Positions 1 through 64,000 of a stretch of 64,000 nucleotides of DNA are shown in pieces; the stretch's first letter is position 1, and the number at the start of each line of letters is the position of its first letter. Position numbers and translations under genes: made by a program. The DNA is from Scenedesmus sp. ARA3. Lineage: Eukaryota; Chlorophyta; Chlorophyceae; Sphaeropleales; Scenedesmaceae. The notes under the pieces are model-generated. The model saw only the letters and a list, made by a program, of their open reading frames with translations, was not told where the DNA came from and ran no database searches. The stretch is from NCBI GenBank assembly GCA_004335835.1, contig RWJK01000386.1, positions 27,532 through 91,531 on the forward strand, read 5' to 3'.

Positions 1-353
1 TCCGATCAAAGTTGTAAGTGACTAGGAAACACCGACTAGAGCACTAGCCTTCAAGTTTCTGAGATGTGTAAAGAGGCCGATCAAATCAATACAATAGGTG
101 AGAATACATTCCAACACAGACGTCAGGTCCGGATGTTGTGCTGTGATGCAGCACAGCAGGAGGCAGGCTCCGCGACAGCCTTGGTGGATATTATCTAGGT
201 GATGCAAGCGTTCACCAGCTCTGAATCGAATTTACACTATGTACATAGCCAAATGAGCATGCTTGTAGGCTTCATCGTGGCCAGGAAGTGATGACGTCGC
301 CAAGATATGCAGGGCGAAAAGAATCTTCTGTGCCTGCTTCCGCACGCACGCAG
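1..353. other. left-edge sequence, no gene resolved
   Basis: No complete gene is recognised here. The reading frame that continues into the SBP-box exon ending at 433 stays open leftwards to about 269 and is closed by a stop at 266-268, with no in-frame ATG. The true 5' exons of the SBP gene are therefore spliced in from further left or lie outside the window. Confidence 0.4.
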
Positions 354-1518
354 GTGAAACTAGCATACCTGAGAGGCTGTCATCAACGACAATAGTGCCG
401 CTACGCGTCCTACATAAGGTCAAGCTTTGCCAGGTTAGTGATGCCGGGAGGGACCGGGCGCTCCACCAGGCTGGACTCATCTGCGTCTGCGTAAGCCACG
501 ACACAGCCTGATCTGTCGCACCAAGAATTTACTCATACCAATTCAACTTTTCAATGGCACGAACGCTTCCGGATCGTGTTGTTCGAGCCCCGGGTCGCCC
601 GCTTGACTTTGCACTTGCCTCTGCTCCTGCTGCAGGCTGTCGGGTGCACGGTGGATGTGTCGTCGATTGGCAGGAGGCACCATGCTAAGAAAAAGCTGTG
701 CGACATGCACATGAAGGTGGGGTTGGCATGCGGTGCACTCCCCGGCACACGCCTTGCTCACATTATCGCGCCTGGGCTTGGGAGCCGCGTTCGCTCAATC
801 ATACATAAGCTCAAGCATCAAACGTTGCCTGATCCTTGTACTTGCAGCCACACAGGACATCCAGCTTGGAAGATCATCCTCAGCAAGCATGACTGCAACA
901 TGCAGGGGTGTTCAACAAGGGGTCTGCTAGATGCCTTTGTGCCACACTGCCAGCAAGCATGACTCCAACATGCAGGGCGTTCATCAAGGGGGCTTACCAG
1001 CGCTGCTGCCGCGTTGGTGCTGGTGCTGCAGGCTTCAGCCATCCGCTGTAAGGACAAGGGCGATGCACTGTTCAGGTACTGCCAGCAGTGCGGCAAACTG
1101 GAGAGCCTGGACATGTTCAGGTGAGATGAGAAGCAAGTGAAATGAGAAGCAAGTGCCTGGGCGGGGTGCAAAGTGCCACTGCCAGCTGTCTAGCACTGTT
1201 TGCAGGAAGCCTGTGCTGTACATGTGCCATCAGCGTGTTCAGGTGATAAGCAAGTGCTTGGGCGGGGTGCACAGTGCCACTGCCAGCTGTCTGGAAGTGC
1301 TTGCAGGAAGAATGTGCCATCAGCGTGTTGGGGTGAGAAGCAAGTGCCTTGTTGTGCCTAGGCAGGACACAACGTGCCAATGCCAGCCTGGCTGAGCTGT
1401 CTGGGTGGGCTTGCAGTGTGCAGGGGGCATTCTGCGCCAGCCTGCACACACACGCTGACAAGCGTCGCCTTGATGCTATGCATATGCCTCTGCCCTTGCG
1501 TTTGATCATCTTTGGAAC

Positions 1519-1570
<52 letters not shown>

Positions 1571-1795
1571 AGTGGCAACAAGCGCAGCTGCCGCACCGCC
1601 CTGGCCAGGCGCCGCAGCCACAGCAGCAACGGCAGCGGGCACCAGCAGCGCAAGCAGCAGCAGCAGCACCTGCCATACATCATTGAGGGCGAAGACGAGG
1701 GCTCAGACAGCCAGCAGCAGCAGCAGCAGCAGCAGAGCACTCATTGGTCGGCAGAGGCTCCCCTGCAGCAGCAGACCTCTCTGGAGGCCACACCA

Positions 1796-1834
<39 letters not shown>

Positions 1835-3132
1835 CCAGTGGCAGGCCAGCAGCCAATGGTGTGCTGCCAGTCGCCAGCTAGCCTATCACGTGGCAGCAGC
1901 AACAGCGGCAGCAGCGCCCCGCAGTCAACAGCAGTAGCGAGGCTGCAGTCAACTGACGCAGCTGGCCCTGAGTCCCAGCTCTGCGCTGCGCAGAGCCTCA
2001 GCGGCCCCAGGGCAGCAGCAGCAGCAGCAGCAGCAGATGGGCTGAGCTGCGCCGCAAGGCAAGTTGTGCCAGTAGAGGAGGTGATGTCAGGTCCGGTGAT
2101 GCAGACAGGGTTCTTTGAGGCCGTACTGCACCAGGAGCTCGCCAATGGCAGCTATGCAGACAGCATGCAGCTAGTGGCAGATGAGCTTGAGGCATTAGAT
2201 GCACAGGCCGCATCTGATGACCTGGCTTCACTGCTGGAACACGAGCTGCTGAATGCAGCAGAGGCTTCAGTGGCTGGCTGGGGGTCAGCCACCTCAGCAG
2301 CAGCAGGGCCTGCGGTGCTTGCAGCACCACCACCAGCAGCAGCAGGAGTGGCGCTGCACCTGCCACCGCATGCTACCGCACTTGCTGCGCAGGCTGCAAC
2401 ACACTGCCAGATGCTGGCGCTGCAGCAGCAGCTGGAGGAGCAGCAGCAGCTGGCGCTGCGGCAGCAGCAGCTCGAGGGTCAGCTGCAGCAGCACCGCCAG
2501 GCGCGGCAGCTGCTGCAGCGGCAGCTGATGACCTCTCTGCCGCCTGCTGCTGCTGCTGCTGCAGCAGCAGCACCTGCAAGCTTCTGCAGCATGGGCATGA
2601 GTGCTGCTCTGTCCAGCATCGCCAGCAGTATGCCTCTGTGCATGGCACCACCAGCTGCAGCAGTTGACCTGGCAGCATTCTTCTCCTCGGCCAGTGCTCC
2701 TCAGGCCAATGCAGGCATGCATGTGCCGCTGCTGCCTGCACCATGCCACAGCAGCCCATTCATGATGGCAAACCTGCAGCAGCAGCAGCAGCAGCAGCAG
2801 CTGGTGTTTCCGCACATGCCGGCCGCGCCCATGCCTGTGCCTCACCTCGCTGCGTCAGCGCCGCTGATCAGACCTGTTACTAACAGTGTTACTAACACTG
2901 TTAGTGACAAGCCTGTCAGGGCTGGTGAGCACCTCGAGGTGCTGCTGGCAAAGCTAGATGCTCTGCACCATGAGTACCAGGCAATGGAGCACAAGATCCT
3001 GCAGCTACAGGCGCTGCAGAATGACAGCGCTGCGGCCTTCCCTGCTGCTGCTGCTGCCACCTGCGGCGCGCCTGCTCGTCTCACTTGTGCAGCAAGCTTT
3101 GAAGCTGCTGAGTTCAGCTGGGGCTGCCAGCC

Positions 3133-3178
<46 letters not shown>

Positions 3179-3262
3179 GCGCCCTGCTGGCAGCAGCAGC
3201 AGCAGCAGATGCCAATCGAGTCGTGCGGTGTGTTTTCCAACGGGGTGTGCTTCTTCGTGTAG
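354..3262 (+). CDS. SBP-box (SQUAMOSA promoter-binding-like) transcription factor, 5' partial
   Basis: DNA-binding transcription factor of the green-lineage SBP family, expected in the nucleus on GTAC-core sites. Exons: about 354-433, 636-716, 1032-1120 and 1573-3262; phases agree and TAG closes at 3260-3262. The SBP domain is split over all four exons: KLCQ at the end of exon 1, AVGC, RRHHAKKKLCDMH, then RYCQQCGKLESLDMF, then GNKRSCRTALARRR with the basic nuclear-localisation tail. The usual His after CQQC is Glu here (CQQCGKLE). The rest, about 550 residues, is low complexity with poly-Q (near 1711-1737, 2776-2799, 3136-3175) and poly-A (near 1796-1830), plus Q/L-rich coiled-coil-like helices near 2410-2530 and 2935-3010. 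At least 645 residues. Start codon not found; the left limit 354 is the last plausible acceptor. Family call is secure, specific target unknown. Confidence 0.87.
882..1000 (+). repeat. two-copy ~71-bp tandem repeat in SBP intron 2
   Basis: Inside the intron 717-1031, the block beginning AGCAAGCATGACTGCAACAT near 882 recurs near 953 with a few changes. It carries no recognisable coding sequence. Confidence 0.6.
1111..1360 (+). repeat. tandem copies of the SBP exon 3 donor junction
   Basis: Exon 3 ends ..GACATGTTCAG at 1120 before gtgag. Within the next 240 bases a ~105-110-bp unit recurs, with GTGTTCAG-gtgat near 1238-1250 and GTGTTGGG-gtgag near 1327-1338. Each copy is followed by AAGCAAGTGC and a GCCACTGCCAGCTGTCT block. 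The unit therefore carries a degenerate copy of the exon end and its donor. Confidence 0.6.
1522..1572 (+). repeat. (CTG)16 tract ending in the SBP exon 4 acceptor
   Basis: Sixteen CTG units run from 1522 to 1569 and finish in CAG, which is the acceptor for exon 4 (exon starts 1573). The tract occupies the place of the polypyrimidine tract. The same arrangement occurs in the SPOC and CNX1G genes. Confidence 0.85.
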
Positions 3263-4304
3263 TTGCACCATACGTGCGTGGCGCACAGTATGTGGGTAGG
3301 AGGCAGTTGCTGCGGTCCGTCTGGGTGTTGTTGGGGCGTGTGGGTGCGTAATGCAGTTGCAGCAAACATGTTGGGTATGTGGCTGGACTTCTTGATTGTA
3401 CAGCATCACAGGCACTCGCTGCATACTTGCGCATGCTTGATAGATGTATACATGCGATGGTGGCATGTTGCGCACAGTCTCTGTGCAGATACTGTGCGCA
3501 AGTGCCCAAGCTTAGCGCGGAACATGAGGTGTGGGGTGCGGCATGCTTTCGAGCATTGTCCGCTGGCTGTGCAGCCACTTTGCATGGCTGCATTGCTGTC
3601 ATCAGCTTGGGTGTGCATGGTCACTGTCTTTGCATCTTGGATGGGAGTTATCTGGAGTTATCTTGTGTAGCTCATGCGAGCCTTCACATCACCACTTGCT
3701 GATTGATTGCTCAACAGCAACCTCATTGTGTGACACGCGTCCCCGCGCGGATGGCATCACACACCACACACACCATCACGACGCGTGGCGCATGCCGCGC
3801 CGCATTGCCATGCCCCCTTGGAACTGCTGTTGCAGCACCAAGTGGTGTGTTTGCTGTCAGCGCTGCGATGCGGTTTGGTGGCGGGGTGCCTCTGGATGCA
3901 CTTGTGCGCGCCAACACATGCGCAGCTGGTGTTAGCGTATGGGTTTTGTTGAGTGGGGCAGCTTTTTGCTTGGGGCGAGTCTGCTAGGGCTTGCGAGGGC
4001 CGGCAGGGTGGGCGGCAGCGATTTAGGACACTCAGTGCCGGCGCGTGTGTTTGGATTGTGTGATGCTGCTCGTAGCAGCTCTGCACACCCCGCCGCACTT
4101 CATGCATTATGAGTGGTGTTTATGGTGGTGGAGGTGGTGGGGTTATGCCTGGATGCATCGAACACGCAGGGGGTTCCGCTGCGACAGCAGCGTTGTTGCC
4201 GGCACCTGGTGGCGGAAGGCGATCCGGCACAATGAGAACGTGCTGCGCTGCTGGGTGGTGGCAGCGTCTGCGGGGGTTGCATGGGGTCTTATTCAATAGG
4301 CATG

Positions 4305-4309
4305 TGTAA
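4305..4309 (+). terminator. possible polyadenylation signal of the SBP gene
   Basis: TGTAA, the signal used by green algae, lies about 1.05 kb after the stop. It is a five-base match only and could be chance. Confidence 0.25.
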
Positions 4310-5330
4310 ACATGTATGTGTATATATGTACAGCAGCTGCGATGCAGGGCTGTGTTTGTTCTTTGGAGGTCTCACAGAAGCGGTGCCAGACATTCAGCCT
4401 TGATGCCTGTGTGGTTGGTTGTTGTGGCACCGTCACTTGGTACATATATGTCTGCATTGTTGCGGTACGCATTGCGGACGCTTCAGTGTAGACTGCCAGC
4501 CAGGGTTTTTTGGATGATCAAATTTTGGGATTCAACGCTTGCTGGTTATGCATCGAGTCACTTGCCATAGTTGAGTAGAGGCTGCAGTTGCTGGCGCGTT
4601 TGCTGCGCACGACGGTTGCTTTATCTGCGCCTGTGGCGGCACGCCTGGCTGCTGGTTATGAGGGGGCCCTGAAAGCCCGATGCATAGCTTGATTCTGAGC
4701 ATCCTAATGCTCGAGTTACCGTTATATCCTGCATGAATGCAGCGCCCAAGGGCTGCCAGTCCGGCATTTGTTTCATTTACATAAGACTATGCTCGGGCCT
4801 CTGTCAGACATGTGTTTGTGCACATGCCTTGATCGCAGCACCTCACGGCCTGCCAGCTATCCAGCAGCATGCACGCTGGTGGCAGTGTGTGCATGTGCAC
4901 TCCAGGCTGCTGCAGCCTGGGTCAACATGATGCCTCGCGTGATGCTGCTGTCTGACTTGGCGTGCATGCACGTTGTGTTGCCGCGCGAGGCGGGGCTTGT
5001 CACATAACAGTGTCATATTGATGTGTCTGCCATGTCATGGGTTTTGAAGCCGGCCATGACCGGGCGGCGCAGGCCAGCCGAGCATCATTTGTGTGGTGCG
5101 AATGTTGCCACCTGCTGTGCTTCATTTCTGCATTTGATTTCAGCGGCGGAGCTTGTATGCACAGCACCGCCCCTGCCGTCACAAACTCCTAGGCCAAACG
5201 TGATCATCATGAAGGAGCTTTCTTTGTTACATAGAGTCGCTGTGTACATGCACAGGTGTAGATACGACATGCATATGCATGCTGGGTGTTCTGTGCTCAT
5301 GCAGCGCCATGCGTCTGTGCATTTGTTTTG

Positions 5331-5393
5331 CGCTGCTTATGACTTGAAGGACGCTGCTTATGACTTGAAGGACGCTGCTTATGACTTGAAGGA
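5331..5393 (+). repeat. 21-bp tandem repeat, three copies
   Basis: The unit CGCTGCTTATGACTTGAAGG plus A is repeated three times without change. It is a minisatellite in the gene-free stretch. Confidence 0.95.
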
Positions 5394-6456
5394 CGGGGAT
5401 GCTATGGTATGTCTCATGGCTGCTGCACCTTATGCCTAGAATGCATGAGGCCGCAGCCAGCATGCTCGTTTGAAGCTGCGCAGAACAGCAGCTGCTGCAG
5501 TGGCTCATGCATTTGCATGCTGCCAGCCACTTGCATGTCCCCCAGCTGCTGCAATGTGATTGTGGCAGTTCTGCATGCAGGCAAAACTGCCGGTCACGCT
5601 GAGCAGCTATACGGCTGCTGCTGTCAGTCCAGTGCATCACCTGCTGTGTCTCTTCTCGGCAGTGTATCCTTATTCCGCATGACTGCTGCCGCTAAGCAAT
5701 CAGGCGTGGCACCCACAGGCTCTGTGGTCAGTGCGCTCCGATCTGTGCACTGCTGGCTGCATTCTTGAAGGGTGCAGGGCGATCATCTATGCAGCTCTAC
5801 CAGCATGCATGCTGCATGGGGCTTTCGGTATGATGGCATTGCAGCCTTGCAGCAGCACTTATGTCAGAGTATGCTTGCCGCAGGGAAGCCAGCTAAGCAT
5901 GGCGTACCTGAGGTGGTTCACATATACAGTACAATACAATACCATGTACAGGACTGAACCTGCCTGGGCGCTAGCACTGCTGCTGGCGGCGCTGGCTCGG
6001 AGTCACTGTCTGGTTTGCGGCGGCTGCATGCATACTGTCTTCCATCTGGTTCCATACACGTGCTGGGTTTCACTTGCTGCGGCGGTTCAGGACGAGGTGA
6101 GGTTTTGCGCGTACCTGCTGTTGCTGTGCCACGTGCCTATGCTGTGTTCACGTGCAGGGTTATGAGAATGCCTGCAGTTTTGGCCGTGACTTGTGGAATT
6201 GCAGCTGCCCTGTTTGTTGACCCCTGTAGCTTTTCTGCCTGGTGCACCCATGTGGCGATGCCTGCACCAGACCGCTGCAGGTGTCAGGATTGTGACCTAC
6301 ACGAGTTCCCCAATGGGCCTAGGTCGTTCACCGATGCCTCTATTCATTGGCTTAGTGTCAATGTGCTCAGTGGATCCACTTATCAGGATACATCCACTTA
6401 TACGGTGCATTGCCACAGCCACTAGGACAGTACTGCAGCTGCTTTGGTGATGGCTC

Positions 6457-6516
6457 TTGTGTGACAGGGCTTTGTGTGATAGGGCTTTGTGTAATAGGGC
6501 TTTGTGTGATAGGGGT
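6457..6516 (+). repeat. 15-bp tandem repeat, four copies
   Basis: Unit TTGTGTGATAGGGCT occurs four times in a row with single-base changes in three copies. It is a simple minisatellite. Confidence 0.9.
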
Positions 6517-9147
6517 TTGAGATGACGCAAAACCTGAGGCTGCTACCTGGCGCTGCAGTCATGGCAGTGCATTGGTGGCTCAAACATATGGCTTGAACAC
6601 GCTTGCCGCAACAAACTGCTGGCCGCTGCGACTGCTTGTGTCTGGCGTTGGATGGTGGTTGAGGGTGTGGAGGTCTGGTGTTTTGGGTTTTGAGATAGGC
6701 CAAACATGGCGAACATTTCTTTGGCTGCAGTCGCGTGTTGCTGTCAGCAGCGCAGCTGACCCGCTTGTGAGGTGTTTTATCTTGTGCTGCTCCGGCCTGA
6801 ATAGCCAGCAGGCCAGGCAAACGCATTAGCATGGCGCTGCAGTGTACGGCAGGCCACTGTGCAGCTCTGGCCCTGCTTTCTGTGTTATGGCCGCCATGGC
6901 TGTTGTTGTTCGTGGACGCTTTACGCCGCTGTCGTTCCACTGAACAAAACACCTCACGGCGCCAGTGGTTTTGACTCTGCTCTGCCTGCTTGCTGCATCA
7001 AGAGTACTTGTTATTGCAGCCTGAGGGCCCTGGCCTGCTCACTTCACCAATGTATGGTACATGCCTGTGCTACCTGATCTGTCCCAGATTGTATCCTGGC
7101 AAACCACCTCACTCTGCTGATCTTGGTGGCGCTGTGCTGCTGCTGCAACAAGGTGTCTGCCCTGCTAGGGGACCCCCCTGGTTGCCAGCCAGCAGGCAGT
7201 AGGCCATGCCAAAGTATATGTTATAAAACAGCTGCTGGCTTGCTGCCTCCTCAGGAGTGCTCAAGGGTGGCCAGGTTGCACGCGCCGGCCCTCACTGCCG
7301 GGTGGTGGTTGCCACCCTGTTTCTTCTGTTTGTCTGCTGAGCTTCCCACTACGCGCAGCTGTGGGCCTTTTTGCAGCTTTGAGGTTGTGCGGGGCGGTGC
7401 CCCGCCTTCGTATCAAACAGCAGTGCTAGCACCTGTTCGCCCCTGTTGTCGAGTTTGCGGTCTGCTAGTGCTGCGCTGCGCACAGCACAGCACTGGCTAG
7501 CGGTTGTGCGCCAAACCCCCCTTTGTGAATCACTTTTGTTTTTGAAGGCTGGCAATGTTTGCCAGTTGCGCCCTCCGGCGGTGGCTTTCGAGTTGTGGCG
7601 GAAACCGGGCACTAGACTTTTTGAGGCATGGCCAGCACTTGGCTTGTCTTTCAACATTTGCGAAGGCTGTGGCAGGAGCCAGCTGTTGGCTTTTGAGTCA
7701 GGACTCATCTGCCATGTGGTTGCTGGTCGGCTGCCGTCGCAGCACACTCAACGGATGTACCATGGTGCTGCTTGGGTGTCATCACAGCACACAGAATCGA
7801 CATCTTGTGGTGCATCGGTGCATCGTTGCCGACAGTTATCTTCTTGTGCATGTATGCAGTCAGTCACTTCTGGGTGCTGAGCTTGCATTGCATCCTTGGG
7901 TTCCCAAACCTGCTGCCAGACCCTGTGATGCGATCATTCGTAGCTTTCTATTTACAGCATGGACTGCCAAACTCACTGTGCGATGGCGCCTTGCTTTGCG
8001 TATGTTACATCAACGCGGAATTACTGTCATTTCTGTTACAACTCCAGGAGGCCATGGTGCACGCAGCAGCGGCAAAACTAGTACTGAGATGCGCATACGC
8101 CTGGTTACCTGTGAGCAGTAATGTCCCGGTGAAAGTAGAGGCACGGCTGCGTGTGCTCTCAGGCTGATGGTACGGTTTGTCTGTGATTCGCGTTTGTGAT
8201 CATTGCAGGTTCCACAGGACAACACAACCTGGCAGCGCCAGGCCCAGTGTGGTGCAGCTGCATTGTATGTACACTTTCTGCATGTGTTTGCTCGCCGCTT
8301 TTGTGCTCTGGCTCCCTCACTGGCATGCCAGCAGCAGCAGCAGCAGACGCGGGTGAACAGTTTTCGAGGATTTGAACGCCGTGAGATCATTGCGCTTGCT
8401 GATGTGCCAGCTGCTGCAGTTGTTGGAAGCTCGGATGTCCTGGCGTAGGGTGCTGCCCTTGTCTGCAGCACGGCACGCAGCGCGCACTGCATGTGCTGCA
8501 CAGCTGTGCAGGCCTGAGTCTGAGAATCAGGTCACTTGCAATGATGTCTGCTGGAAGAACTTGAATTTTGGGGGCGAGATACTGCACGACAAGCAGCCAC
8601 ACGTCTCACCCTCACCATGTGCCACATGCCTTGTGTACACCACAGCCTCTGAATAGCTAGCCCTGCCCACAGCGGCACAGACTGAGAATCTGCCTGTTGA
8701 ACATTATTGGCATGGAGACAACCTGCTGTCTGTTGTATGTCTTGCGAGTTTTGAGTCCTGCATACCGCCCTGGCATTGTGTCTGTTTGATTTGTGTCTGT
8801 TCGCTATGGCAGATGGCACAGTAGTAGCGCGACAGCGTGGCATTTGGCCCGACCTGTTTAGAGGCGCATGTGCCCTTCAACACGGCATTTGGCACGACCT
8901 ATGGTGTGCCGTGTGCATGCTGTTCTACGGCATCTTGTGCTGAAAGCTGCCGCATGGCATGTCCTACTGCTGATGTCTGCCTTGATTGGGCTGCCTGTGC
9001 TGCTGTGTGTGTCAGCAGCCAGGTACTCCAGCACAGCAGAGCGTTTTCTGACATGAGCACCGCGCTGATAGACATCCCCGGCTGCAACCGGTCCGATCGT
9101 GTGTTCTGTGTGCCTCGTGCGACACAGAAGCAAAACACAGCACAGCT

Positions 9148-9251
9148 GCACGTGCCTCTGAGTACAGCAGGGGGGCTTCTGGACCAGCAGTGCTTGAAGG
9201 TGCGCAGTTGTGCATTTGCCATGCCTAAAACTGTCATTTTAGAGCACGTGC
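9148..9251 (+). mobile_element. 85-bp dispersed element, copy 1, flanked by GCACGTGC
   Basis: Core GGGGGGCTTCTGGACCAGCA, then a block around TGAAGGTGCGCAG and CATGCCTA. It matches copies at 37385-37468, 60484-60569 and, inverted, near 25492-25560. The 8-bp direct repeat GCACGTGC sits at 9148-9155 and 9244-9251, consistent with a target-site duplication. No open reading frame and no terminal inverted repeat. This is the most diverged of the plus-strand copies. Confidence 0.65.
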
Positions 9252-9750
9252 TGGTGTGCACACCTCGCTGGTGTGGTGTCGCTGTGCGGGGCACTGGAGA
9301 TGTTGCAAAGGGAGAGCTTATTTTGATGCATGTTGCGATTAACTGCGCAGCGCATGCCTTCTGCGCATGGTTTAGTGGGAGACAGCTGACGGTGCAGCCA
9401 TGTTTGCAGGTCCTTTTCAGGCAGTAACGGTACTGCTGTACACTCCCATCAAATGTGTTGATTCTGGCCCCTGACCATGTCTCGTTCTGGTGTGGCTCGC
9501 ACACTGATCTGGTGATGATTGTACATGGCAACGGCCGTGGCGATGCGGACACTTTCAGGCGATGCCTGGACCCATGTGTAACTATCCTCTCTCAGTCGGA
9601 TACATTAGATCTGTTACCGCAAGTGTTACCGCAAGCAAAAGCACCTGGCCCACGCGGCGTGTCGCTGAGCTGTCACGCTTGACCCTTCTGAATTGGACCC
9701 ACCCTGCTTGGAGCACTCTCGACCTAGATCTGTCATGACGGCCAGGCCGC

Positions 9751-12700
9751 CTGGCTGGTCAAAGCGGCTTGCCGTGTGACGTACTGATGGTCGTTACCCA
9801 AGAAGCTCCAACCACACTGCACACACACTCCCGGTCCAGCCAGACACAATATGCATCCCAAACCAATCCACAATATGCATCCCAAACCATCGACCACACA
9901 GCAACGTTGATGTCAATCTTGGCATCCCTTGCCAGGTGCTCCCATACCCATACAACAACAGCATAACACACCACTGCCACTTTCCGCTCCGCAAGCACGC
10001 CTGGAGCACCAAACAACACAGCAATACAGTCCACTTCTGGAGCCATCACAAAACTCCCTCCTCCAAGCCTCAAACCTTGCAGCCACAGCAACGAGCCAAA
10101 TTGGTTCCAAAATCCTTTCCGGCAGCCAGCAAGCACCGCAAGCGCAGCTTGTGCGCCTGCGTCACGACATTTCTGCTGACCAGCTGTCTCCACAATACAC
10201 GCCAGCCGACAAAACCTGAGTGTTCGCAATGACGCCCATGTGTGATGTGCAGTGAGCAGTGCTTAGGGATGCGAAGCGAACAACACCCCGCAAACACCCC
10301 GCAAAACCAGACACGCATGAGGTGGCAGTGCTACCAGCGCCACTCCCGAGTGATGAAGCTATCCGGGCAACGCAACACCCTTCATCACCGCCCACAGTCC
10401 TGATGAGCATAACAGCGTAGATGAACAGTCGTAGTAGCAATCGCAGCACTGCATTGCTGCATCCTCTCACGCCTGGGCACGCGCGGGATCAACAGAGCCA
10501 ACACATTGCCGCGCACGGGAACAGCAAGTGGAAACAAACAAACCAGTTGTGTAGGGTTGCTATTGCGTTTGCGTCTGCCTCTGATTCTGACCTACTCGTC
10601 ATGCATGGCATGCTTCCTGAGTGCAGCAATCAGCAATAAGGTGTCGCGCAGCATCACCGGATGGCTCGAAATCCACGCCATCAACTGCACAGCCACCGCT
10701 GCGGCTCCAGCACACAGCACACCAGTGTAACTTTAACCCACTGAGATGCAAAAAATAGGCATGGATGCAAGATGGAGTGTTGCAGGGCTCCCAGAAGGAG
10801 CACGGATTCAGACTCGCGCGAAGATGCACACTCTGCACAACAAGCCGCCAGATCAGGGAAAACAAAACAGGTGGAGACCCCAAGCACCCTCGCACATCCA
10901 CCCCCAAACCAAACCGCTTGGCGGCTCGGCAAACGAACAATCAGTGTCACTTTGTGGTCCTTTTGTTGCAATTCACAGCAGAAAAAAGATAGACGCCAGG
11001 CGCAACTGGCACCGCCCGCCTGACCGCGGCCAACGAGGTCATTCAAGCTCTGTAAGGCGCACCTTGAACTGCCCTCGCTGCTTTTGATTCTCACCACACC
11101 ACCACACCACCACAATTCCGAGGTTGAGGACAGGCGCTGAATGCTGCTTGAACCCAAAGCACTCTTGCACAGCACCGCAGCATGCCACGCCAAGGCAAGT
11201 GCTCACGTCGCGCGCGCGCGAGCGTGTTGCTCGCGTCCAAAAGGTCAACGACGTGCGCAACAACTTGCCACAGGCGCGCCGCAGCGCCATGCAACACAGC
11301 TTGGGTTCCAATAACAGGTGCATCAGCGGGTCACGCGACACCTGCCCTCAGCCTGTAAGCAATGACAAAGTGAGAGAGAGCTGGCGCAGCTTCACTGCAC
11401 ATGCGCCACGTGCAGGATCGCCGCAGGACCTACAAAGCAACGACAGATGCATCGGCGCTACGGCACGGCCGCCCGCGCACCATGTGATACCTCACTTGCG
11501 GCCGAGCTCGCGCGGAACGCACACAGCAATGCGAGCAGTGCTGCTCCAGCACCAGCCTAGCACACAAGGCTGACGCGCAAGCACACTGCAACCATCAAGT
11601 ACCACAGCAAGCGAGGAGCTGGCTGACGGCTGTACAAGTGCCACACCACCGGGGCGTCGCCTGAACGGCGGCAGAGTAGCCCTGCCTTTCAGGCCTCGCC
11701 GGCCGCCGCCTTAGTTAGCAAGCAAGCAAGCAACAAGCTGGTAGCTAGTCAAGTGAAGCAGCCCGTCTCTGCCCGGCGCCAAACACGCGACCATGAGGTG
11801 TTGCTAGCCAACACGTAAAAGCTCCAAAGTGCACGCACAATCCTGCAACGTCTGCTGCAGCCACAGCCTTAGCACACAGCCGTAATGAGGCATGTGCCGC
11901 AAAAGAGCCGACCCTTGATTACACCACGGCTGTGCGGTGCGGCTGCAGCAAGAGTCCTGAGCTGTCCAGCGCCCTGTTTGCAACCATGCATGCAGCAGCC
12001 CTCCAGAAATGCACAAGTGCACGTGTTCCAGAGTTTTGCATATGCCTACTCGCAGTTCAGCAGCAGGTGCACCCAAGTGCGCACGTATCCTGCCGACAAG
12101 TGATCCAGGCGGAGCAACAACGCGGTGAGCTGGCAGCAGCCAGCAACCTCTACCACCCACACCAACCAGCCGTTCCATGCTACAAGGCGACTGGAACACA
12201 CCGGCACAGAGCAAGCCACACACAGCGCGCCCTGTGCCACAAGCTGTCGCCACCCCGGGCCACGCAGCCACCACATCATCTAAGCTGCACGACCCGCCCA
12301 TTCCCCCCAGCAACGCACCAGTGGCCCATCGGTGGGCTGCCGCCTGCGCCGCAGGGAGGAGTTATGTACAAAACAGAGCACACGAGCAAAAAGAATGCAG
12401 TGTGTGCACCAGCGAGCGCCGCCGCATGCCAATGTGGTGTGCTGCCATGCATGTTAACATCAGGCAGGCAGCACGGCGACGCTCGCTCAGGTGCAAGAAG
12501 ACACACACACACGCAGGACCCTGTCATGTGACACCGCCCCAACCGACACCACCCGCCGAAAGACCACCTGCGCAATCCAGAGCCCTGGAAACTATGCCAG
12601 ATTTGCCAGACAGGGACAGTGGCCAGCCCCACAGCACATGCAGCCTGTTGATGTGCATCAATACCCCAGCCTCCACGCTCGAAGAAAGCACCCCAGCAAA

Positions 12701-14570
12701 CGCATCACCATTGCATGACTCGCAACAGGTGGCCGCGCCACCGAAGCACGAAGCAAGGACCAGCACCGTCTCAACCATCGCCCCCCCGCCCCCTCCCCAA
12801 AGCCTCTCCTCCTGACAAACGCGGCAGGCGCGTTGTTGGAACACAGATCTTGCCAGAATTGAGGCACTCTCCTAGAAGGACAAACTGCAGGGCGCGGCGA
12901 TTGTGTTGCAAATCGCCCGCCGGCCGCTTGGGTGCCCGCAACTCTCTGCCATAAATCTGCACACAGCAACTCGCACACATACAGCCCCCCCATCCCCCAA
13001 AGACTCGCTCCATACCATGGCATCGTCCATGTGACAAGCCCCCGACACATGCAGCACCAGCAAACAAGCAAAGAACGCACCTACAGCAAGAGTCCCGCAC
13101 GCCAACCAGGAAGTCAGGTAGCAGCAAACATACAGCTAACGCCAGGGACCGTCGCGCATTGCATACAGCAATAAGCCACAAGCCGCACACAGGCCAACAT
13201 GCAATTGCCCTGAAGCACGCAGCAGCCAAGTACACGCATAGCCAGCTCAGAGCAGACAAGCTAGCAGGCCAGGCACACCAAACCATCAACCAAACAGCAG
13301 CCGAAACTGAACCACACAGGAGTAGTACACGGGCAGCAGCGCAGCTCGGTGCGCCAGAAGAAAAAGCCCAGCAGTTGCACAGCAGCCTGTGCTCACACAA
13401 CACAACATGCCGTGCACACGAAGCAGGGTCGGGTGAAGTCACGGCATCAAACAGCAGTCAATGGCGGCAGGCAGGCAGCCGCAACGCTCGCCCAGCTTGC
13501 TGCTGCTGCTGCTGCTACTGCCAGCCATCCACGTGCACAGCTACGCAGCAAGCAGGCAAGCAAGCAGACTGCACTGCCCCTGTGCCAGTCCTGGCACATG
13601 GTACAACACTAGATGGTGGTACAGCTCCTGGACAAGCCAGCAAGCAGGCACATTGCTCAAACCGCGGAGCCCGCATCGCAAACCACCAGCACAGCACAAC
13701 CAAAAGCAGCACAAGCTGTAGAGGCCTATAGCCCAATGTGGCTGGCTAGAGAGCACCGCTGGGTTGATACACGTCGTCACACAGCAGCCAACGCCTCATG
13801 TCAGCACATGTACCCAGACACAGCGCCACTTGCGCATGCGTGCACACTCTGCCACGTCATACGCTCCCGCAGGACAACCAGCAGCCACACAACTAACCCA
13901 TGCTGTCACCTCGTCATCACCACATCAAAGTATCTCTCTCTGTCTCTCTGTGCCCGCCTGGCGTCACAAAACATGCACCCAGATCCCCAAACGGCTCGTC
14001 AATACAAAGAGTCCCCCAAGCTGCAGCTGCTACCGTTTGAGGAATGACATGGCAAGCAGCAAAACCGGCGACAGCTCGCCACGCCAGCGGCTGCAGCCAA
14101 CTTTGCTGCTACAGGAGGCAGAGTAGATGCGGCATTAATGACGGTTGCTGAGCATTCACAGCACCCAAAACTCTCAGGGGCGCAGCGGCACCCAGCAATC
14201 ACTCCGCACAAGAGCGCACGCGCAAACTACGCCAATCGCTGCTGCCTGTTGCACAGGCGGCACGGGTCACGCCAGAGCTGCAAGCCCAGAGCTACAGCTG
14301 CACATTGCGCATAGCTCTGCTGCAGCACTGGCGCAGCATCATCACACGATGCAGCCATGCCAACATCCCTGCTTGCACAGCCCGATGCGCCACAGTCACG
14401 ATGACACCACAGCTGCTGCTGCTGCTACACCACAGCACCTAGGCTGCGCACAGCGCTTGCATTCCGCGCCACACGTGCGCACCGACCTCTAACAATGTGT
14501 CGCTTCAAGCACCAGGCACGACCTTATGCCGTCCTGCAGCTGCTGCAGCCGCCCGCCTCCTCACTCCTCC
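9751..14570 (-). other. 4.8 kb CA-rich gene-free stretch downstream of the SPOC gene
   Basis: From about 9750 the composition turns from GT-rich to CA-rich on the plus strand, so the minus strand has the same GT-rich texture as 3263-9750. It lies directly after the stop of the minus-strand SPOC gene. No exon chain, domain or RNA gene was recognised. A ~24-bp two-copy repeat (CAATATGCATCCCAAACCA) is at about 9847-9889. Confidence 0.5.
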
Positions 14571-14842
14571 TCACTCCGCCTTGATCTTGAGGAAGCCCAC
14601 CATGCGCACCAGGTTGCGGTTGTCAAAGTACGGCACCAGGTGCAACTCCGCAGTCTGCAGGCTGCACAGCGCCACCATCTGCCCGCGCGCCATCGCGCTC
14701 AGCGCAGCCAGCTGCGACTCGCCCAGCGTGCCAAGAGACGCGCGGCACACCACATGGCGCCCCAGCGAGACTGAGCGCCGGTGGCGCAGGTCGGCCGCGT
14801 ACAGCGCGGCCGGGAACTCCTCCAGGAAGGGCTCCGGCACCT

Positions 14843-14874
<32 letters not shown>

Positions 14875-16857
14875 GGCTTGTGTTGGCAACGGTGGCAGCA
14901 CATTGCAGGCTGCAGCTGCTCTGCCATGAAAGGGCGCCGGCTGAAGCAGCCCCTGGCTGCTGGCATGCCCGCATGCAGCTGCTGGGCAAACTGCTAGCAG
15001 CACCCCGACAGACCGGCAGCTCCCACGCCTGCTGCTGCTGCTTGCTACAGGGCCAAGCCAGGCCAGGAAGCAGCAGTAACAGCTGTGGCAGGAGCAACAC
15101 TGCATCCTGCAAGGAAACCCTGCTTGCTGTTGCCGCGATGCAATCCTGGGGCTACCGCACCCTGGGGCTAACGCACCCCGAGCGCCAGCTGCAGCCACGC
15201 GCAACTGCCCGCAACACCTGGCGCCTCACCTGCAGCGACAGCGTGCACAGCTCCACCACGCGCCCGGCATGCTTGTGCTTGATGGTGCCCGTCCAGTTCT
15301 TGATGGGCTGCTGCGCAGACTTGCCAAACAGCAGCACATCCGCAGCAGGCTTGCTGTGGCGGGGGTCCTCATGGATCAGCCGCCGCAGCGACTCTGCTGC
15401 TTCAGCATGCGAGGCAGCACGCGCTGCGGCTGCAGCTGACTTGGGGCTGCCGCTGCTGCTGCTGCTGCCGTTGGCACCCGACTTGGGCAGCAGCAGGGCC
15501 TGCTGCTGCTTGGGGATGGCTGCAGATGAGGCTGGCGGTGAGCTGGCACCTGACAGGCTGCTGATGGTGTCGCTGATCAGCGACTTGCTGCTGCTGTCTA
15601 CCTGCTGCTGCTGCTGCTGTGCAGGCGACGGCTGCAGGACAAGCTTGCCGCTGCTGCTGGCGCCGCTGTCGCTGCTTGCGATGCTGCTGTCGCTGCTGAA
15701 GGCCACATCAGCTGCGTCGCTGCTGCCGTCGCCGCCTGTGCGCTGGCGCTTGCCGCTGATCGGGCACCAGCAGGACAGCAGCTGCTCATCGCACACAGCA
15801 TCGCCATGCGAGGTGCTGGCGGGTGGGGCGTTGGGGGTCAAGCAGATCGGCGCGCCAGGCAGCACCTGTGGCGTCGCCCGCCGCTTCGGCGCGCTGTGCT
15901 TTCTGAACTGCTGCTGGCCGCCCTGCTGCTTGTTGAAGGTTGGGAACTGCTGTGCTGCCTGCTTGCTGCAGGAACCCTGCTGCTGCTGCTGCACCTCCTC
16001 GTCCCTGCTGCGTTTCCTTGCTGGTAGGGCTGGCACCTTGAACAGCGAGCCGCCGCTGCTGCACGAGCTCGAAGGACCTGCGTAAAACGTGAATTGCAGG
16101 CGCGCGAGGTTAGGGTAGGGCCACCGACACCGGGATGCTTCCTACAACGCAATCCCGAAAGCATGCGATCGTTGCAGAAACGGCGTGCATTGCTGCAAAG
16201 ATAGACAAAAATCAAGCACGTGTAAACATCTGCCCAAGAATAAAGGCCAACACAGCGTAAGTTGCGTGAAAATGACTCAAGCAGCGCTACCAAAAGAGGA
16301 AAGCCATCATACAGCAGGGCTCTGCGCAGCTGCTGTTGGCCGATACCCAAACTTAAATCCTGCAACCATGCATTCTGCGAAGCCTCAAGTGGTCCATGCC
16401 CCTTCCAGGCAGCACACTTGCGAGACCTACCTGACACTGCTGCCAGTCCCGCCAGGCCCGCAAAGCCTAGTAATTCAACAGCTACAGCATGCCCTTGGCT
16501 TGTCTTGCCAGCCTTCACAAGTCGCAGGGCCTTCTGCAGCTGCTCCGACAGACCTAAAGGCTGTTCCCCTGCCACGCCCTCCAGAGCGGCCTCAATTTGC
16601 CGCTTAACGACAGCCTGATATGCACTGAGTTCTGCCGCAGAGCCACGCTCTACCCTATGTGCGCTGGCCAGCTCTTGCAGAGGCAGGAGCCACGCCTGAA
16701 CTGGTGCTGCTGTCTGAGCGGGCTGCGGCTTAGTTGACAACGCAGTAAAGATAAGAGAGCTAGCTGTATCTAACGACACGTTGTCCTTGAAGAATTGATT
16801 CAGACCAGGCACCGACAAAGGCCCGGGAAGGCTGAGGATGCAACACGTCGGACTCAT
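14571..16857 (-). CDS. SPOC-domain protein
   Basis: Probable nuclear protein with a C-terminal SPOC domain, a fold that binds phosphorylated partners of the transcription and RNA machinery. Exons, 5' to 3': 16857-16431, 16077-15230, 14840-14571; phases 1 and 0 agree; 514 residues. The N-terminal ~140 residues are helical without a recognised domain. The middle is basic and low complexity (KRSRDEE, GKRQRTGG, Q, S and A runs). SPOC-like sequence starts near residue 395 at IKNWTGTIKHKHAGRV and ends with ARGQMVALCSLQTAELHLVP and VRMVGFLKI. No RRM, PHD or TFIIS domain precedes it. The chosen ATG is in the 5'-most exon found. A good acceptor at 16873 (cttttcaacag-like) lies just upstream, so an additional first exon is possible. 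Domain call is by motif only. Confidence 0.7.
14844..14873 (-). repeat. (CTG)10 tract ending in the SPOC exon 3 acceptor
   Basis: On the minus strand ten CTG units are followed directly by CAG, the acceptor before exon 3 (exon begins at 14840). Same arrangement as in the SBP and CNX1G genes. Confidence 0.85.
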
Positions 16858-18087
16858 AATTCTTATACATTCCTGTTGAAAGAAAGCGAAAGATGCTAAA
16901 GAGTGACACACGATATGCTCGGGCCTTGTTTAGCCTTCGTGCTGAAACGAAACCCGTAAACCCGTTGTGGCGGGATCGACCCAACTACTTTCAGTGGAGT
17001 AAATTAGCTAGATCTGTCCTGAGATCTCTTAGTTCCACGGTCTTACTAGCTTTGCTGGGACCAGACAGTGCACCTTTTCGTGGAACGCTCAAGGATGCCG
17101 ATGTGCTTTGATGATCTCAACAATTATAATGATGCAAGCTTAACGTATCTGTTTGTTGTTCAACGTGTGGTGGGTGGGTGGCGCAACAGCTGTCACAGTG
17201 TGGGAGAACAAAGGCCGGCGCCTCAAACGTCAGCGCTCCATCAAAGCTACTCAACGTTTCCGCGAGTTGGATGAGTCGATCTGAAGTGCACAAAGCCTGT
17301 TGGTGGAGTAGGTCACGAAAGTGTCGCAGCTTGTTGTTGAACTAGGTTTGACTTCGTGCAACGCTTACGCGCTCCAGAATTGTCCCAAGCGGTGTGGACA
17401 GCCCCGGCATCCCGCGCCACTTGACAAAACCGTGCTCATAGTAATAACTGCAAGCTCATCCAGGTCCTGCAGTGACCCATGCTGCTGCATGCTGTGAACT
17501 ACTCTGCCAGTTGCCATGCGGTCCATGTCAACTTGAAAGCGCGCCTGCTCCCTCAGGTGGACCGCTTCCTACTTTCACTTAATGTGATGTTGCTTTGGTG
17601 AGAGCTTGATGGTTTGTTCTATGTGGGTGTATTGCTGAGCGACACCTTACCGGTAGAGTTACAACCTGATTTCTGGTGTAAGAATGTTTCTCTCAGAGCT
17701 TGGAGCTTGCCGCTGCAACACGTGACGCTGATGCAGCCCATTTACCTTACGTAGCTTCACCATAAGCTTCCAGCAACAACACTTCCAGGCTCGACTACGA
17801 GCTGCTAGTACACAAACCAGCAACTAGATCTATGCACTCGACCAGAAGCAGCCAGGAAAGCCAGCAGCAACAACACTCCGTCACGGCCACAACTGACCAC
17901 CCCTGCAACCCAACCTTAGCGGTAGTGCAACCGTCGTGACGACTGGGCAGCTGCTGCTGCCACTGCTGCATGTGTCCTGCCTCACGCCTCCACATGCATG
18001 TGCCACGCAATTGCTGCCTCAGCAACGCACATTGCTGCTGCTGCTGCTGCTGTCACAGCAAAGGCTTTGCCGCCGCCGCGCCCCGGC
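16858..18087. other. intergenic, upstream of SPOC gene and downstream of CWC25 gene
   Basis: Less GC-rich than the genes. No exon or RNA gene was recognised. It should hold the promoter of the SPOC gene and the 3' flank of CWC25. Confidence 0.45.
17659..17663 (-). terminator. possible polyadenylation signal of CWC25
   Basis: TGTAA on the minus strand, about 425 bases after the CWC25 stop. Short match only. Confidence 0.3.
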
Positions 18088-21000
18088 CTAGCGCTCCTGG
18101 TAATGCCTCCTGCTGCTGATGCGTGCGTCCAAGCTCATGCCGCCACCCGCCAAGCTGCCAAACACCTCCGCAGCCGCCGCAGATTTGAACGCGTCCTCTG
18201 CTTTAGCTGCTGCTGCCTTGGCCAGCAGGCCAGCCACGCCCTTCTGGTCATCTGCCTCAGCAGCACGCGCCTGAGCAACAAGCAGCAGCCACAAGCAGCA
18301 ACAAGCAACAGGTGTTTCAAAAAGAGACAGACGACAGGGCAACACACAGCGCCGCCGCAGGGCGCCAGGCATGTGACTGGGGCAGGCAGAACGCTGCCGT
18401 GTCCGTGCTGAGACCATGCAGCACACTGCGCATTGTACACAGGTGCATGGGTGCAAGCTGCCTAGATGAACATGTCGGCTGGGTCAGCAGCAACCTCAAG
18501 CAGGAGCAGGCAGCAGCATCCATGCCCACACACATCAAGCTGGCAGACATGACACATGCACTACATCAGGGCAACACACAGAGGTGGAAGCTAGCATGCA
18601 TGCTTGACATGTTAACGCAAACCTTTGTTCACCGCACTACCAATGCGTACTCAACCCTGCTGAATCAAAAGGTTTAGGGTTTAGGTTTCCCAGGCAGAAC
18701 ACCCCACCCCACCTGATGCAGCCGCTCCTGGCGCTGCCTGTCATGCTCCGCAGCGTCTCCCATCATCGCAGCCAGCCGCGCAGCCTTCTCCTCAGCACTC
18801 AGCTTGCCAGGCTTGTACTCGGCTCGCTGCCGCCGCTGCGCTGACGCAGCAGCAGCCGTAGCAGCCTCAGCGTCCCGCGCTGCAGCAGCCTCTGCCAGTC
18901 GCTGCCGCGTGGCGGCTGCGCGCGCTGCTGCATCTGCGGCCTGCTGCTCTGGGTTCAGCGGCGCGTGCCTGGGCCCGGCCGCGAGCTTCAGGCCGTAGCG
19001 GCTGTCAGCAGCTGCTGCGTCGCCCCCCGCTGTTGCTGCTGCTGCTGCTGCTGCACCTTTGCCGGGCTCATGGTGATGGGACTCGTGGTGATGCTGATGG
19101 CTGCTGCTGCTGTGGTGTCGGCCGGCGTCCCTGTCGCCATTGCCGCGGTCCCTGCTGCCGCTACCGTGCTGCTGGCTGCTGCGGCGCTGCTCGTGCTCCC
19201 GCTGCTCACTCTGCTGCTGCTGCTGCTGCTCCTGCGGGTGCCGTTGGGACCTGCCCCTGCTCCTGCTCCTGCTCCTGCTGCGGCTGCGCTCGTGCCTGCT
19301 GCTGCGGTAGTCGCCCCTGTCCCGTCCGCTGCGGTCTCCCCAGCCTGGTGGGCTCCTGCCCCTGCTGCTGCCCCCGCCAGCATGCCCGCTGTCATAACGC
19401 CTGCTGTCCCGCGCATGCGGGGCCTGCATTGCTGCTGCTGCTGCTGCTGCTGGCCTGCTGGGTGGGCTCCTGCCCCTGCTGCTGCCCCCGCCAGCATGCC
19501 CGCTGTCATGATGCCTGCTGTCCCGGGCATGCGGGGCCTGCATTGCTGCTGCTGCTGCTGCTGGCCTGCTGGGTGGGCTCCTGCCCCTGCTGCTGCCACC
19601 ACCAGCATACCCGCTGTCGTGATGCCTGCCGTCCCTGGCTGGCGGCGGCGGCATTGCTGCTGCTGCTGCTGGCCTGTGCCTGGGTGGGCTGGCTGAGCGA
19701 GACCGTGATTGAGAATGTGACCTGCTGCGCTTGCGGTCCTTCTTGTCTCTTTTCTCCTTCTTTTCCTTTTTATCTTTCTTGTCTTTCTTGTGCTTGTGGC
19801 CGCGCACCTTCTCGACCTGCGGCAAGCAGCGGCAGCAGGGCGCCACGTGCAAGGTCACACACAACGCAGGATACACCAACAACACCACCATCCTGCTTAG
19901 CGTTCACAACCGCCCTGTCCCTCTGCACAGCTTCCTTGCATGCTGCTGCAATCTCAGTCGTGTACACTGACAGCTGCCGCTGGGCCCACCCTGATCTGTG
20001 AGCTCTTCATCTGCTGTCCTGTTCTGTCATTTAAAGCCTCTCCTGTACGCAGCAGCCTCAGCCACGCCTTCATGGAAGAGCTCAGCAGCATAATGCTTTA
20101 CAAGCACTGCCATCTGCTCTGCACCACCCACTGCAAATCCTCATGCACAGCTGCCATCCTAGCATCTCACACAAACACGCCATGCATCATTTCACATGGA
20201 CACTGTGCTTTGCAAGGTGTTTTCCTGCAAACTCCGTATACATACATAACATACATAACACACTCGCACGCCCACCTCCTTCAGGATCTGCTGCATCTTC
20301 ACGGGGTTCTCCCGCACACGCTTTAGCGCATCCTGTTCCTGCTTCTTGATCGCCAGCAGCGGGTCATTATTCAAACGGGCCCATGCCTCGTTCTGGCTTG
20401 CAGGAGTGGCAGCAGCCAGCAGGCTCGGCAGTGCAGCAGCACGCTCCGCGCGAGACAGATGCTCGTCTGGCGCCGGCTGCTTGCCCATGAGCGGCTGCTC
20501 TGCCTGCTGCTGCTGCTGCGCGCCGGCGGCGGCTGCTGCCTTGGCTGCAAGGCTGCCTGCGTACATCCAATCCAGGCGGGTGTCTTTCCTGCAAGCAACG
20601 AGCACCAGGAGAGTTAACACAGTAGTGGCGGTGTGGCCAAGTAGCAACGGCTCGCTCTTGAGTCCCCACTGCTAATGCTAATGCTGCCCAGCCGGGCCCG
20701 CACACGTAGTTTGAAGCTGCTGCTGGTGCAGCCTGCAGCCAGGGAATGCTGGTGCAGCCACAAGCACCTGAACCTGACCTTCAATAGTGACACACACGCG
20801 TTGTGCAGCTGGCAGCTGGCATGCAGATCTATCATGGACTGTTGACACAACATCAAAAGACGTTGCACCTGCCAAGCACAGGATATGACAACGGGTGTCG
20901 CTTGCTTGTAGCCCTGCCTCCTCCGCCATCTGCACTATAACAGCAGCAGAGTACTGGCCACGTGCAGCTGGCAGCTGGCGTGCAGCCATTGCAGCGGCTA

Positions 21001-21512
21001 GTGAGACAGCCAGCGCCTGGTAAGCGCTGTTACAAGCACATGATCTATCTTCTCACTTGTAGCCAGCCTCCTCAGCCATCTGAGTGAACTCTGCATTCTT
21101 CCTCTCATCTTCATACTGCTTGCGCAGCTCCTCAAGCTTCCGCTGCTCTGCTTCCGCCTGCTGCTCTCGCTTCCATACCTCCTCCAGGTTTTGCATGCGC
21201 CCTGCATATTTGCATCGCAAGGTTCAGCTTGCAGGAAACTGTTGAGGACGAGGCGAACACGTTGACAAGGCACCAGCTTTTAAAGTAGGGGAGGAGCACG
21301 CAGCCGCTGTGGCATGCGTATGCAGCGCTAGCAGAAGCAAGGCGTGCTGTGAAGCAAGTGCTGCTCGTGTGCAGCACCACAGGAAGTAAAGCATGTCGAT
21401 AGTCAGACACAAGGGCTATACAACATGCCTGTTTGATCTGTATGAGTTTGAACAAAGTACCTGGATGCCATGTTTTCTTGTTGAGGAATGCTAGGGGCGC
21501 GCCACCTCCCAT
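18088..21512 (-). CDS. CWC25: pre-mRNA splicing factor CWC25
   Basis: Spliceosomal first-step factor; in yeast it joins after Prp2 remodelling and stabilises the branch helix for the first transesterification. Exons: 21512-21461, 21201-21057, 20588-20276, 19816-18713, 18270-18088; all phases agree; 598 residues. Exon 1 begins MGGGAPLAFLNKKTWHPG, the hallmark start of the family. Exon 2 continues the Cir_N coiled coil (NLEEVWKREQQAEAEQRKLE). Exon 3 holds RLDWMYAG and DPLLAIKKQEQDALKRVREN with NPVKM. Exon 4 is a long algal expansion: Lys-rich block, SR repeats, three ~80-nt GRSPP-containing repeats and Q, H and A tracts. The last exon ends SLDARISSRRHYQER, the conserved family C-terminus. Reading through the exon 4 donor would stop at 18674, but the conserved tail shows the splice is real. 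Confidence 0.95.
18671..18688 (+). repeat. interstitial telomere-like motif
   Basis: GGTTTAGGGTTTAGGTTT, two and a half units of the plant-type TTTAGGG repeat, lies in the fourth intron of CWC25, close to the donor at 18712. Confidence 0.7.
19380..19640 (-). repeat. three ~80-nt coding repeats in CWC25
   Basis: Each unit on the minus strand encodes a version of HDSGHAGGGSSRGRSPP followed by a short Ala run and a HARDSRHH-like stretch. The units remain in frame and nearly identical, which suggests recent tandem expansion within the exon. Confidence 0.75.
20903..20940 (-). repeat. intronic copy of the CWC25 exon 2 donor edge
   Basis: The minus strand encodes QMAEEAGLQ, a copy of QMAEEAGYK at the end of exon 2 (21057). 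It sits about 150 bases downstream within the same intron. The neighbouring CAGCTGGCAGCTGGC blocks are duplicated with the same period. Confidence 0.7.
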
Positions 21513-22155
21513 GCTGCCCTCCCTGTGAAGTCAGCTGCGGTTGGGCTGGCTCGAAGCGATCAACACCCCTGATAACACCTACAGGATAAGCCACAAACAG
21601 CCAAATGCCACCTGTACAGGGCTGTTTGGAAGGGTGCAGCTGCAGCAACAGCCTGATGTGTAGCAGAAGGTTAACAGCTCATGCAGCAACAGCAAAGCAC
21701 ACAATCCCGCTCTTGTACATTGGCAGGTCAAGACGTACGGGCATATTATGCGAATGTCTGTAAACCCCACCGGACCAGAGCATTATGTGACACAGTGCGT
21801 CGTCCTTACTGCCATGCGGCACCAGTAATCTGGGTAACCCGATCTTGAAATCTCATGTCTGCTTGTTCACTGTGTGTCTTGTCGGTAATGAAAAGGTGGT
21901 CGCTCCTGCCCAGACGTGACACTGTCACCGGCCACCACTAATCTGGTCGCGTGTGTCCTGTACATGACCGCGCTTAGCTCAAACTCTGTTGTCCGATAGC
22001 CCTATTCAGCCCACTGCATCACAAAACACCTACAACAGGCTTCGCAACAACGGCTGCGTCACGCCATTAGTCATACTTGAGCTCAGGCTCTGCATGCGCA
22101 TGAGGGGCACTCAGCCCTAGTGCGGTGAAGTCTGCAGGGACTGTGGCAACAACCA
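21513..22155. promoter_or_regulatory. divergent intergenic region CWC25 / bZIP
   Basis: About 640 bases separate the two divergent start codons and must hold both promoters and 5' leaders. No TATA box or known motif is claimed. Confidence 0.4.
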
Positions 22156-24433
22156 ATGAGTGCACACCTGCCAGAGCAGCAGCTGCAGCTGCATGCACAG
22201 CAGGCAGGGCCAGTAGTGACACAGGCAGTAGCACCCCATGGCGACCACTTTGCTGCAGCTCTCATGGGATTAGCGGCATCGGCATTTGGTCAGGCAGGCA
22301 GTGTCCGCACACACCCTTGGGTGGCTCCACTCAAAGTCGAGCCCAGTGTGCAGCAGCACTCTTTGATCAATGACCAGCAGCAGCAGCTGTCAGGCAACTG
22401 GGCAGTGGCAGCAGCAGCAGCTATCGCAGCCAATGGCAGGTGAGATGTCATCTTCGATTGAAGCTGTGCTGGCGTCTTTGTGTTCCATGCTTGGTGCTTG
22501 TCGGGATCTGTGCCATAGCAGCTCCTCAAGCGCATGTTGCAGCCTGCAACCTGTGCAACCCACACAGCCACATGCGCCGGCAACTGCTCAGTGTATCTCA
22601 GCATCTGCGCACAAACATACCAGTATCAAGTGTTGTATCGCCTGCTGTAGGTGTTATCTGGCATCGGTGGCACATCTTGTTTGGGACAACTAGCTGACAC
22701 ACCTCCACCTGTGCTTGCACATCCTGCTTGCTTCAATCTGCTCTTTTGCGTTTGATCTCCGCCTGCTTTCGTTTGCTAACCCTATCACCCCGTTTGCAGC
22801 ACTGCGGATCAACCGCCTCCAGCAGCAGCAGCAGCAGCAGCGCCACAGCCGCCGCAGCTGCCTGTGCGCCGCAACAGGCGCAAGCCGCTCACTACCACCA
22901 GCACCAGCGGCATCGAAACCGCCAGCAGCTACGCGGCACCCCTTCCGCGGCAGCAGCCAGCTGCCAACAGCAACAGCAATGGCAATGTCGTGCTGAGTCA
23001 CCATGCAGCAGCAGGGGCAGCAGCTGATGCTGAAGCGAGTGGATTTGCTGAGGCTGACATGGTAGATGCAGGGGACCCAGCCGATCCAGACTTTGACTTG
23101 TATGGCGCAGATATAACAGCAGCAGCAGACGGCAGGCGGGGCAGGGGTAGGGGCCGAGGGCGCGGCGGCAGGCGCGGCGGGCGCGGCACTGGCAGCGCTG
23201 CTCCCTCAGCACGCAGGAAGCCTCCCGCAGCAGCAGCAGCAGCAGCAGCAGCAGTGCCTGCTCCAGCAGTGGCGGCAGCAGCAGCAGCAGCAGCAGCAGC
23301 GGCGGCAGCATCAGCAGCAGAGGCCGCTGCGGCAGCGGCTGCGTACAGTGGCGATGCCATGAGTGACGGCACTGCAGGCTCGCTGTGTGGCACGGCAGGT
23401 GGCAGTGGCAGCGGCGGCTATGGAGACTTCTCAGGGCTGGGCCTGGGGCTGGACGATGCTGCTGCTGCTGCCGCTGCTGCTGCCAGCCGCAGCAAGCAGG
23501 ACCGGCTGAAGGAGAAGAATCGCCTGGCGCAGCGGCGCTTCCGGGCGCGGCAGAAGACAATGCTTGAGCAGATGCAGGTCCGCATGGACGACCTGGCGAA
23601 GCAGGTGGGTGCGCAAGTGTAAAGCGGCTCTTTGGCTGCTTGTGTTCTTAGAGGCGCGTGCTAGCTGCCATTGAGGAAAGCAGATGCAGGTCCGCATGGA
23701 TGACCTGGCGAAGCAGGTGGGTGCGGGAGTTAAGTTTGTGGTTGGTTTGGTACAGCGACGCGCACGGCTGTGGGTGGTTTGGTACAGCGACGCGTACGGC
23801 TGTTTGTGTTGTTTGAGGCGCGTACTGGGTGCCACCCTTGAGGTGAGATAGCCTGCACGCGTGATACTGATCATGCTGTGCAGACTCAGTCAGCATGACG
23901 TACGGTTTGTGAAAACGCACGCATGGGCGCTCTGGGCGGTGATTGACGCTTGCTGTGCTTGTGTTGTAACCGCACTACCTTTCTCTGACCTTCAGTCTCG
24001 TTGCATGGCCTATTGCCATGGCATTTTTTCGCTATGTATCTACTGTTGAATGCTGTGTGCACACAACTGGCTGCAGGTGGAGCAGGGCACTGTGGACTTA
24101 TCCTCTCTGCGGAAGGAGAACGTGCTGCTGCGCAACATTGTGCAGGACCAGCAGAAAGCGCTGCTCGCCGCAGTTGCGCAGCAGCAGGAGCAGGGCGAGG
24201 CGCTTGACACGCAGGACCCTGACCAGCAGCAGCAACAGCAGCAGCAGAACGATGCTGCCGGCATGCCTGTTGGCACTGCTAAGCAGCTGCAGCAGCTGCA
24301 GGAGCTGTACCAGGCTCAGATCAGGCTAGATGAGGAGCAGCAGGCTGCAGCGGCAGCTGTGGCAGCAGCAGGTGCTGGAAGGGTAGCTGCAGCAGCGGCA
24401 GCGCTTCCTGTGCAGCAGTGGATGCTCTGCTGA
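22156..24433 (+). CDS. bZIP transcription factor, Yap/Pap1-like basic region
   Basis: Nuclear DNA-binding dimer. Exons 22156-22439, 22800-23604, 24077-24433; phases 2 and 0 agree; 481 residues. Exon 1 starts MSAHLPEQQ. Exon 2 has an RG-rich basic stretch (RGRGRGRGRGGRRGGRG), Ala and Ser runs, then the basic region KQDRLKEKNRLAQRRFRARQ with the invariant N-x7-R. The zipper begins MLEQMQVRMDDLAKQ and crosses the intron into VEQGTVDLSSLRKENVLLRN. NRLAQRRFR fits the NRxxQxxFR signature of fungal Yap/Pap1 factors better than the NRxSAxxSR signature usual in plants. Exon 3 ends in Q- and A-rich sequence and TGA. The 5' ATG is the first in the exon; a longer 5' end is possible. Confidence 0.88.
23679..23725 (+). 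repeat. intronic copy of the bZIP exon 2 donor edge
   Basis: 47 bases at 23567-23613, which span the end of exon 2 and its donor, recur here with one change, 112 bases downstream and inside the intron. The flanking GAGGCGCGT.. and GGTTTGGTACAGCGACGCG blocks are also duplicated up to about 23850. Confidence 0.9.
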
Positions 24434-25491
24434 GGGGTTGATGTGGCTGCGGCTGTTCTGGCGTTTGAGTCGAGTTGAGTCAGGCTCTCAGGGGTATGCC
24501 GGTGTGTGGTGCTGGCTTGATTGTGTGTTTACTACAAAAAGAAGACCTGGGGATGGCGTTTACCAGCCACAGCAATGCAAAAGCATCAGGCGCAAGAGTT
24601 CAATTTGTTGCAAGCATATTGATCATGTACAGATTCAGGATCACTGCTCTGTACAGTGGGCATGTGACAGTGAACATGGTGTGTGCTGACACGTGCTTGG
24701 GGACGTCCTGTGGCTGATGATTTTGGCACAATTTGGGCAGCATTGATCTGTATCACCAGCAACGTATGACAGCTGTGTGTTTTGCATTACCCCTGTTGGT
24801 CTGCTCAGCATATACCGCTGTTGTCGACAGCACGCTGCAGGTTGGTGGGGTGAGCAGGGCGCCTCTCGTATGCACTGTGCCTGGCCTTAGTCTGTCTACT
24901 ACCTGTGTTGCGGTGTAGCGGTGTATTCAAACTGACAGCTGTGGCACTCGATGACCTGCATGCCTGTGGCTGCAGGCGATGTGCAGCGCATGTGAGCATG
25001 CATAATTTGCAAGCAGGCATGGTGGTGAGTGTGGTGCACAGCAGGAGCATGCTCCTGGTGCTCGTGCACAAGCTCACCTGTTCTGGCGTGGTGCTCAAGT
25101 GCCAGTTCGATCTTGCAATTGCGCCGCGCATTTGCGCCAGCATCTCTGCTGGTCTGTAGCAAGCCCAGATAAGCCGAAGAGGTTTCCTGGCGGTGGATTT
25201 TGCGCAAGTTGCACAGCTCTAGTGCTTACTACTGACAGGTCGGACCCAAGGCAGCAACAGGGATTCTGAGCGCCACAAGGTTGCTCTGGTGACCGCAGGT
25301 GGTTGCACTGTGCTGTTGACAGCGAGACTGCAATTTGCATGTAAGCATCTGTGTTGCCATGGGCTGGTGTGGCAGCGTTGGATTCAATGGACGTTGAAAA
25401 ACCTGTGTCATCATCTGGTAACAGTATGTGAGCAGCAGCTGCTGGCAGGGCTGCGTCATGACGCAGTCCTGGCAGGACCGATGAGACGTGT

Positions 25492-25560
25492 AAATAGGAC
25501 GATTTTAAGCATGGTAATAGCATAACTGCGCACCTTCAAGCAATGCTGTGTCCTGCAGTC
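25492..25560 (-). mobile_element. 85-bp dispersed element, inverted copy
   Basis: Reads AAATAGGACGATT.. then GCATAACTGCGCACCTTCAA and CAATGCT on the plus strand, the reverse complement of the copies at 37385 and 60484. The end corresponding to the G-rich head is degenerate, so the right limit is approximate. No clear flanking direct repeat is seen. Confidence 0.65.
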
Positions 25561-26248
25561 CGTGTCCTGACAGCCTGGCGGCTCAACACTAGGAGTGTCT
25601 GAACTGCACCTGGTGCCGATATATCAACGCATGCGCAGTGCATCGCAACAGCGTGATTGTACTGCACGTAAAGATACATTGCCCTGGGCAACGGCGTTCT
25701 CTTTTCACAATTGTGTATATGATCCCACTACCCATGTCACACTACGAGCCTGCCTAGCCTACAGCAAAATGCCAAACCAAGTAACGCAGCTCGGCAACCT
25801 GCACACCGTTATGCAGCTTGTCAAGCCGCTGCTGCTTTCACAACATCAGCGCGTGCAATCAGCAGCAGGTGCTGCCCAAGCAGCAGTACAGCGCTGTACA
25901 GCGCTAGTAGTGGTACAGCGCTACTAGTGGTACAGCGCTGTCAGTAGTAGCTCCCAACAGTACCGTTGCTGTTACAGCATGCTTTGTGTGGTACAGTTAC
26001 ACCCACAGTGCAACCTTGGACATGCGTGCAGCATGTGTGAAGCAGAGTGTGGTCAGCAGCTGCCTATACGGCAGGGCTCCTTATTGCGCATGTCAGCGCT
26101 GGTAGCGCTGTGGGTATGTATCTGGTGGCGCATGCAAGGCAACACCAAACTCAGGTGGCGTGCGTGTGCGTACTTTCACAAAATCCAACCATTGACAGCC
26201 TGGAGATGCAGGTACATATGTACATCTGCCCGACCACACAAGTATGAT

Positions 26249-26253
26249 TTACA
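26249..26253 (-). terminator. possible polyadenylation signal of the hydrolase
   Basis: TGTAA on the minus strand, about 75 bases after the stop codon. Short match only. Confidence 0.3.
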
Positions 26254-26325
26254 TTCTTCTTCTACCTGGTAAAACACATTGTAGCCTGCTATACAGCTGA
26301 TGCATTTGCTGAATGCGGACAGAAT

Positions 26326-28745
26326 CTACACACCATACTTCAGCAGGAACTTCACTTCCTCATCCACAGCCTGCTGGAACCAGGGTGCATTGTAGATGTC
26401 AAAGTGGCCGCAGTCAAACGTGGCCAGGGTAGCGTTGACCGCCTTGCGCTGTGCAGCCTGTGCTGCTGCATAAGGGCACAGCCCATCCTTCTTGGCTGCA
26501 AGCATTTGGCATTGCGAGAAAGAGGCGTGGGCAGCTCATCAGTAATTTTGTCAAAGCAGACAAGCAGCAGCAGGGCTGGGGTCCTCAGGCAGGCGGCAAG
26601 CAGGGTGAGCTGTGCGGCCGGCAGTGCGGCACTGACGTGTGTACCGCTGGTGCAAGCGCAGCTGGCCATCCGGCCTCAAAAGCGCAGCACATACTGCTGT
26701 ATTACTGGAAGTCCTGGCACTGCATATGAGGGTGTTGCAGATGGCCAAACTCTTGCTGCGGTGAGCTGGGGTTAGGCCACACTCCCAGCTGCCAATGCTG
26801 CAAGCATGCCCGGCTGTACCACAGCACAAACAGGTTCAGCATCCCACCTGCCACGATCAGGATGGGTGCTGTGGCTGCATGAATGCGATCAATTGGGCTG
26901 TAGGTGCCCATAGCAGGGTCTGATGCCAGACATGCCCGCGTCACAAACTTGCGCCACGACGCACTCTGCGCAGCAGCAGGTGCGCAGTCAATGCGGGTTT
27001 GTTGGTGTTAGCAACATGGCTGTGGGGGTTGTACATGGCATTGTCAGTGCCACACCCGCACAACTGCAAGTTATCCGGCAGCAATGCAGCCCTCCAACTG
27101 CCAAAGGAGCTGCTGCTGCATGTGTGAGATCAAGCTGCAACCAGCTTTGCTGATCATGCTCGTTATATAAGCCACAGCTGAGCATGCATGAGTGCATGCG
27201 TGCAGGGCGCTGCTGGAAACATGAATGCCTCACGTTGCGTAGCAGCTGACATCATTCAGAAAAGACGACGCACAGCCACGTAAGGCGCTGTGACACACGT
27301 GCCGGTTATGACACAGCATACAGCGCCCCATGCTTGTGTAGCAGCTCACCTGAGCAGGGCTGCCGCTGCTGTTTGCAATGCTGAGGCCTTTGTACTGCAG
27401 GTATGCAGCCAGCTCTGTATCATGCAGCTGCATGATGGCCAGACTGCCTGTAGGTCCAGCCTGCAGCAGCAATGCCCAGGCAACCAAGCATCAGGCAGAA
27501 GTACAGAACATGATGATGATGAGGCAGAAGTACAGCAGACAACTGAGAGGCATGCCTGTGGATTGTGAGGGCCTGTGCACACATGTAAAGAGCATTGCAT
27601 TTGGATACAATGATGCATCATGCAGCTGCATTATGTCCAGGCTGCCAGTAGGGCCAGCCTGCAGCAGCATGGCAGGCGGCAAAGTACCAGGCAGACGTGC
27701 AGCAGATGAAACGGCCGTGTGGTTACTCGCGTGTGGTGCAGGACTTCAACGTGCACATAATGACGAGCAATTGCATATGAATGTGTGCAAGCACGCTGGC
27801 AACAATCTGACAGGGCGGCTCAATCAACACATCCAGATGTAAAAGTAAAGGCGTGTGCGCATGCAGCTCCCTATGATGCTAAAGGTACCTTCAGCTGTGC
27901 AGAGGCGAGGCTGCTGGCACGCAGGCATGTTTGCAGGTTTGTCTGCAGTCAGGTTGTGTGTATTGCTGGGGCTCTACGTGCGCATGCACGAAACTGCTGG
28001 AACTTGAGGCAGCAGGCCAGCCACATCTTGACACACCGCACGCAATCCCAGCGCGTCAATACTGCTGCCGTACCCAGCAGCCTCTACTTACTCGAGATAC
28101 CTGCTGCCTTCAGTTCACCAAACTGCGAACTGTGACAGTCACCAAACAACACATCCCCACTGTCTGCCAGCCCTGCCAATGCTTGCCACACTCACCATGT
28201 AGTAGGATAGGAATGAGTTCTTACAATAGAACTCTCAGGCCCATACCAAGCCTGCCCTTGTCCTTCTCTAATTTACGCGCGGAAGAGCATAGGCTCAAGC
28301 AGGCTCGCCTGCTTCTGTTGCGTAGGACGTGTAACTTGTAACTTGCCGCACTCACCAGTGGCACATAGAGGTAGGGGCCATTCTTCTTCTCTGCTGCCCT
28401 GTCAGCCAAGCTGGCGGCTCCTAGCACGCTGTTGCCCAGCATACCCCTGTTCAGCAAGTTGAGGGAGCTGGCAAGCCTGCTGTCGAGGTGCGGCACCTGC
28501 ATTTGTGATCATGCAAAGATATGTGTATAAGTAAGTGATGACAGGCAGCACCAGGGTTGGTTGGTGGCCAGCCTGCTGTCGAGGTGCGGCACCTGCAGTG
28601 ACAAAGATGTGAATAAGATGTGTTACTAGTAAATGACTACATGCACCATCAGGGTTGGTTGCGGCGATCATGTTGATGGCTGGTATGAGGGGTCAGCATG
28701 CAAGGCTGGCAATGATTGCTGACCTTGGGTATGGCAGCAATGTTC

Positions 28746-28789
<44 letters not shown>

Positions 28790-29621
28790 TCCTAGCCCGT
28801 CCCTGCTGCCTGTCTGCCACTGCTCCTGATACGATCCCATGACTTGTGGCCAGCATGCCAGGCAGTGCGGCGTGCATTTGACAGTAAGCAGCCACAAGCT
28901 GCTGCTGTACTATGGCTGCCTGATGCCTGACAAATGAATGAAATGCAGCACTGCATACCAGCATTGCTGCCGCTCCCAGCCAGCGCACCTGGGACACCAC
29001 TGCCTTGACTTGGCTGCCCAGCTTGGCAGCAATTGTAACAACATGGCCGCCGCCAAATGACGTGCCCCACAAGCTGAGCCGCGCTGCATCAACGCTGCTG
29101 CTGAGCTGCGTCTGCACAAACGTCACTGCCGACAGCCAATCCTCCACCTGCTTTGGTGGAGCAATCCAGCGGCGTGGCTCGCCCTCCGAGTCGCCCCAGA
29201 ACCTGTAGTCAAAACTGAAGACCGCAAAACCGCTGTTGACAAACTGCACTGCGTAGTGGTGCAGGTGTGACTTGTCACCGCCGAGGCCATGGCCCATGAC
29301 AATCACTGGGGGCCTGCTGCTGCCTGCTGCTGCCTTTGGGATGTAGAGCCATCCCGTGCACGTGATGTCTTGGCACGGGAACTGGTGCGTGTTTCGCGTG
29401 TAATTCTCGCTATCAATTACGATCTTAACAGAGGTGGCATTGGGTCCAGCCACTGGCCCGACCAGCACTTGCTGCGTCAGGTCAGCCACTCCAGACGGCA
29501 AGCTGCTGGTGCTATGTATAATTAAAAATGTCGTTAGGATCCATAGTGTGGTAATCAACCCTGCAGCCATGCTCTCCGCGTGGACTATCGCAGCAGCTTC
29601 GGCAACAGCATCAAGCACCAC
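26326..29621 (-). CDS. secreted or membrane-anchored alpha/beta hydrolase
   Basis: Serine hydrolase; substrate unknown. Exons: 29621-28989, 28496-28356, 27460-27350, 26965-26848, 26495-26326; all phases agree; 390 residues from the first ATG. A second in-frame Met at residue 18 (MAAGLITTLWILTTFLIIHS) would give a good signal peptide and may be the real start. Oxyanion-hole region GHGLGGDK, then FDYRFWGDSEGE, the nucleophile elbow GTSFGGG, the acid in AKKDGLCP and the catalytic His in CGHFDIY are all present and in the right order, spread over three exons. The chain after the elbow (VSQVPHLDSRLA) crosses the first intron. Closest in general layout to dienelactone-hydrolase or peptidase-like esterases of about 300-390 residues. 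Confidence 0.88.
27606..27680 (-). repeat. intronic copy of hydrolase exon 3 acceptor edge
   Basis: The minus strand encodes LLQAGPTGSLDIMQLHDA, copying AGPTGSLAIMQLHDT at the start of the true exon (27460). It lies about 200 bases upstream within the intron and keeps the CTGCAG acceptor. A tandem GAGGCAGAAGTACAG block at 27491-27545 lies between the two. Confidence 0.85.
28255..28341 (-). repeat. intronic hairpin repeat, copy in the hydrolase gene
   Basis: Similar over about 85 bases to 31611-31702 in a CNX1G intron. Shared blocks are CTTCTCTA, GGAAGAGCATAG and CTCAAGC. A perfect 8-bp stem AAGCAGGC/GCCTGCTT with a 2-base loop lies at 28297-28314. No coding potential seen. Confidence 0.7.
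28564..28665 (-). repeat. intronic copy of hydrolase exon 2 acceptor edge
   Basis: CTGCAG followed by GTGCCGCACCTCGACAGCAG on the minus strand repeats the acceptor and first codons of the exon at 28496, about 100 bases upstream. The intron sequence next to it (AAGATRTG.., CACCAGGGTTGG) is duplicated too, so the unit spans the junction. Confidence 0.9.
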
Positions 29622-30930
29622 GAACCTGGATCAAGCACAACCCAGATCTGTTAAAAGTCACGATCAAAAAATGGTGAGCGTTCTGGCAGGTCCGTGAGCG
29701 CCCCGGAGGCGGCATGACAATTGCGCGGCAAATGTTGGCGCCCGGGTTTTGCAAGTGGCAACGGCCAGCACGCTCCAGTAAGCAGCAGATACACAGGGGC
29801 AGAACTTTTGAAGCAAGTGTAAGAACCACAGCTTGCATAGGCTCACACCAAGCCCAGCAGCATGCAGGGCGCCCGGTCCACAGTGGTCCAGCACTTGCTG
29901 CAACGATTGTGCAGCTCAACGCACACAACGCTGTGGCAATTGGCCAAATGAATGCTTCGACACTGTTGCAAAACACTGGCTCGCAAAACTTTAGTAACAG
30001 CAAAACTATGCACTGGCTCAAGATCCACTGCCAGCACCGTGTATCTGCAGGTGTGTGCAACGCAGTTTGCACACCAGCAGCTGCAACTGCTGCCGCCACC
30101 GGCACAAACATAACAGCACGCATGTGTGACAATCATCTCGCTATGGTACACTAGATAGCACGCCTCACTGTCCGCGCCCTAAACCAGCATACAAGGGGCG
30201 CACAACCTGGCCACGTTGGCTGCTGCACATGCAAGCACCAACATGTGCACACCATGCATGCATGCACGCTAGCTCGTCGTACGTATACACCAAGCCTGCC
30301 ATCAGCTGACACCCAATGACTGTGACTGTGTGGCAGGATCTGAACGGCGCAGTGCTGAAATTGCAGCCGTAGCACAAGTGGCCCCACAATTGAGATGCAA
30401 TGATTGATGCAGTGGCAAGCCTTGCAGACAACTGTCAGCAGCCTTTGCAGTGTTGCTATCACCGGCTGCTTCTCAGCAGCCCTGAGACAAGACACTAATG
30501 CAATCCAAAAGCATGCTGCACTGTCCATGCTTGCTGCTGCTAGCTGCCGCCGGTGCAGTGAACTCAGCACTTGCGCTGCAGTCAATACAGCACACCCTGT
30601 GCAGAGGCATGCGGTGTACTATTTAAAACTAGTCACCCTCACTTTCCCAGCAGGATGAGGCCCTGCATGCTGCTGCTGCTGCACCTGCCACCGCTGTCAT
30701 ATCTATTGTGCTTGAAAACTACAACTACCCCTATCATGGTGCCTGCTGCTGCTCATCATCCCTACTACATTCTGCCGGCACCCTGCTGGCATTTCCGCTG
30801 CTGCCAACAGCAGAACCACTCCATGTAGCAGAGCCAGTTAGCGCCCTGTGCAGCATTGCAGCTGCCGTGGATTGCGCACAGCAGTGCTTGCTGCATCTAG
30901 TCAACCATGCTGCAAGTTGGCCCTGCTGCG
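29622..30930. other. intergenic between hydrolase start and CNX1G stop
   Basis: CA-rich on the plus strand, as in other 3' flanks of minus-strand genes. Holds the hydrolase promoter and the CNX1G 3' flank. No gene recognised. Confidence 0.45.
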
Positions 30931-31164
30931 CTACTGTCCCTGCGCATTAACTGCTGCTTCTGCTGCTGCTGCTGCTGGCCGAGGTGGCCGCTTGTCTGCC
31001 GGCGGCCTGAAGGCAGGCACCACTGCTGCATTGGTCTCAATGTAGGGCCCCTCCATGAGTTGGATGCAGTACGGGATGGATTTGAAGACCTCGTCAAACG
31101 TCTCCCGGATCGACTTGGGCTTGCCGGGCAGGTTGATGACCAAGGTCTTGCCGCGGATGCCTGC

Positions 31165-31218
<54 letters not shown>

Positions 31219-32576
31219 GCACGGCGGTTGCACAGCAGGATCACAGGCATGCAGCAGTGGCTGCAACGCTATCAGGCGCACCTTGGTGATGTGATGTGGT
31301 GTGCGCTGTTGTCACACCCACAGCAAAAGCAGCAGGGGAGGTAACGTCCACAAAGCCACCGCCAAACCACTAGTTAGGCAGTTGCTCATAACGTTTGCTG
31401 CCTTGGATGACCCGGACACAGCCGACTCTACCTGGCCCTGCAGGATAGCGCTCCGCAGCTAGACATGTCATATCATGCAGTATGTATTGCAAGAGGCACA
31501 TGCTGAGGCCAGCAAGGGGGCACATGCAAGCAAACTGGGCAACCCGCGCAGCTCATCCTTCAGCTCACTCAACATGCAGCACAAGGCTTCCGTTTCATTC
31601 CCAAGTACTCGGCGTCCTTGCCCTTCTCTACTTTATGCAAAGAAGAGCATAGTCTCAAGCGGGCTTGCCTGCTTCTCACGCGTAACATTTGTACCTTGTA
31701 ACATGCACTCAGTGTGGCCACCGCCTATTAGGCATTGCATTAGCTGCAAGTGAGTCCCACCTGCCGTCTGCCGTGACAGCACTGCTGTCGGCACATACTT
31801 GAGGCTGATGGAACGCATCTGCTCCCCATACCCGGGCAGCATGCGCGAGCACACCGCCTCTGTTGCTTCTGGGGTGACGTCCCTGGGGGCAGGGCCGGTG
31901 CCGCCGGTTGTCACCACCAGGCAGCAGCCCTCCTTGTCAGCCTGTGTTACAACAATTGTTATGACAAGTGCGTTATGACAAGTGATAAGGATACTCACAG
32001 TCTTGGCTGGGGGCAGTGCTGTGTGAGCAGGCGCGTCCATGAGTGAGTGGCAGCTGTTGGAGCAGTCGGGTGCACTCCAGGGACATGATTTTTGATTTGG
32101 AAAAAATATTCCAAAGAGCTGAGCCCAGCAGCAGCCTCACACCCGCCTTGAGCCCATGCGGCTTTGTGAAACACTCCCGAACTACAACCACTTGCTGTAT
32201 GTGAAACATAGGAGCAAGGAACCTGCCCCATGTGGGGGCCATGCCTGGGTGGCCTGAGCAGAAACCGGCTGCAGCAACTGTCACTGCTGCTGTTGCGGCT
32301 GCTGCTGCTGCTGCTATTGCTGCTGCCGCCGTTGCTGACGATCCTGCTCACCATATCCTTGATTGTCTGCTCAATGATGGGCTGCTCATCAGGGATGACA
32401 GCATATTGTGCTGTCCAGGGACTCTCAATGGCCTCTTGGAAGAACTGGAGGATGGCTGGCCCGCTCAAATCCTCATAGACCCCAGAGCTGGCCCTGTCAC
32501 TAACTGTTATAACACCAAACACAGCAGGGTCGCCGATGCTGAGTGGGTCTCCACCCAGTAGTTGAACAGGTGGCAT
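30931..32576 (-). CDS. CNX1G: molybdopterin adenylyltransferase (CNX1 G domain / MogA type), stand-alone
   Basis: Adenylates molybdopterin with ATP to MPT-AMP, the step before molybdate insertion in molybdenum-cofactor synthesis. Exons: 32576-32352, 31941-31761, 31160-30931; phases 0 and 1 agree; 211 residues. Exon 1 has GVITVSDRASSGVYEDLSGP. Exon 2 has VVTTGGTGPAPRDVTPEAT and the SLKYVPTAVLSRQTAG helix. Exon 3 continues GIRGKTLVINLPGKPKSIRE. These are the family motifs in order and at normal length. There is no E (MoeA) domain attached, as in Chlamydomonas, where the G and E activities are separate proteins. The frame is open further upstream of the chosen ATG (to about 32750), but the added sequence is not conserved-looking. 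The tail is Ala/Pro-rich. Confidence 0.93.
31166..31216 (-). repeat. (CTG)17 tract before the CNX1G exon 3 acceptor
   Basis: Seventeen CTG units on the minus strand, then CGCAG, then exon 3 at 31160. Third case in this window of a CTG tract in the place of the polypyrimidine tract. Confidence 0.85.
31611..31702 (-). repeat. intronic hairpin repeat, copy in the CNX1G gene
   Basis: Counterpart of 28255-28341. The stem at 31657-31674 is AAGCGGGC/GCCTGCTT with a TT loop and one G-T pair. It lies in the second CNX1G intron in the same orientation relative to transcription as the other copy. Confidence 0.7.
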
Positions 32577-33019
32577 GGTGATGCTGACTACACTCGGCAG
32601 TAGCAGCAGCGCTACTGCAACACGCGGTACTGTGGTGTGTAGGGTGCCGTGCTGCAGCCCCTGGGCATTCAAAGAGCAAGCAAGATACACAGAAAGCCCA
32701 CCAACATCAGATTGCCATGCATGCAGTGCTACAGATGCCAATGCACGCACCCTTGCTCAATATGACACGATGTCACACTGCATGTAACTGCCACAACTCG
32801 TACAGCCTTGCAATACGGCTGCTTCTCCAGACCTTGTGCTGCCTACAGGTTCTAAATGTGGCGATCCCGTTGCCTGCAGACGTGCAGAAGGTCACGTCAG
32901 TGCCCAGTCGTTGATCGCACCCTCTTTTGCGCTGCTGTGCTATCTCAAGCGTCCTGAAAAGTGCAACAACACTTATTAACGTCTTTTGGGGCATCCCGTT
33001 GTCTGCGTAGACCAGCACA
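32577..33019. promoter_or_regulatory. divergent intergenic region CNX1G / SNF7
   Basis: Only 443 bases separate the divergent start codons, so both promoters and leaders are packed here. No specific element is claimed. Confidence 0.45.
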
Positions 33020-35064
33020 ATGTTCAAGAAACTGTTCGGGGGCCCTCAGAAAGCCCCAGGCGCTCCGGGCAGCAGCCAGGCAGCAAATCAGACAATAAAT
33101 GCAATGCAAAGCCTTGCTGAGCGAGAGGAGCAGCTGGAGAAGAAGAAGCTGCTGCTGGAGAAGAGGATAAACGATGAGATGGAGAAAGCGCGTGACTTCA
33201 CGCGTCAGAAGAAGAAGAGCCAAGCGCTCATGTGCCTGAAGAAGAAGAAGATGTTTGAGCAGCAGCTAGAGCGTATGGATGCGCTGATCTCCCGCGTCAT
33301 GGAGCAGCGCAGCATGCTGGAGGAGCAGCAGACCACCATTGGGGTGTTGGCATCTATGCAAGACGCTGCAAAGGCGCAGAAGAAGACTATGCAGGTGGGT
33401 TGGGGCTTACAGGAAGGAAGCTGAGAGGCTAAGGATTGTCATGCAGTGCAGGTCCTGTCTGCTGACACTCCTGCAAGCATTGCAGTGCAACCCACCAACT
33501 CGCACCTGCATGCGTATGGCGTGCATGTATATTCACAGTGGCCGCTGCATCCTTTGTCAGGCTACAAAGAATGTCAGCGGCGGTTCTTGCATAGCAGCGT
33601 TGCCTGGCTGTGAAAATATACACTTGGTGCAGCAACCCAGAGGGGGGTTATTGAGAGCAAGGGGTATGCATGCAGCATCAGCCTGGCACTCTCTTGTTAC
33701 ATGGAAGGAGGCCTAGTTTCGCTTTAGCAGCTGCCATCTTGTACACTTCCTGCAAGAAAGCATGAGCAGCCATGCACTCTGTGCAACAGCAATTGCTATT
33801 GCATACGCGCTGCAATTCCAGCTCCTCCTGCAAAGCTGCGGCAGGCCAACACACTGCAGTCATCTGCACACACACGTCAGTGACCACGCATTGACGCCTA
33901 GCACACGCTGCCGTATGCTGCCACATGCTGCCATATGCTGGTACCCTTGACGCTGCCCATTTCATACTATCTTTGTCATTGCGTTGGCTGCTGCTTGCAG
34001 GAGATGAAGATCGAGGACATATGCTGCTCAAACACTGTCATACTCACCGCCATTTGCGCTGCCACATGTTGCTGCTGCTTGCAGGAGATGAAGATTGAGA
34101 TCATCGATTCCGCGCTGTGGTACACGCTGCCTTAACCTTGCCATATCCGATGTTTCCTCGTCTTGCATCTGCTGCTGCTTGCAGGAGATGAAGATCGAGA
34201 ACATCGACTCCACGCTGTTGTGCATGCTGCTCAAACACTGCCACACTCACCACCACGCTTGCCTGCTGCTTGCAGGAGATGAAGATCGAGAACATCGACT
34301 CCACGCTGGAGGAGATCCAGGAGGTGGGCGAGCAGATGCGCGTGATCAACGAGGCAATCAGCCAGCCCGTGGGCGGCTTTGCAGACATGGAGATGGACGA
34401 CCTGGAGGCGGAGCTCGCAGAGCTGGAGGCGGAGGAGCTGGACAACCAGCTGCTGGAGCCGGCACCAGGTGCGTGACATTGTTATGTGTTACTGTCAAGT
34501 AACATGATAATGTGGTGTTTGTCTACATCTTGTTGTGCTGTGTTGCAAATTGCTGCGTACACATGGAGGTGGAGCTGGAGGCAGAGGAGGTGGGCGATTA
34601 GCTGCTGGAGCCGGCTCCAGGTGCGTGTTACTTTGTTATGTTGTTATGTTCCACTGTATGTTGATTTGTAAGCATTGTTCTGCTGTACGTGTGTTGTTCG
34701 TGTATTGTGTTGCGGGCTTGCACTTCAACCCTCTGGTGCTTGCATGCTGCTGCGTCAGATCTGCTTGCCAGCTTGCTGGCTGTGGCTTCTGGCAAGTCTG
34801 CTGGTCGGGTGCTGCCAAGTTTACATGTTGCGCGCCATCAATTGCAAACTGTACGGCTGGCGCTCTTTCCATTGGAGCCTGCAGTGTTTTCTGGACAGCT
34901 GATGATCTGCCGCTGCTGTGCATGTTGTACCTGCTGCAGTGCCTGCTGCAAAGGCGCCTGGCCAGGCCCTGCCAAGTGTACCAGCAGGCAAAGTGGCAGC
35001 AGCACCGCAGAAGACGCCAGAGGAGCTGGAACTGGAAGCACTGCAGGCAGAAATGGCGCTGTGA
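33020..35064 (+). CDS. ESCRT-III core subunit SNF7 / CHMP4 (VPS32)
   Basis: Polymerises on membranes for multivesicular-body sorting, abscission and repair. Exons 33020-33394, 34276-34468, 34940-35064; phases 0 and 1 agree; 230 residues, normal for the family. Exon 1 starts MFKKLFGGPQK and carries the basic helix hairpin (REEQLEKKKLLLEKRI, RQKKKSQALMCLKKKKMFEQ). Exon 2 holds EMKIENIDSTLEEIQ and the acidic region EMDDLEAELAELEAEELDNQ. The short last exon encodes a Pro/Ala linker and ends TPEELELEALQAEMAL, the CHMP4-type C-terminal helix that binds ALIX/Bro1 in other organisms. The long intron 1 is filled with copies of the exon 2 acceptor. Confidence 0.96.
33987..34262 (+). repeat. three intronic copies of the SNF7 exon 2 acceptor edge
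   Basis: CTGCTGCTTGCAG followed by GAGATGAAGAT.. occurs at about 33987-34020, 34071-34117 and 34171-34217, ahead of the true acceptor at 34275. The third copy matches the first 29 exon bases or more. The intervening block ATGCTGCTCAAACACTG is also repeated (34021, 34224). Confidence 0.95.
34565..34632 (+). repeat. intronic copy of the SNF7 exon 2 donor edge
   Basis: GTGGAGCTGGAGGCAGAGGA.. GCTGCTGGAGCCGG.. followed by CAGGTGCGTG copies the end of exon 2 and its donor (34410-34475), about 150 bases downstream inside intron 2. An in-frame stop has arisen in the copy. Confidence 0.9.
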
Positions 35065-35109
35065 ACTCCAAGTTCACAGTGCATTTGAAGCAGTGTTCAC
35101 AGCGTGAAC
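35061..35109 (+). other. two small hairpins overlapping and following the SNF7 stop
   Basis: GTGAACT-CCA-AGTTCAC at 35061-35077 includes the TGA stop, and GTTCAC-AGC-GTGAAC follows at 35095-35109. The arms are perfect. The two hairpins share sequence, so alternative pairing is possible. Confidence 0.55.
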
Positions 35110-35688
35110 TTCAGCTGCCTCCAGCTGGCACAGCAGCAACAGCAGCACCGCAGGAGCGTGGGCAGTTGGCTAAAGCGGTAACGCCAGCAGCAGTTGTGGC
35201 TGCGTAAGGCTGTTGGTGTGCGGCGGCAGCGAGTGCATCGCTGTTATTGCGAGTGAGTGCATGGTTTACCCCACCAGCAAAGGCTGCATTAGCTGTTGCA
35301 GGAGATCAGTCAGCTGTGTTGCTGTTGGAGCTGTTGTTTGAGGTTGATGCTGGCAGCAACACAGACCGGCATCATTTGGCACACTCCATCATCTTGCAGC
35401 AGGAGCTGTGGCAGCAGCAGCAGCAGCAGCAAAAGTACATGGCCTGTGTCAGCATCCAGCTTGCAAATATGACATGGCTGTGTGCTGCACCATGTGCAGG
35501 TCAGCCTGTTTGTACATCATACTAGGCACGACACATTGCAGGGGCCAAGGAGGGATGGGGAGAGTGCATGGCTGCTGATGGCTGGCTATTTGTGTGCGTT
35601 GCAAGGACTGCAGCCATAGCGTGCACATGTCCCATACCCCTGATGATGAAGGATGAGCTTAAACACTTTGTGATTGTGTGTTGGGCAT

Positions 35689-35693
35689 TGTAA
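35689..35693 (+). terminator. possible polyadenylation signal of SNF7
   Basis: TGTAA about 625 bases after the stop. Short match only. Confidence 0.3.
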
Positions 35694-37366
35694 GGTACAG
35701 CATAGTTGGCATTTGACTTTCAGCCATGTAAGGGCGGGGTGGTGGTCAGGCAGCAGCAGCTGCTTCAGGGCTCTTAGCTCTTAGCTGTGTGAGCTTGGAA
35801 GTGTTGCGTAGGGCCATCAAGCGGCATGTTGTTGTATCGGGTGCATTGAGTGCAAGTGGCCTGCTGCATAGTCATGCAAAGTCCGTGTATTCTTTTTTGG
35901 TTGGCGCCGCTCACTGCCAAGTGGCTTCTGTGTTGCCGTGCGTAATACAGCAGCAACAGCCGTCTCTGCCCGTACATGTGCATGTTTTTTTGCGGTTGGT
36001 CTGTTACCGCAGCGCCAGCTGATTGCAGAACATGGCTTGGCAGTCGGCACATCCAGGGGGTTGAATCCTCTGTTGCATGCTCAGTCACTGAAACGGTAAT
36101 GCTGCTGGATGCTGTCAGCTATCTTCACGTGGCTTGCATGCGCTTACATGTGAGAGCATTCGACTGCGGCACTTTGGCTGTGGCAGCTGGACCGGCTAGC
36201 CCTGCAAGCATTGTTTTGAAGCTGCTTTTGGTGGTGGTTGTTTCGGGTGCAGCTGCTTCCGTGGCGTGTCAGGTGCTCAACCCTAGCCAGGCGCAGCCAG
36301 CTGGCTTCCCGTGTGTGGCGGGCCGCAGCCACTGCACCACCGTGGTAGCCGCAGCCATGAACCCTAGCAGTTCCGGTATGGCTGTGCCACAGCATGCAGT
36401 GCATGTTGACTGCTGCCGTGATGGTGATGAACGTAACATGCTGTGTGAAGCGTTGACCAGAGCTCAGCATGTGGCAGAAGGCTTTAACAGCGCGTCTGCA
36501 CCTTCAGGTGCGCCATCTGAACCTGCCATGTGAGTAGTCATTATGCTGCATTACATTTGCAATGATTGACCTGCTTGCACGTTTTAACCCTTGAACACTG
36601 CCAGTACCGGCACCGGTGGGTTAGTAATCAGTTTATACCTCACAACCTGGCCAGCGCACAGGCATGTGGCGCATCACAAGCTCAGAGAGAGAGAGAGAGG
36701 TGTTGCAACACCTGGAGGAGGACATTCAGATGACATTCACAAATTTGTTTAATTTTGAACAAAGCGCATGTTACAGCAGCTTGTACAAGCTCTGGCAGTT
36801 CAGACAACATCTTGTCGCCTCACACACCCTGCGCGCAACAGGCGCACACCAGCAGCTGCCGGTAAGACACTGTCAGCACGTTACCGTGCTGGAACGTTCC
36901 TCACAAGCAACATCCACTGGATGGCACACGGCGATTGGCACACACGCGCGCTGCAGCCGCTGCCTCCTGCAGGAAGTAGAGAGGCAGCTGCAGCAGCGAG
37001 GGCTGCCACACAGTTGCATGTTGCCATACTTTTCACGCCCTACACCTGCCACACAGTTGCGTGCCGCCATAATCCTCACACCCCATACCAAGTCTAGTGG
37101 TCAGCAAGCTGGCCCTAGTCTGCACGCATCATTTCGTCAACAATGCAGGCGCAGCACAGGGGCTGCAGCTTCAGCTGAACCATCACAAACCAGCATCGAT
37201 TAAAATAGGCAGTGCACACAGATCTGGCTTCTGGCCACACATCCAATCACTGAAATAGCAAATCCAGCAAACGATCTGAGGTGTGCGGACTGGATGCAAA
37301 CTGGGGAGGAGAGGACAATGTGCAATGTGAACAGCACTGCTACTACCCCGCGTTGGCGGGGAATGC

Positions 37367-37486
37367 ATAAAGCGGCACCATAAGGAGCCCCAGGGCGGGG
37401 GGCTTCTGGACCAGCATTGCCTGAAGGTGCGCAGTTATGCTTTTACCATGCTTAGAATCGTCCTATTTATAAAGCGGCACCATAAG
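37367..37486 (+). mobile_element. 85-bp dispersed element, copy with an 18-bp flanking direct repeat
   Basis: The 18-bp sequence ATAAAGCGGCACCATAAG is present at 37367-37384 and exactly again at 37469-37486. Between them lie 84 bases from GAGCCCCAGGGCGG to GAATCGTCCTATTT. A perfect repeat of this length around a sequence that is found elsewhere is best explained as a target-site duplication of the kind made by retroposition. The head can pair AGCCCC with GGGGCT. Confidence 0.8.
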
Positions 37487-37871
37487 CTACTGTAGCTGCC
37501 CGATGCTGCAAGTACAAACCAACTGACTGCCTGGCTCCTGCAGTGCTGGCAATCATCATTAGCGGCTGCAAGAACCCTGCAAGCAAGGCAATGCACTTCT
37601 GCATTCATACATGCGTGCTGAGTCCTGATCTAGATCCTGCGCTGAGTTCCTCTGAGCTGTGAAACAGGCACACATATGCCATACACACCATCCATGGCAG
37701 CGAGCTCTATCCTCCCACAAACAGATCAGATGGGGCAGCAACTGTGGGCAATGAAATCATTGGCTCTGTGTTCTCATGAAGCAGTAGAAAACCTCAGACA
37801 AATCCGCGCATAGCATATGGACCGCGCATACCATGCATGGGTGTAGCGCCAAGTCACAAGCAGGGCCGCAG

Positions 37872-38248
37872 CTACCTGTTGCTCTGCATGCGTCCGTGCA
37901 TGGCGCCCTGCTGCTGCTGCTGCTGCTTCCCCTGGACAGCAGCCTTACCCTGCTGCTGCTGCTGCCGCATGCCGGGCCCGCCACCACCCTTCTGGCTCAT
38001 CATCGGCCGTGGATAGGCCCCCATGCCTTGCCCTGCTGCTGCCGCTGCCGCTGCTGCTGCATTGGGTGGCATGCTGGGAGGCATCATCATCAGCTGCTGC
38101 TGCTGGCCCATACCTGGGGCTCCTGACTGCGGCGGTGGCTGCCACCACGGTTGCTGCTGCTGCTGCTGCTGGGCAGGTGGTGGCCCAGGTAAGGGTCCCG
38201 AGCCTGGTGGGGGCCTAGGGCCAGGCACCTGCTGCTGCTGACATGGCC

Positions 38249-38281
<33 letters not shown>

Positions 38282-39416
38282 CAGGCGGCGGCTGACCTGG
38301 CACAAAGCCGCCAGGGTTGAAGCCCTGCTGCTGTGGCGGCACAAAACCCTGCGGCATGAAGGTGGCGTTGCTGTTGCTGGGCGGCCCTGACACAGCAATG
38401 GGCCCTCCTCCTGGCGGCCCTGGCAGCTGCTGCTGCTGCTGCTGCTGCAGATAAGGCAATCCATAGCCAGCCGCAGGTGCCGCACCAATCATACCGGGCT
38501 GTTGCAGCTGCATTGGCATCTGCATCGGCAGCTGCTGTGGTGGCAGCAGCGCGCCACTCATTGGAGGAGGCGCTGACACAGCAGCAGCAGGCATGCCTTG
38601 GGAGCCAGCAGGAGGCATCCACTGCGCAAACGACACTTGCTGCTGCTGCTGCTGAGCGTTAGGCGCTGCTGCTGCTGCTGCTGCTGGATCGCCGAAGGCT
38701 CGCAGGCTGGATAGCAGGCCTGCTGCTGCTGCCTCGATGGCTGCGTTTGCATGGGGTGCTGATCCGGAGGCCTCCAGTACTACTGGGCTTGCCTGGTCAG
38801 CAGTTTCATGCAGCGCTGCAATGATTTCCACGCCAGCACTGCAGCGGGATGATACACACAAAATGCATGAGGCAGGCAGGCAGGGGGCAGGCAGAGGAGG
38901 TGAGGAAGCAACACCTAAGGAGACATACAAGGTGCTGCAACAACTTCCACGCCAGCACTGCAGGAGATCAAGACGAAAAAAATAAAGACAGGAGCAAACA
39001 TGAACGCAGGCAGGGCAAGTAATCCAGCAGCACTTCGGAAGAGATATGTTGGCCAATCGGCAAGATACAGTGTGTCACAGATGCCTTCAGCTCCCAGCCA
39101 GTGCTACGAGCGCAGCTAGCACAAGTGAGACAGCACGCATGATCAGCACCACTCTGATCTCTTGCAGCTGTCATACAAGCATCCACACACCGCACAGCAG
39201 CGCCACGAACAGCACAGCATGTACAACACAAACTTTCCACAGGCCATAGGCAGCGCAGGATGTACACGGCATTGTACACACTGCAGGGCCGGGCTTAGAC
39301 TGCAGAGAATGCGCAAAGCAGAGTGATGCAGCAGCAGGGCCCTCACCCCTCCCTGGCACTGCCAAACTTGATCTTCACCCGGTCCCCGTATTGCGCCTTG
39401 AGCTGGGCCTCAGCAG

Positions 39417-39451
<35 letters not shown>

Positions 39452-40919
39452 AGGCCTGGCGGCTGCTGCGGCTGCCCTGGCTGCTGCGGCGGCTGGAAGC
39501 CTTGGTGGTGCCACGGCGGCTGCTGCTGCTGCTGCTGCTGCTGCTGTACCATTGAGCCTGGAGGTCCCTGCTGCTGCTGCTGCTGGGGAGGTGCAGGGCC
39601 AGGCGGAGGCTGGGGCAGAGGCTGCTGCTGCTGCTGGAATGCCACCTGCCCCTGCTGCTGCTGATGTTGGGGCGGCAGCACAAAGCCCCCGAAGCTGCCA
39701 CCTGGTGCTGGGGCCCCAGCAGCAGCAGCAGCAGCAGCAGCGGCCTGCACTCCTTCGCCTCCAGCAGCAGCAGCAGCAGCAGCGGCAGCAGCAGCGTACC
39801 GGATCATCCTGCCGTCAGCGCCCTGCGTGGCGCCGGGCGGCAGCTTCCGCTCCGGGCGGGGTCCATTGTACGGCGGCAGCCGCTGAAAGAACATGCCTGA
39901 GACGTACATGTTGGCGGCTGCCTCATCTGCTGCGCGCAGCTTGGCCTGCTGCTTGCTTGGTGCGTAGCCGTAGCCCCAGGCGCGGCCCCAGTAGTGCAGG
40001 ATGCAGGTGAGGTTGGCGTCCTTGAGGTCCTGCTTCTTGCCTGGCCGCACGTCGCCCTGCAGGCATGGATGTGTTGAAACGGCGTGTTGCAGCATGTTAC
40101 AGTATGTTACAGAATGTCACAGAGTGTCACAGTGCAGGATGCAGGTGAGGTTGGCGTCCTGCTTCTTGCCTGGCCGCACGTCGCCCTGCAGTCAAGGATG
40201 TGTTGACACGGCGTGTAACAGAATGTTACAGTGCACGATGCAGGTGATGTTGGCGTCTTTGAGGTCCTGCTTCTTGCCTGGCCGCATATCGCCCTGCAGG
40301 CATGAAGTGAAAGTTGTTGGGGACGGAGTGCCGCAGGGTGGGGCGGTGTGCTGTGGGATGATGTCCCAGGGCAGCATTTCATGGATGTGTTGTATTGACT
40401 GAAGGCTTGGTGCAGGCAGGGTTGTGTAGCAAGGGGCGTGTCAGCGGCCGGACAGGAGCAAATGTGCCCCGCACTCCATGTTTCCCCTTCTACCACATCT
40501 TTTTTCTACGGAACACTGGCATACCCCAACCCCAGCTGCTGCAGTTTCAAATCATCCTCACCGCACCTGAAACCTATGGTGTGCCTTCTTATCAGACACA
40601 CATTCCTGACAGAACGCACCGGGGCACGGAAAAAGCACCTGTTCAGACACACTTGCCCTGTAACACACCCACCTGGAACATCTGGAACGCCGGGCGCGGC
40701 CCCCTGTCATTCCTAGATAGATCCGCTAGCAGCGACGGCGCATTCTTGATGCCAGCTTCTTTCTGCAGCTGGTGCATGGTGATGGGCATAGCCCGTGCTG
40801 CCTGCTTCATCGAGCCATACGTGTAGCTGAAGCAGTCCGGGTCATTGCCTAATGCAATCAGCTGCTCCCGAGTGGGCAGCGGCATTGGCGGCACCACAAA
40901 GTTGTTCAGCTGCTGCGGC

Positions 40920-40951
<32 letters not shown>

Positions 40952-41267
40952 AGGTGGCGGTAGGGGCAAGCCGTACTGCTGCTGCTGCTGCATGTGCTGC
41001 TGCTGCTGCTGCTGCTGCGATACAGCAAGGCCGGTGAGGCTCAAGTTGGAGCCTGAGGCGGGCCCTGAGGCAAACATCTGCTGCTGCTGCTGCTGCTGCT
41101 GCTGACCTGGCATGGCTATGCCAGGTGGCAAGGGGCCACCAGCTGCCCCACCCAGGCCCCTGAAGTCAACCGTCTGCGGCTGCTGCTGCTGCTGCTGCTG
41201 CTGGCCCTGCCCCCGCATGTCCATCACAACAAGGCCGTTCCCAAACTGCTGCTGCTGCTGCTGCCAT

Positions 41268-41315
<48 letters not shown>

Positions 41316-42204
41316 AGCGGCTGTAAGCTCATGCTGCCGCCTGCAGCCGTGCCTGCGCCACTGGGCGGCAGCTGCTGCCCCGGCTGCTGCTGCTGCTGCT
41401 GCCCAGGCGGAGCCTGCCAGGCAGGGCCTGTAGCACCTGCTGCTGCTGCTGCCATGCTTGGGTTCATGATAGGGCCGAAGAACTTTGCCACTTCTGCGTT
41501 GCTGTTGATGATGGCTGCAACGCGCTGCATGACGCGGAACTTCTGGTCCCCTAGCATTGCCTTGAGCGTTGATGAAGCAGACTGCACGTTGCTGCTGTCC
41601 ACGCCTGAGCGCACCTGTGGCACAAACATCACAGCATACAGCAGCACACAGCACAGCGGTAGTTGAGTGAGCAGGTGTGCAGCATGTGGCAAAGAAGAGG
41701 GTTGATGAAGCAGACTGAACGCTGCGCTGTCCACGCTGAGCGCACCTGTGACGCAACATAACGGCGATGCGGTAGCAACACAAGCAAGGCTGCAGCAGGA
41801 TATGACGCCGCCGCACATCACTGCGACACCTAGCACAGCACGCAACCAAGTGCTCGACCAGCAGCTCACAAGACACGCGTGACAGCAGGCATTGTCCCCA
41901 TTATTTGACAAAAAAGTCACCCACCTGTGCACTGATCGCTGCAAGCACCTCCAGCAGCTGCTGCGGGCTGGCCGCATCCCTTAGCACAGCAGGAAACAGG
42001 TCATTATACACCGCCAGGTCATCAGCAGAGCCGCCGGCTGCTGCTGCTCGCTTCAGCACAGCCACCACATAGCTTGGAGGCACAGCGGGGCCAGGGACAG
42101 GCGGCCCGGCTTGTAACATGTTACTTAACGGGTGCCTCGGCGGCGGCGGCGGCCGGACAGCTGTCAGTGCCTGCTGCTGCTGCTGCTGAGGGATGCTGCT
42201 AGGG

Positions 42205-42239
<35 letters not shown>

Positions 42240-42761
42240 TGGCTCGCCCACACGCTGCTTCTTGGCTGGCCGCTCCGTACCATCGGCACCCTGTGCTGCC
42301 TCTGCTGCTGCTGCTGGTGCTGCCGCAGGCGCATTCGCAGGACTAGCGCCGTTCGTCAGTGCTGCTGCTGCCGGCCGTCCCTGCTGCTGCTGCTGCTGCT
42401 GCTGCTGTGCAGGTGCTGCTGCACCCTGCAGTGACTGAAGCAGCCCTTCGATGCTTGTCGCCAACCCGAAGTCAAATCCACCGGGCTGCTGTTGCTGCTG
42501 TTGGTCTCTGGCAGTGTCGGCACCCTGCTGCTGTGCAGCTGCGCCAGCTGCTGCTCCTGGTGCGTCACCCCCTGCTGGCTTGCTGCCTGCTGCTGCTGCT
42601 GCTGCTGCATCATACGCGACAGCAGGCACTGCCCCAGCTGCTGCTACTGCTGCTGCCCGCCGCTTGCGCGGATCGCTCGCAGCCCCCGCCCCTGCTGCTG
42701 CACCGTCCCCGCCAGGACCCCCAGCAGCAGCAGCAGCAGCAGCAGCAGCATTCCCTGCCGG

Positions 42762-42800
<39 letters not shown>

Positions 42801-45800
42801 CATCATGGTAGCGTCATTTGCAAGCAGCCGCAGGTCTGAGGCTCTGTCTTCTCGCTCTGTCTGGCCTAGTGCTGCAGGCGCTGGAAAAGATGATGTGGCT
42901 AGCAGCTGCTGCATGGGTGTGAAAGGGCTCAGGATTTCCAGAGGCAATGCCTGATACTGCTCCAGGATGCCTGCTGACACCAGGCGCGCTGCCTCCGGCT
43001 TGATGTTCTGTTGGTAGGGTTTGGCGCAATGGCAACGCAGGCAGCAGCAGAAAGAGTTTTAGCCAAGTTACAGGTCAAGGATGCCTGCTGACACCAGGTG
43101 CGCTGCCTCGGGCTTGATGTTCTGTTGTTAGGGTTTGTGGTTTAGGGTTTTTTTTCCGATGCAGGCAGCAGCAGAAGGAGGAGTGTCAGCCAAGTAACAA
43201 AACACGCTGCTCACAGGCTTCCAGGTCCGCATAGGTCCGCATTGAACTTGTGAGCGCATGGCGCATGGTGCAGCTGCACCTAACACTATGTTGCGCTCGC
43301 AATCAGCCACACTCGACAGCAACCCCTCAGCCCTACCTCACCAGGTCCAGTTCTGCGTAGAAAATGCTGCGCAGCTTGCGCAGCGTGCTGGCCAAACGCC
43401 CAGCTGTCACAACCAGATTCAAACTCCAGTTTTCAATTCAGAAACACACAGAAAAACACAAACCAGCCGCCGGCCTCACTAAGTCCAGCTCTGCGTAGAA
43501 CTTGCTGCGCAGCTCGCGCAGCGTGCTGGCCACGCGGCCCAGCTGTCACATTCAAATCCAAGTTCATTTGAGAAAACAAACCAGCCGCCGGCCTCACCAG
43601 GTCCAGCTCTGATTAGAACTTGCTGCGCAGCTCGCGCAGCGTGCTGGCCACGCACCCAGCTGTCACAACCAGAATCAACTTCACGTTCAATCTAGAAAAC
43701 AAAACACAAACCAGCCGTCAGTCTCACCAGGTCCAGCTCTGCGTAGAACTTGCTGCGCAGCTCGCGCAGCGTGCTGGCCACGCGGCCCAGCTCGCCTTCG
43801 CTGTCCCGCGCCGCGGTGTACTCTGCAGCGGGCGCGCTGCCAGGGCCCATGTCGAGTGCGGCTGCCTCCTTGTGTGGGTGGAACGGCATCACCTGCGCGG
43901 CACGCGTTATGTGACACAACGAGTAGAGCACAGCACAGGTTGAGGACAAGCGAGTACACACAATTTGACAGTGTCGAGTGCGGCTGCCTCCTTGTGGGGG
44001 TGGAACGGCATCACCTGCGCGGCACACGTTACGATGTGCAAAGTGATGCAGTATGGTGATAAGTTAGGCAAAGACAGGCAGACACACTAAAGCAGTGTCG
44101 AGTGCGGCTGCCTCCTTGTGGGGGTGGAACGGCATCACCTGTGCAGGAATGGCAGTACGGTGGCGAAACACACCGGGTGAGGAGCGCAGGCACTCACACA
44201 TTTAAGCACGGTTGCGTACGTACTAAGAAAGATACAGTGGTTCCCACAGATGTGGAAGAGCAGACAAAGACGGCATCCCTCGCTGCAGAATGACTGCAGA
44301 ATGGCTGCATGTTGATGTACAGTCCCAAAGTTTTACGGTTTTACAGTGCTCACTCTCCTTTTCTGGTCTCAGACCGTGTGTTCAACCTGTTGTGCCTCAT
44401 ACCATCCAGGATGGTGCCAGGACCCACATGTAACTATCCTCTCTCTAAGACAGCCATACCTGCAGCAGTGCCCGCCTGCTGGCCTCCTCCCACACGTCTG
44501 AGCGGTCGTCAATGATGACGCTCATGGCTGGCGTGTCCTGCTCGGGGCGCCTGGCCCGCACTGCAACCATGGCAACAGCAGCGACAGCAGCAGCAGCAGC
44601 AGGACAGCATCAGTGCAGCACTGGAAGCACGCTCAAGGCAGGCGTGCCCTGCTCGGGGCGCCTGGCCCGCACTGCAATCATGGCAACAGCAGCGGCAGCA
44701 GCAGCAGCAGCAGCAGCATGGCATCAGTGCACAGCACTGCACAAGGAGCCCCAGCCGTGCAATCCCTTGGCACACACAGTTTCTGCACCCAGCCTGGCCA
44801 CGCAGCTGCGTCCAACTGCATTTGCCATTTGGCGCCGCTTGCATACACATCTGCCAGACAGTCTGCTGTGTGCTACTCCGTCAGATGTTAATTATCCCCT
44901 GTGCCAAGACCACTAGCCACACCTGCTAGTATGCACCCAAGTCCGGTCCAGCCGCTCCTGTGTTTGTGTTTTGTGAAGAACAAGACCACCTGCACACATG
45001 CCTTCCAGCCAGCGAGCATGCTAGCCAAACAAATGCAGCACTCACTCTCATCTGTGACCATACGATCTACGCCGCAGGATCTGCCAGCATTGCCGCATAG
45101 ATCTGCTCCCAGCGCAGCACACTCAGCAGGTCCTTCTTCTGAGCGAGAAGCCCAGACACTCACCCATATGCCATGCACCCTGCAACCCCGTAACACCAAC
45201 AGTCTGCACCCGACGCTGGCCACACGTATGCTGTGTGGTAGCTTGTAGAGACCACTTGCACACCCAAGTTCCAGCCAGCTTGCTAGCCAAACATATGCAG
45301 CACTCGCTCTCAACAGCCACCATGAGGCTCTGCGCCGCAGGATCTGCCAGCATTGCCGCATAGATCTGCTCCTAGCGCAGCACACTCAGCAGGTCCTTCT
45401 TCTGAGCGAGAAGCCCAGACACTTACCCATATACCATTCACCCTGCAACCCCGTAACACCAACAGTCTGCACCCGACGCTTGCCACACGTATGCTGTGTG
45501 GTAGCTGTTAGAGGCCACTTGCACACCCAAGTTCCAGCCAGCTTGCTAGCCAAACAAATGCAGCACTCACTCTCATCAGTCACCATGAGGCTCTGCGCGG
45601 CAGGATCTGCCAGCATGGCTGCATAGATCTGCTCCCAGCGCAGCACGTTCAGCAGGTCCTTCTTCTGGGGGTGCGGCACGCACAGCATGCGCTTGGCGGC
45701 CAGCTCAGCGTGGGGGAAGAGGCTGGCCTCTGGGTCCAGCAGCCGCCATGCTTCCAGCGCATACTCCTTCTCTGCTGTGGTGCAGATGAACACCTCCCAG

Positions 45801-48800
45801 CTGCAAGGAAATTAAAGATGGAGGGAAGAGTGTGTGAATCAGAGGATGCAGTTTGGTTTCATACAGTTTGAAAAGTTGCGTGACGAAGGCGGCGGGTGCG
45901 GGGAAAATGCTGCAGAAGGTTGTTTGCATGCCAGCTCAGCGTGGGGGAAGAGGCTGGCCTCTGGGTCCAGCAGCCGCCATGCCTCCAGCGCATACTCTTT
46001 CTCTGCTGTGGTGCAGATGAACACCTCCCAGCTGCAAGAAATTGAAGGTGGGCGCAAGAATGTGTGCATGAGAGTGCAGTTGCTTTCATACAGTTTGGTG
46101 AGAAGTTGCGTGCCGAAGGCGGCAGGTGCAGGAAGAATGTGGCAAGCGGGTGCATGCTATCTCAGCATTGAGGAAGAGGCTGGCTTCTGGGTCCAGCAGC
46201 CGCCAGGCTTCCAGCGCATACTCCACGCCGCTCAAGTAGTCCTTGAGCGGTCACCGGCCCACAAGCAGTCAACACAAAGTCAACGCAGTCACACAGCGCA
46301 CGCACTCACCGCTGCTTGCGCACCGCGCCCGCGCGCACGTCCTCCACGCCGCTCAAGTAGTCCTTGAGCGGCCGCCGGCCCAAAAGCAGTCAACACAAAG
46401 TCAACGCAGTCACACAGCGCACGCACTCACCGCTGCTTGCGCACCGCGCCCGCGCGCCCGTCCTCCATGCCGCTCAAGTAGTCCTTGAGCGGCCGCCGGC
46501 CCACAAGCAGCCAACACAAAGTCAATGCAGTCACACACCGCACACACTCACCGCTGCTTGCGCACCGCGCCTGCGCGCACGTCCTCCATGCCGCTTAAAT
46601 AGTCCTTGAGCGGCCGCCAGCCCTGCCTCGGGCGCAGCAGCACGCTGGTGGACTTGGACTCCGGGTTGACCCGCGTGATGATCAAGGGCCGTCCCTGCTG
46701 CTCCAGGCGAATCACAGGCCGCGTTACTTCCTCGCCGCGCGAGTTGCGGGCCTTCTCCCAACTGCAGTAACAGCAGACAGAGAAGCCAGCAATACACCAG
46801 GTATACATCATATGTAGGCGTGAAAAGTGCAACGCAGTGGGCAGCTGAGAGCACGTGGCTGGTCGTGTTCTGCCGATGCTGTGTGTGCTGCTGCTGGGTC
46901 TGTCGTGGCGCGGGCAGGGAGTGCCAGCTGCCAGATGCTGCTGGCTGTTGCAGCTGCATCAACCACTCACGCTGGCTCCACCATGCGTGCCTGGCCCCCC
47001 GGGCCCTTCACCAGCACCCTGCACTGAGGGTCACGCCTGCAGCAGCGGCAGCAGCAGCACAGCAGCAGCAGCAACAGCAACCGAACCGCTGAGGCGTCAG
47101 GCCCCGTAGACAGCTCACGATCATTATCAATACATACATCGTGATCTACTTCAGCGACAGGATTGCCCCTAAGCAGCCTCCAAACATCCATGAACGAGAT
47201 GCAGCACCGCATAGCTGCAGCATGCCACGGGACGTGAAGCAAACCCCTCTAAGTAGAAGTCCCCCGTGTCCAAGCGGGCCTGCGGCAGCCCAGCTGCACC
47301 GCACAGTGCTCCTAAAACTCCAACCCTACGCCAAACCCAACATGAAACCCTGTTGTAGCCTCAACCAAACCCCACCTATAAACGTCCAGCATGTCAAACG
47401 CAACGTGCAGCAGCGCCGCCTCTGCCTCCAGCACTGCCTCGTGCCGATTCCAAAACAAACCCCTGCTTTCAAAGCGCCATGACAGGGCTACAGCACCCGA
47501 CAAACCTACCTGTAGAAGTCCAGCATGTCAAAAGCCGCCTGCAGCAGCAGTGCTCCAAATCCAACCCTACGCCAAACCCAACCCCGAACCCCATTGTGGC
47601 CTCAACTGTTGTAGCCTCAACCGAATCCGCACCTGTAATAGTCCAGCATGTCAAAGTCCGCCTGCAGCAGCGCAGCCTCCGCTCAAGCAGTGCGGCGTGC
47701 CGAATCCAAAACAAACCCCTGCTTTCAAAGAGCCGTGACAGGGCTAAAGCACCTGACAAACCTACCTGTAGAAGTCCAGCATGTCAAAGTCCGCCTGCAG
47801 CAGCAGTGCTCCAAACCCAACCCTACGCCAAACCCTACCCCGAACCCCATTGTGGCCTCAACTGTTGTGCCTCAACCAAATCCTCACCTGTAAAAGTCCA
47901 GCATGTCAACCTCCGCCTGCAGCAGCGCCGCCTCTGCCTCCAGCAGGGCCACAACATGATTCAAAAAAACCATGACAGGGCTACAGCACCTGACAAACCT
48001 ACCTGTAGAAGTCCAGCATGTCAAAGTCTGCCTGCAGCAGCGCCGCCTCTGCCTCCAGCAGGGCCATAACAAGATCCTTAAAAAGAGCCGTGACAGGGCT
48101 CCAGCACCTAACAAACCCCACCTGTAGAAGTCCAGCATGTCAAAGTTGGCCTGCAGCAGCGCCGCCTCCGCTCCAGCAGGGCTATAACAAGATCCTTAAA
48201 AAGAGCCATGACAGGGCCAAAGCACCTGACAAACCCCACCTGTAGAAGTCCAGCATGTCGAAGTCCGCCTGCAGCAGCGCAGCCTCCGCCTCCAGCAGCA
48301 CCCCATACCAACTCCAAATAACTGTCCTATAAGCACCATGACAGGGCTACAGCACCTGACACACCCCACCTGTAGAAGTCCAGCATGTCAAAGTCCGCCT
48401 GCAGCAGCGCCGCCTCTGCCTCCAGCAGGGCCATCTCGCAGCCCAGGGCCTGAAAGCGGCCCTCCAACTGCTCAGCTGACAGCCCCGGGGTGGGGCTGCT
48501 GTCAAGGCTGCGAAGCTCGGCTGCCTTTGACTCCCTGCATGGTCATCAATGGTGGTGACATGACTACAAACATCACATGTTGCCAACCAAGACAGAGCAA
48601 TGACATCATCAACAGTCGGTTGTAGCGTCACGGTGACGGATTGCTGCAGGGCGGCAATGGCGGGGTGATAACCCCTCATGAGGGGTTATGTTAGGCACGG
48701 CTGCCGTCCAGCCTGCGCAGCTCAGCCGCCTGTGTCCCTGTGCAGTCATCGTGTTACATACAGTTGTTGCTGTTGTTGTTGAGTTGCAAGAGGTTGCAGG

Positions 48801-51800
48801 GCAGCAAAGGTGGAGTCATCGGCACTGGCTTATGTCGCCGTGCTGATGCCATGTCAGTGCAGCACGTGGCGCAAGGGGCCGCATGTTGTCAAGCTGCAGA
48901 GGAGGCGTTGTGGCGAGGTGGCGTGTTGAGAAGGTGAGCAGGCCGACCCAGAGTATGCGTTGGCTATGAGCCGGCCGGCCCGCGGGTTATGTGCACAGTA
49001 AAAGCACGCAGTACGTGCTGCTGCCACAGTGTGCCGCGGCCAACATGCGATGATGGGCGCCGCCCAATCGGTTGTTCTGCAACATGTTAGGAACAGTTTT
49101 CACGGGCTGTGTGCTGTGTTTCAGTTTTCGTATGCATTGTTTCCCTCTGAGGCTGCTGGCTCATGCAGCAAGCTGCAGGGCAAACTCTTGCCATCATGGC
49201 ATGATGCTGTACAGCAGCACAGCAAAACACAGTAGCGTGTGTAGCTGGCAGGCACAGCATGGGCCTGGGTGTCAGCAGTCGAACGTACAGTGCGGGTGAG
49301 CGGTGCCGCTGCAGCAGTGCAGGCACTTTGAACTGCCCTGCACGTGCCATGCTTGTGAGCACACAGCAGGTGGCCTGCTGCATGTTTTCACAAGCTGGCA
49401 CATGCATAACAGTTCATGATGCTCTGCACTGCAGGTGATGCACCGCTCCTTGGGTGGCCACTCTCAATGTGCACATCGCTCCACCCACACATGTAGTACA
49501 TACAGCAACGCATTCACCTGCAGTGAGTCCAGGATTTGAAGGTGTACATCATCTGCAAAGCAGTGATGCTTTGCATGGTTTTCTAGGCGGGTGCAGGGCT
49601 CAATGCGTCACCAGCAGGAGCTTGCGTCGATGCGATCTGTGGCGCATCAAGAGGGCATGCACACAGACAAGGGACGGAGAAGCAAGGCAGCAGGCTAAGC
49701 GGGCTCAGGGACGTAATCCCCCAGGGCATTGCAACTGCGCCTGTATGCGAGCAGTGAGTAAGTCTCCACGTCTTCCAAGCAATGTCATACATGCAGACCC
49801 CGCAGCCACTGCAGCAAGCAGACATTGCCTGTGCCTGGTGTGGCTCAGAATGAGGCACACCCGCCGCATGTACTGGCGGTATGTGCATCCAAGTACGGGA
49901 ACACAGACATAAGGACATGCGATACAGATCGAGCAATAGATACGTATCAAACCGAGCACAAGATAGAGCAGCGCAAGACAGGTGGGGCTGCAGCAGTAGG
50001 CTACGTCCCTGCATGCTCAGGGATAAGCTGTGTTGAGGCGCGCATAACAGAGGGCGAGAGAACGAGGCAACAAACACACACAGTCGACGCTCAGGGACAA
50101 GAAGCACGGAGGGCACGCGGGAGAGTAACTGAAACCGCCCAAGAAGGCGGCAGTGTGTCTTCTGCCATGTAGCATGCGCAGGCTGAGCACCAGCACACCA
50201 CTGGTGAAGGAGCAGCAAGTTGCATCACTTGCTGTGCAATTGCACTTGCAAGTGCTACGCCTTTGTGTATCAAGAAAACGGGGAAAAACAGATTATACAA
50301 GCAGACAAACAAAAGGCAGCTGACAGCTGCTGCAGCATCTTGCAGCTTGCAGCATCGAAACTGCTGTAAGCTGCTGTTAAGCTCAGTGCTGTTGGCTGCA
50401 ACCTGCGAGTCGTCTCTGTGTAGCATTTTGCAGAGGCAAGGTACTGCTGGGCACACGCCAGGTGTGGCAGAGGCACGGTTGAAGCAATGGCAGCTTGCAA
50501 CAAAACAGCCACTTCAACCATACACGCCGGCAGCTGCAGCAAGCCTGGGTGCAACAGGTGCTGCACGTGCGCGCGCGACTCTGCTGAAGAAGTGACAAGC
50601 ACTCAACATATTCCTATCAGGGCAGAGATAGGAAGGCTGTGCAAAAAGCACAGCAGACGAACGCCAGATACAGATTGTTGCTGGTCTGAGCCCGCTGCTG
50701 GTGTAGCCAGGCAGCTACAACACCTGCATTTCTGCCAACCACACCCGCTTTCTCAAATGTAGTAAGAGAAACGTTCCCCGCAATGCCACGCACAACATGG
50801 CATCAGTGATGCACGTAAATGACTTGCAAAAACAGTAAGGCAACTACTCTAAACTTAAGGTTTTTACAGCAAGGCTTGTACTGCCAGGCACTCCACACAT
50901 GGGCAGACAAGCAGAGTATAAAAGAGCAGCAAGCATATGCTTGCTCAACTGCAGCCGGGGCGCAACCCCTGCACCTGCCCCGATGGCTACTGTGGTTCCC
51001 AGCACCCAACCCTCCCAACGACACTCTGCAGCCGTTGCAGCACCCATCTCCAACAGTAGTGTTGGCAGCATTGCACGCCCCAGCATATGCATGCACGCAT
51101 ATCCAAGTCGTCATCCCCCTCCCCAGCATGACTCATCCTGCAAGGCAACAGTCCTGCAAGCATCTGTGTTCCTGCAAGGGAGCAGCAGAACGATGACGCC
51201 ATGTCCTTCGCTGCCACATGTTGTTTTCCTGCAAGCACACCCCCTGCCCTCACCTTGTAGCATTGACCCTGCGGATGCGCTGCGCCAGGCTGTCTACTGT
51301 GTGCGCCATCAGCAGCGTTTCATCCAGGTCAAACACGAGCATCAGCCTGCTGAAGTGCATCACGCCAGCAGCTAGGCTCAGCAGGTGTGCAGGCACCATG
51401 TAGCCCCAGTATGCTGCTGCATACGTTGCCTTGCCTGTGTGGGTTGCGATGGGATGTGATTGGTCAAAGCAGCAGATGTAGCAGCAGGGCAGCAGGAAGC
51501 TGGTTAGAGGCATGCATATAACCATGTATGTTCAGTGCCCACTCTGCATCAGCACAACTTGCGTGGGGTCCTCGTAAACAGACAACAACACAGGGTACAC
51601 CATGACAGGACCCCAAACGATATGTTGCAACACTCGCTGTTGTGCGTGACATCCCTGCAATTGAGAACAGACATCACCGCTGACAGGAGACTTGCCAAAG
51701 CACATGCTTCAAGCAGACGAAGCTGATACAGCATGCCTGCCAAGCGGCAGTATAGCTCAGTGAGCAGCACTTGCCCGTTTAAACCACAGGCAGGACGGCA

Positions 51801-53062
51801 GCTGTTTGAAGCACCAAAACAGAGACGAAATGGTGCGGATGCGGGTGACCAGTCATGGTGATGCCAACAAGTGCAACACCAACAACAGCACTTGCAGGAA
51901 AATGCCACAGGGTTGTGGGTACACCCAGTAACAACACACAGCATGGCGCCTCCAAGCGAGCTCACAACGAGCATGACAGATGAAAAAGCATGTTGAGCGC
52001 CTCTATTAGGGCTGGTCATCAGCCACTGCTGTGCCATCCAAGTTTAGCAGGCCCAACACCAGCCGCAGAAGGGGCGCAGTGCACCGCATGACCAAGCATG
52101 TTTAGTGCAACGAATGACAAAACACTCAGCAAGAAAAACGCTTGAAAACAGCACCAATGTGTACATTGAACACATGCACATGACACAATTTGAACCGATA
52201 TACACCCCAGACCAGAACAACCAAAGTTTGAATTGAGAGGGCAACAAATACGCAGTGCCCAGCCCTTGTGTGTACCTGTCTTGACCTTCACGGGAACCAG
52301 CACCAGCTCCTTATCCAAAGCTTCGAAGCGCACCACAATGGTCTGCTGGTTCTCAAGCTGGGCCTTGTGCACCGTCTCCATGGCCGACACAGAGCTGCAC
52401 AGGCAACATGGTGCAAACAGGAAGCACATGCAGGCAACAGGGAGATGCGGTGAGGGCACATGCATGCCACGATTTTGTTTGAGCAACATGAAGCGTACAG
52501 TGAGCAGCATGTGGCGCATGTGTGCAGCTGACAGCTAACAGTGCGACATGCGTGTGACAGAGGAGTGCACCAGCACTTGATCAGCACATCGAACCCACAA
52601 CTGCATCTGTCGATTGGCTGTATGCGCTCACCTGGCATCATCAGGATCAGCGCACATGCGCACATCAGGTCCACGCTCTGCATCAAGCACAACACATGTC
52701 AAAAGCAACAGAGCAGACTGACAGAGCATCAACCAACAGCCTCACAGCAGCGGCAGCAAACACAGCATACAGGATGAAGGGCTGGGGCGGCGAGATTCTG
52801 GCGCCCATCACATCTACAAGAACATACCTCCAGCTAGGACGTGTGCAACAGCCAACGGGGGCGGCCGAGGCAGTGTGTTGTGCTCAGGAGCAGCATAAGA
52901 CCTGCAGGTTGGTAGGGGTGATGCCGTGAGAGGTCGCTGCTGTGCAGCTCTACATGTACATCCGAAACGATATCGAACCGAACAGCGATTTGACTGGCAG
53001 GAAGGCCAGTGGCACGCAACATGAAGCGCTGTCAGCGCAGCAGCAGCACGGCTACTCGCCAT
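37872..53062 (-). CDS. CPL-type RNA polymerase II CTD phosphatase (FCP1 homology + dsRBD)
   Basis: Nuclear phosphatase acting on the Pol II C-terminal repeat, like plant CPL1/CPL2. Exons, 5' to 3': to 52828, 52677-52632, 52394-52276, 51416-51254, 48534-48370, 47036-46971, 46761-46552, 45800-45571, 44560-44460, 43892-43728, 43007-41925, 41614-40673, 40056-39347, 38838-37872; phases agree over all, giving over 1650 residues. PPPLAVAHVLAG and the ENQQTIVVRFEALDKELVLV stretch match the CPL N-terminal region. The catalytic motif FDLDETLLMAHT (DxDxT) is followed by RPVIRLEQQGRPLIITRVNP, VFICTTAEKEYALEAWRLLD and MSVIIDDRSDVWEE. A dsRBD spans the 40673/40056 junction (PSLLADLSRN.., YAPSKQQAKLRAADEAA). 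Long poly-Q/A/P expansions fill the C-terminus. The 5' exon is uncertain: an open frame from ATG 53062 fits the phase, but another ATG at 53214 could start a separate first exon. Confidence 0.92.
38940..38966 (-). repeat. intronic copy of the CPL last-exon acceptor edge
   Basis: CTGCAG-TGCTGGCGTGGAA on the minus strand repeats the acceptor and first codons of the last exon (38838), about 115 bases upstream. AGGTG-rich flanks are shared. Confidence 0.8.
40100..40300 (-). repeat. two intronic copies of the CPL dsRBD-exon acceptor edge
   Basis: After the true acceptor (exon at 40056, GDVRPGKKQDLKDANLTCIL), copies at about 40194 and 40297 on the minus strand encode GDVRPGKKQDANLTCILHC and GDMRPGKKQDLKDANITCIV, each preceded by CTGCAG. 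Confidence 0.95.
41694..41755 (-). repeat. intronic copy of a CPL acceptor edge
   Basis: CACAG-GTGCGCTCAGCGTGGACAGC on the minus strand copies the start of the exon at 41614 (VRSGVDSSNV), with one base lost so the copy is out of frame. It lies about 135 bases upstream. Confidence 0.85.
43075..43130 (-). repeat. intronic copy of a CPL acceptor edge
   Basis: AACAG-AACATCAAGCCCGAGGCAGC on the minus strand repeats the start of the exon at 43007 (NIKPEAARLVSAGIL), about 117 bases upstream, and includes the flanking CCTAAC sequence. Confidence 0.95.
43141..43150 (+). repeat. telomere-like TTTAGGG motif in a CPL intron
   Basis: GTTAGGGTTTGTGGTTTAGGG spans 43127-43147 and contains one exact and one degenerate TTTAGGG unit. 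Confidence 0.5.
43325..43670 (-). repeat. three intronic copies of a CPL donor edge
   Basis: The end of the exon at 43728 (TLRELRSKFYAELDL then gtgag) recurs at about 43345, 43490 and 43610 on the minus strand, each ~40-80 bases long. Two keep a gt donor; one has a mutated codon context. Confidence 0.92.
43975..44145 (-). repeat. two intronic copies of a CPL acceptor edge
   Basis: GCAG-GTGATGCCGTTCCACCC (VMPFHPHKEAAALD, true exon at 43892) is copied at about 44010 and 44139, with the CACTCGACACTG end included. Confidence 0.95.
44640..44685 (-). repeat. intronic copy of the CPL IIDDR-exon acceptor edge
   Basis: TTGCAG-TGCGGGCCAGGCGCCCCG on the minus strand repeats the acceptor and first codons of the exon at 44560, about 120 bases upstream. 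Confidence 0.92.
45030..45410 (-). repeat. two intronic copies of a CPL donor edge
   Basis: The end of the exon at 45571 (GCGGCAGAGCC..GTGAC.., then gagtgagtg) and the intron after it recur at about 45290-45400 and 45040-45140. The unit is roughly 260 bases and includes the TTCCAGCCAGC and CGTAACACCAACAGTCTGCA blocks. Confidence 0.92.
45915..46240 (-). repeat. intronic copies of the CPL WEVFICTT exon acceptor edge
   Basis: The first ~90 bases of the exon at 45800, encoding SWEVFICTTAEKEYALEAWR, are copied at about 45930-46035 with the TTGCAG acceptor. A shorter third copy (LEAWRLLDPEASLF) is at about 46160-46220. Confidence 0.95.
46240..46551 (-). repeat. intronic array of a CPL donor edge, ~121-bp period
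   Basis: The 3' end of the exon at 46552 (LKDYLSGMEDVRAGAVRKQR then gtgag) with its following intron is repeated, giving donor copies at about 46310 and 46430 in addition to the true one. A partial copy precedes at about 46205-46250. Confidence 0.95.
47250..48366 (-). repeat. eight-copy intronic array of a CPL donor edge, ~117-130-bp period
   Basis: The true exon ends ALLQADFDMLDFYR at 48370 before gtggg. Copies of its last 40-60 bases with a gt donor begin at about 48235, 48118, 48000, 47882, 47760, 47629, 47505 and 47373; a faint ninth is near 47260. Most copies keep CAG-gt and a recognisable MLDFYR reading. Confidence 0.97.
48535..51253 (-). other. 2.7 kb CPL intron
   Basis: Longest intron of the gene, between the DLDET exon and the ESKAAELRS exon. 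Near its 3' end, at about 48690-48737, is one copy of the next exon's acceptor edge (CAG-GGACACAGGCGGCTGAGCTG). Elsewhere no nested gene or known repeat was recognised. Confidence 0.6.
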
Positions 53063-53887
53063 TGGCCGAAGCTGCGCACGATGTCCTGCTGTAGGACCCC
53101 GCTGAGCTCAGGGCCGAGGATTCTACAGGGCTTGAACAAGACCTTGAGTGCGGAGCCATCAGGCATGAGCAGCTGTGTGCGCAGTGGTGCTGGTTGTGCA
53201 GCTGCGTTGGCCATGCCTGGCGTTGCTGCCCCTGAGGGCGCTACTGTTGCTTGCTTAATTTACGAGGTGTTCTTGTTAGCATACTGGTGGATGTTGCCAC
53301 CGTCGGTGGTCAGCAGCAGGAAAGCCAAGCCACAGAGCACCACCCACGCCTTGCCCTCCTCAGCGTCCCTGAACAACAAGCTCTTAAACTTTACTTGGGT
53401 GAAATGACCGCTACACGGCAGGACGCCGTTGACGTCAAGGTTTGCTGTTCGGTGCTCTGTTGGAAGCTCGGCAATGAAGCAGACAACTTTCATTTTGCAG
53501 TACCAGCACTTGAATGGGTATGCAGTGATTATGAGCCGACTTCAGGCTTGACACAGGCTCTTGTGTCACCTGTGCGGAACAGTGGAGCTTGAACCCAGCA
53601 ATCAGCTGTCGCATGAGGCCATCGTCCATATCGTCTTTCATCAGCGCACATTGACCACTGTCGTTTTCGCATGCTACTCTCGCACTCACGCTTAGGTCCT
53701 GCTGACCGTAGGCTGCAATCAGTGTGCCTGGCTAACAAGGAAACGCGGTGTTGCACATGTTGTATATCATGTAGAGAGTACGATCTTCTTCAGGCCAGGC
53801 CTGGTGATGTGCCAGTGACTTGCTGCTTTCTTCCAGACATGCCCCCCGGCCCTCCTGCACTAGCGTAGCGGAGGCAGCTGATACAGC
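53063..53887. promoter_or_regulatory. divergent region CPL / EF-hand-SAM gene
   Basis: Holds the 5' parts of both genes. A minus-strand frame starting MANAAAQPAPLRTQLLMPDG at 53214 may be the real first CPL exon. No TATA box or other motif is claimed. Confidence 0.4.
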
Positions 53888-56331
53888 ATGTCTCTTAACA
53901 GTGCTAGCCGCTGCATGGTGGCGCTCTGGCTGCTGCTGCTGACCTGCACAGCCTCAGCTGCAGGGGCAGCACAGGCAGCAGGGACAGCAAGGCCTCCTGC
54001 AGGCAGTGCCCAGCAGCAACGTGGCATGCTGATGCGCTGGTTCAACAACATGGACGTTGACAAGGATGGGGAGCTGCAAGCTGGCGAGCTGAGGGACTTC
54101 ATTGGCGCGCAGCTGGGCACAACCGATTTCAACACGGGCAGGAAGCTGGACCGTGCCATTGCACAGGTGACGTGCCAGAGCAAGCACCACGCAGTTGACA
54201 GGGAAACAGAACGTGACTCACACAGCTTGGCTTGTCCTGCAAGCTGCCACTGACAGTGTGCTGTTGACCGCTCCAAGGCATCTGCGCAGGAAGATGCACA
54301 GTACCTGCCAGCAAGCTGGCAGCCAAGCAGCAGCAGCAGCGATCGCATTGCAACCCCAGCACAGAAGTGATTACGATTGTAACCAACGGTTAGACCAACC
54401 AGTAAATGCAAGCAATGTTGCAATGCTGCAGGTCACTGGCAAGCTGGATGGTGCAGATTCTGGGCTGGACATTTCGGTCAACGAACTGGATCAGCACCTG
54501 CACAAGGTGCTAGAGGTACGAGAGCCGCCAGATTGCTTGCCTGCACAACAACAGAGCCACATGCGGACGGCTATGGGTTGCTGTGTGCAACCCATAACCT
54601 GTATTGATGTATGCAGCAGATGTCTCCTGAACTTGGTCACGAGCAAAGGCGAAAGTTCTGCATGGGTGTGGAGTTGGTCATTTTATGTGCGGTGCTGCTG
54701 CTTGGTGCTGCGCGGAGGGTGCTGGCTATTGTGCATATTGATTGATTCACCAGCGGCAGGTGGCACATGTTGTGCCAGCGTACACGACATCCGTGCTTTG
54801 TCCGGACATCAGCAATATCAGCAGCTGCCAGTAATGTCTTTCAACCAACCAATGTACCATTTGTTTGACTGGACCCGCAGGGTGTGAAGGTGTGGGAGTG
54901 GATCACACACAGCCTGGGACTCCCCATGTATGCAGAGGCTTTCAGAGACAACGCCATTACTGTAAGCCGAAACTGCCAGCCGCAGCCGCAGCAACGGGCA
55001 CCAGCCAGCTACTGCACAACCCGCAACCCGACAGCACCTCGATTTTCATTGCAAAGCACTCTCTATGCCGGCAGCAGCAGCAGCAGCAATAGCCATGCGG
55101 CACACATGCTGCTGAAGCATCATCAGCAGCAACAGCCATGGCTGTGCAGCTTCCAGTAGCTCCTCATGCAGTTCATCACAAACACTCTGCCTGTTGCCAG
55201 GCCGTCCGCATAGCGCTGTGCTACGTGGTCACACCACCTGCAGTCTTGTGTCTGCAGCTCAGTGATTCACCTCTGACGCATCTGACGCACTTCCTTCCTG
55301 CAGGTGCATGATTTCCCCATGCTTGTCAGCAATGGTGGCCAGCTGCTGCAGGCAGAGCTGCTGGTGAGTCAGCAGCAGCAGTGCATCTGGCACAGCTGGC
55401 CAGCTGCAGCCTGCACACCCCTTAGCATTGCCACATGTAACGCCTGCACAGCAAATTGCAGGCAATCATTGGCATGCCCGTGGGAATCATGGACGTTGAA
55501 CGCTGTTTTGTAGGCAACGTCGCTTGTCAAGTCACCTGATGCAGCGGCTTGGCAGACATGTTCACGCCTCGCGTATCTTGAAATAGATGTTGGGCAGCTG
55601 ACACTGTGCTAGAACCGCTGTAATGCTGCTGCTGCTGCCGCTGCACATTGCGTACGCAGGTGGTCAGCCTGCTGCACCGCCAGAAGATCATCCGCGCAAT
55701 GCAGCGCCAGATGCTGGGCCTTGGGGCGGAGCCCGGACCCATCCCGCACCTCAGCTGCAACAGCAGCACCACCACCACCAGTAGCAGCAGCAGCAGCAGC
55801 AGCAGCAGCATTGTGCAGTGCATCTGGAGGCCCCCCAGCACGCCTGGCGAGCCGCCGCTGCACAAGTATGTGCTGGAGCGCTTCGCGCTGGCACCGCCAA
55901 GCCCCGTTGCAGCATGGCAGCCAGTGGCAGAGCTCGATGACCTGGTAATGACACGCTTCAGTGATGCAGTTGGTGAGCCTGGCAGCTACCAGTACCGCGT
56001 AGCAGCGTGGAACTTGTACGGCAGGTCACCCTATGCATTCAGTGATGAAGTAGTGGTGGAGAAGGTATTGGGTGGTCCTGGCAGCAGCAGCAGATATGAG
56101 GCAGCCGCAGCCGCAGCAGGTGCGGGTGCAGTGACACAGCAGCAGCAGGATGCACAGCAGCAGCAAGGGCAGCATCGGCAACATTCAGCACAGGCGCAGG
56201 ATGTGAATAGCCGGACTGGGTCAGGGGCAGATCTGGATGACAAAAGTATTCATGCAGCGGAGAGGACTGCTGCAGCTGCAAACTCAGCGGCAGCTGACAG
56301 CAGTGACGTACTGCTGAGTCAGCATGCCGGC

Positions 56332-56378
<47 letters not shown>

Positions 56379-56429
56379 GCTGCTGTTGCGGCCGCCGGCA
56401 CAGCTGGCGCTGTTGGTTGGTGAACGTTC

Positions 56430-56467
<38 letters not shown>

Positions 56468-56884
56468 TAGCCGGTGCTGCAGGGCATCAGCAGCAGCAAG
56501 ATGTGGCGTACGCGGTGGTGCCCATGAACCAGCAGCAGCAGCAGCAGCAGCAGTCACAGCAGCAGCAGCAGCAGCCGCACCACCACCAGCAACAGCAGCA
56601 GGGTGCGGCTGCTGGTCTACCAAATGGCTTGGTCAGGCGCATGGGATCCTGCAGCAGTGACAGCGCTGCAGCAAGCTATGGCCACACCAACAGCCTCTGC
56701 ACGCCTGAGGATAGCACGGCTGCAGTGGCTACAGATGGCAACAGTCCTGCAGCAGCAGGGTGCAGCAGCAACACTTTGATTGTAGCCAGCAGCTGCACCG
56801 CGCCGGCAGCCGCTGCAGCAGCGGCGCATCAGGGGTCCAACGTTGTTTGGGTTGTTGGTGACACAGCACTTGCAGGACACAGCC

Positions 56885-56916
<32 letters not shown>

Positions 56917-58926
56917 CCAGCAAGCATTGTTGCGCAGGCGCAGCTGCTAGCTGGCATGCACGCTGCTGCAGGCGCAGCAGCAGGCCTGGGGGGCTCACAA
57001 GAACAGGTCAGCAGCAGCAACCGCCGCAGCCCTGCAGGTGCATCTGGCAAGGCAGCAGCAGCAGCAGGCTCGTGGTCTGCTGCTGCCTTCATTGCCAGCC
57101 ACATTGGCCGCTGGCTGCGTGCGCTGCTCAATAGCTTGCTGCTGCTTGTGGTGCCGGTGTGTGTGCGGCTGCTGCCTGTGCCTGTGCTGCATCAGCTGGC
57201 GTTGGGGCTGGCGCAGCTGCTGCGGCTGCTACCCGAGCCTCTGCAGCGTGCCCTGCAGCACCTTGGGGCGGGCAGCAGCAGCAGCAGCAGCAGCGAACCT
57301 GAGCAGGATCAACCAGCAGCAGGCGCAGCTGTTGAGCTAGCTGGTAGCTCGCCAGATGCTGCTGCTCTTGGCGGCCGCACCCTCAGAGCGTCTGCGAGCA
57401 GCAGCAGCAACGGCAGCGGTGGCAGCAGCAGGGCGCGGACGTCCAGCAGCACTGGTGTAGCAGCAGCTGATGCAGCTGCTGCTGGCACTTTGGGTGTGCC
57501 TGCTGGTGCATTGGATGCATTATCCATAGGCTTGCCACTGCACCTGACTGCTGAACAAGTGGGGCAGCTACTGCCGTCTGCAGCCAGTGTGGTAATAACA
57601 GGGGATTGCGGGCTGCCCGGCAATGCTGCTGCTTCACCAGAGGCGGCAGCTGCAGGAGGCATGAAGAAGAGCCGCAGTCAACTAGCGCTGCTTCTTCGGA
57701 GTTTGCCCAGCAGCCCTGGCAACAGTGCCACAGCAGTGCCAGCAGCAGCAGCAGCAGGCTTGGTGCCTGTCAACAATGCAGCAGCTGCTGCTGCTGCTGC
57801 TGGGCCATATGCAGGCATGTATGGCTTCGCATGGCAGGGTGCTGTCGTGCCACCTGCAGCAGCAGCAGCAGTAGCAGGGGTTGGACAGCAAGCTGATGTT
57901 CAGGCTGTGTTTGTGGCACTTGCACCAGATACAGACATTCAGCAGCAGCAGCAGCAGCAGCATGTGCTGCAGATCCCGCATGTGAAGTCACAGGGACAGC
58001 TGGCAGCAGCAGCAGCAGCAGCAGCAGACGGCAGCTGTCATGGCGGCCAGTGCTACATTGGCAGCCCTGAGCAGCAGCTGCTGCTCTCTGCTGGCCTGCC
58101 CAACAAGAAGCGCTGTGCACACCCTGGGTGAGTTGCCACAGCGGCTGCTGCGCTTGCTACAGCTTTGCTGGTTGAGGATTGCTACAGCTTTGCTGGTAGA
58201 GGACACTAAACCTGTGCGTGCTGCGCAGGACATCATGTATGCTGTTGCCCTGCTCCTCATGTACCGCGCCGCCATATGTGCATTGTCGATGCGTCCAGAT
58301 GCGCACCAAACAGCTGCTGGTGCGGTAGCGCAAAGGCCGCAATTCACCATCTACGCGCACATCTTCTACGCTAGCGCTGACGTCTGCCGCCAATGCTGCT
58401 CTCAAATGCAACACGTGCCTCCCAACTACAGGTGCACTCAGCAGTTTGACCTGCGCCACCTGCGCGCACTGAAGCAGCGGCACTACTGCGGGCGCTGCCA
58501 GCAGGCCTACTGCCTGGCCCACACAGCATACAGCCCACATGGACCCAGCGGCGGCTGCGGTGCTGAGTCGCGCTGCGTCTGCTGCAGCTGCTTCTATGAC
58601 TTCACGCCAGAGTACCGCATGTTCCTCGCGTCACGCAACACGCTGCAGCCTGGCAGCAGCAGCAGCAGCAGCAGGCGGTCCACCAGCGGGCCGCCGCAGC
58701 AAGGCGGCAGCAGCAGCAGCAGCCAAGCCGGTAGTCCTGTCAGCAGGACGTGCACGCAGACCAGGTCTTCCCCGGTGATGCAGCTGCGGCCATCGTCTGG
58801 TATGTTGCGGCTGAGCCGCAGCAGCAACGCATTGGCCGTTCAGCCAGCTGCAGACTCCGCGGCAGCGGCAGCGGCTGCTTGTCCTGCTGCGGCTGGCAGC
58901 AGCAACATCAGCAGCAGTAGTGCTGC

Positions 58927-58968
<42 letters not shown>

Positions 58969-59206
58969 CTTGAAGAGCAGGATGCTGTGGGCGCGGGCTT
59001 TGACCAAGTCAAAGGCTGTGGTGAGGCTGTTGCACGCTGGCCAGCAGCACAGCAGCTCAAGCTTGAGCCAGCAGCTGCAGCAGCCAGCTGCGCTAGTGTG
59101 TGTTGCACAGTGCGATGCAGCTGATGCCGGTCAGCAGGACAGCACAGCAAGCTACACCCAGCAACAGCAGCAGCAGGTTGCGGGCGTATCTGGTGATGGG
59201 CAGTGA
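53888..59206 (+). CDS. signal peptide - EF-hand - SAM - FN3 - TM - FYVE-like zinc finger protein
   Basis: Probable calcium-sensing membrane protein. Exons 53888-54166, 54432-54515, 54881-54961, 55304-55363, 55660-58127, 58432-59206; phases agree; 1248 residues. Signal peptide in residues 1-29 (MVALWLLLLTCTASA). Canonical EF loop DVDKDGELQAGE at 56-67 and a degenerate second loop (DGADSGLDISVNE). SAM-like domain at about 122-190 (VWEWITHSLGLPMYAEAF .. LLHRQKIIRAM). FN3-like domain at about 219-305 (CIWRPPSTPGEPPLHKYVLE .. YQYRVAAWNLYGRSPYAF). Long Q/S/A tracts follow. Hydrophobic stretch at about 650-700 (LLNSLLLLVVPVCVRLLPVP). FYVE-like finger at about 985-1050 (CAHPGC, QRHYCGRCQQAYC, CVCCSCF), created by the last splice. 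The first half resembles the lumenal EF-SAM unit of STIM proteins; function is inferred only. Confidence 0.82.
58141..58200 (+). repeat. ~24-bp tandem duplication in the last intron
   Basis: TTGCTACAGCTTTGCTGGTT plus GAGGA is followed by TTGCTACAGCTTTGCTGGTA plus GAGGA. Both lie within the intron 58128-58431. Confidence 0.85.
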
Positions 59207-59737
59207 GTGGCGCTGGGTACACAACAGCGTACACTGCATTTGGCAGTAGCTGCAGCCAGCAGTGCAGCTGCAGGTGCAGCATCTGCTTGCATTCTTGTCA
59301 TGTTATAACACGTCGACCACCATTGTAGCCCCGGCTTCAACGCCGCTTTTGCTGGCGCTTTGCTTTGCTTTTGCTGGCGGTCAGGTGCTCAAGCGGTGTA
59401 GCTGCATGATGGTGGCTGGGCATTGCGTCGAGTGATTGCGTCAACAGGACACAGGCACGGAAGTTGCCGCTATTTGTGTGTACATGCATTGACATCGTTA
59501 CTCTGTTCTAGAGTGTATTGAGCATTGTTTGCAGTGGTCATGTGTAGCAGAGCGGGTGTGTCTGTGGAGAGCTGTGTGTGACCCTTGCACACAAGTTGTG
59601 CACGTGTGGTGCCGCCGGCGCAGGGCTTGCCTGTGCCTGGTCTTTGTGCGTTTGTCCTTTGTCACTCTGTGAATGAAGATTGCTGCAGACGGAATGCAGA
59701 CAGATAGTGCTTGATGTCTTCATGTACATTTGCAGAC

Positions 59738-59742
59738 TGTAA
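59738..59742 (+). terminator. possible polyadenylation signal of the EF-SAM gene
   Basis: TGTAA about 530 bases after the stop. Short match only. Confidence 0.3.
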
Positions 59743-60187
59743 ATGTACACCCTTTGCAGCGTTTCAGGCGTGGTCGACGCGACGGATGCAAGTTGCACTG
59801 TACTGTCATGTAACGTACATGCGGTATCAGCTGACCTGGTGGTGTACACATTTATTGCTTAGTTCAGTGGGACACGCCCTTGCACGCAAGGCCGGCCGTC
59901 GGGTGTACATCAAATGACTTCTTACGGGTGTCTGTTTGTCATTGTCATTGCCAGAGAGGTGGCAAATTCCTGCTAATGTTTAGTGCTGATTGGATTGGAA
60001 GGTTGCCCAGTTGCACTCGGTCTGTTGTTTGGCTAAATGTGACAACGGCCCTGGGCTATCACGCGTTGGTAATCATATGTAAGTGTGGTGCTCACTGGTC
60101 GTACTGTACCGCGGTACGCCCCTGGTTCCAATCTGCAGAAGTAGCTCGGCACAGTTGAGTGCGCCAGTTCGTTGTAGTCACGCACCC

Positions 60188-60200
60188 AAACCCTAAACCC
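60188..60200 (+). repeat. interstitial telomere-like motif (CCCTAAA strand)
   Basis: AAACCCTAAACCC, two units of the TTTAGGG repeat on the minus strand, close to the point where the composition changes between the two convergent genes. Confidence 0.6.
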
Positions 60201-60474
60201 TCGAACCCCTTGGGGGGGCCCTGCCATGAGCGCCTGGCAGCTGTCTGGTTGCAGCACTGCAGCAGGTGCACATACACAATCAAGAACAAAGGCGGCTCAA
60301 ACATGCCTGTTGTGTAACATCTGTGAGTGCGTCAGTCGTGATGCGTCATGCGGCAGGTGACACCAGGTATCATGTCCAGCACAGCATTTCAAAACAAATG
60401 CAGACATATCAACAAGTGGGTGCTTGCAGTAAGTCCAAACTCACAGCGAAGCATATACACTGCCACCGTGTGAC

Positions 60475-60578
60475 AGATGTGCGCCAGGAGCCCTAGGGCG
60501 GGGGGCTTCTGGCCCAGCATTGCTTGAAGGTGCGCAGATGCTTTTACTATGCCTAGAATCGTCCTATTTAGATGTGCG
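60475..60578 (+). mobile_element. 85-bp dispersed element, copy flanked by AGATGTGCG
   Basis: Core from GGAGCCCTAGGGCGGGGGGC to TAGAATCGTCCTATTT. The 9-bp direct repeat AGATGTGCG is at 60475-60483 and 60570-60578. The ends fall at the same points of the element as in the 37 kb copy, which supports true element borders. Confidence 0.75.
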
Positions 60579-61094
60579 GGGACAGCAGCAGTGGACAGCA
60601 AGCACTAGCTCCATGATGAGGAGGACACAGCATGATTACGGTATGACGCCCACTTCCATCAAACGTGCTCAGGATGTCTTCATGCTGACATGCCATAGGC
60701 AAACTCTCTGTCAACAGCGCTAGCCAAGCTCAGTCCAGCCTGGTGCAATGACTGCAGCTGCAATTCCTGCTTTGCCGCATGAGTATGCACAACAAAAGTT
60801 TGACTGGTGGGATGCATGCAGAAAATGACAACAGTTTCTGCTTAAGTGACGCTGTGGCGGATCATTCACCTTGAACTGTAACGTCAAATCAAACATGCAC
60901 AACGGATGTACGTCACGCAGGTCAAGTTTGTGAGGCCAGGCACGAAAGTTTCGCAGCATGCATTGCAACAGCTGCAGCACCCCACAGCACTAGGGTAGGC
61001 GTGCTACAATCAGCAAAGCTAGTCGCAGGATCACGGCTGCTTTCAAGTAGCAGATGCAGCTGCAGCACAAGCGCTGTACCATATAGCATATGCC

Positions 61095-61173
61095 TCGAAT
61101 TCAAAATCACTTTGGCCTCGGCACGGCCCACCTCTGCAACGAACACGTTGGCTGGCCGAGGCACACTCGTGCC
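61095..61173 (-). pseudogene. partial duplicate of the barrel-protein last exon
   Basis: The minus strand encodes GTSVPRPANVFVAEV, a copy of GTSVTRPDNVYVAEF in the true last exon at 61452 and following. It then runs on without the PRFKRF end. It lies about 300 bases downstream of the stop. It may be a decayed duplicate or the remnant of a second, tandem gene. Confidence 0.6.
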
Positions 61174-61451
61174 TATGCAAATGCGCGGTGTTCTGGTGGT
61201 AGCACAGCATGCTGCAACTCGGTGCCTGGCATGCGGCAGCAGCCAGGAAGCATATGCTGCACCACCAGTGCCTATGCACCACTGGCGGGCCAGTTCCCAG
61301 AAGGGCTTGCAAGTTTTCTATCCAATTAGCCCGTGAACACACTGGCAGCCATAACGCATCGTTCGCGGAGACCTTGCCATATACCTGCCCAAAGATACCC
61401 CCACAGCCAGCAGCAGCACCCTGACACACTGCGTCTCCTGTCTCCTCAGGT

Positions 61452-63077
61452 TTAGAAGCGCTTGAACCTCGGCACCGCGAATTCAGCCACATACACGTTG
61501 TCTGGCCTAGTCACGCTCGTGCCGCTGTGAATCACCTCCCCAGTAGCGCCCTTGTAGCGCCCCGTGCCTCCCACCACAGCTGGGTCAAAGTCTGTTGGCT
61601 CTCGAAACAGGTTAGCGCGGTCAAGCGCTGCTGACACAAATAACGTGTCATCTCCGCTCGGCCCAAGCTCCACTGCCATTGTAGCCAGCCATTGCTGGGG
61701 CACACGTTTTGGTACATTGTAATTATAAGCAGCAGGCGACGCCAACAGCGGCAGCAACAGCAGCAGCAGCAGCAGCAGCAACACAATTGAGATGCGCCAC
61801 CATTGACTCCAGTGACCAATTCCTTATGTTTTCAGGGGGAGCGACACCCTACTGGCTGGCCATACACAGCAATCAAGTGAACCTGACTGCCGGAGGGCTG
61901 CGACAATGCCGTCACCAGCAAGACACGCAAGCACCCCTACACAGGTGGGTGCCATTCGCCAAAGCAAGGCTGGTATGCCGTAGCAAGGCACAAAGCGCCA
62001 CAAACAGGGTATACCGCAATACGTATTGCAGCTCGATCGTAACGCACTGCTTTTTCAGGCAGGATCTGCTTGCTGTGGCCGCGGCATACTGTTGTCTGTG
62101 TCCGATGCATATCAGCAGGTGCAGCCTATGCTGCTGCCACAGTGATGCAGCGGCTAGGCCTGTACATACGCAGCATCTGCAACTGGTTGCTGGTGGTCTC
62201 ACCAACTCATTGTTAGCGCGGAGAAATGTAGATGTGCTTGAAGTATCAAAGGTGCCAACCTGCACAGCACGCAGCAGCGGACCGTGAATTTTAACACATT
62301 TGATGCGCGCCGTGCATGCAATACTGCAGCAAGAGTAACACGTTGGAGCAGCTCAAGCACTGCTTGTTGTACCATTACATACAATGAAGACTTAGACGCT
62401 GTGGGTACGGTCAAGCTGGGTCAGCATGTTTGCAGTCCTTCTGCGTTCCTTCAGATACACCAGCACTGGCAACCCTCCGCTATGCACTGGCATGCTAAAC
62501 ATGGGCAGCTGCTGCAGGCAGTGCTGCATGTGCCACTGCAAAGCAAGATGCTGCTGCTGCTGCTGCTGCTGCTCTGCACAGTGCATATACTGTATCTGGT
62601 GCACCTTGATGCCGGTGCTGTTGTCAAAGACATCTCCTGAGACAACCGTTGACGAAAGGTGGGCCTCCTTGGGGTCTGGCGTGAAGGTGTCAAAAAAGGT
62701 CTCGTTGAGGTTGACCTTGATGCGGTAGTAGGTGTACGCCTTGTCTGATGTCACCTGCAGGAAGGTGACCACAGTTTCAGCTGCTGCCAGCAGCTATTGC
62801 TGCTGCTGCTGCTGCTGCTGTTGGTGCTGGTTGTGCTAAGCGGTGCATCCAGGAGCAGCAGCAGGGACAAGCGCACAGTGCTGAGCATATGCATAAGCGA
62901 ACCACGCGTCCGAGCTCTTACGGGCTCGTAGTGCATGGTGCTCGGGTTGAATTTGCTGAGCGAGCCCACAGGGGGGTCACGTGGCTTGCCGTGGCTGGCG
63001 TCCTGCGCAAATGCCGCTGACAACGTTCCAACCAGGAACGCCATGCATAGCAGCGTGCAGAGGTCGCGTGGCGCCAT
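61452..63077 (-). CDS. secreted allene-oxide-cyclase/dirigent-like barrel protein
   Basis: Small secreted protein of the AOC/dirigent barrel group; ligand or reaction unknown. Exon 1 63077-62922 starts MAPRDLCTLLCMAFLVGTLS, a clear signal peptide. Exon 2 62754-62605 (VTSDKAYTYYRIKVNLNETF .. TPDPKEAHLSSTVVSGDVFD). Exon 3 62259-62203 (VGTFDTSSTSTFLRANNEL). The last exon ends at 61452 and holds SGDDTLFVSAALDRANLF and the family signature DPAVVGGTGRYKGATGEVIH, closing with PRFKRF. Phases agree for exons 1-3. The acceptor of the last exon, and whether a further small exon lies at about 61850-61930, could not be fixed; a (CTG)7 tract at 61758-61778 may precede the acceptor. The N-terminal part has no characteristic motif, so the family call rests on the C-terminal signature. 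Confidence 0.7.
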
Positions 63078-64000
63078 GATCTTGAAGTTCTCGCTGGGTC
63101 ACCTGGTGACTGGTGACACGAGTGACACGTGCGTATGCGACTTGATGAAGGCGATATGACACTTATATGGTGGTAATATTACTATCGTGGTTAAAATGTC
63201 AGTGACAGGCGCTCTTGTGGGCATCGCACAGGATCGAGGTCTGGGGTTGTCTGCGTACCATGGTACCATGGTATCGCCATACGACGATGAAGGATGATCG
63301 TCCGATTCCTGGCTCCAAAGAACTTGTTGAACATAGCAGAAAGATTGTAGTACATTGATCTGGCAGCCAGGGGTGCACCATAGCCTCGCGTAGTCTCTCT
63401 CTCTATCTTAAGATATCAAGCTTGATCTGGCCGACAAACTGCTGTGAAGCAGCATACACGTGTGCACATGTGCTGTACAGCACCACATGCCATGGGTGCT
63501 GTGTACACGTGTATGCTGCTTCACAGCAGTGTATTGGCCAGACCCCATGATGGGGTGGCCACAGCTGCTGTTGTGCCTGATGCATCAGGCCCTGAGCCTC
63601 ACCGGGTGCACCCACGTGGGCACACAGTGTTCAATTTTGCGCGGGTGTTTAGACACCATGCACAGCTAGTAGCATTGGCATGACTGTCGTGGAATGTGAG
63701 GTTGCCCAGCCGTGCCGTGCAACTTGCACGCATGCGCAGGGGCCGGCCTAGGCCGCACAGGCCTGTGCTTGATGTGCCTGATGCTGTCACCGCGGCAGTG
63801 AGTAGCTCAAGGTACAGGCTCGCCTGCTCAGTATGCGCCTTCAAGCATGGTTAATTCCAGAATGTGAACGCAGCACAGACCATCCTCACCGGCTGCGGCC
63901 TCACCACAGCAAGCGTACTGCCTACTATGGTGGCTGTACTATGGTCAAGGCCCATCCACATCTCATCCACAAATCGTCCACATCAGGTCATCCACAGTGC
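63078..64000. other. right-edge sequence upstream of the barrel-protein gene
   Basis: No gene resolved. It holds a long foldback (63426-63538) and the palindrome CCTGATGCATCAGG at about 63576-63589. A minus-strand open stretch around 63600-63844 has no recognisable motif. Confidence 0.4.
63426..63538. repeat. foldback with perfect 25-bp arms
   Basis: The left arm at 63439-63463 (CTGCTGTGAAGCAGCATACA.. ) is an exact reverse complement of the right arm at 63505-63529. Outside them, TCTGGCC and GGCCAGA extend the pairing after a short mismatch. The loop is about 41 bases and contains further pairing (GGTGCTG/CAGCACC). It could be a MITE-like element or an RNA hairpin. Confidence 0.85.

Follow-up and report, generated by a model that had tools for sequence, protein, structure and literature searches.

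Introduction

Internal tandem repeats situated at exon-intron boundaries have been described in human paralogs (PMC2812944), and the gain of introns by tandem genomic duplication is the subject of a review (PMC3443670) and of a study in Drosophila (PMC2891723). Small tandem duplications are also a product of staggered-break repair, as reported for mouse and human cells in which breaks with ~43-50-base overhangs were induced (PMC8355091). In the alga Tetradesmus obliquus, the GC content is given as 57% and the mean intron length as 462, which exceeds that of the four other algae tabulated (PMC5966456).

Here, we analyse a stretch of 64,000 nucleotides from Scenedesmus sp. ARA3 (G000:C255:27532-91531; GC 0.574), hereafter the window, which belongs to an assembly of 87.3 Mb in 1567 contigs. 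An initial annotation of this DNA had noticed that the edges of exons, together with their splice sites, are copied in tandem inside the adjoining introns. We followed this up in the window and in a sample of the assembly, and edge copying looks like a common way of intron lengthening in this genome.

Sequence material and gene models

Outside the window, 25 stretches of ~10 kb were sampled, 20 picked by contig number and 5 chosen (2 on the window's own contig and 3 around matches to the NIF family). The stretches L014 (GC 0.22) and L024 (GC 0.31), possibly organelle or foreign DNA, were excluded from the counts, which left 23 stretches (18 picked by contig number and the 5 chosen) with 229,769 bp. 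The gene finder was trained on the CPL gene of the window and afterwards self-trained on the sample; gene models outside CPL are predictions. It recovered recognisable proteins on the sampled stretches, of which glutamate 5-kinase was matched using an edited query, while a CAD-like dehydrogenase, a GDSL lipase, a protein kinase and a prolyl hydroxylase were named by eye only. It also turned some of the intronic copies (decoys) into false small exons. Removed ahead of counting were repeats of low entropy or rich in CTG/CAG words, copies with more than 3 gap bases, exon parts shorter than 24-28 bases, and false CPL exons of 100, 79 and 72 bases. At the gathering threshold, Rfam gave zero matches in the whole window.

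Junction arrays in the CPL gene

The CPL gene encodes a relative of the FCP1/NIF-type phosphatases, and its model rests on an open frame and on the homologue P0001:

37872..52677, minus strand: CPL gene, 13 exons
52677-52632, 52394-52276, 51434-51254, 48534-48370, 47036-46971, minus strand: exons 1-5
46761-46552, 45800-45571, 44560-44460, 43892-43728, minus strand: exons 6-9
43007-41925, 41614-40673, 40056-39347, 38838-37872, minus strand: exons 10-13

When the outermost splice sites are used, the 13 exons join into a single open frame of 1,660 codons, a length counted without an assigned start codon, and all introns are of the GT-AG type. The homologue (EukProt, 989 aa) shows 64% identity across 50% of a 739-aa query and was aligned exon by exon. 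A small exon at 49552 was dropped from the model, because it breaks the frame and P0001 passes directly from exon 3 to exon 4.

About a dozen CPL edges with one to eight extra copies had been proposed, and this is borne out: 11 of the 24 internal exon edges carry 1-8 extra copies in the adjoining intron, 24 copies in total. A strict ungapped search, requiring at least 19 of 26 exon bases, returned 22 copies at 10 edges, all but one of which keep GT or AG (21/22; the exception is a GC at 45308); a borderline match at 48739, which has no splice signal, was left uncounted. Gapped searches added one copy each at the exon-11 acceptor (41564-41782) and at the exon-7 donor, for the latter its second. 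The arrays, all on the minus strand, are as follows:

47304..48434, minus strand: exon-4 donor array, true edge 48370, eight GT copies at 48240, 48122, 48003, 47888, 47766, 47633, 47510 and 47376
46221..46623, minus strand: exon-6 donor array, true edge 46552, copies at 46431 and 46310, plus a partial unit
45699..46224, minus strand: exon-7 acceptor array, true edge 45800, copy at 46031
44983..45667, minus strand: exon-7 donor array, true edge 45571, copy at 45308 (GT changed to GC) and one more
44518..44739, minus strand: exon-8 acceptor array, true edge 44560, copy at 44671
43850..44144, minus strand: exon-9 acceptor array, true edge 43892, copies at 44138 and 44014
43336..43792, minus strand: exon-9 donor array, true edge 43728, copies at 43598, 43480 and 43342
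42955..43199, minus strand: exon-10 acceptor array, true edge 43007, copy at 43121
41564..41782, minus strand: exon-11 acceptor array, true edge 41614, one copy (gapped search; missed by the ungapped search)
39993..40304, minus strand: exon-12 acceptor array, true edge 40056, copies at 40293 and 40185
38815..38963, minus strand: exon-13 acceptor copy, true edge 38838, copy at 38957

The exon-6 donor array directly abuts the exon-7 acceptor array (46215-46230), with GGAG common to both at the join, and the original middle of that intron therefore seems lost.

Eight of the 11 duplicated edges (the exon-4 and exon-6 donors, both edges of exon 7, both edges of exon 9, and the exon-10 and exon-12 acceptors) are single in P0001, a count that leaves the edges of exons 8, 11 and 13 unjudged, as their alignment to P0001 is weak. 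At the exon-4 edge, which P0001 has once, seven of the eight copies map onto the same residues as the true exon. Likewise, edges duplicated in the DNA of ThiC, uL30 and IF-3 occur a single time in solved relatives of these proteins. Thus, the view that the outermost site alone joins the conserved reading frame stands in the cases where it can be checked, namely the 1,660-codon CPL frame, P0001, ThiC, uL30 and IF-3.

The regularity of this layout, with donor copies downstream and acceptor copies upstream of the true site, does not speak for a special system. If a segment made of an exon end E and an intron start I is duplicated in tandem, the result is E I E I. Whatever caused the duplication, the first E continues the exon and the last I continues the intron, and the additional E necessarily falls within the intron. 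At acceptors, the arrangement is simply mirrored. Intronic copies are thus what any tandem duplication spanning a splice site must leave.

Other genes in the window

Copies had also been claimed for five other genes of the window. The claim holds for the bZIP, SNF7 and hydrolase genes; in the CWC25-like gene the copy lacks the GT, and in the SBP gene the units, seen by eye, include few exon bases.

23567..23725, plus strand: bZIP, donor edge 23604 and one copy, with 38 exon bases and GTGGGTGCG in common and unrelated intron parts
33984..34646, plus strand: SNF7, copies of the acceptor edge 34275 and of the donor edge 34468
28469..28661, minus strand: hydrolase, acceptor edge 28496 and one copy
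20890..21090 (approximate), minus strand: CWC25-like, donor edge 21056 and a 26-base exon copy ~150 bases inside the intron, without GT
1143..1347, plus strand: SBP, tandem units whose ends take in a few exon bases of the donor near 1120 (by eye)

The CWC25-like gene has in addition an in-frame tandem repeat (19347-19690, unit ~111-114 bases) within a predicted coding exon, which is an in-exon counterpart of the junction arrays and not itself a junction array.

Frequency across the assembly and excess at junctions

In the 23 stretches outside the window, 63 local arrays were found, 50 of them with a predicted exon edge inside; the 18 stretches picked by contig number account for 57 of the arrays (edge in 45/57). 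Copies accompany 44 exon edges there, a few of which are doubtful, in ~0.23 Mb, corresponding to ~9% of the 483 predicted edges. The same search, run on order-3 Markov surrogates of all 24 sequences, found no hits at all. TRF, an independent finder, reported 30 arrays with a period of at least 55 in the 24 sequences, and 21 of these contain a predicted edge. Five of the 13 arrays without a predicted edge resemble junction arrays by eye (L018:8051, L019:9658, L021:9546, L026:5407 and L033:3003), and ~8 of the 63 look deep-intronic or intergenic, a judgement made partly by eye. Therefore, the proposal that edge copying is a general route of intron growth holds insofar as edge copies occur, and lengthen introns, in many genes of the assembly; however, not every array lies at a junction.

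Because decoys can themselves be predicted as exons, we also reduced each array to one unit and predicted the genes again. In this collapsed test, 35 of the 63 arrays lie at an edge against 11.3 +/- 3.0 under uniform placement, and 0 of 2000 simulations reach 35; inside the window, the figure is 13 of 16 against 2.4 expected. A stricter null confines the duplications to genes and places them in introns only, whereupon 47% would touch an edge with a unit of 120. Against it, 50/63 (p 1e-7) and the TRF count (21/30, p 0.009) remain in excess, whereas the collapsed count of 35/63 is not significant (p 0.11).

These figures bear on whether duplications arise preferentially at exon-intron junctions, through breaks, pausing or exon-anchored exchange between diverged alleles, beyond what tolerance would leave behind. 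The 35 to 50 arrays at predicted edges, set against 11.3 under uniform placement, speak for such a preference, as does the hand-made CPL model, in which 11/11 arrays lie at edges (P 8e-6 against the introns-only null; P 8e-4 leaving out the two longest introns). The anatomy of the units points in the same direction. They are centred near the junction: in 44 arrays with 80-180-base units, the unit measures 122 +/- 18 bp, made up of an exon part of 48 +/- 17 and an intron part of 74 +/- 18, and in 9% of arrays the exon part takes up more than half of its possible length (KS against uniform, p 3e-9; p 2e-4 in the 21 young arrays). It should be noted that this anatomy omits exon parts shorter than 24 bases, and that arrays of that kind exist (L021:2918, with ~4 exon bases by eye, and SBP, with few). 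Unit lengths overall are mostly 100-140 bp and sometimes 200-260. On the other side, the strictest count loses significance against the introns-only null, the gene models are predictions, and a conserved true exon keeps its copies recognisable longer. We consider a true excess of arrays at junctions likely, and the small number of deep-intron arrays together with the non-uniform exon part suggests that mere tolerance may not be the whole story; that junctions are themselves preferred sites of duplication is a serious possibility, which we put somewhat short of probable and which would add targeting to the mechanism of tolerated duplication proposed below.

Telomere-like heptamers (e.g. AGGGTTT) are denser in the non-coding sequence of arrays (27 in 19.6 kb, against 74 in 196 kb outside, with repeated copies counted as they stand), and occur in the intron parts of arrays at 47304-48434 of the window, L010:2634-2718 and L019:4733-4795. 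Separately, L032:7930-8800 holds four copies of an exon end, or of most of an exon, in a gene predicted to encode a protein similar to FCP1-type phosphatases; two of these copies were called as exons by the gene finder, and the array may thus be a true tandem exon duplication.

Kinds of copy

Among 48 neighbouring pairs whose exon parts are <10% diverged, the intron parts are homologous in 31, which are head-to-tail units, and show no homology, under the criterion applied, in 17. In 50 two-copy arrays, the match length comes within 5 bases of the period in 8, and most of the others are shorter, through decay or a spacer. Copies without intron homology possibly reflect filler DNA from repair, exchange with a diverged allele, or turnover of the array.

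Spacers of this kind are also informative about the gain of introns, either by tandem duplication or as mobile introns (introners), with decay afterwards. Although introns have been documented to arise through tandem duplication (PMC3443670), a new intron formed in this way should have two matching ends, and in the present arrays a single edge recurs, confined to its own side of the intron. As for introners, three spacers taken from copies without intron homology each found only their own match in the whole assembly, in a search that skips very common words; these three are the spacers tested. Intron gain by either means is a very improbable account of the arrays.

Divergence and splice signals of the copies

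GT or AG is kept in 86 of 100 decoys (53/62 donors and 33/38 acceptors). Young copies keep the splice dinucleotide in 18/19 cases without and 37/42 with intron homology; for old copies (at least 12% diverged), the values are 13/19 and 14/15, respectively. In 21 stacks with at least three usable copies, the private changes at codon positions 1:2:3 number 5:5:19 in the true copy, 18:12:25 in inner decoys (45% at position 3; p 0.03 against the simulated 32%) and 16:25:38 in the decoy farthest from the true edge. A simulation using the substitution spectrum of the intron parts gave an expected position-3 share of 43% for differences between the two when the true copy is constrained and the decoy neutral. 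Old copies fit this share both with (63/140) and without (82/168) intron homology, and young copies lie above it (81/134 and 51/80, respectively; p 3e-5 and 1e-4 against 43%, ~0.01 each against 50%, copies within one stack being non-independent). The young pattern would be produced by silent variation that existed between alleles at the time of copying; constraint on the decoys would produce it as well, but should then persist in old copies. A lasting coding constraint, suggested by a few pairs with all-silent differences, is weakened as an explanation by the near-neutral old copies and by inner decoys that come close to neutrality.

One way to read the signals is that the copies are functional, as auxiliary splice sites or small exons under selection. 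The retention of GT or AG in most decoys, and in nearly all young ones without intron homology, would agree with this, as would the silent-site bias of young copies and the in-phase small exons that the gene finder predicts in several of them. However, only 1/31 donor-type and 1/24 acceptor-type copies have, right at the end of the copied stretch (the one position scored), the second splice site that a cassette exon needs; young copies with homologous introns keep the signal about as often, and old ones without homology keep it less often. Old copies look neutral, and homologous proteins have a single copy. The missing second splice site and the single copy in homologous proteins also speak against the copies being real tandem exons. 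We regard a function of this kind as quite improbable, and find nothing to support the suggestion that the decoys serve alternative isoforms: a second site is as rare as stated, and old copies drift neutrally.

A second reading concerns how the copies are made. Young copies have mostly silent differences, keep their splice dinucleotide and are often followed by an unrelated intron, which suggests that new copies could come from exon-anchored exchange between diverged alleles. Exon ends would then be a hot spot of copying centred on the junction, introns would time and again gain the whole exon end of another allele, and the spliceosome would put up with this by picking the shortest exon at both ends. 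We hold this to be rather unlikely.

The same silent differences and unrelated introns would fit two haplotypes, and, in an assembly of 1567 contigs, diverged haplotypes or reads could have been strung together. Against such an artefact, stacks of 3-9 copies show graded divergence, at least one edge-bearing array is present in 14 of the 23 stretches outside the window, and for the two loci tested a second locus in the assembly was not found. We have little doubt, therefore, that the arrays are not products of assembly.

Proposed mechanism and splice-site choice

On the evidence of the DNA, the arrays are probably best explained by local tandem duplication across junctions. Such duplications would be tolerated since the outer splice site still functions, and the inner copies would afterwards decay almost neutrally. 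A short stretch straddling a donor or an acceptor would be duplicated in place, by a DNA-level event such as staggered-break repair or replication slippage. The outermost splice site would remain joined to the intact exon and yield the old mRNA, such that the duplication is tolerated and the intron becomes longer. Repeated rounds would build the stacks, whose inner copies, splice signal included, would decay roughly neutrally. This explanation is favoured by the head-to-tail units with homologous introns in 31/48 close pairs, by the share of arrays at predicted edges (50/63, 35/63 after collapsing, 21/30 with TRF), by the single edges in solved relatives, by the near-neutral old copies and by the private changes, which fall on position 3 more strongly in the true copy (5:5:19) than in inner decoys (18:12:25). 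Two observations weigh against it: young copies differ at position 3 more than neutral decoys should, and 17/48 close pairs have no intron homology, contrary to what plain tandem duplication of that age predicts.

A first-come rule would select outer donors but inner acceptors, whereas the choice of the shortest exon leads to the outer site at both ends. Since copies survive at acceptors as well as donors, this organism may splice by exon definition, under which the shortest exon would win and the spliceosome would use the outermost sites.

If RNA confirms this use, the genome would offer a large natural experiment on splice-site choice and a direct test of exon definition, with thousands of edges (extrapolated from 44 edges in ~0.23 Mb) bearing near-identical competing sites in known order. 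It would also make visible an ongoing route of intron growth, which is usually hidden since introns diverge fast. In addition, gene finders tend to make the copies into false exons, and annotations of such genomes may therefore carry spurious repeats.

Comparison with known systems

The initial annotation knew of no described system with this layout. In the literature searched (titles and opening abstracts, mostly non-subscription), we found no stacks of exon-edge copies in a green alga or as a common growth mode of existing introns. Repeat arrays have been linked to introns before: Zhuo 2007 reportedly describes human introns derived from tandem arrays, and Hellsten 2011 is said to deal with AGGT duplication. 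Both are said to concern intron birth.

The arrays possess the feature that defines tandem duplication straddling a boundary, in that copies at 11/24 CPL edges comprise the exon edge with its splice site and adjoin the original, and the intron part is homologous as well in 31/48 close pairs. Nearly all copies lack, at the exact end of the copied stretch, the second splice site that marks mutually exclusive exons and tandem exon duplication, the three spacers tested are not among many similar introns across the genome as introners are, and the two ends of the introns do not match each other as in intron gain by tandem duplication.

Among the published accounts, PMC11782384 shares with the alga direct repeats near intron-exon borders; these are described as 4-30 bp repeats compared between the two borders of an intron, whereas in the alga one border is repeated within the intron. 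The duplications described in PMC8355091 are likewise head-to-tail, sometimes with extra inserted bases, and provide a candidate mechanism, but the units of the alga are ~120 bases long and clustered at exon edges. Boundary repeats and introns from tandem duplication are in print (PMC2812944, PMC2891723, PMC3443670), though as described there for new introns or changed exons. The accounts of intron gain (PMC3443670, PMC2891723) have in common with our arrays a local tandem duplication involving splice-like sites; there, a duplicated exon piece with AGGT gives rise to a new intron with matching ends, whereas in the alga the intron pre-exists and one of its edges is repeated. The human repeats (PMC2812944) also straddle exon-intron boundaries and interact with splicing. 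Those repeats are described as varying among recent paralogs, where they form novel introns or change exons; in the alga, an existing intron is lengthened by stacks of one edge, and this is seen in many genes.
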